Shown: piece after piece, positions 1 to 38,311 of the stretch
Layout: every line of letters starts with the position of its first letter
Position numbering within the stretch: position 1 is the stretch's first letter
IMG/VR virus record: IMGVR_UViG_3300025154_000037
Coordinates: 1-38,311 of that record
Direction: 5' to 3' (one strand)
Length of the DNA: 38,311 nt
Source of the DNA: a virus
The notes under the pieces: generated by a model
The model's database searches: none
Told to the model about the DNA's origin: nothing
What the model saw: the letters and a program-made list of their open reading frames with translations, nothing else
Made by a program: the position numbers and the translations under genes

Positions 1-127
1 CCTTTCGCTAAAATTAAATCAACCTCCCCGGCATTCATATTTATTTTAAGACTATCGGAAATTGCATAGTTTTGCTGCCATAAAACTTTCCTTGTACCAG
101 CAGAGTCAATGGATTTTTGGAGATAAA
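1..127. repeat. Left copy of 127-bp direct terminal repeat
   Basis: These 127 bases are identical to the last 127 bases of the window. The reading frame of the spike gene continues through the repeat when the ends are joined. An exact overlap of 127 is typical of an assembler k-mer overlap on a circular or circularly permuted molecule, so this is more likely a sign of circularity than a biological terminal repeat. Confidence 0.97.
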
Positions 128-524
128 CAGTAGCATCGCCGCTTACATATCCATATTCCTCCGGTGTTGACCAATCGCCGTATTGCAGCACGGTTACGTT
201 TTGTTCAATAGCATCTATAAGCGCTCTTATAGTTACTAATGAATCGCCTATCAAGTAACTAACGCCAATAGAATCAGCTTGACCTTGACTCGCCAAAATA
301 CCTAGCAGCCGCATTAAGGTTAATTTTCTATCATGATTGTTTTGCTGTAAATAAAATAATTCGGTACCGGATAAAGTATCGGCAGTAGTCATTTGATCAA
401 CGCGCTGTGGAAAAAGCGAGGCGGTGAATAGCATTAGCATTAGTATCAAACCCACCCCTCGCCCCTCCCAAGAGGGGAAGCATCCCTTTTTTACTTTTAT
501 CTTTTTACTTTTATCTTTTATCAT
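1..524 (-). CDS. Beta-helix tail spike, N-terminal part (gene crosses contig ends)
   Basis: This is the 5' part of the gene that continues at 38311-36546 once the circle is closed; the joined protein is about 720 residues. The start at 524 overlaps the stop of the tail hub gene as ATGA, which suggests translational coupling. The first 30 or so residues come from a GC-rich palindrome (450-486) and a T-rich repeat. A short hydrophobic run (LILMLMLFTASLF) follows, which could act as a signal sequence or anchor. The segment then reads through TADTLSGTELFYLQQNNHD towards the beta-helix, a plausible virion-attachment region. A later start at the ATG at 440 is possible. The reading frame is open with no stop up to the contig edge. 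Confidence 0.75.
   Translation of the reverse strand, partial: MIKDKSKKIKVKKGCFPSWEGRGVGLILMLMLFTASLFPQRVDQMTTADTLSGTELFYLQQNNHDRKLTLMRLLGILASQGQADSIGVSYLIGDSLVTIRALIDAIEQNVTVLQYGDWSTPEEYGYVSGDATVYLQKSIDSAGTRKVLWQQNYAISDSLKINMNAGEVDLILAK
450..486. repeat. Family B palindrome in the spike N-terminal coding region
   Basis: CCCCTCCC AA GAGGGG stem with ACCCACCCCTC leader, translated near the start of the spike gene (residues of about 14-25, reading CFPSWEGRGVG). Confidence 0.85.
491..521. repeat. T-rich tandem repeat (TTTTATCTTTTTAC units)
   Basis: TTACTTTTATC occurs in near-tandem copies, read as lysine-rich KDKSKKIKVKK at the very start of the spike gene. This type of sequence resembles the KVKSQ-type dispersed repeat (family C). 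Confidence 0.55.
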
Positions 525-2605
525 TGCAGTACCCTAATTACTTTCAAACCAAATTTATTAACCACTCCAAATTGATTAACTTTTGGAGTTTTTTTAATTA
601 TACGATAGCGATGCGCTGCACTATTACCGTAAGTATCTTGCACTTTAGCAGTTGTTACATCAATCAGATCTCCGGTTTGCCGTGCACCGTCTTTTAATTC
701 AACATCAAAATTTAAGATGCGCTGTGCATCCCGCGTTCTGTTTTTACGTAATACCAATAATGCAGTTACGTAGGTAACCAGCTCTGCTTCGGTATTGCCG
801 AGCACATTAAGCCAAGTTGAATATTGCGTATCTGCAATTTCATCGTTATACTCATTGGCACTTTCAGCAACGGCATCTATTGATTGTACTGCCCGGTTGT
901 ACGATTCTTTATCGTCAATGCTTTTTTCGGGATCATATCTATTGTAATATTGCCACCATTGAGTATAGCGGCTGCTTTCATTTTCATCAACACTTAACGA
1001 TCCGAAAATAATATTAGCTTCATCCGTTAAAGCGGGCACTGTTCCTACTTCGCTGTGCTTTAGTATTTTAATTTTACCATCCTCACCCACCCAGCTCATG
1101 CAATCCAATGCGTTCACCAGATCGAAATAAATTTTGTTAAGATTAATTTCTTTTGCAATCGGGATGGTAGAAAAATCAATATCAGTCCACGCAGATTCGT
1201 AAGTAGTAAATTTGGTATCAATGTATGAAGCACTTATACCGGCTAAGGTAAGCATTGCTTTAAGTAATGTGAACGGATTTTGAGGTGATTTAAAAAGTAA
1301 AGCATATACAATCGTATTTTCATCATGCCAATCTGATTTCGAATTAAACTGAGCGTGACTGCAATTATCAAAACGATAATAAGAGGATTCGGTAATTATT
1401 TGTTCATAATAAATTATTTCCTTATCGATTTTAATGTAACCGGGTTGATCAAATAAAGATAAATCTGTAGAAAGAGCTATTTTTAAATTCAATGTAACAT
1501 TTCTTGCTTGCTCGGTCCAGTTAGCAATATTAGATGGATCAGTACCTTCAAATAAAAATAATCTTATTGCTAAATCAGCGGGTGTTTGTGGATCATTAGG
1601 TAAACTATAGAATGCACTCGCTTGAGTACCATAGTTTTGTGTGTTGCTATATTGCCAGCTTCCGGCAGCAGTACGAATATAAAATTTATAATAACTCGCT
1701 CCGGTAATATCCGTATAAGTTACATTGATATTCCCATCGCCACCCGCTAAAACTACTTGCGATTCTTCCGGGTGTTTTGCAAAAGGTCTATTATTAGAAT
1801 CAAAAGCAACAAAGCTTACATAATAAGTTCCGCCCACAAGGGTTCCTCCCATACCATTATCGGCAGTTATTACTACATTAGTTATTTGTAAAAAATCTTG
1901 ACGTATAGCATAATCACCATCCAAAGCATCGGTTGAAAGCATTGATTCTTGACTTTGACATTCCCATGTTTTATATAAATCTTCATAAAGTACCGCATCA
2001 GTTTTAAGCGGATAGTCAATTTTCGAAAGTTCTTTCATTAAATCCACCGCTTCAATTTGCATTATGCCATTGTTAAGGATAATGTTGTCTATGGGACCAA
2101 TAAATTTTAGCTGAAAATCGCCCTCTACAAGTCCTTCATAGCCTTCGTAAAGCTTGATCATTCTACCTTTATAGTTGCTGTTGCGTGCAATCAATTTTTT
2201 CCAATAGCTGCCTTGCACTGAGGTTCTGCCGGTTACGTAAGGATCTATTCCAAAGTCGTTATCATTTTCATCAAACAAATCCACCTTAAGCCGCTTAACA
2301 ACGGTGTCTTTTTCTTTTATTTCTGTTGGCAGTTCGTTATAGCTTTTAATATATGGACGGCAGCCATAGTAATTTTTAATCACGCGCAAAGGCAGCGCCG
2401 CATTAATATATTTATACTGCTTTGTTGTCTTTGTAAAATTTGATTTGTCCTGACAAGTGGGAAAAGTGTTAAAGCATTTAGTAGCCGCGGGTCCGCTTGC
2501 AGTGCATGGCGCAACTCCATAAGTATTGCCGCAGTAATCTAATTCGATCACTAGTAGATCTATTTTTGTACGGACAATTGCGGCTTGTTTGCTATCGTAG
2601 CTCAT
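521..2605 (-). CDS. Tail hub / baseplate-like protein (tail tip)
   Basis: This 694-residue protein lies between the distal tail protein and the spike genes, where siphophages encode the tail tip hub. The N-terminus holds four closely spaced cysteines (C25, C34, C44, C51; CFNTFPTCQD) followed by a hub-like beta-rich region. Residues of about 240-330 look like a fibronectin/Ig-type insert (GGTYYVSFVAFDSN...YYKFYIRTAAG). The C-terminal third (TGDLIDVTTAKVQD, YRIIKKTPK) resembles the end of phage tail/baseplate hub proteins. Lambda gpL carries an Fe-S cluster in the equivalent complex; whether these cysteines do so is inference. The start codon lies in the arm of a hairpin repeat (2602-2626). The stop overlaps the next start as ATGA. 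Confidence 0.7.
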   Translation of the reverse strand: MSYDSKQAAIVRTKIDLLVIELDYCGNTYGVAPCTASGPAATKCFNTFPTCQDKSNFTKTTKQYKYINAALPLRVIKNYYGCRPYIKSYNELPTEIKEKDTVVKRLKVDLFDENDNDFGIDPYVTGRTSVQGSYWKKLIARNSNYKGRMIKLYEGYEGLVEGDFQLKFIGPIDNIILNNGIMQIEAVDLMKELSKIDYPLKTDAVLYEDLYKTWECQSQESMLSTDALDGDYAIRQDFLQITNVVITADNGMGGTLVGGTYYVSFVAFDSNNRPFAKHPEESQVVLAGGDGNINVTYTDITGASYYKFYIRTAAGSWQYSNTQNYGTQASAFYSLPNDPQTPADLAIRLFLFEGTDPSNIANWTEQARNVTLNLKIALSTDLSLFDQPGYIKIDKEIIYYEQIITESSYYRFDNCSHAQFNSKSDWHDENTIVYALLFKSPQNPFTLLKAMLTLAGISASYIDTKFTTYESAWTDIDFSTIPIAKEINLNKIYFDLVNALDCMSWVGEDGKIKILKHSEVGTVPALTDEANIIFGSLSVDENESSRYTQWWQYYNRYDPEKSIDDKESYNRAVQSIDAVAESANEYNDEIADTQYSTWLNVLGNTEAELVTYVTALLVLRKNRTRDAQRILNFDVELKDGARQTGDLIDVTTAKVQDTYGNSAAHRYRIIKKTPKVNQFGVVNKFGLKVIRVLQ

Positions 2606-2626
2606 GGTTCGACAAGCTCACCATGA
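2602..2626. repeat. Family A hairpin (arms TCATGGT/ACCATGA)
   Basis: The seven-base arms are perfectly complementary around the core TCGACAAGCTC. The hub gene's ATG lies inside one arm, so a folded hairpin would pair with the start codon. Confidence 0.9.
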
Positions 2627-2656
2627 CATTGTGTTTTCTTAATCTTCATCTTCATC

Positions 2657-3499
2657 TTACTCGCTTATTCCGGTCATTTGTAATTGCAGTTCATCCGCGT
2701 AGCTTAATTTGCTGAGCGGTTCTTGATACACCATATCGGTATTTACACGCACGTAAAAAATATCATCCGGGCGGTTAGTTAAATCCCACACGTAAACAAA
2801 AGGATAAATAAACTTTGCATGACTGTCCCAAAACTGTTCGAATGTTCCTTCGGTCCATTGCCGTAATAAATTACTCCATTTATGATTTATCTGAATACCA
2901 TTGTAAGCAAGCACCGTCCCGAGGAGATGACCTTCTTGAGATATTTCGCTGGCAAGCTTCATGCTTTCTTGCTTTGGTATTACTTGATTATCCGGCGGCC
3001 AAGGAAACTGCAGCTTTTTACCAAGCATTAAAATTCCAATTTCGGCTGCTGCAGTTGCACCGGTTATTTTAATGCGCCAGTATTGTGATACTATGATATC
3101 GGTTAAGTTAAATATTACAAACTGCGCTTTATTAGTTGCCGGCACAAAGGAATGAATGGTTGTATAACTAACACCGGCATCAAGCGAGTATTGTATTGTT
3201 ATTGTAGCACCAATTGTTTTTAAATTATGGTTTAAAATAAATAGTGCATCGGGAGCAACACCGTCCTCAAGCTCTAAAAATCCGCCTTCGGTTTCGAGCC
3301 ATCCACCTTCCGCAAGCTCTAGGTATGCTTGGTCGTTATCCACAAATGCATCAATATTCTGATCGGCCGAACTGCTTGCTTTCCATTTTGTGAAAGTCCG
3401 CCAATCAATAAGATTATCCTTGCTGTAACCGCTTGCTTCGCTTGTTACAGTAAGTGTGTTGTTGGCTAAATAGTTTTTGTATAAAATAATAGGGTTCAT
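2657..3499 (-). CDS. Distal tail protein-like structural protein
   Basis: A 280-residue protein encoded just upstream of the hub and downstream of the lysis cassette. The N-terminus (NNTLTVTSEASGYSKDNLID, then W..FTKWKAS) and the later ALFILNHNL...ITIQYSLDAGVSY resemble a discoidin/galactose-binding-like fold often seen in siphophage distal tail and adhesion proteins. The C-terminal half (LLRQWTEGTFEQFWDSHAK...FVYVWDL) is typical of proteins that connect tail tube and hub. The start codon abuts a hairpin repeat and no good Shine-Dalgarno sequence is visible. The assignment rests on gene order and fold impression. Confidence 0.6.
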   Translation of the reverse strand: MNPIILYKNYLANNTLTVTSEASGYSKDNLIDWRTFTKWKASSSADQNIDAFVDNDQAYLELAEGGWLETEGGFLELEDGVAPDALFILNHNLKTIGATITIQYSLDAGVSYTTIHSFVPATNKAQFVIFNLTDIIVSQYWRIKITGATAAAEIGILMLGKKLQFPWPPDNQVIPKQESMKLASEISQEGHLLGTVLAYNGIQINHKWSNLLRQWTEGTFEQFWDSHAKFIYPFVYVWDLTNRPDDIFYVRVNTDMVYQEPLSKLSYADELQLQMTGISE

Positions 3500-3501
3500 G
3501 G

Positions 3502-3602
3502 TTCGACATCTTTCGACAAGCTCAAGATGACACGCTTGCTTTTGTCATGCTGAGCTAGCCTGCCACTCATTAACTTGGCCGTGGCGGGGTCGAAGCATGA
3601 CA
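3502..3602. repeat. Family A repeat pair; second copy carries nested hairpin
   Basis: Copy one has arms CATCTT/AAGATG around TCGACAAGCTC (3507-3529). Copy two lies in the opposite orientation with arms TCATGCT/AGCATGA (3545-3551, 3594-3600). Its core is split as GAGC...GTCGA by a roughly 30-base insert with its own CTGCCAC/GTGGCGG stem. Confidence 0.9.
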
Positions 3603-3614
3603 TTCATTATTTCA

Positions 3615-3905
3615 TTATTTAATATAATCTGCATTTTTAGAATCACGAATACCGGTGTATTTATTTGGAATTTTATCCATTACACTTCGTACACCACCCG
3701 GAAGTTTTTCGGAATTATTTTGGTAATCGGATTTTACCATAAACAGCTTTACTGCAAAGCCAATAGGCAATGCAAGCTTAAAGAGCAATGTGTGTTCCGG
3801 TAATAGCTGCAATAATTCTGGAGTGAATGCAATGGCAGTAGTACCCAAGACTTGTCCTGTTGTTTTAAGCCACCACCAAAAAGTATTTTTTTGTGTTTCA
3901 GACAT
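3615..3905 (-). CDS. Small membrane protein next to lysis genes
   Basis: A 96-residue protein starting MSETQKNTFWWWLKTTGQ, with two likely membrane segments (QVLGTTAIAFTPELLQLL and LLFKLALPIGFAVKLFMV) and a charged C-terminus. A GTG five codons upstream lies inside a hairpin repeat and is a less likely start. Its place between the holin-like gene and the distal tail gene suggests a lysis accessory or second holin, but no family was recognised. Confidence 0.6.
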   Translation of the reverse strand: MSETQKNTFWWWLKTTGQVLGTTAIAFTPELLQLLPEHTLLFKLALPIGFAVKLFMVKSDYQNNSEKLPGGVRSVMDKIPNKYTGIRDSKNADYIK

Positions 3906-3916
3906 AGCTTTAATGG

Positions 3917-3968
3917 TCACACTGAGCTTGTCGAAGTGTGATGTGATGTTTCGACAAGCTCAACATGA
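3917..3968. repeat. Family A inverted pair
   Basis: Copy one has arms TCACACT/AGTGTGA (3917-3923, 3935-3941). Copy two lies in the opposite orientation with arms ATGTT/AACAT (3946-3966). Both have the 11-base core. Confidence 0.9.
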
Positions 3969-3973
3969 CATGA

Positions 3974-4174
3974 TTATTTTAATGGTGATTTACCGGTGAA
4001 GTATGCAACTATCCATACACCAACTGCCATTATTAAATTCCAGATGTTAGGATCGTTGCTTACCAAATATTCGTTTACAAATGTTGCTAGTGCAAAGATA
4101 AATCCGGCTATGTTTGTAACCGCATTTTTGTACTTCAATAGAAAGTCAACGAATTTTTTTAATGTGTTTAGCAT
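3974..4174 (-). CDS. Holin-like two-helix membrane protein
   Basis: A 66-residue protein beginning MLNTLKKFVDFLLKYKNAV, with two hydrophobic segments (NIAGFIFALATFVNEYLV and LIMAVGVWIVAYFTG) and a short basic tail. This is the size and topology of a small phage holin. The start is set by AAGGAG seven bases upstream of the ATG. The frame stays open upstream to 4447, but that stretch is translated repeat DNA and is best treated as non-coding. It lies immediately downstream of the lysin gene on the same strand, so holin/lysin pairing is likely. Confidence 0.65.
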   Translation of the reverse strand: MLNTLKKFVDFLLKYKNAVTNIAGFIFALATFVNEYLVSNDPNIWNLIMAVGVWIVAYFTGKSPLK

Positions 4175-4443
4175 TGTGAACTCCTTTAGTTTAAGAATTA
4201 TTTGTTTACGCTTTTCGTATTTAATTTTTAATTTTTCATTTTGAATTTTCAATTCTTCAGCAAGATTTGGTAAATCGCCAATCGGCTCATCAAATATTTT
4301 TTTATCCGGGTCGCCGGTAAAGTGCTTGTCAACAGTACCCACCCCTTCCGTTCCCCTCCCAAGAGGGGAAGCTGTACGGTTGTCATGCTGAGCAGTGAGC
4401 TTGTCGAACTGTCGAAGCATGTCAGTCTGAGCTTGTCGAAGAC
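4175..4443 (-). other. Spacer of stacked repeats between lysin and holin
   Basis: The stretch holds a family B palindrome (4337-4377), nested and single family A hairpins (4384-4447) and a T-rich fragment (4205-4250) whose complement reads KIQNEKLKIKYEKRK. It stays open in the holin frame by chance. The middle part (HFTGDPDKKIFDEPIGDLPN) is not explained by repeats and could be a remnant of a coding region. Confidence 0.55.
4337..4377. repeat. Family B GC-rich palindrome
   Basis: The element has an ACCCACCCC leader followed by CCCCTCCC AA GAGGGG, an inverted repeat. It matches the copies at 450, 9535, 15085, 15701, 17114 and 24548. Confidence 0.85.
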
Positions 4444-4447
4444 TCAT
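4384..4447. repeat. Family A copy nested inside a family A copy, plus a further copy
   Basis: The outer arms CATGCT/AGCATG (4384-4389, 4416-4421) enclose a split core GAGC...GTCGA. The insert is a complete smaller copy, AGT + core + ACT (4394-4410). A separate copy with arms AGTCT/AGACT follows at about 4424-4444. Confidence 0.9.
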
Positions 4448-4899
4448 AAGTTGCCTCTTTTTTTTTCATCCATTAATAAATAAATAAGCTGCGACATCTT
4501 GCGTAAGTAATCGGGGTCTGTTGCATATTTGTAAGGATGTTCATTCTGCACTGCATTTATAAACTGAACCGGATCGGTGTAAGTAAATGCTTTAGGCCAT
4601 CTTTTTTTAAGAAGTGCGGCATGATCCTTAAAGCTATCCAAAGGTGAGGCATACTTTCTGAAGGTTTGTTTTATAGTAATTGTTTTATCACCTTCAAATT
4701 CATGTGTGGTTAAAACTTGTATTTCACCTTTCCAACTTTTACCCGCTTTAATACCAAAAAAATTATTACCGGGTGCATGCTGACCCCATCCACTTTCGAG
4801 CGCAGCTTGCGCCAGTGTAGCTAGTGCCGGCACACCGGTTTCTTTTTCGTTTTCTTCTGCGTAAGGCAGATAGTATTTGATGAATTCGTTTGGCTTCAT
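4444..4899 (-). CDS. Endolysin, GH73-type glucosaminidase
   Basis: A 151-residue single-domain peptidoglycan hydrolase. The motif LAQAALESGWG holds the catalytic glutamate (E35) typical of FlgJ-like/GH73 N-acetylglucosaminidases, followed by NNFFGIKAG, the conserved family signature. The later FRKYASPLDSFKDHAALLKK and YATDPDYLRKMSQLI are also characteristic. No signal peptide is visible, so release would depend on a holin; the holin-like gene follows. Its likely role is cleaving the glycan backbone at lysis. The ATG lies at the edge of a long hairpin repeat. Confidence 0.88.
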   Translation of the reverse strand: MKPNEFIKYYLPYAEENEKETGVPALATLAQAALESGWGQHAPGNNFFGIKAGKSWKGEIQVLTTHEFEGDKTITIKQTFRKYASPLDSFKDHAALLKKRWPKAFTYTDPVQFINAVQNEHPYKYATDPDYLRKMSQLIYLLMDEKKRGNL

Positions 4900-4903
4900 A
4901 CTT

Positions 4904-4986
4904 CGACACCTTTCGACAAGCTCTCCGAAAGGAGTCCTTTGGATAAGGTGACATTACGAATGTCATACTGAGCCTGTCGAAGTATG
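4904..4986. repeat. Family A long variant plus short copy
   Basis: Copy one has arms CACCTT/AAGGTG (4907-4912, 4945-4950), the core, and an extra module built on AAAGGA C TCCTTT (4924-4943). Copy two has arms CATACT/AGTATG (4964-4969, 4981-4986). Confidence 0.9.
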
Positions 4987-4998
4987 GCATTTAATTTT

Positions 4999-6855
4999 CT
5001 ATCCATTACCAACTCCATCATTCCAAGCTTTTTCTAGAGCGGGTGCAAGCTCACGTGCAATGGCATCCTTATCCATCCCAACAAAGCCGTACACATTAAC
5101 TACAATAGAGCGTGAGTTGTTAGTTACATTTTCATTTCGTATTGAAGAGGCAGAAGGCGGTGAGAGGGAACTCCCGCCAACTCCACCTCCACCCGATGAG
5201 CCTGGCTGCATCGAAGCGATTCTTGCTATGTTCGAAAGTCCAAAAGCAGTGGCAGCGGCGGCGGCGGCAATTGCAAGTCCGGGTCCTACAATAGGAATAC
5301 CAACCATTGCTTTATACGCTTCCACTGCAGAAGTATAAGTAGCAATACCGGCTTGAGCTATTGCATAAGCTTTATAAATACCAAACATTGTTTTGTTGGT
5401 ATTGCCGGAAAGCATTGCAAAGTTTTGAAGTGCCCCGCCGATGTTATCGTACATCTGCAAAGCGGCATCGGTTCTTAAAGCATAATTCATCAGCTCGGAT
5501 TCGGTTAGCTCAGCACTTAATGCAATTTGCGAATCATGTAAAAACTTTATTTGCTCCATCGAGAAGCCGCCGGGAATAGGCGCTGCTTGCTCTAATGGTT
5601 TTGCTTCATTAAGCTTATAAATTGTAAAAAGCTGAGTAAGCAGATAATCATTTATGGTTGATAATGCACCGGGAATTCTATCGTACTTGGCATGGTACTC
5701 TTCCGCTTGGGCAATAAGCCGCATTAGTTTTTCTTGCTGCGGATCTAAGCCAAGGGTGTTAATATCAAGCCGGAGTTTTTGGCCTATATTTTCCCATTGA
5801 TCGGCAAGTTTATTAACTTTATCATTTGTTACTGGTAAAACTGTATTATTAAATATTCCTTGTGCATTAACAATTTTTTCTAATTCACTTCTAGAATCTT
5901 GTAATGGTTTTAAAGTTCCCTCTAACGCAACCTTATATGTGGTGGCATCAATATATCCTTGCCTCAATAATTTATTTTGGAACTCCTGATCATTTATCAT
6001 ACTGCCCTTACCAAAATTCAAACCCGGAGCTATTTTCTTATATAATTCAATTATTTTAGGAATATTTTCGCCAAGATTCATTCCTTGAATAGAGGTAGAA
6101 ATATCATTTAATATTTCCAACAAGGGAGGTAAAACTTGAATAGCCAATCCCTCAGCAGTAGATTTAAGAGTAGTTAAACTATCATTAAATTTTTCAGCAC
6201 TTGCAGCCGTGCGTTCATCTATTTCTATCCCTAATCTTCTTGCCTCTTCTTGTAATTTATTAATCCCTTCAGCACCTTGATTTAAAAACGGAATCAATTC
6301 GGCTCCAGCTCTACCAAATATTGACATGGCTGTTGCAGTCTTTAATGTACCATCCCTCATCTTCGAAAATTTTTCAGCAATATCTATTAATATTTTATCC
6401 GAAGCTTTTAATCTACCAGTTGAATCCACCACCGAAATACCCAGAATATCAAACGCCTTTTTAGCTGTTTGTCCAGCACCTTGAGAAACTTCAAACATGT
6501 TTCTAGATAAGCGAGCTATACCTGTTTGTAATTCTTGAAACGAAACATCGGCAAGGTCTGCAGCATATTTTAAAGTTGACAATGCCTCGGTTGATATGCC
6601 GATTTTTTGAGCAGTCTTTCCAATTTCATCTGCAAAATCTATCTGACGTTTAATTGCGTAACCCATTGCAGTGCCAAAACCTATAATAGCAAGGGGACTG
6701 AAAGCAGTACTCAATAAGCTACCCATACCACCTAATTTGCCAGACAAACCACTTGTAACACGATCTAAATCAAGTACTTTTTTTTCAACACCGTTGATCG
6801 CTTTTACCGCGCCTTGGTTTTTGCCGTCTATTTCTATTTCAACTTTATTAGCCAA
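4999..6855 (-). CDS. Tail tape measure protein
   Basis: A 618-residue protein directly downstream of the frameshifted tail chaperone pair, the standard position for the tape measure. The N-terminus is helical and charged (VEIEIDGKNQGAVKAINGVEKKV), followed by a hydrophobic SPLAIIGFGTAMGYAIKRQ region and typical tape-measure text (DEIGKTAQKIGISTEALS). The C-terminal part has an Ala/Gly-rich membrane-like stretch (VGPGLAIAAAAAATAFGL) and a glycine-rich linker. At about 1.5 angstrom per residue the length suggests a tail near 90 nm (rule of thumb). The start is TTG behind AAAAGG. Confidence 0.88.
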   Translation of the reverse strand: MANKVEIEIDGKNQGAVKAINGVEKKVLDLDRVTSGLSGKLGGMGSLLSTAFSPLAIIGFGTAMGYAIKRQIDFADEIGKTAQKIGISTEALSTLKYAADLADVSFQELQTGIARLSRNMFEVSQGAGQTAKKAFDILGISVVDSTGRLKASDKILIDIAEKFSKMRDGTLKTATAMSIFGRAGAELIPFLNQGAEGINKLQEEARRLGIEIDERTAASAEKFNDSLTTLKSTAEGLAIQVLPPLLEILNDISTSIQGMNLGENIPKIIELYKKIAPGLNFGKGSMINDQEFQNKLLRQGYIDATTYKVALEGTLKPLQDSRSELEKIVNAQGIFNNTVLPVTNDKVNKLADQWENIGQKLRLDINTLGLDPQQEKLMRLIAQAEEYHAKYDRIPGALSTINDYLLTQLFTIYKLNEAKPLEQAAPIPGGFSMEQIKFLHDSQIALSAELTESELMNYALRTDAALQMYDNIGGALQNFAMLSGNTNKTMFGIYKAYAIAQAGIATYTSAVEAYKAMVGIPIVGPGLAIAAAAAATAFGLSNIARIASMQPGSSGGGGVGGSSLSPPSASSIRNENVTNNSRSIVVNVYGFVGMDKDAIARELAPALEKAWNDGVGNG

Positions 6856-6872
6856 ATGTTTTACCTTTTATT

Positions 6873-6926
6873 GTCATGGTGAGCTTGTCGAACCATGACG
6901 CCACACTTCGACAAGCTCAGTGTGAC
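6873..6926. repeat. Family A inverted pair
   Basis: Copy one has arms TCATGGT/ACCATGA (6874-6898). Copy two is inverted with arms CACACT/AGTGTG (6902-6924). The pair sits in the gap between the chaperone and tape measure genes. Confidence 0.92.
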
Positions 6927-6933
6927 AACACCC

Positions 6934-7616
6934 TTAATGTTTGTGTTTAATTTGTTTGTATTGAAATTCATTCATAGCATCTTTGAAAGCACCGAGATAT
7001 TGCCATTCTATAAGTGATAAGTCATCCATGTTAAAATGCATACCAGCTTTTTCTAGGTTGTAAATAAATATTGCAAACGTAAAGCGTGCATCGGGAATAA
7101 AATTTGTTTCATATTGTTTCTTAAGCAGTTCAATATATTCTTTCGGATACCCTACGGATTCGTATTCTTTTTGTTTTTCCGCGGTCCACCTATTTTCGAA
7201 CTGTTCGAACTCTTGGTAAAAAAACTTTTTAAGTCACCTTTATCATTCTTAAGTACAAAGTTTGGTTCGGCAAAAATTGTACGTGCAAAGGTTATAAGAA
7301 TATCGGCGGCAGTTTCTTTGAGTAATGACCGCCACCCGGCGTAATAGTTTTCATCTTCTTTATTGCTGGATATTTGCTTGCCGTCATAAACAAAACAATT
7401 TTCACCAAACCCAGTAATCTTTTCGAGCGCTAAGCTTATCTGCACCTCTTGTGCCTTTTCTGCATCGCGTGTTTCGGTGAGCGCTTGTAATACTAAACTG
7501 TTAAATTGTAAACGGTCCTTGGTTGTTGGTGTGCTATAGTAAATTAAAATTCGTGAACCGCTTGCATTATCGAAGATAAGCAGTTCGTTTTTTTCAGAAG
7601 TTTTAAGGTCTCTCAT
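6934..7616 (-). CDS. Tail assembly chaperone G-T fusion made by -1 frameshift
   Basis: Ribosomes starting at 7616 read 133 codons to the T TTT TTT site at 7224-7218 and, after a -1 slip, continue for 94 codons to the stop at 6934-6936. The product would be about 227 residues. The second frame reads YQEFEQFENRWTAEKQKEYE, then YPKEYIELLKKQYE, and ends YKQIKHKH. It has no start of its own, is protein-like throughout and occupies the region between G and the tape measure. This matches lambda G/GT, where the fusion chaperones tape measure and tube assembly. Confidence 0.85.
7152..7616 (-). CDS. Tail assembly chaperone (G-like, unshifted product)
   Basis: A 154-residue protein starting MRDLKTSEKNELLIFDNASG, behind GAGGGA. 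It lies between the tail tube region and the tape measure, as lambda G does. The last 21 codons after the slippery heptamer read as low-complexity Ser/Asn/Lys (SSNSSKIGGPRKNKKNTNP), consistent with the zero frame being a short tail while selection acts on the -1 frame. Confidence 0.8.
   Translation of the reverse strand: MRDLKTSEKNELLIFDNASGSRILIYYSTPTTKDRLQFNSLVLQALTETRDAEKAQEVQISLALEKITGFGENCFVYDGKQISSNKEDENYYAGWRSLLKETAADILITFARTIFAEPNFVLKNDKGDLKSFFTKSSNSSKIGGPRKNKKNTNP
7218..7224 (-). promoter_or_regulatory. Slippery heptamer for -1 programmed frameshift
   Basis: Seven T residues are read in the zero frame as T TTT TTT, an exact X XXY YYZ slippery sequence. Downstream in the -1 frame the sequence stays open for 94 codons. 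No clear pseudoknot was worked out by eye. Confidence 0.85.
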
Positions 7617-7655
7617 TTGTTCCCTCTCGGTTTTAAGTTATAATAATACTCCGCT

Positions 7656-7743
7656 CACATTTCGACAAGCTCAATGTAACACCACGCTTGTCAGTCTGAG
7701 CTTGCCTGCCACCCATTACTTTCGCCGTGGCAAGTCGAAGACT
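7656..7743. repeat. Family A copy plus nested-hairpin copy
   Basis: Copy one is CACATT + core + AATGTA (7656-7678). Copy two has arms CAGTCT/AGACT (7692-7697, 7739-7743). Its core is split as GAGC...GTCGA by an insert with TTGCC/GGCAA ends and an inner TGCCAC/GTGGCA stem. The next gene's stop codon lies at its edge. Confidence 0.88.
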
Positions 7744-8167
7744 AATAATAGCCCGCGATAATTGTAAAAAGATCATTGGCACCGGCTGCATCGGTACCAC
7801 CATCATTTGCATCAGTACCGTATTGTATTTTTATGTAACGTCTGAAAAAAAAGACTTCTTTAGGAGCCAATACATTATATTTACCCGCAACTACAATAAT
7901 CTTAAGTTCTGTTGATATAGAACCGCTGCCGGAATTGAAGTAAACTTTTTCCCAAGTAACATTATCCGGCGAAGTCCAAAATGTAAGTGTATCATTAGCA
8001 AGTGTATCCGGTGTGCTGATAGCAAGGAGGTGCATACTTTTAAGATCAACACCGGCAGAAGCGGAATCACCTACTGCAATGGAGTCCGGGAGTTCTTGGA
8101 AAAATTGAGCGCGGGCGGGAACGGAGAGTAAGAGTAGGAGAAAAAGTAAGAATTTATATTTTTTCAT
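7742..8167 (-). CDS. Exported protein in the tail module (signal peptide)
   Basis: A 141-residue protein. The chosen ATG at 8167 has AAAGGA seven bases upstream; the open frame extends further up only through a translated repeat. The first 21 residues form a textbook Sec signal peptide (KK, then a leucine-rich core, then PARAQ as cleavage region). The mature part is beta-rich with DSIAVGDSASAGVDLKSMH and TFWTSPDNVTWEKVYF, resembling surface or decoration proteins. It lies between the tube and chaperone genes, where a decoration or tube-associated protein might be expected. A signal peptide there is unusual. Function unknown. Confidence 0.7.
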   Translation of the reverse strand: MKKYKFLLFLLLLLSVPARAQFFQELPDSIAVGDSASAGVDLKSMHLLAISTPDTLANDTLTFWTSPDNVTWEKVYFNSGSGSISTELKIIVVAGKYNVLAPKEVFFFRRYIKIQYGTDANDGGTDAAGANDLFTIIAGYY

Positions 8168-8188
8168 TTGAGTTTCCTTTTTATTTTC

Positions 8189-8256
8189 GTCGTGAAAGGT
8201 GAAACGTGAATCGAAAGAAGTCTCACTTTTCATATTTTTACATTTCACGTTTTAAG
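8189..8256. repeat. Family C inverted repeat (GTGAAACGTGAA type)
   Basis: GTGAAAGGTGAAACGTGAA on one side and TTACATTTCACGTTTTAAG on the other form an interrupted palindrome between the tail tube and exported-protein genes. A similar element lies at 28276-28353. Confidence 0.65.
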
Positions 8257-9196
8257 TAAACGTTATTACAATTGCATTGTTACCGGCTGCAAGTGTTGGA
8301 TTTATATTAAATGATAAATCCCATGTTAAAACATTTTCGCGGCTGCCGTATTTAGGAGCTTCGAGAGTTACACCGGTTACAGCTAATGTTACAATGTTGC
8401 CGGCTCCGCCGCTTACTGCAGCGGCAATATTTGCTTGTGTGATCGCATTGAAAAGAGTCCATGGATTCAAACCAGATAATGCAACCGTTTCGGGATTCAT
8501 AGATCCTTTCGAATCTCTATCACTTACAAAGTAGCGTGCAATGCCGGATGTTGCATTTGCACTATCGCGTCTGCTTACAGTGTTCCCGATATCAAGCATA
8601 AGCTCTGTAATTACCAATGTCGCAACGCTGTTATAAGTAAAACCAGCTGCTTTGAAAATAAGAGGTGCAACAGTTGCATAAGTGGGATCCGGAAAAGCAA
8701 CATTAGATATGTGTGCACTTGCATATATACCGGTGAATTCCCAATCCACTTTCATTATGTCCCGGGTTTTAAGCGATATTTTGAAAGTACCAACACAACC
8801 GGAAATTTTATGTACATTACCATCGGCCCAAAACCATAGTGTAACAGATTCACTTTCAAAAACTGAATTAGGTGTATAAGCTGCACTTGTAACTGCCACA
8901 AGCGCTTCGGTCATGTTGCAAGCTCTGAATAAGCATCCTTCTCTAGGAGCAGTACCGGCAGTACCACTGCCTTTAAGTTCGGTTGAGAAGTTTAGTTTTA
9001 ATCCTGTACCCACTGCAATAGGAGCAATCTTACCAAAGTAAGCAAGGGGAATTGCTCTTTGCACCGGTTCGTTAATAACTTCAAAAGTCGGGTCGCCGGC
9101 AGTAACTAAAGCATTTGCAGCTTCGGTTGGTGTAGGATCTGTGCCATACTCGGTTTCGAGCTTTGCAAGTATTAAGTGTTTGTTAGCGCGTTCCAT
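8252..9196 (-). CDS. Major tail tube protein
   Basis: A 314-residue protein starting MERANKHLILAKLETEYGTD, which matches the N-terminal style of the siphophage tail tube family (short leader, then PTPTEAANALVTAGDPTFEV). It has alternating beta-strand character (LKLNFSTELKGSGTAG, MKVDWEFTGIYAS, LTWDLSFNINPTLAAGNN) and the YGSRENVLTW ending common to tube proteins that close the ring. It sits between the tail terminator and the chaperones in lambda-like order. The start is supported by AAAGGAT upstream. It is flanked upstream by a family A pair, as expected if hairpins delimit a highly expressed message (inference). Confidence 0.85.
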   Translation of the reverse strand: MERANKHLILAKLETEYGTDPTPTEAANALVTAGDPTFEVINEPVQRAIPLAYFGKIAPIAVGTGLKLNFSTELKGSGTAGTAPREGCLFRACNMTEALVAVTSAAYTPNSVFESESVTLWFWADGNVHKISGCVGTFKISLKTRDIMKVDWEFTGIYASAHISNVAFPDPTYATVAPLIFKAAGFTYNSVATLVITELMLDIGNTVSRRDSANATSGIARYFVSDRDSKGSMNPETVALSGLNPWTLFNAITQANIAAAVSGGAGNIVTLAVTGVTLEAPKYGSRENVLTWDLSFNINPTLAAGNNAIVITFT

Positions 9197-9217
9197 AATT
9201 TTTATCCTTTTTTATTG

Positions 9218-9271
9218 TCACATTGAGCTTGTCGAAATGTGACGTCATGCTTCGACAAGCTCAGCATGACA
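9218..9271. repeat. Family A inverted pair
   Basis: Copy one has arms TCACATT/AATGTGA (9218-9242). Copy two is inverted with arms TCATGCT/AGCATGA (9245-9269). Arms are perfect in both copies. Confidence 0.95.
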
Positions 9272-9277
9272 CTTAAA

Positions 9278-9520
9278 TTATTTTTTAATTTCTTCTTTAT
9301 CTTCATCTTCGTTTTTATCTTCATCTTTATCTTCACTCTTCGACAAGCTCAGAGTGACATCATCATGCTGTCCAAAGGACTCCCGGAGAGCCTGACGAAG
9401 CATCATTGCTTCATCTTCAAGGTTAGGAATAAGCTTGCCATCTTTGCGGATTATGTAGGACCCACAAGGCATATTGTTCTGAATGTTTATGTCTAAATGA
9501 TTGCTAATATTTGTTTCCAT
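9278..9520 (-). CDS. Small acidic protein partly made of repeat DNA
   Basis: An 80-residue protein starting METNISNHLDINIQ behind AAGGA. The first half (PCGSYIIRKDGKLIPNLEDE) looks like a genuine small phage protein. The second half reads through two family A repeats in frame (RQALRESFGQHD and VTLSLSKSE) and ends in a charged DKDEDKNEDEDKEE tract. It lies between the tail terminator and tube genes. Function unknown. Confidence 0.6.
   Translation of the reverse strand: METNISNHLDINIQNNMPCGSYIIRKDGKLIPNLEDEAMMLRQALRESFGQHDDVTLSLSKSEDKDEDKNEDEDKEEIKK
9334..9404. repeat. Family A pair inside a coding sequence
   Basis: Copy one has arms CACTCT/AGAGTG (9334-9356). Copy two is a long variant with arms CATGCT/AGCAT (9364-9369, 9399-9403) and the extra GTCCAAAGGACTCCCGGA module. 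Both are translated in frame within the 80-residue gene. Confidence 0.88.
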
Positions 9521-9534
9521 GTTTGTCCTTCTGA

Positions 9535-9583
9535 ACCCCACCCCGTCCCTCCCCTTTATTAAAGGGGAGGGTGAGGGAGAGGT
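9535..9583. repeat. Family B palindrome, terminator-like
   Basis: CCTCCCCTTT ATT AAAGGGGAGG is a perfect 10-bp stem in the gap between the tail terminator and small acidic protein genes. No T-run follows on either strand, so a transcript-stabilising or processing hairpin is as likely as a terminator. Confidence 0.85.
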
Positions 9584-10048
9584 TTACCCTGTGCTCCACG
9601 CATTTTTACGATATTGCACTGTGATCGAGATTGTTAAGTCAGCAATTTTATTACCGAACTGATCTGTTTTGTTGCGCTGTGAACCGCGGTATTGTGTAGT
9701 AAATGCAGTTCCGCTCCAAGTAAGATCGGTATTTATTGATTTAAGTATATCAGCTTTCATTTTACGTATGTCCGCAACAGCAGCACCTTTAGCAATTACA
9801 TCTATGTCAATATCAAGTCCAATATCATGCAGTGTACCGGCACTTTCAAGCTCTTCTAATAGTGTATCATTCGTTTCGCGTATGTTAATAATTTTTGTAA
9901 AGTCTTTATCGAAAGAAGCATTGCCCGGCATGTTATCTACAACTTTATCGAAGGTAGTGTAATAGGTGCTGCCACCGGCAACAATAGCAGCAAGCCGCGT
10001 TTTTATTGCCTCGATTATTGTGTGCTCTTTTATATCGGGTAGTGCCAT
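9584..10048 (-). CDS. Tail terminator-like protein
   Basis: A 154-residue protein starting MALPDIKEHTIIEAIKTRLA, a typical opening for tail completion/terminator proteins that cap the tail tube. The central DIGLDIDIDVIAKGAAVADIRKM and the C-terminal DLTWSGTAFTTQYRGS...LTISITVQYRKNAWSTG fit the gpU/terminator alpha-beta fold. It lies between the head-tail joiner and the tube gene. The assignment is by order and sequence style. The upstream sequence is a family A pair with a short gap containing AAAGGAT. Confidence 0.65.
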   Translation of the reverse strand: MALPDIKEHTIIEAIKTRLAAIVAGGSTYYTTFDKVVDNMPGNASFDKDFTKIINIRETNDTLLEELESAGTLHDIGLDIDIDVIAKGAAVADIRKMKADILKSINTDLTWSGTAFTTQYRGSQRNKTDQFGNKIADLTISITVQYRKNAWSTG

Positions 10049-10067
10049 TGTATCCTTTTATTATATG

Positions 10068-10142
10068 TCACACTGTCCAAAGGACTCCTTTCGGAGAGCT
10101 TGTCGAAGTGTGACACCATGTTTCGACAAGCTCAACATGACA
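10068..10142. repeat. Family A pair, first copy long variant
   Basis: Copy one has arms TCACACT/AGTGTGA (10068-10074, 10107-10113) with the GTCCAAAGGACTCCTTTCGGA module before the core. Copy two is inverted with arms CATGTT/AACATG (10117-10139). Confidence 0.93.
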
Positions 10143-10451
10143 CTACGGCGAAGCATTTTCGCTTAAATATAAATATGTCATTCCAAGTCCATCGGGAATA
10201 ATTTTAATTACATAATATGTAACAGTTTCAATCACAATAGTATCGCCTTGATCACCACCGGAAGCATCGGCATCTTTACACATAAAAACTGGATCGGTAG
10301 TTTCAATAACTCCGCCGGCAGTCATAATTTCCATACCCGGCTTAAAAAGTATACCGTTAAAATCTGTAGCCGACCACGATGGATTTGCCGACACTGCAAA
10401 TTCGTTAGTGTCTATAAATGCGGAGTTGAATGTGCTGTCAATAAGTGTCAT
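10143..10451 (-). CDS. Head-tail joining / head closure-like protein
   Basis: A 102-residue protein between the small head protein and the tail terminator. It is beta-rich (FNGILFKPGMEIMTAGGVIE, VETVTYYVIKIIPDG) and ends YLYLSENASP. Size and position match lambda gpFII-type connectors that close the portal vertex and receive the tail. No diagnostic motif was seen, so the name rests on position and length. Confidence 0.55.
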   Translation of the reverse strand: MTLIDSTFNSAFIDTNEFAVSANPSWSATDFNGILFKPGMEIMTAGGVIETTDPVFMCKDADASGGDQGDTIVIETVTYYVIKIIPDGLGMTYLYLSENASP

Positions 10452-10476
10452 TTATTTTTCTATGCTAACTCTACGC

Positions 10477-10557
10477 CATCTTTCGACAAGCTCTCCGAAA
10501 GGAGTCCTTTGGACAAGATGACAGTACGCTTGTCACACTGAGCCTGTCGAAGTGTGA
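10477..10557. repeat. Family A pair, first copy long variant
   Basis: Copy one has arms CATCTT/AAGATG (10477-10482, 10515-10520), the core and the AAAGGA/TCCTTT module. Copy two is inverted with arms TCACACT/AGTGTGA (10533-10557). Confidence 0.93.
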
Positions 10558-10566
10558 ATCGTAGTA

Positions 10567-10881
10567 TTATCTTTTTGAAAGAAGTTTTTCCACAAGGTCT
10601 AGAAGCTTGTCTAACTTTGCACTAAGCTTAGTGACCGGGTCAACAAACTTTTCATCACCCGTTTTAGGAGCTTTTCTTTTTGCATTGTCCGGAACAACCG
10701 CTTTAAGATCGCGGGTGCAATTGCCGGCAAGCACTTCCAGCTTATCTAAGCCGGATATTTTATATTTTTCACCGGGGTAAAATATTTTAGCTATTAATGC
10801 GCCCGATGGTTTTGCTCGATGCTGTTTAAGAACTAGAACTTCTTCAACTTCATCTACACGAGGAGTCTTTCCCTCTGCCAT
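10567..10881 (-). CDS. Small basic head-region protein
   Basis: A 104-residue protein. The ATG at 10881 (MAEGKTPRVDEVEEVLVLKQ) is chosen because GGAG lies eight bases upstream; an upstream ATG at 10935 lacks a site. The sequence has a small beta-like domain (KPSGALIAKIFYPGEKYKIS) and a basic, leucine-heptad C-terminus (LSAKLDKLLDLVEKLLSKR) likely to form a coiled coil. It follows the capsid gene in the slot of lambda gpFI or a decoration protein. Function not established. Confidence 0.6.
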   Translation of the reverse strand: MAEGKTPRVDEVEEVLVLKQHRAKPSGALIAKIFYPGEKYKISGLDKLEVLAGNCTRDLKAVVPDNAKRKAPKTGDEKFVDPVTKLSAKLDKLLDLVEKLLSKR

Positions 10882-10953
10882 GATTTTATCTCCATTTATA
10901 ATTAATGATTGAATATTTTTTACACTTATAGTCAACAGAACCTCATTTTACGA

Positions 10954-11033
10954 CATCTTTCGACAAGCTCAAGATGACAATACGAATGTCATACTGAGCA
11001 ATCCCCGCCAAAAGCGGGGATTAGTCGAAGTAT
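10954..11033. repeat. Family A pair, second copy with nested hairpin
   Basis: Copy one has arms CATCTT/AAGATG (10954-10976). Copy two has arms ATACT/AGTAT (10991-10995, 11029-11033). Its core is split as GAGC...GTCGA by a hairpin with a perfect AATCCCCGC/GCGGGGATT stem (11000-11023). The pair lies directly after the capsid stop codon. Confidence 0.93.
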
Positions 11034-12388
11034 TAGCTAACGTCTGCTGCTACGGAGAATGCAGTAACTCTTGAGAACAATACGTCCATTGAGGTGAATG
11101 CAGTGATTACAATATCACCGGTATCATCTTTGTACGGATTTACAAGCAGATCAATTATACCCCAATCGATCATCCAAGCTTCCGAGCCGTCACCGTAGAT
11201 CAAAGTGCTTGCGGGTGATTGTTCGGATATAATCGGAGGAGCAGAAATTCTGCTTGCATAATCGAACAGCATTCCGAGGTAGCCGCCGGCAACAACCGGG
11301 CGTGTCATTAAAACACCGGCAACAAGTGCGTTCATTACAAATCGTAAGTTATCTGTGTTGATGTTATTTGTTTTTACATCAGTCCAGAATTCAATTAAAG
11401 CATCCAAATCGAATGAAGCACCAACAACAGAACCAATGCCGGAGGTAATTAAGAGTCCATCTGGTTCGTAAGTACCGGCACCGTTAATAAGCGCAGAGTC
11501 TCTTCCGGTAATAACGTTTTTTAGAATGTCATCAATTATCAAAGCTTCGAGAGCGGGTACGGATTGCAATGCAGCTTGACGAGTGTACTTCATTGATGCC
11601 CATCCGTTATGCGGCGTAGCTGTTAATTGCCCGATAACAAAATCAGTAGCAGTTCCGGTTCCACTTTCAGCAACCCAATGGAAAGTTCCGGTTGATGTTT
11701 TCTTAGGAACGGAAATATTCTGCTTTGCACCGGAGATCATTCGAACACCCCACTGACCGGCAACGCCAAGATTTCTCAGCACATCAATGAATTCGTTGAA
11801 CATGTTTTCAGTGCCGATCAAGTAAGTGGCATCACTTACGCTAACGCCATCGGAAGCACGCTTGCCGAAATCACCGCCATAATTTTTCATGTGATTGCGC
11901 ACTGCAGCTTTCATCACTTGTGAATGGCGCATAACATCGGGGTTCTTAAAGAAGTCAAGCGGAAGCACCATACCATTTGCTTTGAATCCCGGTATCATGT
12001 TTGCTTGTTTTGTAGCTTCGTCAATAGCTTCTTTTTCGGCACCGGCTTTGAATTTATCCCAAGCGGTTAAATTACCACCTCGTAGTTCAACCATAGCAGC
12101 GAGTGCACGGCCGATGCTGAGCGCTTTAATTCCTTTTTTGCTCATGCCAAGATCGGTAACGGCAGTTTGGGTAATATCTTCATTTTTAAGATTGCCCCAA
12201 ACATGCTGACGGAATTTATCAACCGACCAGCTTTCGGTTTTTGCCTGAGCAGCAAATTTTGCAAGCTCTTCCTTTCCGCCTTTGTAAAGCTTTTGACTTA
12301 CAAGCGCACCGGCTATTTCATCGATGCCTTGAATTCTTTCCCTCTCTTCTTTCTGAATTTGCTCCAGAGTTTTTTCGTTCTCGTTCAT
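11033..12388 (-). CDS. Candidate internally initiated capsid protein (in-frame nested start)
   Basis: An in-frame ATG at 12388 (residue 232 of the fusion, MNENEKTLEQIQKEERERIQ) is preceded by AAGGAG at a six-base spacing, one of the best ribosome sites in the window. The product would be 451 residues: scaffold-like helix plus full capsid domain, without protease. This would give a surplus of capsid over protease, comparable in principle to lambda C/Nu3 nested starts. Confidence 0.7.
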   Translation of the reverse strand: MNENEKTLEQIQKEERERIQGIDEIAGALVSQKLYKGGKEELAKFAAQAKTESWSVDKFRQHVWGNLKNEDITQTAVTDLGMSKKGIKALSIGRALAAMVELRGGNLTAWDKFKAGAEKEAIDEATKQANMIPGFKANGMVLPLDFFKNPDVMRHSQVMKAAVRNHMKNYGGDFGKRASDGVSVSDATYLIGTENMFNEFIDVLRNLGVAGQWGVRMISGAKQNISVPKKTSTGTFHWVAESGTGTATDFVIGQLTATPHNGWASMKYTRQAALQSVPALEALIIDDILKNVITGRDSALINGAGTYEPDGLLITSGIGSVVGASFDLDALIEFWTDVKTNNINTDNLRFVMNALVAGVLMTRPVVAGGYLGMLFDYASRISAPPIISEQSPASTLIYGDGSEAWMIDWGIIDLLVNPYKDDTGDIVITAFTSMDVLFSRVTAFSVAADVS

Positions 12389-13081
12389 TTGAGTCTCCTT
12401 GTTTAGTTTTATTTTAAGTTCAGATTTAATTGATTTAATATCGTTAGCGAATTCATTTAATTTTGTTTGAAGATCGGGATCCTCTGATTTGATACTTGGC
12501 TGTAAATCGGAACGGAATTTAGATGCGCTGTCTGCACCAATAGGAACCAGCGATCCTTCTTTAATTTCCCACTTGGTTCTGATCAACATTCGCAAACCAT
12601 CATCAAAATTATTTTCGAATGTTTTGCCGTTAATTTCTTGTTTCTTTCCCGGCATAATTTCAACAGTAAATTCTTTTCCAAATGTTTTATATCCGGCGGA
12701 TAGGTCCGTCAAATGTCCCTCCTCCACTTGCGATATTTCATCTTCGGCTTTGCTCCAGAAATAAACATCACCAACAAGATCGGTTTTTTCCACGCGCAAG
12801 TTTCTTATTGAACCTTTAACATCACTAGTTGACCAGCGTGAATGAGTATCAAGCAAAGGCACTTGTTTTGTATCGGGCAAAACAACACCATCCATTAAAA
12901 GCACTTCGCGAACAAGCTCCCACCGTTCCCAATCGGCAACAATAGCCGGCTGTTCAGTAGTTATCACTGCTTCCACTATAACGGACTTGCCGTCTTTTTT
13001 AAATGTTTCGGGAACAGCCCTTGCGGTTCGTGACTCCCATCCCGTAAAATCTTTGTTTGTGTTTAGGTTTCCATCTTTCAT
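11033..13081 (-). CDS. Prohead protease fused to major capsid protein
   Basis: A 682-residue fusion. Residues of about 15-200 look like an HK97-type prohead protease: VPLLDTHSR holds the likely catalytic His (H80) and HLTDLSAGYKTFG the Ser (S128). A charged helical linker (about 205-300, with EKTLEQIQKEERERIQ) resembles the HK97 delta/scaffold domain. The rest reads as an HK97-fold capsid protein (SVSDATYLIGTENMFNEFID, NISVPKKTSTGTFHWVAES, FTSMDVLFSRVTAFSV). The protease would mature the shell by removing the delta region. A strong internal ribosome site inside the linker suggests the capsid part is also made alone. Hairpin repeats flank both ends. Confidence 0.88.
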   Translation of the reverse strand: MKDGNLNTNKDFTGWESRTARAVPETFKKDGKSVIVEAVITTEQPAIVADWERWELVREVLLMDGVVLPDTKQVPLLDTHSRWSTSDVKGSIRNLRVEKTDLVGDVYFWSKAEDEISQVEEGHLTDLSAGYKTFGKEFTVEIMPGKKQEINGKTFENNFDDGLRMLIRTKWEIKEGSLVPIGADSASKFRSDLQPSIKSEDPDLQTKLNEFANDIKSIKSELKIKLNKETQMNENEKTLEQIQKEERERIQGIDEIAGALVSQKLYKGGKEELAKFAAQAKTESWSVDKFRQHVWGNLKNEDITQTAVTDLGMSKKGIKALSIGRALAAMVELRGGNLTAWDKFKAGAEKEAIDEATKQANMIPGFKANGMVLPLDFFKNPDVMRHSQVMKAAVRNHMKNYGGDFGKRASDGVSVSDATYLIGTENMFNEFIDVLRNLGVAGQWGVRMISGAKQNISVPKKTSTGTFHWVAESGTGTATDFVIGQLTATPHNGWASMKYTRQAALQSVPALEALIIDDILKNVITGRDSALINGAGTYEPDGLLITSGIGSVVGASFDLDALIEFWTDVKTNNINTDNLRFVMNALVAGVLMTRPVVAGGYLGMLFDYASRISAPPIISEQSPASTLIYGDGSEAWMIDWGIIDLLVNPYKDDTGDIVITAFTSMDVLFSRVTAFSVAADVS

Positions 13082-13102
13082 AAGTCACCTTCTTTTTCAT
13101 TG

Positions 13103-13155
13103 TCACACTGAGCTTGTCGAAGTGTGACGTCATGCTTCGACAAGCTCAGCATGAC
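13103..13155. repeat. Family A inverted pair
   Basis: Copy one has arms TCACACT/AGTGTGA (13103-13127). Copy two is inverted with arms TCATGCT/AGCATGA (13130-13154). The pair lies between the portal stop and the capsid gene start. Confidence 0.95.
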
Positions 13156-13162
13156 ATTATTA

Positions 13163-15082
13163 TTATGAATGAACATTTATAGCATGGGCCTTTCCATTGC
13201 CATTTCCGCCAGAAGCGGTATTATTATTTTTATTATCTTCTTCGCCAGAATTATTATTTTGGTTTACTATAGGTTTAGGATCGTGAGCAGTTCCTTCCAA
13301 ACCAGCACCTAAAACATTAACTATCATGCGTGCTTCATCGGCAGTTAATAACGGCTGTTGAGAATTTACCGGTAAGTATAATCTCTGTAACATCGAAGAT
13401 ATTTTTTCCATATTTTCTTTTTTATTTTTATCCTTGTCGCCTACTGTTGATTCATCTTTATCTTTATCTTTATCTTCCGCATCATCCTCACTTGCACCTA
13501 TTGGAGTTGTGGGGTACTTTGTCATAAATAAAGTATAAAATTCATCTAACCCTTTGTCTTTAAACATTTGGCGCTCTGCAGCAATGTTATCCAGATGCTC
13601 TTCAAGATCTATTCCTTGCTCACCTAATACTTGCTCAAATGTTTTTTGAAAGCTCTGCACCGCCATTATGTTAGCTTCGCGTTCTTCTTTTGGATTTGTG
13701 TATTCCCACGAACGACCATAGAATAATGGCTGGTTAAATTTTTCAAGCTTATCAAGTACCGGGAGTGTTTTACCGGATGGTAAAATAAATTTTCCGGCAA
13801 GTGCAGCCATTTCGAGCCATCCCAGCCGGTCGCCATAAATATGGTTTAAGTAATTTTCGACAACCCAATTCTGGCCTTCTACATAAGCATCGCGTTCACT
13901 TTGTTTTTCAAGCTTCCCGCTGTGCCAAGTAACTGCCTCATAGTTATTCGACATGGTTGAGAAGCCAATATCACCACCGGCAGATATACTGCGCAGCATG
14001 TGCTTCTGGAAATCGCCTTGCAGCTGATGAGGATAACTTGATTCGAGGTTTGTTACTTGATAACCGTCTTTAACTTTTAGGAATTCACCGTTGGCAAGCT
14101 GCATAATCCAATCGCCGCTATCATCTTTCTGCTGAACTTGCATACCGGGAATACTATTTGCACCCATTACATTGGGCTGTTTGGATATCATACCGGGTAC
14201 ACGTGCGGAAACATTTGCACGCATTAGGGACGATTCCTCGAATTGATAAAGCATTCGTAAGCGGATACCAACCGGCGCAAAAAGTGTAACGCCGCGCAAT
14301 TGATGGGGGAGTTCTTTTACATAGAGATGAATAATTTTATCTGCTTCAATTCGCTCATAATTGTTTGACCAGCTATCGCCATAATCCACAAATTGTTTTG
14401 GGTTACCTTTGCGGAACCAGTAAGCTACTTTGCGCCATTCGTTATCAACTTCAATTCCCATAATGATATGGTTGCCGTTGTAATCATGATTAAGAGTCCA
14501 AGCGCAGCGTTCAGCGGGAATAGTTTGTGTGGTAAATCCGAATGGATTAAACTTTGGTCCCGAGAGTTTTTTAATAAAAACTTCACCATCAATCATAACA
14601 GCACTAAGTAATGAGCCGCAATGCGCTCTTAGCGATTCATCGCCTTCGAGCGTGATGTATTTATTTTTAGAATACTGCCACCATTGCTCGTTGATTATTC
14701 CGTTAGCAAGTTTATCTTTTATAAATTTATAACCGCCGTTTTGTATTCCGAATTCACCGGCATTGTTACGCAGTACAAATCCTTTTGGTCCTACAATACC
14801 TTTGCGTTTTTCGGTAACAAGTTTTTTTGCGTAGGGATCGTTTTGGTAAAGTTCGCGTGCGCGTGCAATTAAACGAGAGCCTCCAACTTTTAGGTCGTAA
14901 TTAAAATCACGGACAAAGGAAAGCCAGTCGGCAGTAAGGCGATCCATCTTAGCCATGTTGAAGGAACGCACCCCTTCACTCTTCGACAAGCTCAGAGTGA
15001 CATCGCTTAGCTTTTCATCGAATTCTTTTTTCAAGGATTCGATTTGTAAATTGTGATATTTTTGTGTTACTATGCCTAGCAT
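13163..15082 (-). CDS. Portal protein (lambda-type)
   Basis: A 639-residue protein of the lambda-family portal type. Residues of about 60-120 read RLIARARELYQNDPYAKKLV and GIVGPKGFVLR, the characteristic opening. The core has LHVYVKELPHQLRGVTLFAP-like text (IIHLYVKELPHQLRG) and DIGFSTMSNNYEAVTW (equivalent of the YSSxR region), followed by the helical barrel. The C-terminus is low-complexity and charged (EDKDKDKDES, NNNNSGEEDNKNNN). A family A repeat is translated in the N-terminal 40 residues (VTLSLSKSE), so the virion form may begin at the Met of NMAKMDRLTADW. A family B repeat lies just before the ATG. Confidence 0.87.
   Translation of the reverse strand: MLGIVTQKYHNLQIESLKKEFDEKLSDVTLSLSKSEGVRSFNMAKMDRLTADWLSFVRDFNYDLKVGGSRLIARARELYQNDPYAKKLVTEKRKGIVGPKGFVLRNNAGEFGIQNGGYKFIKDKLANGIINEQWWQYSKNKYITLEGDESLRAHCGSLLSAVMIDGEVFIKKLSGPKFNPFGFTTQTIPAERCAWTLNHDYNGNHIIMGIEVDNEWRKVAYWFRKGNPKQFVDYGDSWSNNYERIEADKIIHLYVKELPHQLRGVTLFAPVGIRLRMLYQFEESSLMRANVSARVPGMISKQPNVMGANSIPGMQVQQKDDSGDWIMQLANGEFLKVKDGYQVTNLESSYPHQLQGDFQKHMLRSISAGGDIGFSTMSNNYEAVTWHSGKLEKQSERDAYVEGQNWVVENYLNHIYGDRLGWLEMAALAGKFILPSGKTLPVLDKLEKFNQPLFYGRSWEYTNPKEEREANIMAVQSFQKTFEQVLGEQGIDLEEHLDNIAAERQMFKDKGLDEFYTLFMTKYPTTPIGASEDDAEDKDKDKDESTVGDKDKNKKENMEKISSMLQRLYLPVNSQQPLLTADEARMIVNVLGAGLEGTAHDPKPIVNQNNNSGEEDNKNNNTASGGNGNGKAHAINVHS
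14977..15002. repeat. Family A repeat translated inside the portal gene
   Basis: Arms CACTCT/AGAGTG around TCGACAAGCTC. The portal frame reads it as VTLSLSKSE, about 30 residues from the N-terminus. Confidence 0.9.
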
Positions 15083-15084
15083 TT

Positions 15085-15120
15085 ACCCACCCCTCGCCCC
15101 TCTTAAGAGGGGAAGAGTAC
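15085..15120. repeat. Family B palindrome directly 5' of the portal start
   Basis: GCCCCTCTTAAGAGGGG forms a short perfect stem, and the GGGTGGGT end (minus strand) touches the portal ATG at 15082. Confidence 0.85.
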
Positions 15121-15130
15121 GTTTTTTTGA

Positions 15131-15649
15131 TTATGTTTTTTTACCGTAGATAAAAAACATTACCCAAAGTTTATTAGGATCAGTAGCATCATTGCCAGCT
15201 GTTGCACCGCGAGTAATTATTTTTACTGAGTTATATCCGCGTATAGCAGCGCTTGTAAGTAATGTTGCATTGTCAACTAATAATCTTTCCACTCCTTCGG
15301 CGGCTGCAGCAACATTTAATGTTACAGTGTATGTTAATGCAGTAGCCGTATAAGCATCATCGGCAACGTTAGTATTTACTCCTTCTACCCCGAGGTAGCA
15401 ATCGAGCGAATCAATATCAATTTCACCTTCAACAAATAACGATATTTGAATTGAATCAATTGCTGTAAATCCTAATTTTTGTGCATATCTTCCAAAATGG
15501 AAATAGCCAGTTTCATCAACACTGTTAGCAACAGTGCCAAAGTTTATTATGTAGGGATCGGCTGCTTGCTGTGCGGGTGTTTTGATGTTCAAGAATAAAC
15601 TTGAAAATGCAATTACCATAATTGCGAAGAGAGAGATGAATCGTTTCAT
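15131..15649 (-). CDS. Exported protein in the head module (signal peptide)
   Basis: A 172-residue protein starting MKRFISLFAIMVIAFSSLFL behind AAGGAG, so the start at 15649 is clear. The first 30 or so residues form a Sec-type signal peptide ending near TPAQQA. The mature part is beta-rich and repetitive in style (DSIQISLFVEGEIDIDSLDC, VTLNVAAAAEGVERLL, NKLWVMFFIYGKK). It is encoded between the gpW-like connector and the portal. Head proteins are normally cytoplasmic, so an exported or membrane-held product here is unusual. Function unknown. Confidence 0.7.
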   Translation of the reverse strand: MKRFISLFAIMVIAFSSLFLNIKTPAQQAADPYIINFGTVANSVDETGYFHFGRYAQKLGFTAIDSIQISLFVEGEIDIDSLDCYLGVEGVNTNVADDAYTATALTYTVTLNVAAAAEGVERLLVDNATLLTSAAIRGYNSVKIITRGATAGNDATDPNKLWVMFFIYGKKT

Positions 15650-15700
15650 TTTTGTACTCCTTGTGAATTTTAAATTGTTGTTAGATATCAAATGTTATTT

Positions 15701-15738
15701 ACCCACCCTTTCCGTTCCCCTCCAAGGAGGGGATTAGA
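15701..15738. repeat. Family B palindrome
   Basis: ACCCACCC leader and a CCCCTCC AA GGAGGGG stem in the gap between the exported-protein and gpW-like genes. Confidence 0.85.
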
Positions 15739-15750
15739 CACGGAGTTTTA

Positions 15751-16305
15751 TTATTCAAATTGTATTAGAACACGTCCGCCGGGACTTTGTCCGGCATCAA
15801 TTAAATTTTTTTCTTCTTCGTAGTTAACTAATCCTTGATAGTATTCTTTTGCTTTTATTAATTCTTCTAGTGTTAAATATTGTAATGCACGCGAACCTTG
15901 CGGTGTAGAAATAGAAATGCTCATCTGCGCTTTTGTTGCCCGGCTTTCTATTGCAGCTTCCAATGCTTCGAGCACGGTGCGTGCGTGGGATCTGTAATCG
16001 TAAGTAGTGGCAGCAACTAAATCCGGGAATACTTCAATTTCAAATCTTGGCTGATATTGTTTTGTACCATCGGTATGCTGGTAGTATGGCTGCATCATAT
16101 ACTTGCCGGCAGTGTATGTAGCAGTAATAGCGGGAGTAAGTGTTACATCGTGATCATCGCCATTGGCAACTGAGTCAATATCAAATTTTCCAGCAGAATT
16201 GATGATACGCGCTTTGTAGGTCCAGCCCGCAGAGGCAAGGTAATCGGAGTTGGATTCAGTCCACTCGACTTTATCACCGGCGTAAATTGTTTTGGGTTCG
16301 TTCAT
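15751..16305 (-). CDS. gpW-like head-tail connector with N-terminal beta domain
   Basis: A 184-residue protein. Residues of about 1-100 look like a beta-sandwich (IYAGDKVEWTESNSDYLASA, TATYTAGKYMMQPYYQHTDG). Residues of about 105-165 resemble gpW-type connectors: HARTVLEALEAAIESRATKA, then SRALQYLTLEELIKAKEYY. In lambda, gpW sits between terminase and portal and plugs the filled head; the position here (just upstream of the portal region) agrees. The ATG lies at the edge of a family A hairpin and has no clear ribosome site. Confidence 0.6.
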   Translation of the reverse strand: MNEPKTIYAGDKVEWTESNSDYLASAGWTYKARIINSAGKFDIDSVANGDDHDVTLTPAITATYTAGKYMMQPYYQHTDGTKQYQPRFEIEVFPDLVAATTYDYRSHARTVLEALEAAIESRATKAQMSISISTPQGSRALQYLTLEELIKAKEYYQGLVNYEEEKNLIDAGQSPGGRVLIQFE

Positions 16306-16337
16306 GCTTCGACATCTTTCGACAAGCTCAAGATGAC
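16303..16337. repeat. Family A hairpin at a start codon
   Basis: Arms CATCTT/AAGATG (16313-16318, 16330-16335) around the core, with a GCTTCGA extension reaching the gpW-like gene's ATG at 16305. Confidence 0.9.
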
Positions 16338-16498
16338 ACGCTCGCTTTTTTTATTAAACTTGGGATTGTGAATTAATTCTATACAATGATAAGTTTTAGG
16401 AAGGAAATGATAAAGTGGACAAAATTATGAAGGGGGAGGAGGTTAGTAAGCAATGGGCAGTAGGCAATAAGCAAATTATTTATTATAGATATTCCGTT

Positions 16499-17113
16499 TC
16501 ACGATTTTTTTAGCTGTGTAAAGTACCGTATTTTATCTTGAAGTATGCGGGGAAAGTTTGTACGAACGAACAAGCCTATTTTTCTAAAAATATTTTGAGT
16601 AATAATATGACCAGCACCTTTAGAATATAATTCATCAATTGGTAATCTGGGAACAAAATTCTCGCCAGCAGTACGATCCCAAACATAATTTTTAGCGACT
16701 TTACGTTTAGAACTTTTCACGGTTCCTTTATACCTTTGAAAGACGCCCTTATGTCCAGATATCATAGTAGCGATAAAAGCATGTTTAATAATTTTTTGCT
16801 GTCCTTTTTTTACAGTAACAGAAACACCTTGGGGAACTTTCTTAGCACCAAAAGCAATAAGCGGCAAATCTCTATTGGCAGCAATGCGTGCGACATACTC
16901 GCCATCTAATTGTTTGCGTACTGTAATCCAAATATTTTTATTTAGATCTTTTAACTTAATATTATATTGATTGCGGGTTTCCTTTTTAGCATAAGTTTCG
17001 GTTTGTTGAGCAGTTTTTTTTATTGCAGAATAAAATGCTTTGTCTTGCTGGGCAATTTCTTTCTGCAGCACTTTTACAAATTGTTTTATGTTGGAGGAAA
17101 TGCTAATGTTCAC
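16499..17113 (-). CDS. Minor tail protein Z-like (tail completion)
   Basis: A 204-residue basic protein with helical opening VKVLQKEIAQQDKAFYSAIK and KTAQQTETYAKKETRNQYNI. The middle part (LPLIAFGAKKVPQGVSVTVK, KHAFIATMISGHKGVFQRYK) matches the look of the gpZ/minor tail protein Z family, which helps attach tails to heads. The start is GTG, overlapping the upstream stop as GTGA; a family B repeat lies directly upstream. Its place near the top of the late operon, away from other tail genes, differs from lambda order. Confidence 0.7.
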   Translation of the reverse strand: MNISISSNIKQFVKVLQKEIAQQDKAFYSAIKKTAQQTETYAKKETRNQYNIKLKDLNKNIWITVRKQLDGEYVARIAANRDLPLIAFGAKKVPQGVSVTVKKGQQKIIKHAFIATMISGHKGVFQRYKGTVKSSKRKVAKNYVWDRTAGENFVPRLPIDELYSKGAGHIITQNIFRKIGLFVRTNFPRILQDKIRYFTQLKKS

Positions 17114-17517
17114 AACCCACCCCTTCCGTTCCCCTCCAAGGAGGGGATATTGTTACGTAATGGATTCCATAAAAATATTTTTTGATTAAATTTTATTGAG
17201 AGCGGGGATATGCCTGGAATAATATCAAATTTTTGTAAGTTATTATACACAGTGCGTTCCGTTGTAAATTTTATTTTAGCAAGTTCGTTCACTTTTAGTC
17301 CGTATATTTTTTTAAATCTTTTAAGCCGTTTATATTCTCTCTCATAATCTTTGCGCGGCAGTGTATTAATATTAATAAGTTCAAGCTTAAGTTCAAGGTT
17401 ACAATTCAGCACACAATAATTTATATCATTTTTTTCAAAAGTGTAACCGCACAGTTCTTTTTTCCATACACTAAGCGGCTGGAGTTTTTGGCCATCGGTT
17501 AGAAGAGGATTCCTCAC
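17110..17517 (-). CDS. Small HTH-like protein at the top of the late operon
   Basis: A 135-residue basic protein, start GTG overlapping the previous stop. Residues of about 55-100 (DYEREYKRLKRFKKIYGLKV, NELAKIKFTTERTVYNNLQK) look like a helix-turn-helix, so DNA binding is plausible. The C-terminal residues (IPSLEGNGRGGL) are read from a family B repeat. It is coupled to the genes on both sides by 4-base overlaps. No family recognised; a late regulator is one option. Confidence 0.5.
   Translation of the reverse strand: MRNPLLTDGQKLQPLSVWKKELCGYTFEKNDINYCVLNCNLELKLELININTLPRKDYEREYKRLKRFKKIYGLKVNELAKIKFTTERTVYNNLQKFDIIPGISPLSIKFNQKIFLWNPLRNNIPSLEGNGRGGL
17114..17157. repeat. Family B palindrome at a gene overlap
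   Basis: CCCCTCC AA GGAGGGG stem and ACCCACCCC leader. On the minus strand GGGGTGGGTT ends at the GTG start of the gpZ-like gene, and the element is translated at the end of the upstream gene. Confidence 0.85.
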
Positions 17518-17783
17518 GCTGTTTTCCTATTTGCAAATTTTAAAAAATGTTCAACATCTTCTTTTTGTTCACGTAATTTTTTAGTAAGGAAAAAATCATT
17601 GAGAATATCGGTGATCACTTTAGAATCACTTTGATTCATTTCTTTTTTAAAGTTTTCAATATCCTTCACCAATTCAATATCGGCTCTGAATTGATACTTT
17701 TTTATTTTTGTTTGTACTACATTTGATTGTAGTACAATGTTATTTTTCCGTTTATGTTTACCGTAATAATGAGTAAAATCCAA
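17514..17783 (-). CDS. Ribbon-helix-helix-like small protein, first gene of the late operon
   Basis: An 89-residue protein. KKYQFRADIELVKDIENFKK and SDSKVITDILNDFFLTKK match the strand-helix-helix spacing of CopG/Arc-type DNA-binding proteins (moderate confidence). The start is TTG with AAGGA about seven bases upstream. It is transcribed divergently from the plus-strand regulatory operon, so it may regulate that intergenic region (inference). Confidence 0.55.
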   Translation of the reverse strand: MDFTHYYGKHKRKNNIVLQSNVVQTKIKKYQFRADIELVKDIENFKKEMNQSDSKVITDILNDFFLTKKLREQKEDVEHFLKFANRKTA

Positions 17784-17963
17784 TGTTTTTCCTTTTGCGG
17801 ATTAGTTACTAGTTATTTTGACTTTTTGCCTCGCCTTCCTTTTTAAGACAAGACAAAAAATATTTTAAATTATTTTCAAAAACACTTGACATTGATATAT
17901 ACATAGTATATATTAACAATAGACATTATGATTGACTTTAACAAAACAAAAAAGGATTAAAAA
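17784..17963. promoter_or_regulatory. Divergent intergenic region between late operon and regulator operon
   Basis: A 180-base AT-rich gap between oppositely oriented genes. It contains the plus-strand promoter and operator listed separately. No consensus minus-strand promoter was convincing by eye, so late transcription may need an activator. Confidence 0.6.
17886..17914 (+). promoter_or_regulatory. Sigma70-like promoter with overlapping palindromic operator
   Basis: TTGACA (17886-17891), a 17-base spacer and TATATT (17909-17914). Within it, ATATATAC ATA GTATATAT (17895-17913) is a perfect 8-bp inverted repeat covering the spacer and -10 box, the classic geometry for a repressor that blocks polymerase. 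The XRE protein encoded downstream is the obvious candidate ligand (inference). Confidence 0.8.
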
Positions 17964-18263
17964 ATGATACACATTAACAAAATAAAAGACATCCCAATCG
18001 AAAAAGTTTATCATTACGAAAAACCCTCATATAACAAAGCTGTTGCCTTTGACCTGCAATCTGGTATTTATACCGATACTCAAGACAATAATGTTAAAAT
18101 ACAGATATTATCAAGCGAGGGAGAAAAAGTAAACATAGAACTTATCTGCACAAACCTTACTAACAATAAATCAGTAAGGTTAAAAATTGATACCCTCGCT
18201 CCAGACATGACATGGATGATTGATGGCATAATTAATAACCTAAAATATAAGGAGAACTTATAA
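17964..18263 (+). CDS. Hypothetical protein, first gene of the plus-strand regulator operon
   Basis: A 99-residue protein starting MIHINKIKDIPIEKVYHYEK behind AAAAGGA. It has mixed alpha-beta character with NNVKIQILSSEGEKVNIELI in the middle. It precedes a cysteine-rich protein and an XRE repressor-like protein, overlapping the next start as TAATG. No family recognised. Confidence 0.6.
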   Translation: MIHINKIKDIPIEKVYHYEKPSYNKAVAFDLQSGIYTDTQDNNVKIQILSSEGEKVNIELICTNLTNNKSVRLKIDTLAPDMTWMIDGIINNLKYKENL

Positions 18264-18499
18264 TGTTAGATACTATCAATTACACACGCCGGGAGTTATA
18301 TATGTCAACATGGGATACCCACCCAGATGAAATGATTGGCGCAACTGACCTCGATTGCGAAAATGATTTAAGAGGGTTAACCGGTGACGGTGCTTATCGT
18401 ATTGATGGATATTGCTCTCAACCAAACGTTGACCGCTGCTCTAATTGCTCACTATGTAATTACGGTAGAGACTGTCATAATAATAAGGTTGCAAAATGA
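18263..18499 (+). CDS. Cysteine-rich small protein
   Basis: A 78-residue protein. The C-terminal part has CSQPNVDRCSNCSLCNYGRD, with closely spaced cysteines suggesting metal binding. The first ATG overlaps the previous stop (TAATG); an internal ATG at 18302 (MSTWDTHPDEM) is a possible alternative start. It is coupled to the XRE gene by a 4-base overlap. Function unknown. Confidence 0.55.
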   Translation: MLDTINYTRRELYMSTWDTHPDEMIGATDLDCENDLRGLTGDGAYRIDGYCSQPNVDRCSNCSLCNYGRDCHNNKVAK

Positions 18500-18699
18500 C
18501 ACCTCAACAACTTAAAGACATCCGTCTCCAAGCTGGGCTTACACAAGCTCAGCTTGCTTCTTTGCTAGAGCTTTCATCTCAAAACCTTGTAAGCAAATAT
18601 GAAAACGGTGAACGTGTTCCATCAAAGCAAACTCAACTTCTTTACAACCTTTTGCGAGAAGGAAAATTAAAACACAACTCCCGGCAAAAAGCAAAATAA
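18496..18699 (+). CDS. XRE-family HTH regulator (Cro/CI-like)
   Basis: A 67-residue protein made almost wholly of an XRE helix-turn-helix: LKDIRLQAGLTQAQLASLLE then LSSQNLVSKYENGERVPSKQ. The length fits a Cro-type or minimal repressor without a dimerisation or cleavage domain. It is the last gene of the short plus-strand operon and ends just before a strong terminator. It may bind the palindromic operator in the operon's own promoter. Confidence 0.82.
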   Translation: MTPQQLKDIRLQAGLTQAQLASLLELSSQNLVSKYENGERVPSKQTQLLYNLLREGKLKHNSRQKAK

Positions 18700-18711
18700 C
18701 TATTGCATCAA

Positions 18712-18746
18712 CCCGATAAATTTTCTTTATCGGGTTTTTGTTTTTG
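18712..18746 (+). terminator. Rho-independent terminator
   Basis: A perfect 9-bp stem CCCGATAAA/TTTATCGGG with a 5-base loop, followed by TTTTTGTTTTTGTT. It ends the plus-strand regulator operon; the terminase gene reads towards it from the other side. Confidence 0.92.
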
Positions 18747-18819
18747 TTAAAGTCAATTCAAAATGTCAAAGAACAAATTTTATTTTTACTATGCCCGTTT
18801 ACGGGTTATGCAAAGCTCG

Positions 18820-20820
18820 TTATATTTTTTTCTGCCATCCATTATAGGATTTAAGATTTTGATTAATGCGAGGCGTAGTTCGACTATGCTCACTATAGCT
18901 CAGAGTGACAGTATCGTACAATTCTTTTATTTCTTCAAAATTTGGCGATGCAAGTTTCATAGCTCCATAGTTATAAACTTTTAGATCCCAAGGTTCGTTG
19001 CGTGCGCCTCTTTTCTTTTTCCATATAACTACTAAAGTATTTGTTCGAGAATTATAAATTGTATTTGGCGGTTCGGAAAATAATCCTTCGAAGTATCTGA
19101 AATCGCAAAAGGCAGAAGTGTAATGGATTGTCTTTGGTCCACCCGGTTTATAACGCAAGCGCTGCCATACGTGCTCTTTGATTGTATCTACTCCCAAGTT
19201 TTGCAGAATAGTGTCGCGGTATTTTCCAACTAAAGATTGATTGAGTAATATCGGGAAGCCATTGCCGGCACGTCCTTTTATTGCTATCACTCCAAGGTGC
19301 TGACGTGCGCGTGTGTAATCGTAAACCGATTGCGTATTTTTCATGTAGCCGCCAGAGTCAAACAAACAAGCATAGTATCTGCGGTTGTCTTTGTAGCCAC
19401 CAAGGATAAGCTCAACTCCATCTTTGCGTTTCCATTTACGTTCAAGATATTCGTTTAATTTTTCATATACTTCATCTTTATCAGTATCACCCCAAATTTG
19501 TTCGTAGTGAACCAGCCAATTTTCTTCACCAATTCCCCATCCTTCTGTAGATAGTTCGAGCCTGTCCGGATGTGTATCCACTGCGGTGGTTAGGAAAAGA
19601 ATTTCGTTCGGCAAGTCCGGGTCCTTATCAGTCAGATAATGCTCGGTATAAGCCATCACGGTTTCTTGATCAATTTTTTGTGAAGTATCTTCCTCATACA
19701 CTTCGCCAAGCACGGTGTTATAAAAAACTTTTGTAAGTTCGGGATCTGCTTTTGCTTTAAGCCACTCATCAACCATCTGCTCCCATGTAGATAGTGAGGT
19801 GTATAGTCTGCCAATTGCACCAAAGGAGCGGTGTTTATTTGCTTTGGGATTGTCCACAACCCACTTACCGCTCTTACGCATCAATGCTTTGCTAAGATGA
19901 TCGATATCTTTTCGGCAATCTTCGCATCTGTAGCGCGCTGTTTTGGGATAGTGAGCAGTAGTTTTACCCATCAGATCGGTATCTTTATCCCAAATTAAAC
20001 CGCCGTAAAATTGTTTTGAGACTTCATCATACTTTGGGAAGAACCTCAGCACTTGCATGTATCCGCAATGCGGGCAAGGTACATAAAATTTTTCACGCGT
20101 GCCTAATTTGTACTGCGCTTCTATTCTGCTTTTGCCGGAGTTAGTTGGAGTTGAGAAGCGAATTATTTTACTGCCGTGCAACCGGTAGGATTCAATTCTC
20201 TGCTCAGCAAGAAAGCATGGATCCCCTTCATCACCGGCACTAACCGGGATGCGGTCGATGTCATCTTCAATTACCACACGCACGGAGTTAGCAGCTAAGC
20301 CCACCGGTGAGTTTGCACCGGCAATAATCAAAAATATTCCCGGCATTATCTCTTTGAAGAGCACTGTGTTTTTGCCGTCTCTGCTTTTACGCTCTAATCT
20401 TTCTTTGATGGAATCAATTTGGTAGAGTGTCGGCTCCAGTTTTGTTTTACTGTACTGCTCACCGGCTTGAATTGTAGGTAACAGCAGAAGCATTGGTGAT
20501 GGATCATACTCAATAAAGTATGATACTATGATAAGTCCGATTGTGGTTTTAAGTATTTGTGAAGATGTCATCACAGTAATTTCTTCCACGGCCGGATCAG
20601 CAACGGCGTTAAGTATTTCGCGGGTGTATTCTACATCCTCAGTTTTCCACCGCTGCCCTTTGGCGCTTCCTTCGGCAATGATATAGTATTGATCAGCCCA
20701 ATCCGCCGGGTTTAAAAAAGCACGAGGCTTTATTTTTCGCCGCACACGCTCAATAATAGCTGAAATGTTTTCAGCTGATATTGATGGCGGTAGCTGATAT
20801 GTCTGTTGGTAAAGCTGCAA
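18820..20820 (-). CDS. terL: Terminase large subunit, gpA family
   Basis: A 666-residue packaging motor. Visible elements: an N-terminal DWADQYY-type motif, a Walker A-like SSQILKTT (86-93, without the classical Gly-Lys), a Walker B-like VVIEDDID (182-189), and the gpA-family zinc-like pairs CPHC (249-252) and CEDC (299-302). The C-terminal nuclease has TAVDTHPDRLEL and CLFDSGGY acidic motifs. It would translocate and cut DNA at the portal. The start is TTG, overlapping the small subunit by 50 bases. The last 25 or so residues read through a degraded family A repeat. Confidence 0.92.
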   Translation of the reverse strand: MQLYQQTYQLPPSISAENISAIIERVRRKIKPRAFLNPADWADQYYIIAEGSAKGQRWKTEDVEYTREILNAVADPAVEEITVMTSSQILKTTIGLIIVSYFIEYDPSPMLLLLPTIQAGEQYSKTKLEPTLYQIDSIKERLERKSRDGKNTVLFKEIMPGIFLIIAGANSPVGLAANSVRVVIEDDIDRIPVSAGDEGDPCFLAEQRIESYRLHGSKIIRFSTPTNSGKSRIEAQYKLGTREKFYVPCPHCGYMQVLRFFPKYDEVSKQFYGGLIWDKDTDLMGKTTAHYPKTARYRCEDCRKDIDHLSKALMRKSGKWVVDNPKANKHRSFGAIGRLYTSLSTWEQMVDEWLKAKADPELTKVFYNTVLGEVYEEDTSQKIDQETVMAYTEHYLTDKDPDLPNEILFLTTAVDTHPDRLELSTEGWGIGEENWLVHYEQIWGDTDKDEVYEKLNEYLERKWKRKDGVELILGGYKDNRRYYACLFDSGGYMKNTQSVYDYTRARQHLGVIAIKGRAGNGFPILLNQSLVGKYRDTILQNLGVDTIKEHVWQRLRYKPGGPKTIHYTSAFCDFRYFEGLFSEPPNTIYNSRTNTLVVIWKKKRGARNEPWDLKVYNYGAMKLASPNFEEIKELYDTVTLSYSEHSRTTPRINQNLKSYNGWQKKI
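18876..18910. repeat. Degenerate family A repeat in the terminase C-terminus
   Basis: TAGT TCGACTATGCTC ACTA (an inner copy) followed by TAGCTCAGAGTGA (right half of an outer copy). The left outer arm is lost. It is translated as VTLSYSEHSRTT. Confidence 0.7.
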
Positions 20821-21415
20821 TTTGTTCTCTTATGCTAGTTAGTTCCACCTCAAGCACTTCTTTTTGCTGCGGTGTAAGGTTTAATAGGTTTGGGATTTTT
20901 GTACCCAACACCCGGATTCCGTTAATAAATATGTTGGCTTGGTTCTCAATTACATCTTGCAAATATCTGGCTTCGATTAAGGAGCCTTGCTTGATGGAAA
21001 GCTCAATCTCTTTTAGTTCGGCGTTTGCTTTATCGAGCCGGTCGCGGTTGTTACCTTCTTTAATTTTAAGGATTTCTTTTTGATGCATGTTTTCTTTGTA
21101 CTCAATAAACCATTTAACAACTTTGCGCACATCATATTTATTGAATTGGTCCTTCGGCAGTCCGAATTCGTTTTCAAGTTCGTTAATGTAGCGCTCGTTT
21201 TTGTAACCGAGGAGCGCAGCAACTTCTTCCCGGGAAAGATAGTTGCCTTTTTGTACTTCCTTTTCAAGCTGCTCGATGCGCCACTTTACGCATTTGATAA
21301 AGTCAAACTTGCCGCCGGATTCTTTGGGCATACCTTTGCGGGTCCATGCGGAAATTGTTTCTGCATTTACAGTAAAGAATTGCTCAAGTATGTTTGAGTT
21401 TATCAGCTCTGCCAT
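20771..21415 (-). CDS. terS: Terminase small subunit-like DNA-binding protein (Nu1-like)
   Basis: A 214-residue protein directly upstream of the large subunit. The N-terminus (EQFFTVNAETISAWTRKGMP) is a winged-HTH like lambda Nu1, and a second similar motif follows (LSREEVAALLGYKNERYINE). The middle is a charged helix (LKIKEGNNRDRLDKANAELK) and the C-terminus is helical. It would recognise the packaging site and recruit the large subunit. It overlaps the methyltransferase gene by 13 bases. Confidence 0.83.
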   Translation of the reverse strand: MAELINSNILEQFFTVNAETISAWTRKGMPKESGGKFDFIKCVKWRIEQLEKEVQKGNYLSREEVAALLGYKNERYINELENEFGLPKDQFNKYDVRKVVKWFIEYKENMHQKEILKIKEGNNRDRLDKANAELKEIELSIKQGSLIEARYLQDVIENQANIFINGIRVLGTKIPNLLNLTPQQKEVLEVELTSIREQIAALPTDISATAINIS

Positions 21416-22689
21416 AGTTTATCAAAATCAAATTTGCGGTTAAGGCACTCAACTTTTGCATCCGGGTAAAGTTTATGATATCGCCGGAGTATTACATCAA
21501 TGTAGATTGGATCTATTTCCATTCCGTAACAGATTCTATCTACTCTATCGCACGCAATTAAAGTAGTCCCGCTTCCTAAAAACAAATCCAAAACAACATT
21601 TTTTGTTCTTGTAAAATCAACAACCATTTTACAAAATAATTTAACTGGTTTCGGACAAGTATGTAGTTCTCTTAACCCATCATTTGCATCTTCAAGAAAA
21701 GCAGTTCTAATATTATAAACATCACTTCTATCCCCATCTTCAATTTGTTTATAAACATCTTCAGGAACTCTCTTATCAATTGCCCCATAGAACAAAATGC
21801 TTTCATAATCTCCATACAAGAGGATTGGTTCCTGTCTATTTAACCCCCTCAAATAACAACCACTCTGAGAATTCTTTTTATACCAACTTAAAATATATCT
21901 CGGTTCTTTGATCTTAATCCACATTACAAGATTTTGAGGTCCAGGAAATATTAATATTTTGTTTGAATATTTCTCAAGATTAGTTAAAAACTTCGAACAA
22001 AAATCAGCATATTCATTTTTGTTTTTTTTATCTTGATATTTATTATAACTATACCCAATATTATATGGAAGATCTGTTAAACCTAAATCTACAATATTAC
22101 TATAAACTAGTTTCTTGACATCTTCATCTTTTAATGCACTGCCACACAATATCCTATGTTTTCCATCAATCAAAAACAAATCACCCAGTTTGCTTAGTGC
22201 AGTTTTTTGCGGTTCGGGTGCATCATCAAGCTGCTCTTCGGGAATGGCTTGTTTAAAGTACTCGGTAAGGTCCACATCCGGAAGGTTAATTTCGTTTACC
22301 AACTCATTTAAGGATAGGTTACTGTTGGCTAGGAAGTCCTCCAGCCCTTTGTTTTGTATCTCAGCATAAAGGGAAGAGTAAAGTAAAACCAGTTTGCAAG
22401 CTTCTTTTTTGTTTTCAACATCCACAAAATTAGCCGGCAGTAGTTTAGGGATTTCGGTTCCTTCTTTTTCTAGTTCCTCTAAAGCAAGCTTGCGGTGGTG
22501 GCCGTCTAAAATCCATAGCTGCTTTTTATTTTCTTGCCAAACTGTAAACGGCATAATAAACTGGTTAGCTTTAATGCTGTTCTTAAGCTTTGTAAGGTTA
22601 TCCGGAGTGGAAGTTTTCAGTCCATCTTGTAACCAATTAACAGAATGCCAATCAATTAACGCTGTTTTTATTATTCTATTTTTTATCAT
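21403..22689 (-). CDS. ParB-like domain fused to DNA methyltransferase
   Basis: A 428-residue fusion. Residues of about 10-165 are ParB/Srx-like, with ILDGHHRKLALEEL (GHHR at 63-66). Residues of about 170-428 are a beta-order amino-methyltransferase: motif IV is TDLPYNIG (DLPY 206-209, where family members usually have DPPY), and motif I is DLFLGSGTT (368-376). It probably methylates adenine or cytosine amino groups; the target is unknown. Phages use such enzymes against host restriction. It is grouped with the terminase genes, possibly marking DNA before packaging (inference). The Pro-to-Leu change may affect activity. Confidence 0.85.
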   Translation of the reverse strand: MIKNRIIKTALIDWHSVNWLQDGLKTSTPDNLTKLKNSIKANQFIMPFTVWQENKKQLWILDGHHRKLALEELEKEGTEIPKLLPANFVDVENKKEACKLVLLYSSLYAEIQNKGLEDFLANSNLSLNELVNEINLPDVDLTEYFKQAIPEEQLDDAPEPQKTALSKLGDLFLIDGKHRILCGSALKDEDVKKLVYSNIVDLGLTDLPYNIGYSYNKYQDKKNKNEYADFCSKFLTNLEKYSNKILIFPGPQNLVMWIKIKEPRYILSWYKKNSQSGCYLRGLNRQEPILLYGDYESILFYGAIDKRVPEDVYKQIEDGDRSDVYNIRTAFLEDANDGLRELHTCPKPVKLFCKMVVDFTRTKNVVLDLFLGSGTTLIACDRVDRICYGMEIDPIYIDVILRRYHKLYPDAKVECLNRKFDFDKLWQS

Positions 22690-22799
22690 AATCGCAATAA
22701 ATAGTCAGAATCAGGCAGACATTTCCAACCCTATATCTAGCTGAACCCTGCAATTCATTTGTATCCGTATTTGAAAAGTGCCAAAAGGACCCACAAAAT
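22690..22799 (-). other. Short non-coding gap
   Basis: About 110 bases without a convincing gene between the replisome organizer stop and the methyltransferase start. It contains TTGGAA and TATTTAT elements 19 bases apart on the minus strand, a weak promoter candidate only. Confidence 0.3.
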
Positions 22800-23594
22800 T
22801 TAATGTTGCTGTTGCTTGATAGCATCATTTACCTTTGTTAAGAAACTAAATTCATTGATGGCTTTAGTTATTTCAGGCTTTGCATGGCGGCACACACCCA
22901 TAACGTAATTAAGGTTTAATACCTTATAGTTCTTAGCAGCATCAAATCCTTTCTTGACTATCTTATATCCGAATAAACTTATCATTGAATTACACTCATC
23001 CACTTCATGTTCGAACGGTTTGCGATTCCATATGTTAAAGAGCTTATCCACATTCGTTACGGCTGGGTTATCCACATAGTTATTAACATTATCCTTACCT
23101 TCTTCACTAATACTATTTATATTTCTATTTATATTTATTATGGTCGAGCCTGTACCCAGCCTGTCTATAGGCCTACCAGACATATCGGGTTCGTGACAAT
23201 ACTTAAAGTATATTGGCAAGTATATATCCTTAAACACTTGTAATCCCGTTATGCTTAAAGGTAGCTCATTTATGATTTTAATAACACCCTTAATCATGCT
23301 GGGATTGTATGTTTGATGTTTGAACACGTTGTAAATGATAATCCATCCTTCCGGCAATGCTATCTTATTATCATCCACAAAGCGCTTTAGAATGCGCACA
23401 CAGTTATCTTTCTCAATGCCCGTCTCATTAGCCATCTTCTTAACAGATAGCTCGTACACGCCAGCTATATTGCTTCTGTCGTTAGTAATTAGGTATAGAT
23501 AGAGCAGCCTTTCAATGGGATCTAATTTCTCTAGGATGTAGGTATCAGTCCAGAAGGATGTGCTCACATAACGGTTTTTATATATTTCACTCAT
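22800..23594 (-). CDS. Replisome organizer / replication initiator-like protein
   Basis: A 264-residue protein. The N-terminus (SFWTDTYILEKLDPIERLLY, then YLITNDRSNIAGVYELSVKK) is the winged-helix start common to phage replisome organizers, followed by a low-complexity Asn/Ile linker (TIININRNINSIS). The C-terminal region (FNIWNRKPFEHEVDECNSMI, GFDAAKNYKVLNLNYVMGV) has DnaD-like helical character. It would bind the origin and recruit the host helicase. The linker DNA contains two tandem AT-rich 12-mers, as lambda's origin lies inside O. Confidence 0.75.
   Translation of the reverse strand: MSEIYKNRYVSTSFWTDTYILEKLDPIERLLYLYLITNDRSNIAGVYELSVKKMANETGIEKDNCVRILKRFVDDNKIALPEGWIIIYNVFKHQTYNPSMIKGVIKIINELPLSITGLQVFKDIYLPIYFKYCHEPDMSGRPIDRLGTGSTIININRNINSISEEGKDNVNNYVDNPAVTNVDKLFNIWNRKPFEHEVDECNSMISLFGYKIVKKGFDAAKNYKVLNLNYVMGVCRHAKPEITKAINEFSFLTKVNDAIKQQQH
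23113..23136. repeat. Two tandem 12-bp AT-rich repeats in the organizer gene
   Basis: CTATTTATATTT occurs twice in direct succession in the linker region of the replisome organizer. This is a possible unwinding element or part of an origin. Confidence 0.45.
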
Positions 23595-24016
23595 AGGAAT
23601 AAACCCTGCTGTCCGGGTTGGGATGGATGATCAACATTAACCTCATACTTTCTTTTAATTAAGTTCTTAAGCATTTTACGGCGTAAAAACATTGGCTCAA
23701 ATCGTTTATCATAAAAGGTAAGCCCTTCTATGGCATCTTCTTTGTTCTTAGAAGTATAATAGCCTTTGCTTGATGATAGCAATAAACTAAATGGCTTTCC
23801 TTCACGCGCTCGCTCTTCTTGAAGCAACTGATATGCATTAATTATCTTTCCAACTGTACGTTGCCATCCTTCAATACTGATCTTATGTTTTATGAATACA
23901 TTCCACTCAGCCCACATTGTCCGTGCATCGATGGGGTTATATATATCAGCAAGCAATACTTTAGATATTACTCGGTCACTATATTCCAAAGTTATGTCAA
24001 ACCGCTGGTCAATCAT
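23591..24016 (-). CDS. Hypothetical replication-operon protein
   Basis: A 141-residue basic protein overlapping the organizer start by ATGA. It has helical text (NPIDARTMWAEWNVFIKHKI, then SIEGWQRTVGKIINAYQLLQ) and a basic end (RRKMLKNLIKRKYEVNV). Its coupling to the organizer suggests a partner in replication, but no family is recognised. Confidence 0.6.
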   Translation of the reverse strand: MIDQRFDITLEYSDRVISKVLLADIYNPIDARTMWAEWNVFIKHKISIEGWQRTVGKIINAYQLLQEERAREGKPFSLLLSSSKGYYTSKNKEDAIEGLTFYDKRFEPMFLRRKMLKNLIKRKYEVNVDHPSQPGQQGLFL

Positions 24017-24036
24017 CTAATCTAGCATTACGTGAG

Positions 24037-24546
24037 TTAATTAATTCTTTGTTTAGGTTCCACATATTTGATGTTACAGATATTAAAGAAGTCCTCCTCA
24101 TCCTGCACACTTACGATCTCATCGGTTTGAGTGTTGTGCAGATATCCACCCTTAACATAGAAGCCCTTGGTTATACATTCCCACATCATTCTTTTGCTGA
24201 ACTCCCAAGAGCCGGTGCGTATCATTGTTATTAAACCGTAGTTAGTTTCATCCGCCATAAAAAGATCGAGCTTTATTCCTTCCGGTAATTCCCTTTGAGT
24301 GTATTTGCCGATTGGTTCACCCTTAACTTTCTTAAAGCCATCAACAAACTGAGCAAACTCAAATATCTTATCGGGATCCGGGATGCACACTATCTCAATA
24401 TCCTTTACTTCATCCTTTTCTCTGCGAATTGACCCGGCAATCTTAATGCGGTTTACAATTGCATTTAGCTTAGGCACTTTTAAGCAATACGGCTCAAGCT
24501 GCAGCATGTATTTTTGTGCGATTGATCGGGCAGAGTCAAGCTTCAT
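24037..24546 (-). CDS. Stand-alone PolX-type nucleotidyltransferase domain
   Basis: A 169-residue protein with the family X polymerase palm signature: IAGSIRREKDEVKDIEIV (GS at 38-39, acidic D49/E51) and LDLFMADE (third acidic residue D94). The C-terminal TMIRTGSWEFSKRMMWECIT corresponds to the region after the palm in PolX proteins. Fingers and HhH domains are mostly absent, so it is much shorter than cellular PolX. Role could be repair or end filling; unknown. A family B repeat touches the ATG. Confidence 0.78.
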   Translation of the reverse strand: MKLDSARSIAQKYMLQLEPYCLKVPKLNAIVNRIKIAGSIRREKDEVKDIEIVCIPDPDKIFEFAQFVDGFKKVKGEPIGKYTQRELPEGIKLDLFMADETNYGLITMIRTGSWEFSKRMMWECITKGFYVKGGYLHNTQTDEIVSVQDEEDFFNICNIKYVEPKQRIN

Positions 24547-24547
24547 T

Positions 24548-24589
24548 AACCCACCCCTTCGTCCCCTCCCAAGAGGGGATATTGTACGA
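24548..24589. repeat. Family B palindrome directly 5' of a start codon
   Basis: CCCCTCCC AA GAGGGG stem. On the minus strand the element ends GGGGTGGGTTA immediately before the PolX-like gene's ATG. Confidence 0.85.
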
Positions 24590-24598
24590 AGTTATTTT

Positions 24599-24793
24599 TC
24601 ATGGCAGTACAAACCCTTCCAAACCTTTTTCCTTTACAAGCCACTCCAGCATGTAAAGAATGTTGTTTAATATGCGGCATTGACTCTTAGGCACCCAATG
24701 TATTTCCAATGTGCTAAAGTGTATCTGATATGCCTTATCGGTTTCTTTTATCACTATCTCAAAATCCAATTCTAATGCTTCAGTCAGATCCAT
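24599..24793 (-). CDS. Small early protein
   Basis: A 64-residue protein starting MDLTEALELDFEIVIKETDK. KAYQIHFSTLEIHWVPKSQC looks like a small beta domain and the end is helical. The ATG follows the stop of the next upstream gene with no gap (TAAATG). Function unknown. Confidence 0.55.
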   Translation of the reverse strand: MDLTEALELDFEIVIKETDKAYQIHFSTLEIHWVPKSQCRILNNILYMLEWLVKEKGLEGFVLP

Positions 24794-24958
24794 TTATATA
24801 ATTGATCTTTGTTGGTGATTTCTTAAAACAATAACTTTAGGATTGAGTTGAGATATTCGTTTCATCAACTCCTTATTTTCTTTTTCAAGGTCTATAATTC
24901 TTTTTGTTAGATAGGCAACTAACTTTTTTTCTTTCACACTTTTTGCTTGCGCTTCCAT
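24794..24958 (-). CDS. Small coiled-coil protein (54 residues)
   Basis: Starts MEAQAKSVKEKKLVAYLTKR with GGAG nine bases upstream and continues RIIDLEKENKELMKRISQLN, a heptad-rich helix likely to dimerise. Its stop abuts the next ATG, so the two small genes are probably translated together. An ATG five codons further upstream lacks a ribosome site. Confidence 0.55.
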   Translation of the reverse strand: MEAQAKSVKEKKLVAYLTKRIIDLEKENKELMKRISQLNPKVIVLRNHQQRSII

Positions 24959-24987
24959 TTTTGTTAACTCCATTTTATTGATTATTC

Positions 24988-25569
24988 TTATTCGTCATAA
25001 ACACTTCTCATCAATTCAACATCTTCTGCAATTTTAGAATACACCTCTATTGCCTCATCGATTTCAGCACAATAAGCACCAGCAATAAATTCAAACTGAA
25101 ACCATTCGCGTTGAATTTGATATTTTTTAAAATATTTTTTTAATTCCATTTCTATTAAATCAAAGTTCTTTATTCTTATCCAATTATAAATTTCTACTTT
25201 TATCTTTTCTGCGCTTTCTATCTGTAATTTTCTTATTTCTGGATTTAATTTTGTCTTACCAATCTTGAATACTTGTTTATTAGGTATTCTTAAGAAGTAT
25301 AAATAACCAATAGACTCATTATCATATTTCAGTCCTATATGTTTATATGTTAACCATTCTTGCCATAATTCTATAAGTGCCATCTCTGCTTTTTGACAAA
25401 CCCAAGTAGGTAGGGTTTTATAAAACCCGATTAATGTTTCAGTATCTAATTGTTTTAATTCTCCATAAATATCTGGATTATTAACAACCCTAATAAAATC
25501 TTGTGCAAAATCACCACGATAATCATCGCGATCTTTCTGCAATAAAATGTATTTAGGAAAAGTTATCAT
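24988..25569 (-). CDS. YozE-like domain fused to T5orf172/GIY-YIG-type domain
   Basis: A 193-residue protein. Residues of about 8-80 (LLQKDRDDYRGDFAQDFIRV) resemble the YozE SAM-like fold. Residues of about 86-165 (IGYLYFLRIPNKQVFKIGKT, then the YNWIRIKNFDLIEMELKKYF helix) match T5orf172/MUG113, a GIY-YIG nuclease relative: YLYF and FKIGKT give the two half motifs. It could be a DNA-processing enzyme; catalytic competence is uncertain because the arginine of the family is not obvious. Confidence 0.65.
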   Translation of the reverse strand: MITFPKYILLQKDRDDYRGDFAQDFIRVVNNPDIYGELKQLDTETLIGFYKTLPTWVCQKAEMALIELWQEWLTYKHIGLKYDNESIGYLYFLRIPNKQVFKIGKTKLNPEIRKLQIESAEKIKVEIYNWIRIKNFDLIEMELKKYFKKYQIQREWFQFEFIAGAYCAEIDEAIEVYSKIAEDVELMRSVYDE

Positions 25570-25575
25570 TAAATT

Positions 25576-25776
25576 TTAATATTCTATTCTTTCAGTAACC
25601 CAAGCACGGCACATATGATAATTCTCATCATTTTCCAATTTTATTGAGAACATATTATTCTGGAAAATGCTAACATCCAATCCATTTTCTTTAGCTATTC
25701 TGATCAATTGATTTAACTCTTCTGTTTTTTCCTTGATTCGATCCGCAATATCTTTTTTTACTTCATCCATACTCAC
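25576..25776 (-). CDS. Small early protein coupled to the primase
   Basis: A 66-residue protein starting MSMDEVKKDIADRIKEKTEE, helical at first, then NNMFSIKLENDENYHMC. The ATG overlaps the primase stop as a 4-base overlap. Unknown function. Confidence 0.55.
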   Translation of the reverse strand: MSMDEVKKDIADRIKEKTEELNQLIRIAKENGLDVSIFQNNMFSIKLENDENYHMCRAWVTERIEY

Positions 25777-27041
25777 TCCGTTAAACTCATTACAAAATCA
25801 TTTACATCCTTACTTGGCAGCTTCTTAACGTGTATTTCATCTACGCCAACTTCCTTAAGAATGTTCATTAAGTTTTTTTCGCTGTATTTTTTTTCACCGT
25901 GGATAGTGTAATACCATCCATCCAAAAGCTTGCTTCCGGCGGAGTCGTTATCAACACAAACAATTATCTTGAACTGTCTTAACTTCTTGAACTTGCTCAT
26001 GTCCGGCATATTGCCCGCACCCGGGATGCAGATTGCATTGTAGCCCATGCCCTGCATTATCATTGCATCAAATTCACCTTCGACAATGTAAAGCGGTTCA
26101 CCCGGAAGCATAGTATCAAATATCAGATCATTATAAAAACGCTTGCTTGTATTAACGTTTAACGCATCGTTTATGAGTCCCATGTACTTAGTTCCGTTGG
26201 GTTCTTCGCCATCTTTGGAAAAGAAACGCCCTCTTAAGTAATATATGGAAGCCGTTTTGTAGTATAGATAGGGAATGATGATCGGGTGCTTGAAAAATAT
26301 CAGATTACCAGAGCCATTTTCTTTTTTATTGTATAAGCCGGAGCGCTGTAATTGATCCAGCGCAAAAACTTTTTTAAGATGATTGTTTACTTGATTATAA
26401 TTTTTAATGTAGAACAGCTTAAAAGCCTCCACATCGTAAGCGCGGATTTTGCGGGTTTGAGTTAGATAATCATAAGCTGCTTGGTCCCATCCTTGAGTGA
26501 TGCAGTAATAATAAAACTCTTCGAATACATCTTTATTACTTTCAAGCCGTTTCTTTTTGATATCGAGCAACGCAACTGATTTAGCCACTTCCTCATACGG
26601 TGAAGAACCAATTTGAGTATGTTCGGTAAGCTGAGCAATGCGTTCGTTGTATAAATCCTTTTCATAATCGCTCATGCAAGCGATAACATCATCACACTTC
26701 GTAGTTCGACTTTGCTCACTATCGATCAGTGTGACATCCGTAGTGTCATGCTGAGCTTGTCGAAGCATGGGCATTCCTTCTATACCCGCCAATGCTTTCA
26801 ATTCTTTTACAGCAGTAGTAACATCCACATTATACAGCGCTTCATAAAAGTCAATCACATCGCCGCCTTGATTAGTTGCAAAGCAATAATATGATTCACC
26901 TTTGCCATAAATCTTTAGCGATGGAGTTTTTTCTTCTTTATAAATAGATAAAATAAAACTTCCGCGCACCTCAAGTCCGGCATTGCGGCAGAGATCGAAG
27001 ATGGTAACGCGGTTTTTTATTTCGAGGATTTTGTCAGTCAT
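25773..27041 (-). CDS. DnaG-type primase with TOPRIM domain and degenerate zinc fold
   Basis: A 422-residue protein. Residues of about 10-85 follow the CHC2 zinc-domain layout (KEEKTPSLKIYGKGESYYCF, NQGGDVIDFYEAL), but three of the four zinc ligands are replaced (S32, K35, T56; only C53 kept). Residues of about 91-117 are translated family A repeats (RQAQHD...IDSEQSRTTK). The TOPRIM domain has YIVEGEFDA (E321) and VCVDNDSAG (D364, D366). It would make RNA primers for phage replication. No helicase domain is present. It overlaps the upstream broken gene by ATGA. Confidence 0.82.
   Translation of the reverse strand: MTDKILEIKNRVTIFDLCRNAGLEVRGSFILSIYKEEKTPSLKIYGKGESYYCFATNQGGDVIDFYEALYNVDVTTAVKELKALAGIEGMPMLRQAQHDTTDVTLIDSEQSRTTKCDDVIACMSDYEKDLYNERIAQLTEHTQIGSSPYEEVAKSVALLDIKKKRLESNKDVFEEFYYYCITQGWDQAAYDYLTQTRKIRAYDVEAFKLFYIKNYNQVNNHLKKVFALDQLQRSGLYNKKENGSGNLIFFKHPIIIPYLYYKTASIYYLRGRFFSKDGEEPNGTKYMGLINDALNVNTSKRFYNDLIFDTMLPGEPLYIVEGEFDAMIMQGMGYNAICIPGAGNMPDMSKFKKLRQFKIIVCVDNDSAGSKLLDGWYYTIHGEKKYSEKNLMNILKEVGVDEIHVKKLPSKDVNDFVMSLTE
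26692..26769. repeat. Two family A repeats inside the primase gene, one with nested copy
   Basis: Outer arms TCACACT/AGTGTGA (26692-26698, 26728-26734) enclose an inner TAGT TCGACTTTGCTC ACTA copy. A second copy has arms CATGCT/AGCATG (26747-26769). Both are in frame, between the zinc-like and TOPRIM domains. Confidence 0.88.
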
Positions 27042-27320
27042 TTTATTTTAACCAAAATTCCATTGATTATGTTCGGTTTCATTTTTCTCAACGTTCCTTT
27101 TTCATCTTTTCGATAGCAAACGCCTTTATGGTCCACAAGCACATTTTCATCTTTGAACAATTGCAAATGTTTCCCTAACCCATAATCTATCACCCGGCAA
27201 ACCGTATGCTTTTCCCTTTTCTTTTACAACTCTTCTAGTTTGAGTCTTCCTATCATCCAAAATAGCTCTCACCATTTCGGTTGAAAATAGTATCGGTAGT
27301 TCTTTTATTTTATCCTTCAA
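27038..27320 (-). pseudogene. Frameshifted ASCH-like early gene
   Basis: From a TTG at 27320 the frame reads ELPILFSTEMVRAILDDRKT, QTRRVV, then LPGDRLWVRETFAIVQR and stops at 27147-27149 (57 residues). This is the opening of a common phage family (ILFS.MVRAIL.GRKTQTRRV...GDRLWVRE, linked to ASCH-like proteins, usually about 200 residues). One base away, a second frame continues DENVLVDHKGVCYRKDEKGT and ends at 27038 with an ATGA overlap onto the primase start. A single indel therefore splits it, and the usual C-terminal half is missing. A real decayed gene is more likely than a programmed shift. Confidence 0.6.
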
Positions 27321-27339
27321 ACTTTATAAACCTTACAAA

Positions 27340-27573
27340 TTATTTTTTGAATTTATAATTGACCACGTTGTACCTTTTAACCAACGCATTAAATTCCTTT
27401 TTGTTTGATACTGTACTTTGGTAACCATCGCTGCTTGCGATGAATAATACTAATCTTACTTTTAATTCACGCCGGGCATCCATTGCATAACGGCTCCGGC
27501 AAAAGTTTTCAATGATTTCATCATCATCTACTTCAAATAAATTTTCACGGATGTTATTTTTATAAAGCTTCAT
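27340..27573 (-). CDS. Small early protein
   Basis: A 77-residue protein starting MKLYKNNIRENLFEVDDDEI, whose ATG lies in the arm of a nested family A repeat. RSRYAMDARRELKVRLVLFI suggests a helical core. No family recognised. Confidence 0.55.
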   Translation of the reverse strand: MKLYKNNIRENLFEVDDDEIIENFCRSRYAMDARRELKVRLVLFIASSDGYQSTVSNKKEFNALVKRYNVVNYKFKK

Positions 27574-27626
27574 GTTTCGACCTGCCACGGCGAAGGTAAC
27601 GGGGTGGCAGGCAAGCTCAGCATGAC
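27571..27626. repeat. Family A repeat with nested hairpin, overlapping a start codon
   Basis: Arms CATGTT/AGCATG (one wobble pair). The core is split by an insert with a perfect CTGCCAC/GTGGCAG stem, closely related to the inserts at 3551 and 7700. Confidence 0.88.
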
Positions 27627-27648
27627 ATTCTCAATCCTTATTTTCATC

Positions 27649-28038
27649 TTATGCAATTTTCTGTTTAACCGGAAAGGACTGCGCTTTAAGCGCATCCACC
27701 TCTACATATAGCTTTAAGTTTTTAGCTTGAAGTTGATTTATTGTACTTTGCAGATCCTCATTGGCACGTTCGAGCAGTTGAGAACGCTGTCGTTCTTGAT
27801 AAGCATCCTTATCGGCATTAGTTTTTAATTTATATGCGAGATCGCTTACTTTTTCCAACTCATCAATTCTATCATTTAAACTTTTCTTTTGATTTTTGAG
27901 ACGTTTAATATCTTGCTGCTGCCAATACATCGGACCAGAGAAAGCAAGCACAGCAAAAAGGAAAATTACCATACCGCCGCATATTGCACCGGCATTGAAA
28001 TAACCAAAATCCCTCAAAAAAATTGTAATTGATTCCAT
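27649..28038 (-). CDS. Membrane-anchored coiled-coil protein
   Basis: A 129-residue protein with one hydrophobic segment (AICGGMVIFLFAVLAFSGPM) at residues of about 18-38, followed by a long charged coiled coil (IKRLKNQKKSLNDRIDELEK, then RQRSQLLERANEDLQSTINQ). AGGAG precedes the ATG. The topology resembles an inner-membrane spanin or an exclusion-type membrane protein, but it lies in the early region, so superinfection exclusion or replication anchoring are alternatives. Function unknown. Confidence 0.6.
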   Translation of the reverse strand: MESITIFLRDFGYFNAGAICGGMVIFLFAVLAFSGPMYWQQQDIKRLKNQKKSLNDRIDELEKVSDLAYKLKTNADKDAYQERQRSQLLERANEDLQSTINQLQAKNLKLYVEVDALKAQSFPVKQKIA

Positions 28039-28052
28039 GATGACTCCTTTTA

Positions 28053-28346
28053 TTATGCAGTTAATTTTGATCTATGCACCACTTGCTCACTAGCAATAAA
28101 TTCTTTAATGCTTGCACCGACCACAAACTGCCTTCCATTTCTGAATAGCACGGTGAGCTTACCCTTTTCAATAAGCTCCTTTTGGATTTCATTCCTAGAA
28201 ATATTCAGCCGGAAAGCAGCTTGCGACACGGTGTATAGCTCCCTCTCAGCACTTAAACGTAAAAACTTTTTATAAAGGTGAAACGTGAGACGTGAAATGT
28301 CAAATGCTTTACCACTATTAATTATTTGACTTTTGACTTTTGACAT
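28053..28346 (-). CDS. Excisionase-like HTH protein with repeat-derived N-terminus
   Basis: A 97-residue protein. YTVSQAAFRLNISRNEIQKE followed by LTVLFRNGRQFVVGASIKEF is a MerR/excisionase-type winged helix-turn-helix with a pyramid-like GRQFVV turn. It may direct excision together with the integrase or act as an early regulator. The first 28 or so residues (MSKVKSQ..., DISRLTFHLYKKF) are read from a family C repeat, and no other good start lies between it and the HTH, so the repeat apparently provides the start codon. Confidence 0.65.
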   Translation of the reverse strand: MSKVKSQIINSGKAFDISRLTFHLYKKFLRLSAERELYTVSQAAFRLNISRNEIQKELIEKGKLTVLFRNGRQFVVGASIKEFIASEQVVHRSKLTA

Positions 28347-28353
28347 TTGACCT
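28276..28353. repeat. Family C inverted repeat
   Basis: GTGAAACGTGAGACGTGAAA and the TTTGACTTTTGACTTTTGAC side resemble the element at 8189-8256. It forms the 5' end of the HTH gene. Confidence 0.6.
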
Positions 28354-28454
28354 AATTAAGAATTACTTTATATTCAATTCGAAGTAGAATGTTATACCAC
28401 TTATAAACTGTGTAACCCGGAAATGATATCCGGCTGACAAGAAATATTTTATTT

Positions 28455-28478
28455 GAGTGCTGAGCTTGTCGATGCATC
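28455..28478. repeat. Degenerate family A copy
   Basis: Core GAGCTTGTCGA (28462-28472) is intact but the arms are mostly lost. Confidence 0.65.
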
Positions 28479-28668
28479 ATTTTTTGTTCTTTATCGAATA
28501 AGTTATTTTTGTTTCCCAACGACACACTCGTTTACGAATTACTTCTTTTTTAGCAATCGTAAAAGAAAAATCATCCTCAATTAAACTAGCATCAATTATA
28601 TATTTGCCTGTAAACTTATCTTTAATTGCAACACCCTTTGGGTTTTTCTCAATTATAAATCTTTTCAT
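28477..28668 (-). CDS. Small basic early protein
   Basis: A 63-residue protein starting MKRFIIEKNPKGVAIKDKFT, beta-rich and lysine-rich at the end (ITYSIKNKK). It is coupled to the upstream membrane protein by a 4-base overlap. Unknown. Confidence 0.5.
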   Translation of the reverse strand: MKRFIIEKNPKGVAIKDKFTGKYIIDASLIEDDFSFTIAKKEVIRKRVCRWETKITYSIKNKK

Positions 28669-28883
28669 TTAGTTACCAACCAATCATACGTTCCGCTGCC
28701 TATTTGTTTTTTCACCCGGGTAAGTTCCCGAGCAATATTAAGCCAAGCTGAAAAGAATAAAAGAAAAAGAAAAAGTAAGATGAAGAGTGATAATCCGCGT
28801 ATGAGTTCATCGTGCATGATAAGCGTGTGCATATCTCTAATCAAATAATAACCGGCAATTGGAATGAGTAAAATGTATTTCAT
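28665..28883 (-). CDS. Small two-helix membrane protein
   Basis: A 72-residue protein. Two hydrophobic stretches (YILLIPIAGYYLI and GLSLFILLFLFLLFFSAWL) flank a short polar loop. It is in the early operon; a membrane effector such as superinfection exclusion is possible but unsupported. Confidence 0.5.
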   Translation of the reverse strand: MKYILLIPIAGYYLIRDMHTLIMHDELIRGLSLFILLFLFLLFFSAWLNIARELTRVKKQIGSGTYDWLVTK

Positions 28884-28885
28884 AA

Positions 28886-29107
28886 TTAAAATCCTTTTGG
28901 TTTATCGTGAGTTTTAGTTACCAGTCCCAAAAATCCATCACGTTTAACAGCACACTCGATGCAAATCTGTTCATGTTTTTCGATGATAGTTATCTCACCC
29001 TTAACAATATCATTGCGCCAGTATGGCCCAAATAATTGCGGTGCTTTTTTATGGCATTCGGTACAGATCATGTTATGCGCTTCCGTTTCTTGCTTCATAT
29101 TTTTCAA
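28886..29107 (-). CDS. Small zinc-ribbon-like protein
   Basis: A 73-residue protein with two CxxC pairs (ICTECHKK near residue 14 and ICIECAVK near residue 48), a typical zinc ribbon spacing. ATG at 29107 overlaps the preceding gene by 35 bases; a second ATG at 29098 would reduce this. Many phages carry such small early zinc proteins; partner unknown. Confidence 0.6.
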   Translation of the reverse strand: MKNMKQETEAHNMICTECHKKAPQLFGPYWRNDIVKGEITIIEKHEQICIECAVKRDGFLGLVTKTHDKPKGF

Positions 29108-29339
29108 TGTAGGATTTGATTTTATTCATAAGCAGTGCATTGCGTCCGAGAAAAGCCATACCAACGTTGAATCTGCTAGTCTTAAATACACCGGCAACAC
29201 TTATTATTTTGGTAAATTTGTATAGACGAGCTTTCAATTCTTCCCTCTCAAATTCATTTGGTTGGTTGTTTCGCTTCTTGCGGTAATCTATTTTTACGGC
29301 TTGATTATTGACTAACATTTCTTTATTTATGTTTAACAT
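29073..29339 (-). CDS. First gene of the early operon
   Basis: An 88-residue basic protein starting MLNINKEMLVNNQAVKIDYR, with REELKARLYKFTKIISVAGV and a helical end. It lies directly behind the TTGACA/TATGTT promoter, so it is probably the first early protein. A second ATG at residue 8 is possible. No family recognised. Confidence 0.55.
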   Translation of the reverse strand: MLNINKEMLVNNQAVKIDYRKKRNNQPNEFEREELKARLYKFTKIISVAGVFKTSRFNVGMAFLGRNALLMNKIKSYIEKYEARNGSA

Positions 29340-29352
29340 TGATTATTTTAAT

Positions 29353-29437
29353 GTAAACATAATGAATTGTAAACGATTTGTCAACAATTATTTTTATAAT
29401 ATAAACGATAGACACCATAAAATTATATAAAGTAAAC
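29353..29437. promoter_or_regulatory. Four spaced TAAAC boxes between divergent operons
   Basis: GTAAAC or ATAAAC occurs at 29353, 29369, 29401 and 29432, with start-to-start spacings of 16, 32 and 31 bases (about 1.5 and 3 helical turns). They cover the early promoter and the leader of the plus-strand HTH gene. They could be operator sites for a repressor (inference). Confidence 0.5.
29356..29384 (-). promoter_or_regulatory. Early operon promoter
   Basis: On the minus strand TTGACA (29384-29379), a 17-base spacer and TATGTT (29361-29356), followed about 17 bases later by the early gene's ATG. Confidence 0.75.
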
Positions 29438-29441
29438 ACTT

Positions 29442-29783
29442 ATGAGCGTAAAAAATTTTACAAAAGATGATATTTTGCGGGCTATTTATGCTAAATATGG
29501 GACACTCGAAGAATTAGCTATTAAATTAAATACTTCTAAACAAAATATTTCAGCAAAACTTAAACGACGGTCGCCAAAATTTTTGAGTGAATTGAGAACA
29601 GCCGGGATTATTGTTTACGGTGATGATCAACAAAAAAATATTGTAAGCGAAACACTTGTTACTTATCAAGCAAACAGAATTATGGATCTTGAAAAAGAAG
29701 TTGAGAAATTGAAAGAAGAAAATGTTAAATTGCGTGTAGGGTCTGTATCTCTTATTAAAAATAAAGGGAATAAAATAAAATGA
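29442..29783 (+). CDS. HTH repressor-like protein with coiled coil
   Basis: A 113-residue protein. DDILRAIYAKYGTLEELAIK then LNTSKQNISAKLKRRSPKFL is a helix-turn-helix, and MDLEKEVEKLKEENVKLRVG is a C-terminal coiled coil for oligomerisation. It is transcribed away from the early operon, next to the integrase, which fits a lysogeny repressor or activator. It is coupled to a small membrane gene by an ATGA overlap. Confidence 0.68.
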   Translation: MSVKNFTKDDILRAIYAKYGTLEELAIKLNTSKQNISAKLKRRSPKFLSELRTAGIIVYGDDQQKNIVSETLVTYQANRIMDLEKEVEKLKEENVKLRVGSVSLIKNKGNKIK

Positions 29784-29935
29784 ACTCAACACTAATTGCA
29801 ATACTTGCCATACTGGTTGTAGTAATTTTGATCAGCCGTGATATTGCGCTGTGGTACTTCAAAATAAATTTCAGAGCAAAACAAAATGATGAGATTATAA
29901 AACTGCTAACAGAAATAAAAGATGGCAAGCGTTGA
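29780..29935 (+). CDS. Small single-pass membrane protein (51 residues)
   Basis: Starts MNSTLIAILAILVVVILISR, a strong membrane segment, then a polar tail (KQNDEIIKLLTEIKDGKR). The ATG overlaps the HTH gene stop (ATGA) and its end overlaps the integrase start by 14 bases, so the three genes appear translationally linked. Confidence 0.6.
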   Translation: MNSTLIAILAILVVVILISRDIALWYFKINFRAKQNDEIIKLLTEIKDGKR

Positions 29936-30929
29936 ATCATACAAAGGATATTTATATTTAAAATTTTACGATTCATATAAACGGTACACGCGGCGCAAGT
30001 CGCTTCATTTAAAAGATACTCAAGCAAACCGCCGCCTTGCACAAAGAGAAGCAAAAAATTTTCATCCCGATTTTGTACCGGCAGATTTTATAAAGCCCGG
30101 CGATCTTCCACTTATACTTACTCAAGGTAAGAATCAGTTCACGTTGTACCGCAATTTCCGTCCGCAGACAAAAATAATTTACGGATACGCGGTTAGTCAT
30201 TTAGTAACTGCCTCCAGTGATAAAGTCATCCGCAATTTTACCCATAAGGATTACATACAATTGCTTTCGCATTTCCGTAAAGAAAAACTTTCGCAGAACT
30301 CACAAAGCATTTACACACGGGCGCTTCATTCGATGTTCAATTATTTTGTTAAGCAAGGAATGATTAAAGAAAATATTATCGATAGAATTGCTTATGTCGA
30401 AAAAGTTTCCCGCCCAATACCGATTGAAGATCTGCGGAAGATATACGCCATACTCGAATCCAAGGTTGAATATTACCATCAGTACGCACTCATCTATTTA
30501 CTTGCAAACACCGGCATCCGGATAAGCACTGCTATTGCGCTCAACTGGGAGGATATCGATTGGCAAAATAAGCTTATCATTTTCCGTAATGTAAAAGTAC
30601 GAGGCACCGAGTATGCCATTCCGTTGGTCCCGAGGTTTGAAGCCGTCTTTACCAAACTAGGGATAAAACAAAAGGGCAAGGTATTCCCCTATTCGCACAA
30701 GGACAGCATACGGTTCCTCCGGCGCGCTCAGCAGACCTTAAAGCTTGAGAAGATACACAGCATACACAAATTAAAGCACACATTTATCAATGAGATGGTA
30801 AAGAAGGGAATATCATTAGATGTACTATCCGAAATAACCAACACATCTCTACGCACGCTACGCAAACATTACATGCATCTGGACCGTAAGTTTATTGCAG
30901 ATCAGCTAGAAAGGAATGAGGTAGCGTAA
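29922..30929 (+). CDS. int: Tyrosine recombinase (integrase) with divergent active site
   Basis: A 335-residue integrase. The N-terminus is a short arm-type domain (YLYLKFYDSYKRYTRRKSLH), then an SAM-like core-binding region of about 75-165 and the catalytic domain. Active-site candidates: R200 (NTGIRIS), K225 (VKVRGTEYAIPL), H282 with K285 (HKLKHTF; families usually have HxxR), T308 at the usual His/Trp position, and Y317 (RKHYMHL). It would recombine attP with a tRNA-Asp attB; the tRNA fragment lies 120 bases downstream. The Lys for Arg exchange is unusual but conservative. Confidence 0.85.
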   Translation: MASVESYKGYLYLKFYDSYKRYTRRKSLHLKDTQANRRLAQREAKNFHPDFVPADFIKPGDLPLILTQGKNQFTLYRNFRPQTKIIYGYAVSHLVTASSDKVIRNFTHKDYIQLLSHFRKEKLSQNSQSIYTRALHSMFNYFVKQGMIKENIIDRIAYVEKVSRPIPIEDLRKIYAILESKVEYYHQYALIYLLANTGIRISTAIALNWEDIDWQNKLIIFRNVKVRGTEYAIPLVPRFEAVFTKLGIKQKGKVFPYSHKDSIRFLRRAQQTLKLEKIHSIHKLKHTFINEMVKKGISLDVLSEITNTSLRTLRKHYMHLDRKFIADQLERNEVA

Positions 30930-30930
30930 T

Positions 30931-30954
30931 GTCATTCTGAGCTTGTCGAAGAAC
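30931..30954. repeat. Family A copy after the integrase
   Basis: Intact core (30939-30949) with short arms TTCT/AGAA. It lies directly behind the integrase stop codon. Confidence 0.8.
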
Positions 30955-31013
30955 AATATCGAGTCAAAAGTCGAGTCAACGCCAAAAATGATAAATGCAA
31001 TAGGTAAAAATGA

Positions 31014-31045
31014 AAACTCCGTAACCTTTTACATTTACGGAGTTT
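31014..31045 (-). terminator. Strong hairpin terminator (works best on the minus strand)
   Basis: A perfect 11-bp stem AAACTCCGTAA/TTACGGAGTTT with a 10-base loop. On the minus strand it is followed by a T-rich tail (TTCATTTTT). It lies just past the tRNA fragment, so it may be the host tRNA's own terminator captured with attP, and could also end the minus-strand late operon. On the plus strand it could weakly end the integrase message. Confidence 0.75.
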
Positions 31046-31052
31046 ATGATTG

Positions 31053-31094
31053 CGGGGCCGACGAGACTCGAACTCGCGACCTCCTGCGTGACAG
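31053..31094 (-). other. Likely attP: 3' portion of a tRNA-Asp(GTC) gene
   Basis: On the minus strand this reads from the anticodon loop CTGTCAC (anticodon GTC, Asp), the stem half GCAGG, a T-arm GCGAG TTCGAGT CTCGT, to the acceptor CGGCCCC plus G. The 5' half of the tRNA is absent, so it is not a gene here. Next to the integrase, this is the typical attP identity segment that restores the host tRNA gene on integration. Confidence 0.8.
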
Positions 31095-31254
31095 TTATAT
31101 TTTTTCTGCTATTCTTTTTATTTTTACAAATATTTCAATTTTTCTTTGCACTAAATTACACTATTCCTAAACAAATTCAAGTAAATTTTCGAGTCAATTA
31201 TTTAATTTCTTGTGCTCTATCTCTAGTGAATTGTTTCTTTAAGCGAACAAAATT
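31095..31254. other. Non-coding gap after attP
   Basis: About 160 AT-rich bases between the tRNA fragment and the last gene of the spike/membrane module. GAGTCAA is seen near 31190 and also at 30960 and 30972, flanking the core at a distance, and might be an integrase arm site. No gene seen. Confidence 0.35.
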
Positions 31255-31650
31255 TTATTTCTTGAATTTCTCTAATGCCGGTATTTCATATCTATAACCG
31301 GATTTTAGGCGTTTATTATAAATTATCAATTCATTTGTATTCTTAATTTTATAGATAATATAGTCCGTATCTGCTTCTCCATAATACTTGCCATCAAGGA
31401 ATATTGCATTCTTACCTTGTGCATATAAATTAGGAAACAAACTAATCTCTGTCAAAGGTTCTAAGGTTTTAACTTTAACTTTATCGCTATTGAAATAATC
31501 AAATGCAACATAGACTATTGAACCGCAAATTAATAATATAGCAATAATAGTTTTCTTTGTGTGGTTTTTTAAAAAGTACAATAAGCCCGAAAATATCATA
31601 ACCATAGCTTCATCTACGTTCTCTGTTTGTTGTATCGTATAAGTTCCCAT
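31255..31650 (-). CDS. Single-pass membrane protein, last gene of the late operon
   Basis: A 131-residue protein starting MGTYTIQQTENVDEAMVMIF; the TTG eight bases further up is less likely. One membrane segment (KTIIAILLICGSIVYVAFDY) precedes a soluble beta-like domain (FLDGKYYGEADTDYIIYKIK). Unknown function; the setting with two other small membrane proteins suggests a lysis or envelope role. Confidence 0.55.
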   Translation of the reverse strand: MGTYTIQQTENVDEAMVMIFSGLLYFLKNHTKKTIIAILLICGSIVYVAFDYFNSDKVKVKTLEPLTEISLFPNLYAQGKNAIFLDGKYYGEADTDYIIYKIKNTNELIIYNKRLKSGYRYEIPALEKFKK

Positions 31651-31651
31651 T

Positions 31652-31837
31652 TTATTCAAACACTTTATCTTCTACTCTCGTTAATCTTGAATCAAGACCA
31701 CTAATTTGAACTTCTATTTTTTCAATATCACCCTCAAGTTTTGTGATTGCAATTTTAACGCCCATATAAGCACCAAATCCAGAGGCAGCTATGGTAACAA
31801 TTGATACTGTTAATTGGAATAATTGGAATGTTTCCAT
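31652..31837 (-). CDS. Small membrane protein with coiled coil (XhlA-like layout)
   Basis: A 61-residue protein: hydrophobic segment at residues of about 8-30 (LTVSIVTIAASGFGAYMGVK) followed by a short coiled coil (KLEGDIEKIEVQISGLDSRL). Size and arrangement resemble XhlA-type holin partners in mirror order. AGG lies six bases upstream of the ATG. Confidence 0.5.
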   Translation of the reverse strand: METFQLFQLTVSIVTIAASGFGAYMGVKIAITKLEGDIEKIEVQISGLDSRLTRVEDKVFE

Positions 31838-32025
31838 AGTTTACCTATCAACATTATTAGGATTAGTAAATTTAAGTTTGTTAGAACATTTGAAATTATT
31901 GCTGGATAGGAAATATTAGTACTTCCCCACCAGGCCATTAAAAATTTTTCATCTATTAAATAACCGATTAAAGCAATTACATTTATTGTAATTATACAAA
32001 TGCTAATTATTATTATCTTCCACAT
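31810..32025 (-). CDS. Small two-helix membrane protein (holin-like)
   Basis: A 71-residue protein with two hydrophobic segments (IIIISICIITINVIALIGYL and ISNVLTNLNLLILIMLIG) and a basic end. It overlaps the next gene by 28 bases. With the neighbouring small membrane proteins it could form a second lysis set beside the lysin/holin pair near 4 kb. Confidence 0.5.
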   Translation of the reverse strand: MWKIIIISICIITINVIALIGYLIDEKFLMAWWGSTNISYPAIISNVLTNLNLLILIMLIGKLWKHSNYSN

Positions 32026-32029
32026 ATAT

Positions 32030-32425
32030 TCATATTTGAATTAATAACCTAAAAATTATTGCACTGATTAAAAACATTAACTTATTTAACGGTGTTCCTA
32101 ATTGTTCAATTCCAGATGTTGTGCCTGGTGATCGATGAAACCAATCATTTCCATTTTTCGTATTATAAATTCCGTCTCTTACAATCCATCTAATTGCGCT
32201 TGTTAGAATAATATCCGAGACACCAACTAATAAATCTTCGTTCTCAAAAGTATCATATCCTATCGCTATACCAGTTCCCAAAGCTAATCCAGAATCAAAA
32301 AATTCTAATGTGTGCCATGTTCTACTATCTGATTTATTATTAAATACTCTATCTTTCATTCGGTAAAATTCAGAACTACCAGAAACTGCACTCCAAGACA
32401 AACCAGTTATTATAATCCAAATCAT
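32030..32425 (-). CDS. Hypothetical protein with hydrophobic ends
   Basis: A 131-residue protein starting MIWIIITGLSWSAVSGSSEF and ending LMFLISAIIFRLLIQI. The middle (RTWHTLEFFDSGLALG) shares W..(x)EFFD..L.LG with the 110-residue protein encoded at 33498 (WKFTEFFDGLPLG), suggesting they are related. Function unknown. Confidence 0.5.
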   Translation of the reverse strand: MIWIIITGLSWSAVSGSSEFYRMKDRVFNNKSDSRTWHTLEFFDSGLALGTGIAIGYDTFENEDLLVGVSDIILTSAIRWIVRDGIYNTKNGNDWFHRSPGTTSGIEQLGTPLNKLMFLISAIIFRLLIQI

Positions 32426-32426
32426 T

Positions 32427-33287
32427 TTATTGTCCCAATTGCGAAATCATTTGCCACTGGGTGCCGTCAAAAATTGCAACCACAATTTGTCCAACCTCTA
32501 TATCACCACTTATAAGTTCTTGATCGTGCTTTTTAAATAAGTCTTTTTGTGCAAGTGCATTAATAAGAATATTGCAAGCTCCAGTATTTGCGGTGGCAGC
32601 TATCCAACTAACCTGAGTGCCCGCTACAATTGTGGTATAACTTGCTAAACCAGATATAACTAAATCATAAATATCTGGTTGGGCTGCTGTACTTGTATCG
32701 GTTGCAAAATTAAAAGCTCCATCTACATTAAGTTTATTATTAGGTGTGATATTCCCGATGCCGAAATTGCCTGTATTAATAAAAGAATTACTTCCCCCAT
32801 TAAAAGTAATTTTATTCACATTATTAGCATCATAAACGTCAAACCTACCAGCACCGCCTGTTGCAGATTGCTCAAGTGTTAGTAGGTATTGGTTATCACT
32901 ACTTGTGATTTGAAAAGGAAAAACATTTCCTGTTGGAGATTTTATGTGTAAATTGCTTTGGGGACTCGTCAGCCCGATACCTACCCGTCCAGTTGCATCT
33001 ACATAAATTGCAGAATCTGGATCGCCATCGGAAGCGTCCATAAAGTTTTTATAGGCATATCTGGAATTAGAAAACGTTCTGAATGAAGCTGTATCTGCAT
33101 CATCAAGCTTCCCATCCAACTCCCATTGTTTTGCAATAGAAGTGGTCGTATCTGAATATGGAATTTTACCCGCTACTTGTCCGAGAATTGTGTTTACGTC
33201 TGTTGTATGATAGTTTAGCGTTGAATCTTGAGCCAATGTCCAAGTTGTCAGCCCTAAAAACATAAGCAAAATAAGTTTGTTTAACAT
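32427..33287 (-). CDS. Tail fibre-like protein with signal peptide
   Basis: A 286-residue protein. AAGGAG sits eight bases before the ATG. The N-terminus (MLNKLILLMFLGLTTWTLAQ) is a clear Sec signal peptide. The mature part holds phage fibre motifs, including RVGIGLTSPQSNLHIKS and GNFGIGNITPNNKLNVDG, the GIG..P...L.V repeats found in many fibres and chaperoned adhesins. The C-terminus (IAATANTGACNILINALAQK, VAIFDGTQWQMISQLGQ) is typical of fibre tips. A cleavable export signal on a tail fibre is unexpected. Confidence 0.75.
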   Translation of the reverse strand: MLNKLILLMFLGLTTWTLAQDSTLNYHTTDVNTILGQVAGKIPYSDTTTSIAKQWELDGKLDDADTASFRTFSNSRYAYKNFMDASDGDPDSAIYVDATGRVGIGLTSPQSNLHIKSPTGNVFPFQITSSDNQYLLTLEQSATGGAGRFDVYDANNVNKITFNGGSNSFINTGNFGIGNITPNNKLNVDGAFNFATDTSTAAQPDIYDLVISGLASYTTIVAGTQVSWIAATANTGACNILINALAQKDLFKKHDQELISGDIEVGQIVVAIFDGTQWQMISQLGQ

Positions 33288-33498
33288 CTTCGTACTCCTT
33301 AAAGTTATAAGTCCAATATTGATTAAAAACTAAAATGTAATTCCCCCCAGCATCTTTTATTCGGTCATAATCTACATCTCTTAAATATTGATAACCGAGT
33401 GGCAAGCCATCAAAAAATTCTGTGAATTTCCAAAAGTTTGACTGTGCATTTGCGATCTGCATCGCAACAAATAAAAATATAAATATTAATTTTTTCAT
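33166..33498 (-). CDS. Small exported protein overlapping the fibre gene
   Basis: A 110-residue protein starting MKKLIFIFLFVAMQIANAQS, a clear signal peptide with ANA-Q cleavage region, then FWKFTEFFDGLPLGYQYLRD. The ATG overlaps the spike stop as TAATG, so translation is coupled. The last 40 codons overlap the start of the fibre gene by 122 bases in another frame, which is far longer than other overlaps here and suggests a lost stop codon or frameshift near the end. Confidence 0.55.
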   Translation of the reverse strand: MKKLIFIFLFVAMQIANAQSNFWKFTEFFDGLPLGYQYLRDVDYDRIKDAGGNYILVFNQYWTYNFKEYEDVKQTYFAYVFRADNLDIGSRFNAKLSYNRRKHNSRTSSG

Positions 33499-36176
33499 TA
33501 TTCTATCCCAATATTAATTTCTGAACCTTTATAAGCATCGTTTGTGTACTTATTTATTAGATAAATGCCCTGTCCATCTGTCGCTGTTACTGTTGCAGAT
33601 AACGCTAATTTATTTGTGGTTGTATTAACTCCAAGTATCTTAACTCTAAACGTATCTACTTTAATACTGTCTCCATCTAACCAATTCCATCCATCAAAGA
33701 AAACTCTTGCATCAACCACCGTAAGTGTATCATTAGTCTGAGTTCCACTTACATAAGTATGCGGTCTGCCGGCATCTATTAAAGGTGCTTTGCCGTTATA
33801 CTTAACTAAAACAGAGTCATATAAATCGCCCCGTGATGTTTCTGGAACCCAATAAATGTAATTAAGAACAGAATCATCTGGTGCATCAAATGTCGAATAT
33901 GCTAAATAGCTATCAATGTTATTTTGAAATATGTGTCCAGTAAAATCTGTTGTATTTGTAGTTCTTATAATTAATGGACTGATACTATATAAATTATTTC
34001 CATCCGAACCAAAATAATTATACTCTTCAACATTACCTGAAGGATTATAAGTAGTGTTCCAGTCCCAAACCAGCATCTGTACTGAATCTGCATTAACACC
34101 AGTGAATCTAACCCAGCTTGTATCTCCACCTCTTGTAACTGCATTATTAAAAATATAATTATTTGCCAATTGGTTATCACCATCATCCAAGTTCGTTGTT
34201 AACGTAAATGTTTCGTAAGGATAATCAAAAACATTGTTATAAACTCTTACATCATGTGAGGGTGAATTTAACCGAGCACCACCTGGATTATCCCATTTCC
34301 TTCTTGGTACACCCATTCTTTTTACAACGTTATATCGGTAAATAGAATTATAAGAGTCCATTCCAAAAGCACCAATTTCGCCATTATATAATGTAGGATT
34401 GTTCGTCCCTCGCTGTCCATTCCCGCTTCTTTCAAAAAAGTTATACTCAACTACAAAATCATATTCTAAACTGCCATCTTCGAGAAGATATAATCCATGA
34501 TGATATGTATTATAAACCCTATTCCCACGAATCACTATATGATGACTACCTTTACCAAATCCAAGTAACGAATGTGGAAAATCTCTAAAATAATTGTTCT
34601 CAAATAAAATATAGCTTGACTTGATAAAATTGAACATATCATTTGCTACATTAACTTGAGGAAATCCGCCAATAAAAATACTGTTCTTAACTGTTAAATA
34701 AAGATTATAAGTATAATCACCATAAAATACTCCAGTGCCATCTAAAGCCAAGTGATCTTCTGCCGTAGAGTAATGATGACAGTAGATATTATCAAATGTT
34801 AAATTTGACCCGCCTTTTACGGATACCCATCTTCTACCAATTATTTCTAAGTTACTAACAGCAACACCGCTTTTAGAAGCCGCACTTATAACAAAATCAT
34901 TTGTTGTTAAACTTGGAAGTTGTAATTTTGCTCTGCCTGTACCATAGGAGGTATAAACCGCATTATTCTGTGCAACTAATTGTGTATCATTATAAGTATA
35001 GGGCGCTAAGAATGCGACCGTATCACCAGCAATTAAACTTAAAGCATTAACCTCTGCTGTCGTACTTAATGTATCACCTCCACCCCACGGACTCACATAG
35101 TAATCAGCACTTCCTGAAGGCGGTAATGTCTCACCATAAATATATAAAGTATCTCCGCTTTGACACCATTTTTTAACCGCATCAACTAAACTCTTATCAA
35201 CTACTTCTATGCCTATTTCATTCCCAAAATATAAAGAGATTACTTCATCTGTTTGGGATTTCCAGTAATAAGTATTTGAAGCCACACCACTTGAATACAC
35301 TAAGAACTCTGCTCTTTTGGCTGGAGTATTATTACTATATGCTGACCTTACTGCTCCATTATCACTTACGTTATTCAGTAAGAAAAAAACAATATTTTGA
35401 CTCCCAGCATAAGCATAGCTTGTAAACAGCTCATTAGCTATAGATGTAATGGTTAAAGTATCTGTGGCATCGGTAGTCCAAGTTCGCATATCATAATCAT
35501 AATAAGCTGTTGTTGCATTAGTCTTTCGATAATCAAAAGAATATCTTGTCGAAATTGTATCTGGGGAAGCGGTATCCTCACCAATTATTTTTATCTTGCA
35601 CGTATTACCAGATTGATTTTGGTCGGCAGTAAACCTTAATTTAGCACTATCAGTAGATGACGGTTCTGTTATATTCCTAAATCTAAATGCTGCTGAACAA
35701 ACGAAACCATCTACTTGTCCCATTAAAAGATTATCGTAACTTGGATAAAATCCACTTCCAGTTCCATATCTGTAAACATCATCATAATCATCAGTAGGAT
35801 AATAGATGTCAGTAACAGTTCCTCCCGCAGCACCAGCAACATAAGTATATTCAGTAAGTAATTCAGAATAGAAAACTGCATTAAGAACTAATCCGCAAGT
35901 CTTAGTAATTACAAAAGGATTATCGAATGTTCCAGTTGTAAATATTGTATCAGTAGTTGCATTAACTAATGCTTGCCCAGCATCAAAAGTTTGTTTAGCT
36001 AAAACACTCGTTAAACCAGAATAAGAATCATTTCCGTTTTGTGCATCAACATAAATATTAGTTGAGGTATCAACCGCTACATTCGCTGGATTCCAAAACC
36101 CAACTCCAGTTTGCTGAGAATAAATTAAACCGCTAAAGAATAATATATTAATAAAAACTTTGTACATAAGTTCCAT
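33498..36176 (-). CDS. Large beta-helix tail spike with signal peptide
   Basis: About 892 residues from the ATG at 36176; the open frame reaches a TTG at 36200. The start (MELMYKVFINILFFSGLIYS) is a signal-peptide-like segment followed by QQTGVGFWN. Next comes YVDAQNGNDSYSGL, the usual entry of polysaccharide-degrading right-handed beta-helix proteins. Residues of about 450-720 carry PbH1-type repeats (VSNLEIIGRRWVSVKG, YILFENNYFRDFPHSLLG, HIVIRGNRVYNTYHHGLYL). It probably binds or degrades surface glycans. The C-terminal part (DTFRVKILGVNTTTNKLAL) is beta-rich. No catalytic residues were assigned. Confidence 0.78.
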   Translation of the reverse strand: MELMYKVFINILFFSGLIYSQQTGVGFWNPANVAVDTSTNIYVDAQNGNDSYSGLTSVLAKQTFDAGQALVNATTDTIFTTGTFDNPFVITKTCGLVLNAVFYSELLTEYTYVAGAAGGTVTDIYYPTDDYDDVYRYGTGSGFYPSYDNLLMGQVDGFVCSAAFRFRNITEPSSTDSAKLRFTADQNQSGNTCKIKIIGEDTASPDTISTRYSFDYRKTNATTAYYDYDMRTWTTDATDTLTITSIANELFTSYAYAGSQNIVFFLLNNVSDNGAVRSAYSNNTPAKRAEFLVYSSGVASNTYYWKSQTDEVISLYFGNEIGIEVVDKSLVDAVKKWCQSGDTLYIYGETLPPSGSADYYVSPWGGGDTLSTTAEVNALSLIAGDTVAFLAPYTYNDTQLVAQNNAVYTSYGTGRAKLQLPSLTTNDFVISAASKSGVAVSNLEIIGRRWVSVKGGSNLTFDNIYCHHYSTAEDHLALDGTGVFYGDYTYNLYLTVKNSIFIGGFPQVNVANDMFNFIKSSYILFENNYFRDFPHSLLGFGKGSHHIVIRGNRVYNTYHHGLYLLEDGSLEYDFVVEYNFFERSGNGQRGTNNPTLYNGEIGAFGMDSYNSIYRYNVVKRMGVPRRKWDNPGGARLNSPSHDVRVYNNVFDYPYETFTLTTNLDDGDNQLANNYIFNNAVTRGGDTSWVRFTGVNADSVQMLVWDWNTTYNPSGNVEEYNYFGSDGNNLYSISPLIIRTTNTTDFTGHIFQNNIDSYLAYSTFDAPDDSVLNYIYWVPETSRGDLYDSVLVKYNGKAPLIDAGRPHTYVSGTQTNDTLTVVDARVFFDGWNWLDGDSIKVDTFRVKILGVNTTTNKLALSATVTATDGQGIYLINKYTNDAYKGSEINIGIE

Positions 36177-36546
36177 AGTATATTGAACCAACTTTTTCAA
36201 TAGTAATTAAATCAGTCTTAGCCCCTAAAGTAATTGTAGGTGCTGTATTATCCTTCCACGTTATCGAAGGTGAGGTGAAAGCAAGTGTATAATTACTTGC
36301 TGTATTAGTCACCCAAATATTTATTATCTGACCAGACACCATGTCTGAGATTGTTAAACCAGCATTCTCACTTAAAGTAACGTAAAACGTATTTGAACTA
36401 TCACAATCTGCTATTAAACTATTGCCACCATAAAGATAAATGGGAGCGGCAAACAATTGGACGGTTTTTAATGGCAGTGATATTGTTTCGTTTTGTGCTA
36501 ACCCACAAAACGAAAATAGAATTATAAATAATATTACCTGTTTCAT
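36148..36546 (-). CDS. Small exported beta-protein between two spikes
   Basis: A 132-residue protein starting MKQVILFIILFSFCGLAQNE: signal peptide, with GGAGG seven bases upstream of the ATG. The mature part (TFYVTLSENAGLTISDMVSG, NYTLAFTSPSITWKDNTAPT) looks like a short fibre- or capping-type beta domain. The start overlaps the spike stop (TAATG). It may be an accessory subunit to one of the spikes. Confidence 0.65.
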   Translation of the reverse strand: MKQVILFIILFSFCGLAQNETISLPLKTVQLFAAPIYLYGGNSLIADCDSSNTFYVTLSENAGLTISDMVSGQIINIWVTNTASNYTLAFTSPSITWKDNTAPTITLGAKTDLITIEKVGSIYYGTYVQSFY

Positions 36547-38311
36547 TAATCTGTCCTCCAATAAGGTACGTTTCTGCTTGTACGCTCAACTTTTATATCG
36601 TGTTTGGTGTAAGTGTTTGCGCTTATTAATTTTAGTACACCTACATTTCCGGTTGTCCTCCATATTAATGTTGGTTTGTAAGTTGCGGGATCAGTGTTTG
36701 GACTTGAGCTGCCCATGCTTACTATCGAAAAACTTGGAGTGGAAGATGTATTGCTGGCTATTGCAATAAATTCATAATTCGCAATTTCTTTGCCCACATC
36801 TGAAGTTGTGGTAATTTTTATTATATGACTAACCAAATCGCCATCTGCATCTACTTCAACTGAATCAATTATCGTAGTAGAATCGCCAACATATCTTGCT
36901 TTTAATAATTTAACCCAAGTACCATCATAAGCATCATTCATCTCGGCAATTAAGCGACCATTGTATGTATTGCCTCTGGTTACTTGGCGGATATTATTGC
37001 TGCTTACATAATAAGGATAAGTAAACGTTCCGTAAATATGGTTATTGTTAAGACTTGTAATGTGTGCATACAAAGTATCTGCAAAGTGATCGAGTGTATC
37101 TGCGCCTGGATTTGTAAATGATAATTTTATTCCATTTATACCAGTTCCATAAATTTTGTTGTTTTGAATAGTCACAAACTTTGGAGGGACAATACCAGCA
37201 GTAAAATAAATCACACCATCCTGCTCACCACTAAATAAATCCGTAGTAACATTAGGATTCATAATCACATTATTTATAATATCAACCGATGCCGTTTGTG
37301 GATTAGTTTTTTCTGAAGAAGCATTAAAATAAAATATCGGTGAACGCGAACCTCTCGCATTTAAGGTATCAAGAATGTTTCCATCAACTATCCAACTTCC
37401 GCTTGATTCGTAAGGATAGCCAATACTCTCTTGATAATCGCCCAAAAGAATTGCCTGCCAATATAAGCTGCTGTCTAATGGATTTCTGCCCTGTACTGTT
37501 TTATACCAAGACTGATCGCCAATTATTTCTTCAAGCCAAAGAGAATCTTGAGTAATAGTATTGTGTGCTATTATTCTATTATAAACTCTCTTTTCAAAAC
37601 CAGTATCCCCCGATTCATTTACGCAGCTTATTCCACTATAACCAAAACCATTAATTTTATTATTGGAAATTGTAGCATCTTCTCCACCATGTGTATCTAT
37701 CCCATCTCTTGAATTACGAATAAGAGTGTTTCCATCAATAGTAATGTTCTTATTGTCTCTGGTAATACTATTGTAAGTGTATCTGCCCATAAATGAAACT
37801 CCATACCCACTATCTGCTCCAGTCTGCAAATTATAACCGGCATAAGATAAATTATTATCTCGAACCGTTGTTTCGCTTGAACCGCTTATTAAAAGATTTG
37901 CATAAGTGCAGCTATCCATTGTGGTTTTTGTTACCACCAATTTATCAGAATTAACAACTCTTACACCAGCATACTTGCCTCCTCTTACTGTTATATCTTC
38001 TATCTTCACTTCAGATACATCTCTAATAGCTATTACACTTTGGAAAGCATTTGTGGTTGACATGTTCCCCGAAATCTCCCCACTTCCACTTATTGTTAAA
38101 CGCTTGCCATTGTAAAATGTTATTTCACCAACCGGATTATAATAATCAGTTGTAGGCGCAACTATGGTAGATGTTATCTTTGCACCTTTCGCTAAAATTA
38201 AATCAACCTCCCCGGCATTCATATTTATTTTAAGACTATCGGAAATTGCATAGTTTTGCTGCCATAAAACTTTCCTTGTACCAGCAGAGTCAATGGATTT
38301 TTGGAGATAAA
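36546..38311 (-). CDS. Beta-helix tail spike, C-terminal part (gene crosses contig ends)
   Basis: This continues the gene that starts at 524 on the other end of the contig. It contains the right-handed parallel beta-helix: ISGSGEISGNMSTTNAFQSV, IKIT-type turns such as VKIEDITVRGGKYAGVRVVN, ITIDGNTLIRNSRDGIDTHG and IHSNK-like NKINGFGYSGISCVNESG. The C-terminus (VVNSDKLVVTKTTMD through VPYWRTD) closes with a small beta domain, perhaps the receptor-binding tip. The frame is open to the contig edge; an internal ATG at 38222 is not the start. Confidence 0.82.
   Translation of the reverse strand, partial: YLQKSIDSAGTRKVLWQQNYAISDSLKINMNAGEVDLILAKGAKITSTIVAPTTDYYNPVGEITFYNGKRLTISGSGEISGNMSTTNAFQSVIAIRDVSEVKIEDITVRGGKYAGVRVVNSDKLVVTKTTMDSCTYANLLISGSSETTVRDNNLSYAGYNLQTGADSGYGVSFMGRYTYNSITRDNKNITIDGNTLIRNSRDGIDTHGGEDATISNNKINGFGYSGISCVNESGDTGFEKRVYNRIIAHNTITQDSLWLEEIIGDQSWYKTVQGRNPLDSSLYWQAILLGDYQESIGYPYESSGSWIVDGNILDTLNARGSRSPIFYFNASSEKTNPQTASVDIINNVIMNPNVTTDLFSGEQDGVIYFTAGIVPPKFVTIQNNKIYGTGINGIKLSFTNPGADTLDHFADTLYAHITSLNNNHIYGTFTYPYYVSSNNIRQVTRGNTYNGRLIAEMNDAYDGTWVKLLKARYVGDSTTIIDSVEVDADGDLVSHIIKITTTSDVGKEIANYEFIAIASNTSSTPSFSIVSMGSSSPNTDPATYKPTLIWRTTGNVGVLKLISANTYTKHDIKVERTSRNVPYWRTD
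38185..38311. repeat. Right copy of 127-bp direct terminal repeat
   Basis: Identical to positions 1-127. Removing one copy gives a circle of 38,184 bp. Confidence 0.97.

Follow-up and report, generated by a model that had tools for sequence, protein, structure and literature searches.

A conserved internal start in a fused protease-scaffold-capsid gene of a phage genome suggests a nested two-product organization

The window, that is, the whole stretch of 38,311 nucleotides analysed here (IMG/VR record IMGVR_UViG_3300025154_000037), carries on its minus strand a fused gene (11033-13081) in which a protease, a scaffold (delta) region, and an HK97-fold major capsid protein (MCP) follow one another in a single open frame, a layout that it shares with fusions of the PHROG 617 kind. 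The gene encodes a 682-aa protein of about 75 kDa, hereafter P0001, and its own start, an ATG at 13081-13079, is preceded by the Shine-Dalgarno (SD) sequence AAGGTGA (13085-13091; duplex energy -6.0 kcal/mol). Directly upstream on the same strand lies the portal protein gene (13163-15082), recognized by profile matches. The window begins and ends with an exact 127-nt direct terminal repeat (1-127 and 38185-38311), which suggests a complete, circularly closed phage genome, and an integrase gene is present on the plus strand (29922-30929). Dispersed repeats around GAGCTTGTCGAA/TTCGACAAGCTC, with 9 and 14 exact copies, occur at 3924-16354, 26741-26776, and 30927-30962, often as inverted pairs between genes (e.g. 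13095-13159, immediately before the start of the fused capsid gene); they resemble repeats known from certain bacterial chromosomes. Another palindromic repeat, CCCCTCCCAAGAGGGG-like (family D9), is likewise dispersed and is found at 461-487, 4352-4378, 15716-15742, 17130-17156, and 24562-24588.

The assignment of P0001 is based on profile searches and on an AlphaFold2 model built on 67 sequences (mean pLDDT 79). PHROG 617 ("major head protein") matches residues 35-681 (E 4.3e-56), phrog_4523 ("major head and protease protein") residues 16-307, and PF05065 residues 450-675 (E 1.1e-16). The NCBIfam model NF045541, "prohead protease/major capsid protein fusion", matches residues 31-303 only (E 5.5e-27), and because the score of 94.6 bits lies below the curated cut-off of 525 over the whole model, P0001 was not placed in that family. 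The protease domain (residues 35-191; 12509-12979) is modelled as a strand-rich domain at 35-190 followed by a helix at 202-230, and contains the candidate catalytic residues H80 and S128, which are invariant in 67/67 aligned sequences and which we take to have catalytic roles. At E <= 1, PF04586 gave no match to P0001; relatives of P0001 do match this model and TIGR01543, both of which describe HK97 prohead proteases. Neither PF00574 nor NF045540 detected a ClpP-like domain in P0001, which is therefore not a member of the Gifsy-2 type. The scaffold region (residues 232-423; 11813-12388) is helical with a pI of 9.0, and it runs into a stretch modelled as disordered (residues 400-429, pLDDT < 50; 11795-11884), a probable maturation cleavage zone. 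The HK97-fold capsid domain (residues 430-682; 11036-11794) is supported by PF05065, by the alignment of the 268-aa R4C capsid chain, which begins at residue 424 (the mature R4C capsid matching 424-673), and by the best PDB fold match of the model, the R4C phage capsid 8gta (rank 1, E 1.3e-16). Together, the domain evidence gives the order protease, scaffold region, probable cleavage zone, and capsid domain.

Within this frame, the preliminary description had pointed to an internal AAGGAG followed, after six bases, by an in-frame ATG at residue 232, and the site is present as described: AAGGAG (12400-12395), ACTCAA (12394-12389), and ATG (12388-12386), all on the minus strand. Its placement at the beginning of a scaffold-like helix also holds in the model, in which pLDDT drops below 50 at residues 226-234 and helices start at 237, so that codon 232 lies in a modelled gap between the protease and the scaffold region. 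The predicted nested N-terminus is MNENEK, and the conserved start would give a scaffold-MCP product of 451 aa (11036-12388); the computed masses are 75.0 kDa for the full product, 48.9 kDa for the scaffold-capsid product, and about 27.7 kDa for the mature subunit. The internal SD pairs with the anti-SD at -8.5 kcal/mol as compared with -6.0 for the gene's own start, ranks third in strength among the 32 window start sites that were scored, and sits in RNA that local folding predicts to be nearly unstructured. Two copies of the motif AAGGAGN6ATG are present in the window, where 0.27 would be expected, and 3/100 shuffles also reach two; by itself, therefore, the site is only mildly unlikely, and its weight rests on the comparison with relatives.

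For this comparison, relatives were drawn from nine phage records and one plasmid record (from 60 and 9 matching records), from 80 of 469 viral-contig and 80 of 150 genome-contig relatives, and from two near-identical contigs, the genome-contig hosts being, by record titles, Proteobacteria classes, Campylobacterota, Nitrospirota, Cyanobacteria, Verrucomicrobia, Fibrobacter, and others. Twelve of the loci L001-L173 and the window were left out, namely L003, which is the window itself, L002 and L074, whose frames are broken, and nine that a contig end cuts short (L053, L054, L056, L066, L073, L084, L089, L097, and L162), leaving 162 full-length fused frames with the window included. Only L001 and L002 are close relatives of the window, and both match it almost exactly and give no independent support; L001, a copy of the window, was counted separately among the 162 and removed in the identity-filtered sets. 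In L002 (3001-5027), 22 nt are deleted downstream of the internal start, within the scaffold part, which breaks the capsid frame and may be either an artefact or a genuine defect. L074 was considered as a split gene (frames of 183 and 411 aa) and rejected; its linker and part of its scaffold region are missing, and it was set aside because a deletion or assembly error is indistinguishable from a real split. No DNA-level relatives were found in the phage collection, and a portal-protein scan of viral contigs recovered only the already known contig.

The preliminary description had named the absence of the internal SD or ATG from relatives with the same fusion as the observation that would speak against it. 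What was found is an in-frame linker ATG in 159/162 fusions and, by a custom exact-match rule, one with an SD of at least 4 nt in 143/162 (at least 5 nt in 86 and at least 6 in 36); by source, SDs of at least 4 nt were present in 9/10 records, 63/72 viral contigs, and 69/78 genome contigs, plus the window and L001. Counting GTG as well as ATG raises the number to 146/162. In L107 and L149, which have no SD-bearing ATG, AAGGAG is followed after 6 nt, at the same spacing, by GTG instead, and the best-scoring linker site of L015 is also of the GTG type. The remaining 16/162 have a weak SD or none, L052 and L040 for example having a linker Met without an SD. In six of the nine contig-end fragments the end of the protease could be located by a motif search; all six have an in-frame linker ATG, and three of these (L066, L084, and L097) have an SD of at least 4 nt; truncated L089 has a linker Met without one. 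ATGs with an SD of at least 5 nt are concentrated in the linker (0.0088 per codon, as compared with 0.0004 for the protease, 0.0009 for the scaffold region, and 0.0011 for the capsid part), whereas Met is no more frequent there than elsewhere in the gene (2.2% versus 2.4%). With tighter bounds, the in-frame counts at SDs of at least 4, 5, and 6 nt were 141, 84, and 36 (141 rather than 143 because the linker bounds and spacing rule were slightly tighter), as compared with 34, 4, and 0 in frame +1, none in frame +2, and means of 42.9, 12.8, and 3.2 (maxima 55, 25, and 8 in 100 shuffles) in codon-shuffled linkers. The excess persists among 55 representatives below 50% identity (48, 31, and 13 observed versus 15.9, 5.1, and 1.5 shuffled) and in a further filtered set of 19 (16, 13, and 3 versus 4.5, 1.4, and 0.4). 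Ser, Pro, or Thr, residues common after Met at real N-termini, follows the linker Met in 81/143 cases.

The conservation extends to the nucleotides. When synonymous codons were resampled according to the usage of each gene, leaving the protein unchanged (300 draws), the 105 linkers with a single ATG had an SD of at least 4 nt in 91 cases, against 55.9 +/- 4.0 expected and a maximum of 66, whereas control Mets showed no excess, either in the protease (51/328 versus 67.4 expected) or downstream (252/1707 versus 283.6). Codon -4, from which the initial G of GGAG comes in the site of the window, is 94% identical at same-residue sites (n = 138) versus 50% gene-wide over 301 related pairs, which are not independent, so that it is the contrast between positions and not the number of comparisons that counts. 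These synonymous tests indicate, for the genes compared, nucleotide-level selection on the internal SD, and with a conserved SD and an in-frame start codon where the two domains join, the gene is probably a nested dual-product gene of the lambda C/Nu3 kind.

A similar arrangement is found in a second family of fusions. In the genes of F10, MD8, and Gifsy-2, a ClpP-type protease (PF00574) is joined to a capsid of family PF25209, as shown by profile search with F10. We collected 87 such loci (L174-L260), the viral-contig part being the best 80 of 435, and 84 of them have full frames; all 84 possess an ATG with an SD of at least 4 nt at the position of F10 residue 220, just past the ClpP domain. 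Among representatives below 90% identity, the site is present with identical spacing in 18/18, as compared with a synonymous expectation of 9.4 and a maximum of 15 in 1000 draws, and codon -5, which always ends in G, is identical in 57/57 same-residue comparisons against a background of 46%. Eight further records were taken from 136 matches. In L267-L271, an HK97-type protease is combined with an F10-type capsid, and a linker Met is present in 5/5, three with an SD of at least 5 nt and two with GGGGA only. L273 and L274, in which the protease model finds no match, carry AAGG and AGGT at their junction Mets, and phage Epona (L272) has separate genes. In a Helicobacter prophage (L266), AAGGAG precedes M183. 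Compared with L174 and P0001, the genes L267-L271 thus show protease and capsid modules of different families newly combined at the internal-start junction, as if the internal start marked the swap point.

The most probable reading of these data, to which we assign a probability of roughly 0.83, is that the gene is a nested in-frame two-product capsid gene yielding a 75-kDa fusion and a 49-kDa scaffold-MCP, in line with the earlier suggestion that one gene makes both fusion and capsid subunits, which the relatives and the synonymous-codon tests support at the level of sequence. The observed basis for this is the site itself, its family-wide conservation, the synonymous selection on the SD, and the modelled domain boundaries; from these we infer that ribosomes use the start, as well as the ratio of the two products, their co-assembly, and the order of cleavage. 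Initiation at ATG 13081 would give the protease-scaffold-MCP fusion, and initiation at the internal AAGGAG/ATG (codon 232) would give the scaffold-MCP lacking the protease. Both products would co-assemble via their common scaffold and capsid domains, so that some protease copies would be carried into the prohead, where the protease may release both its own domain and the scaffold region by cutting near residues 400-429, so that a shell subunit of about 28 kDa remains. A fusion devoid of an internal start, on the other hand, would force protease and capsid protein to a ratio of 1:1.

That all capsid subunits arise as the full fusion, each then losing its protease by cleavage, with the internal start yielding a minor by-product, is unlikely, although the gene's own SD is of comparable strength across the family: among 157 genes compared, the internal SD is stronger in 86, weaker in 68, and equal in 3 (medians -6.3 and -6.0), so that an internal SD stronger than the own start throughout the family was not borne out, the two being about equal, and the claim is for two products and not for a measured excess of capsid protein. 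In the window, however, the internal SD is the stronger of the two, as stated above, the selection on the internal SD would be left unexplained, and in HK97 proheads, according to passages of PMC12749128, about 60 proteases are present alongside 415 MCP. It is also conceivable, but improbable, that the site is a relict of once-separate genes fused by loss of a stop codon, the old MCP start persisting functionless. Unfused neighbours, which also count in favour of the two-product reading, do show the expected precursor layout: in phage Epona (L272, 900-960) the protease and capsid genes are separate and the stop codon TAG of the former overlaps with the SD of the latter (TAGGAGG), plausibly a pre-fusion state, and in phi39:1 separate protease and MCP genes overlap at TAATG, the capsid gene encoding 439 aa, similar in length to the nested product (451 aa). 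A relict would decay, yet the SD persists at synonymous positions and among lineages that share less than 50% identity, while the remaining linker is poorly conserved. Comparably improbable is that the SD-like motif, lying exactly at the modelled domain boundary, serves as a translational pause for protease folding before scaffold synthesis, with the ATG incidental. Pausing at SD-like motifs has been proposed in bacteria, but a pause requires no start codon at a fixed spacing, and the ATG is nearly universal and is replaced by GTG behind an intact AAGGAG in L107 and L149. Chance, which the 3/100 window shuffles with two such sites might suggest, is refuted for practical purposes by the frame and shuffle controls, the synonymous test, and the codon identity across the family.

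Both elements of the two-product reading have precedents, fused protease-capsid genes and internal starts for scaffold within the protease gene being already known. Lambda C/Nu3 contains a nested in-frame start, and in herpesviruses, too, a nested scaffold is made from within the protease gene. In passages of PMC8508860, the lambda protease and scaffold share one gene, the HK97 protease and MCP are encoded separately, and MD8 has one gene for protease, scaffold, and MCP, whereas PMC4378225 describes for Mu and PaMx73 an in-frame internal start in the protease gene that makes the scaffold. Like the window's gene, lambda C/Nu3 and Mu I/Z have an in-frame start within the protease gene, but their nested product is the scaffold only and the MCP gene is separate, whereas the nested product of the window would be the capsid protein together with its scaffold domain. 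The window shares with HK97 gp4/gp5 a probable HK97-type protease, the delta scaffold domain, and the HK97-fold MCP, and the nested product would correspond to the MCP precursor of HK97 and other phages in which protease and delta-domain MCP are separate. The fusions of NF045541 and of PHROG 617 and 4523 (VP882, PPpW-3, R4C, RcRhea, and PT1) have the same gene order and fused layout as P0001 but, unlike the two-product reading of the window, are annotated as a single long product, and the C-terminal half of NF045541 matches the F10-type MCP, whereas that of the window belongs to PF05065. The tripartite Gifsy-2/MD8/F10 gene (NF045540) has an internal SD-ATG at the junction, and P0001 would resemble it in its working without being a member; its ClpP-type protease (PF00574) and PF25209 MCP, as opposed to the probable HK97-type protease and different MCP family of the window, imply that at least the joining of the protease occurred separately. 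None of the 10 annotated loci examined (nine phage, one plasmid record) has a nested start annotated, and no internal start making the MCP itself was described in the literature searched, which left outside its coverage Effantin et al. 2010 on Gifsy-2, where one might be contained; passages of PMC10276861, PMC8538268, PMC8508860, PMC4378225, and PMC12749128 include none, and the text of the R4C structure paper contains neither "protease" nor any word beginning with "cleav".

Fusing a protease to the most abundant protein of the virion creates a dosage problem, to which a conserved internal start offers a simple and directly testable answer. It is likely that tailed-phage protease-capsid fusions are as a rule two-product genes, in which an internal start kept at the junction sets protease dosage and marks the point of module exchange, and that this applies across the module sets S78 with PF05065, S78 with the F10-type MCP, and ClpP with PF25209. 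If so, separate genes can fuse without loss of independent expression, the annotated capsid N-terminus would be corrected across a large group of phages and prophages, and many annotated phages would have a primary capsid protein about 200-250 residues shorter than recorded.

Follow-up and report, generated by a model that had tools for sequence, protein, structure and literature searches.

A temperate phage attachment site carrying the 3' half of tRNA-Asp(GTC) and a terminator-like hairpin beside an integrase gene

The phage whose 38,311-nucleotide sequence is analyzed here (IMG/VR record IMGVR_UViG_3300025154_000037, hereafter the window) most likely inserts into a tRNA-Asp gene without destroying it, as it carries the 3' half of tRNA-Asp(GTC) and a terminator-like hairpin beside its integrase gene. 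We assign a probability of about 0.9 to this reading, which takes the site to be attP and recombination to occur at the anticodon loop. The tRNA fragment, the hairpin, the integrase gene, the repeats, and the closed genome were all seen directly, as was the same layout, with both junctions, in a sister prophage. Weighing against the reading are a host attB that did not turn up, the lack of a tRNA-Asp half beside the nearest integrase relative (L034), the absence of two usual catalytic residues from the integrase, a hairpin with an interrupted U-tract and the weakest z score of the eight sites folded, and an inexact repeat pair on the P side. In the proposed mechanism, the integrase would bind the repeated arm sites that flank the core, and attP would recombine with a host tRNA-Asp(GTC) gene at its anticodon loop. 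Integration would join host nucleotides 1 to 31 to phage-borne nucleotides 32 to 73 and the phage-borne hairpin; attL would be a working tRNA gene with a terminator, and the displaced host 3' half would mark attR.

The window is a complete genome, that of a temperate tailed phage whose portal protein belongs to the lambda family. Profile searches identified, in addition to the portal, a terminase GpA, a capsid protein, a primase-like protein, and a DNA methylase, and PHROG identified a tape measure protein. Both ends of the sequence carry the same direct repeat of 127 bp, a length that also fits an assembler k-mer overlap. A separate contig, G002 (loci L002 and L081), corresponds to positions 29316 to 38311 followed by 1 to 10747; because it runs through the join at 100% identity, the genome is closed. 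Given this closure and the contig that spans it, the site is attP rather than attL or attR. The first-pass annotation had also called it attP, a designation supported by the closed genome, the adjoining integrase, and the flanking repeats. Coordinates are collected in Table 1.

Table 1. Features of the attachment site region and the ends of the window
Feature	Coordinates	Strand	Basis
Direct terminal repeat, left copy	1..127		Contig closes on itself
Tyrosine recombinase (integrase), 335 aa	29922..30929	+	PF00589, PHROG phrog_1
Putative arm-type site 1, P' arm, TCGAGTCAA	30959..30967	+	Motif count
Putative arm-type site 2, P' arm, TCGAGTCAA, 12 bp from site 1	30971..30979	+	Exact tandem pair with site 1
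Terminator-like hairpin, 11-bp perfect stem, loop of 10, U-rich tail in tRNA direction	31014..31045	-	Stem search, folding
attP core, tRNA-Asp(GTC) 3' half, nt 32 to discriminator plus one base	31052..31094	-	Identical to tRNA-Asp genes in L006 and L007
Predicted 7-bp strand-exchange region, anticodon loop CTGTCAC	31088..31094	-	Start of tRNA-Asp identity, six att sites
Degenerate putative arm-type site, P arm, TCAAGTAAA, 7/9 matches	31177..31185	+	Motif comparison
Putative arm-type site, P arm, TCGAGTCAA	31189..31197	+	Motif count
Direct terminal repeat, right copy	38185..38311		G002 crosses join

Read on the reverse strand from 31094 to 31052, the 43-bp core is CTGTCACGCAGGAGGTCGCGAGTTCGAGTCTCGTCGGCCCCGC. 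Its 5' end is the 7-nucleotide anticodon loop, its 3' end lies one base beyond the discriminator, and it is identical over all 43 bp to the 3' part of the tRNA-Asp(GTC) genes called by ARAGORN in L006 and L007. The earlier description of a minus-strand 3' half of tRNA-Asp(GTC), running from the anticodon loop to the acceptor, is thus confirmed with its coordinates; the match measures 43 bp, not 42. ARAGORN called no whole tRNA gene in the 38-kb window, so the tRNA-Asp sequence is a fragment. An Rfam scan gave no tRNA match, and its single match, to an sRNA, had an E value of 0.95, which is chance level. An exact 43-bp tRNA match only 6 bases from such a hairpin is far beyond chance.

We compared six att sites with the whole tRNA-Asp gene of contig G005. 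Identity to that gene starts at the first base of the loop in five of the six (the window, G004, G006, G007, and G015), its 5' limit falling just before nucleotide 32; in the sixth, G003, the boundary lies one base earlier. The shared boundary at nucleotide 32 suggests strand exchange at the anticodon loop, most likely within the 7-bp segment listed in Table 1.

The two arms of the hairpin (31014 to 31024 and 31035 to 31045) are 100% complementary. The 50 nucleotides 3' of the tRNA half fold with -12.4 kcal/mol and a z score of -3.50, and none of 300 dinucleotide shuffles folded as well; the first-pass claim of a perfect hairpin 3' of the tRNA half, in the same orientation, holds. Across the 38 kb, perfect stems of at least 11 bp with loops of 3 to 12 occur at five separate places. 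We infer terminator activity for the hairpin. Against it, the U-tract of the tail, TTTTCATTTTT, is interrupted, and a simple terminator scan with a loop limit of 8 left out this loop-10 hairpin; it listed three sites in total, against 1.7 expected, one of them a weak plus-strand site within the tRNA fragment. Among the eight sites that were folded, a set that does not include G015, at most 1 of 300 shuffles was as good at any site, and the window hairpin has the weakest z score in a range that extends to -6.72.

The exact 43-mer is found in seven stretches on six viral contigs, one from the same virus and five others (G003 to G007), and G015 carries 42 of its 43 bases. In G004 and G005 it belongs to a tRNA-Asp gene, and these are the only contigs in which the restored tRNA arrangement is seen; as a fragment it occurs in G003, G006, G007, and also G004. 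A hairpin follows the 43-mer in each of G003 to G007, with differing sequences: those of G003, G004, G005, and G007 are variants of one theme, that of G006 resembles that of G015, and the window hairpin is unlike any of them. G004 (IMGVR_UViG_3300009503_000040; L005 and L006) contains both prophage ends. Its attL, at the contig end, is a tRNA-Asp gene lacking the first two bases. attL and attR share the identical 43 bp and a further 49 bp that include the hairpin, and they differ from the next base on either side; the phage and host copies thus agree across the tRNA half and the hairpin. Like the window, G004 has the 43-bp tRNA-Asp half, a hairpin, tandem repeats, and an integrase convergent with the tRNA, but its hairpin sequence is different, its arm motif is TATAACAC, and its integrase is 31% identical. 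As read from the sequence, its junctions are the best direct support for the first-pass prediction that tRNA and terminator are both rebuilt. For the window itself that prediction stands in part: by analogy with G004, its hairpin is fairly likely to be a copy of its own host's terminator.

The main competitor is a variant of the same reading, in which attP is real, the core is the 43 bp only, and the hairpin is a phage-borne terminator serving the rebuilt tRNA or int. We consider it distinctly less probable, yet a serious contender. Phages with the same 43 bp have different hairpins, and the common theme of G003, G004, G005, and G007, together with the likeness between the hairpins of G004 (tRNA-Asp) and G017 (tRNA-Val), is what a phage module would produce; a 43-bp core would also suit mycobacteriophages, in which the core is usually 30 to 45 bp in the available part of PMC10865867. 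The junctions of G004 point the other way, since the hairpin is shared by attL and attR and the phage and host copies agree there, and related hosts may use like terminators after several tRNA genes. The G017 hairpin (L042, after position 4990) follows a tRNA-Val half and is near-identical to the one after the tRNA-Asp core in G004 (L025). Occurring after different tRNAs, the pair counts against a strictly host-specific terminator; it may reflect either a terminator type common to the hosts or a module carried by the phages.

Two further readings would remove the site's role as attP, and we regard both as very improbable. Were the window a fragment of an integrated prophage, the site would be attR or attL and would adjoin host DNA on one side, and an attR can indeed appear as a lone tRNA fragment, as in L025; this is contradicted by the closed genome, with its 127-bp terminal repeat and an independent contig (G002) across the join, and by the occurrence of one motif on either side of the core. 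The fragment might instead be a decayed phage-encoded tRNA gene with no part in integration: phages do carry tRNA genes, and tRNA genes are annotated under matches among the records searched. Yet the 43 bp are identical throughout, without decay, the exact truncation at nucleotide 32 is common to other phages, and the integrase and the TCGAGTCAA repeats lie alongside, on which grounds we rejected it. Insertion into tRNA-Asp with restoration of the gene remains the preferred reading.

The motif TCGAGTCAA occurs three times in the 38 kb, and all three copies fall in a 239-bp interval at attP. Among 300 first-order Markov sequences it had a mean of 0.17 copies and a maximum of 2, the mean being uncorrected for choice because the choice of motif followed the observation of the repeat. 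From one end of the core the sites are 73 and 85 bp away, from the other 83 to 103 bp. On the P' side they form an exact tandem pair, compared with 12 of 500 random flanks; on the P side there is no exact tandem pair, only one exact and one degenerate site. The repeats flank the core as integrase arm sites do and would presumably be bound by the integrase. With both sides counted, exact tandem 8-mer pairs were present in 9 of 13 att flanks; in the controls, 11 to 30 of 500 random sequences per 300-bp flank, and 6 of 500 for the 80-bp flank, contained one. The four flanks without a pair are the P side of the window, G004 attR (80 bp covered), and the two of G005, where one flank consists of host DNA. 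Pairs of TATAACAC lie about 100 bp out on the P side in G003, G004, G006, and G007 and, judged by eye, G015. The window's motif recurs in L034, where TGACTCG stands at 5003, 5014, 5218, and 5230, twice per side around another core; the interval from 5003 to 5236 holds no tRNA-Asp half.

Three further tRNA-Asp sites (L023, 7194 to 7236; L029, 7417 to 7459; and L082, 1501 to 1543) have TATAACAC on the phage side and, beyond the core, a different arm motif, either GCTACGAT or a TGTACC triple. A tandem insertion of two elements into a single tRNA gene is the probable explanation, and contig G003, which has an integrase relative at either end (L044 and L023), fits it.

The integrase matches PF00589 (E = 3e-15; 56.8 bits against a cut-off of 27.1) and the PHROG integrase family phrog_1 (5.9e-35), and a 100% identical gene is present in L003, from the same virus. 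The integrase gene and the tRNA half are convergent; from the end of the gene it is 85 bp to the hairpin and 123 bp to the core. The nucleophile, Y317, is invariant in alignment A2 (four sequences), and the protein belongs to the tyrosine recombinase superfamily. The alignment gives the catalytic set as R200, K225, H282, K285 in place of the usual Arg, N307 in place of the usual His or Trp, and Y317, which departs from the canonical RKHRH pentad at two positions. The same two changes are found in L034 (HRLK/TNTS), the nearest relative at 46% identity, and in L035 (HKLK/SNTD) at 43%; the HxxK and Asn combination is thus present in all three members of the subfamily (the window, L034, and L035) and in none of the three remaining members of the alignment. 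We raise only tentatively the idea that a small phage integrase subfamily might use the altered set R200-K225-H282xxK285-N307-Y317; if so, and if active, the enzyme would count as a tyrosine recombinase whose active site is non-canonical. In the accessible part of PMC8138268 the pentad is given as RKHRH, with one subgroup having an alternative arginine, and the word lysine does not appear there.

A search for integrases with A2, whose query rows included the integrases of G004, G006, and G007, returned 48 loci. Besides the same virus, the stretch fetched contained the tRNA-Asp half at 2 of 47 loci (L040, which is G007, and L041, which is G004), both already known. The sequence after the integrase was read in the best 11 loci (L034 to L044); the other 36 were tested for tRNA-Asp alone. 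Beside related integrases, L038 has a tRNA-Lys half (loop CTCTTAA) and L042 a tRNA-Val half (loop CTTACAA), each followed by a hairpin; both halves were recognized by eye, with no whole gene compared. L036, L037, and L044 lie on G006, G015, and G003, contigs that carry the tRNA-Asp half elsewhere. In L035, L039, and L043 no tRNA-Asp half was seen before the stretch ended. Nor was one found in the stretch after the integrase of L034, and as this is the nearest relative, the integrase subfamily is not tied to tRNA-Asp.

Two families of dispersed repeats were also observed. The REP-like motif GAGCYTGTCGA has 26 copies between 2609 and 30939; in 20 of these the flanks pair over at least 5 bp, with stems that differ and yet are complementary. 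Five head-to-head pairs 27 bp apart resemble REP doublets (3924/3951, 6881/6908, 9225/9252, 10096/10123, and 13110/13137). The stop codon of the integrase gene is overlapped by one repeat of this type (30927 to 30953), which immediately precedes the P' arm sites. The sequence GAGCTTGTCGA is present in 8 of 83 loci compared, seven of them from the virus group of the window; the eighth, L074, has a single copy. To our knowledge, REP-like repeats are unusual in phages; among the literature matches listed for the motif, none was on bacterial repeats by title. The second family, of the CCCCTCC-AAGAGGGGA type, lies at 450 to 492, 4320 to 4383, 15085 to 15127, 15684 to 15733, and 17098 to 17147.

The first-pass annotation had predicted a specific attB and proposed a search of host genomes for the exact sequence. 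Whole tRNA-Asp genes with the 43 bp do exist (L006 and L007), but the exact 82-mer had no match in genome_contigs (84,980 genomes, contigs of at least 3 kb), and that search yielded no host; in the viral collection the 82-mer is on one contig, from the same virus. A relaxed gapped pattern (tRNA end plus CTCCG/CGGAG hairpin) found nothing in viral_contigs except the same virus and, in the genome collection, one unrelated high-G+C genome, L010, which was rejected as host: its tRNA half is 98% identical, but its hairpin is different. Partial matches, none better, were found in three of five genomes of its phylum (L010 included). At an E value of 0.01, 20 phage and 100 plasmid records matched the 96-bp query, none over 80% of it. 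Identity stayed under 60% in every match to these two proteins: the integrase matched 11 phage records (about 24 to 29% identity for the best listed) and 74 plasmid records, and the terminase matched 731 phage records, with the best rows at 33 to 35% and from mixed hosts. Matches to the G005 integrase were no more informative on the host. Within viral_contigs, the integrase search returned the same virus only, and the capsid search two contigs of the same virus group, which comes from metagenomes 3300025012, 3300025015, and 3300009285. Probably either the host lineage is missing from the collection or the host's terminator differs. The predicted attB is precise and testable for an uncultivated phage, a tRNA-Asp gene followed by AATCATAAACTCCGTAAATGTAAAAGGTTACGGAGTTTT, and thereby offers a route to its host.

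Integration into tRNA genes with restoration by an attP fragment is a long-established, well-known phage strategy. In tRNA-dependent lysogeny, as described in part of PMC10865867, phages of the Fionnbharth type likewise use a tyrosine integrase to enter a host tRNA gene, but they share a core of only about 10 bp with the host and carry a whole phage tRNA, whereas the window has a 43-bp match and no tRNA gene. The available text of the same paper describes mycobacteriophage common cores (e.g., that of Boilgate) that overlap tRNA 3' halves. They resemble the window in the tRNA 3' half, the putative arm-type sites on either side, and the tRNA rebuilt at attL; they differ in that their hosts are mycobacteria and in the hairpin that follows the tRNA half in the window, and the word terminator does not occur in the main text of PMC10865867. 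The closest likeness is to the anticodon-loop class of phages and islands, Islander class A, for which Williams 2002 is cited; in the accessible part of PMC4383910, Islander counts 2083 islands whose site is centred on the anticodon and 3760 that have a 3' fragment. The window has a tDNA 3' fragment starting from the loop and an integrase adjoining attP, by which this class is recognized, along with putative arm-type repeats on both sides, a usual though not defining trait, the P-side partner being degenerate. These tyrosine-integrase elements likewise carry a tDNA fragment in attP and rebuild the tRNA on integration. The window does not differ from them in kind; it is a new phage in which the copied stretch may include the terminator hairpin, and together with G004 it would add an example of a stretch shared by phage and host that runs through the hairpin after the tRNA.
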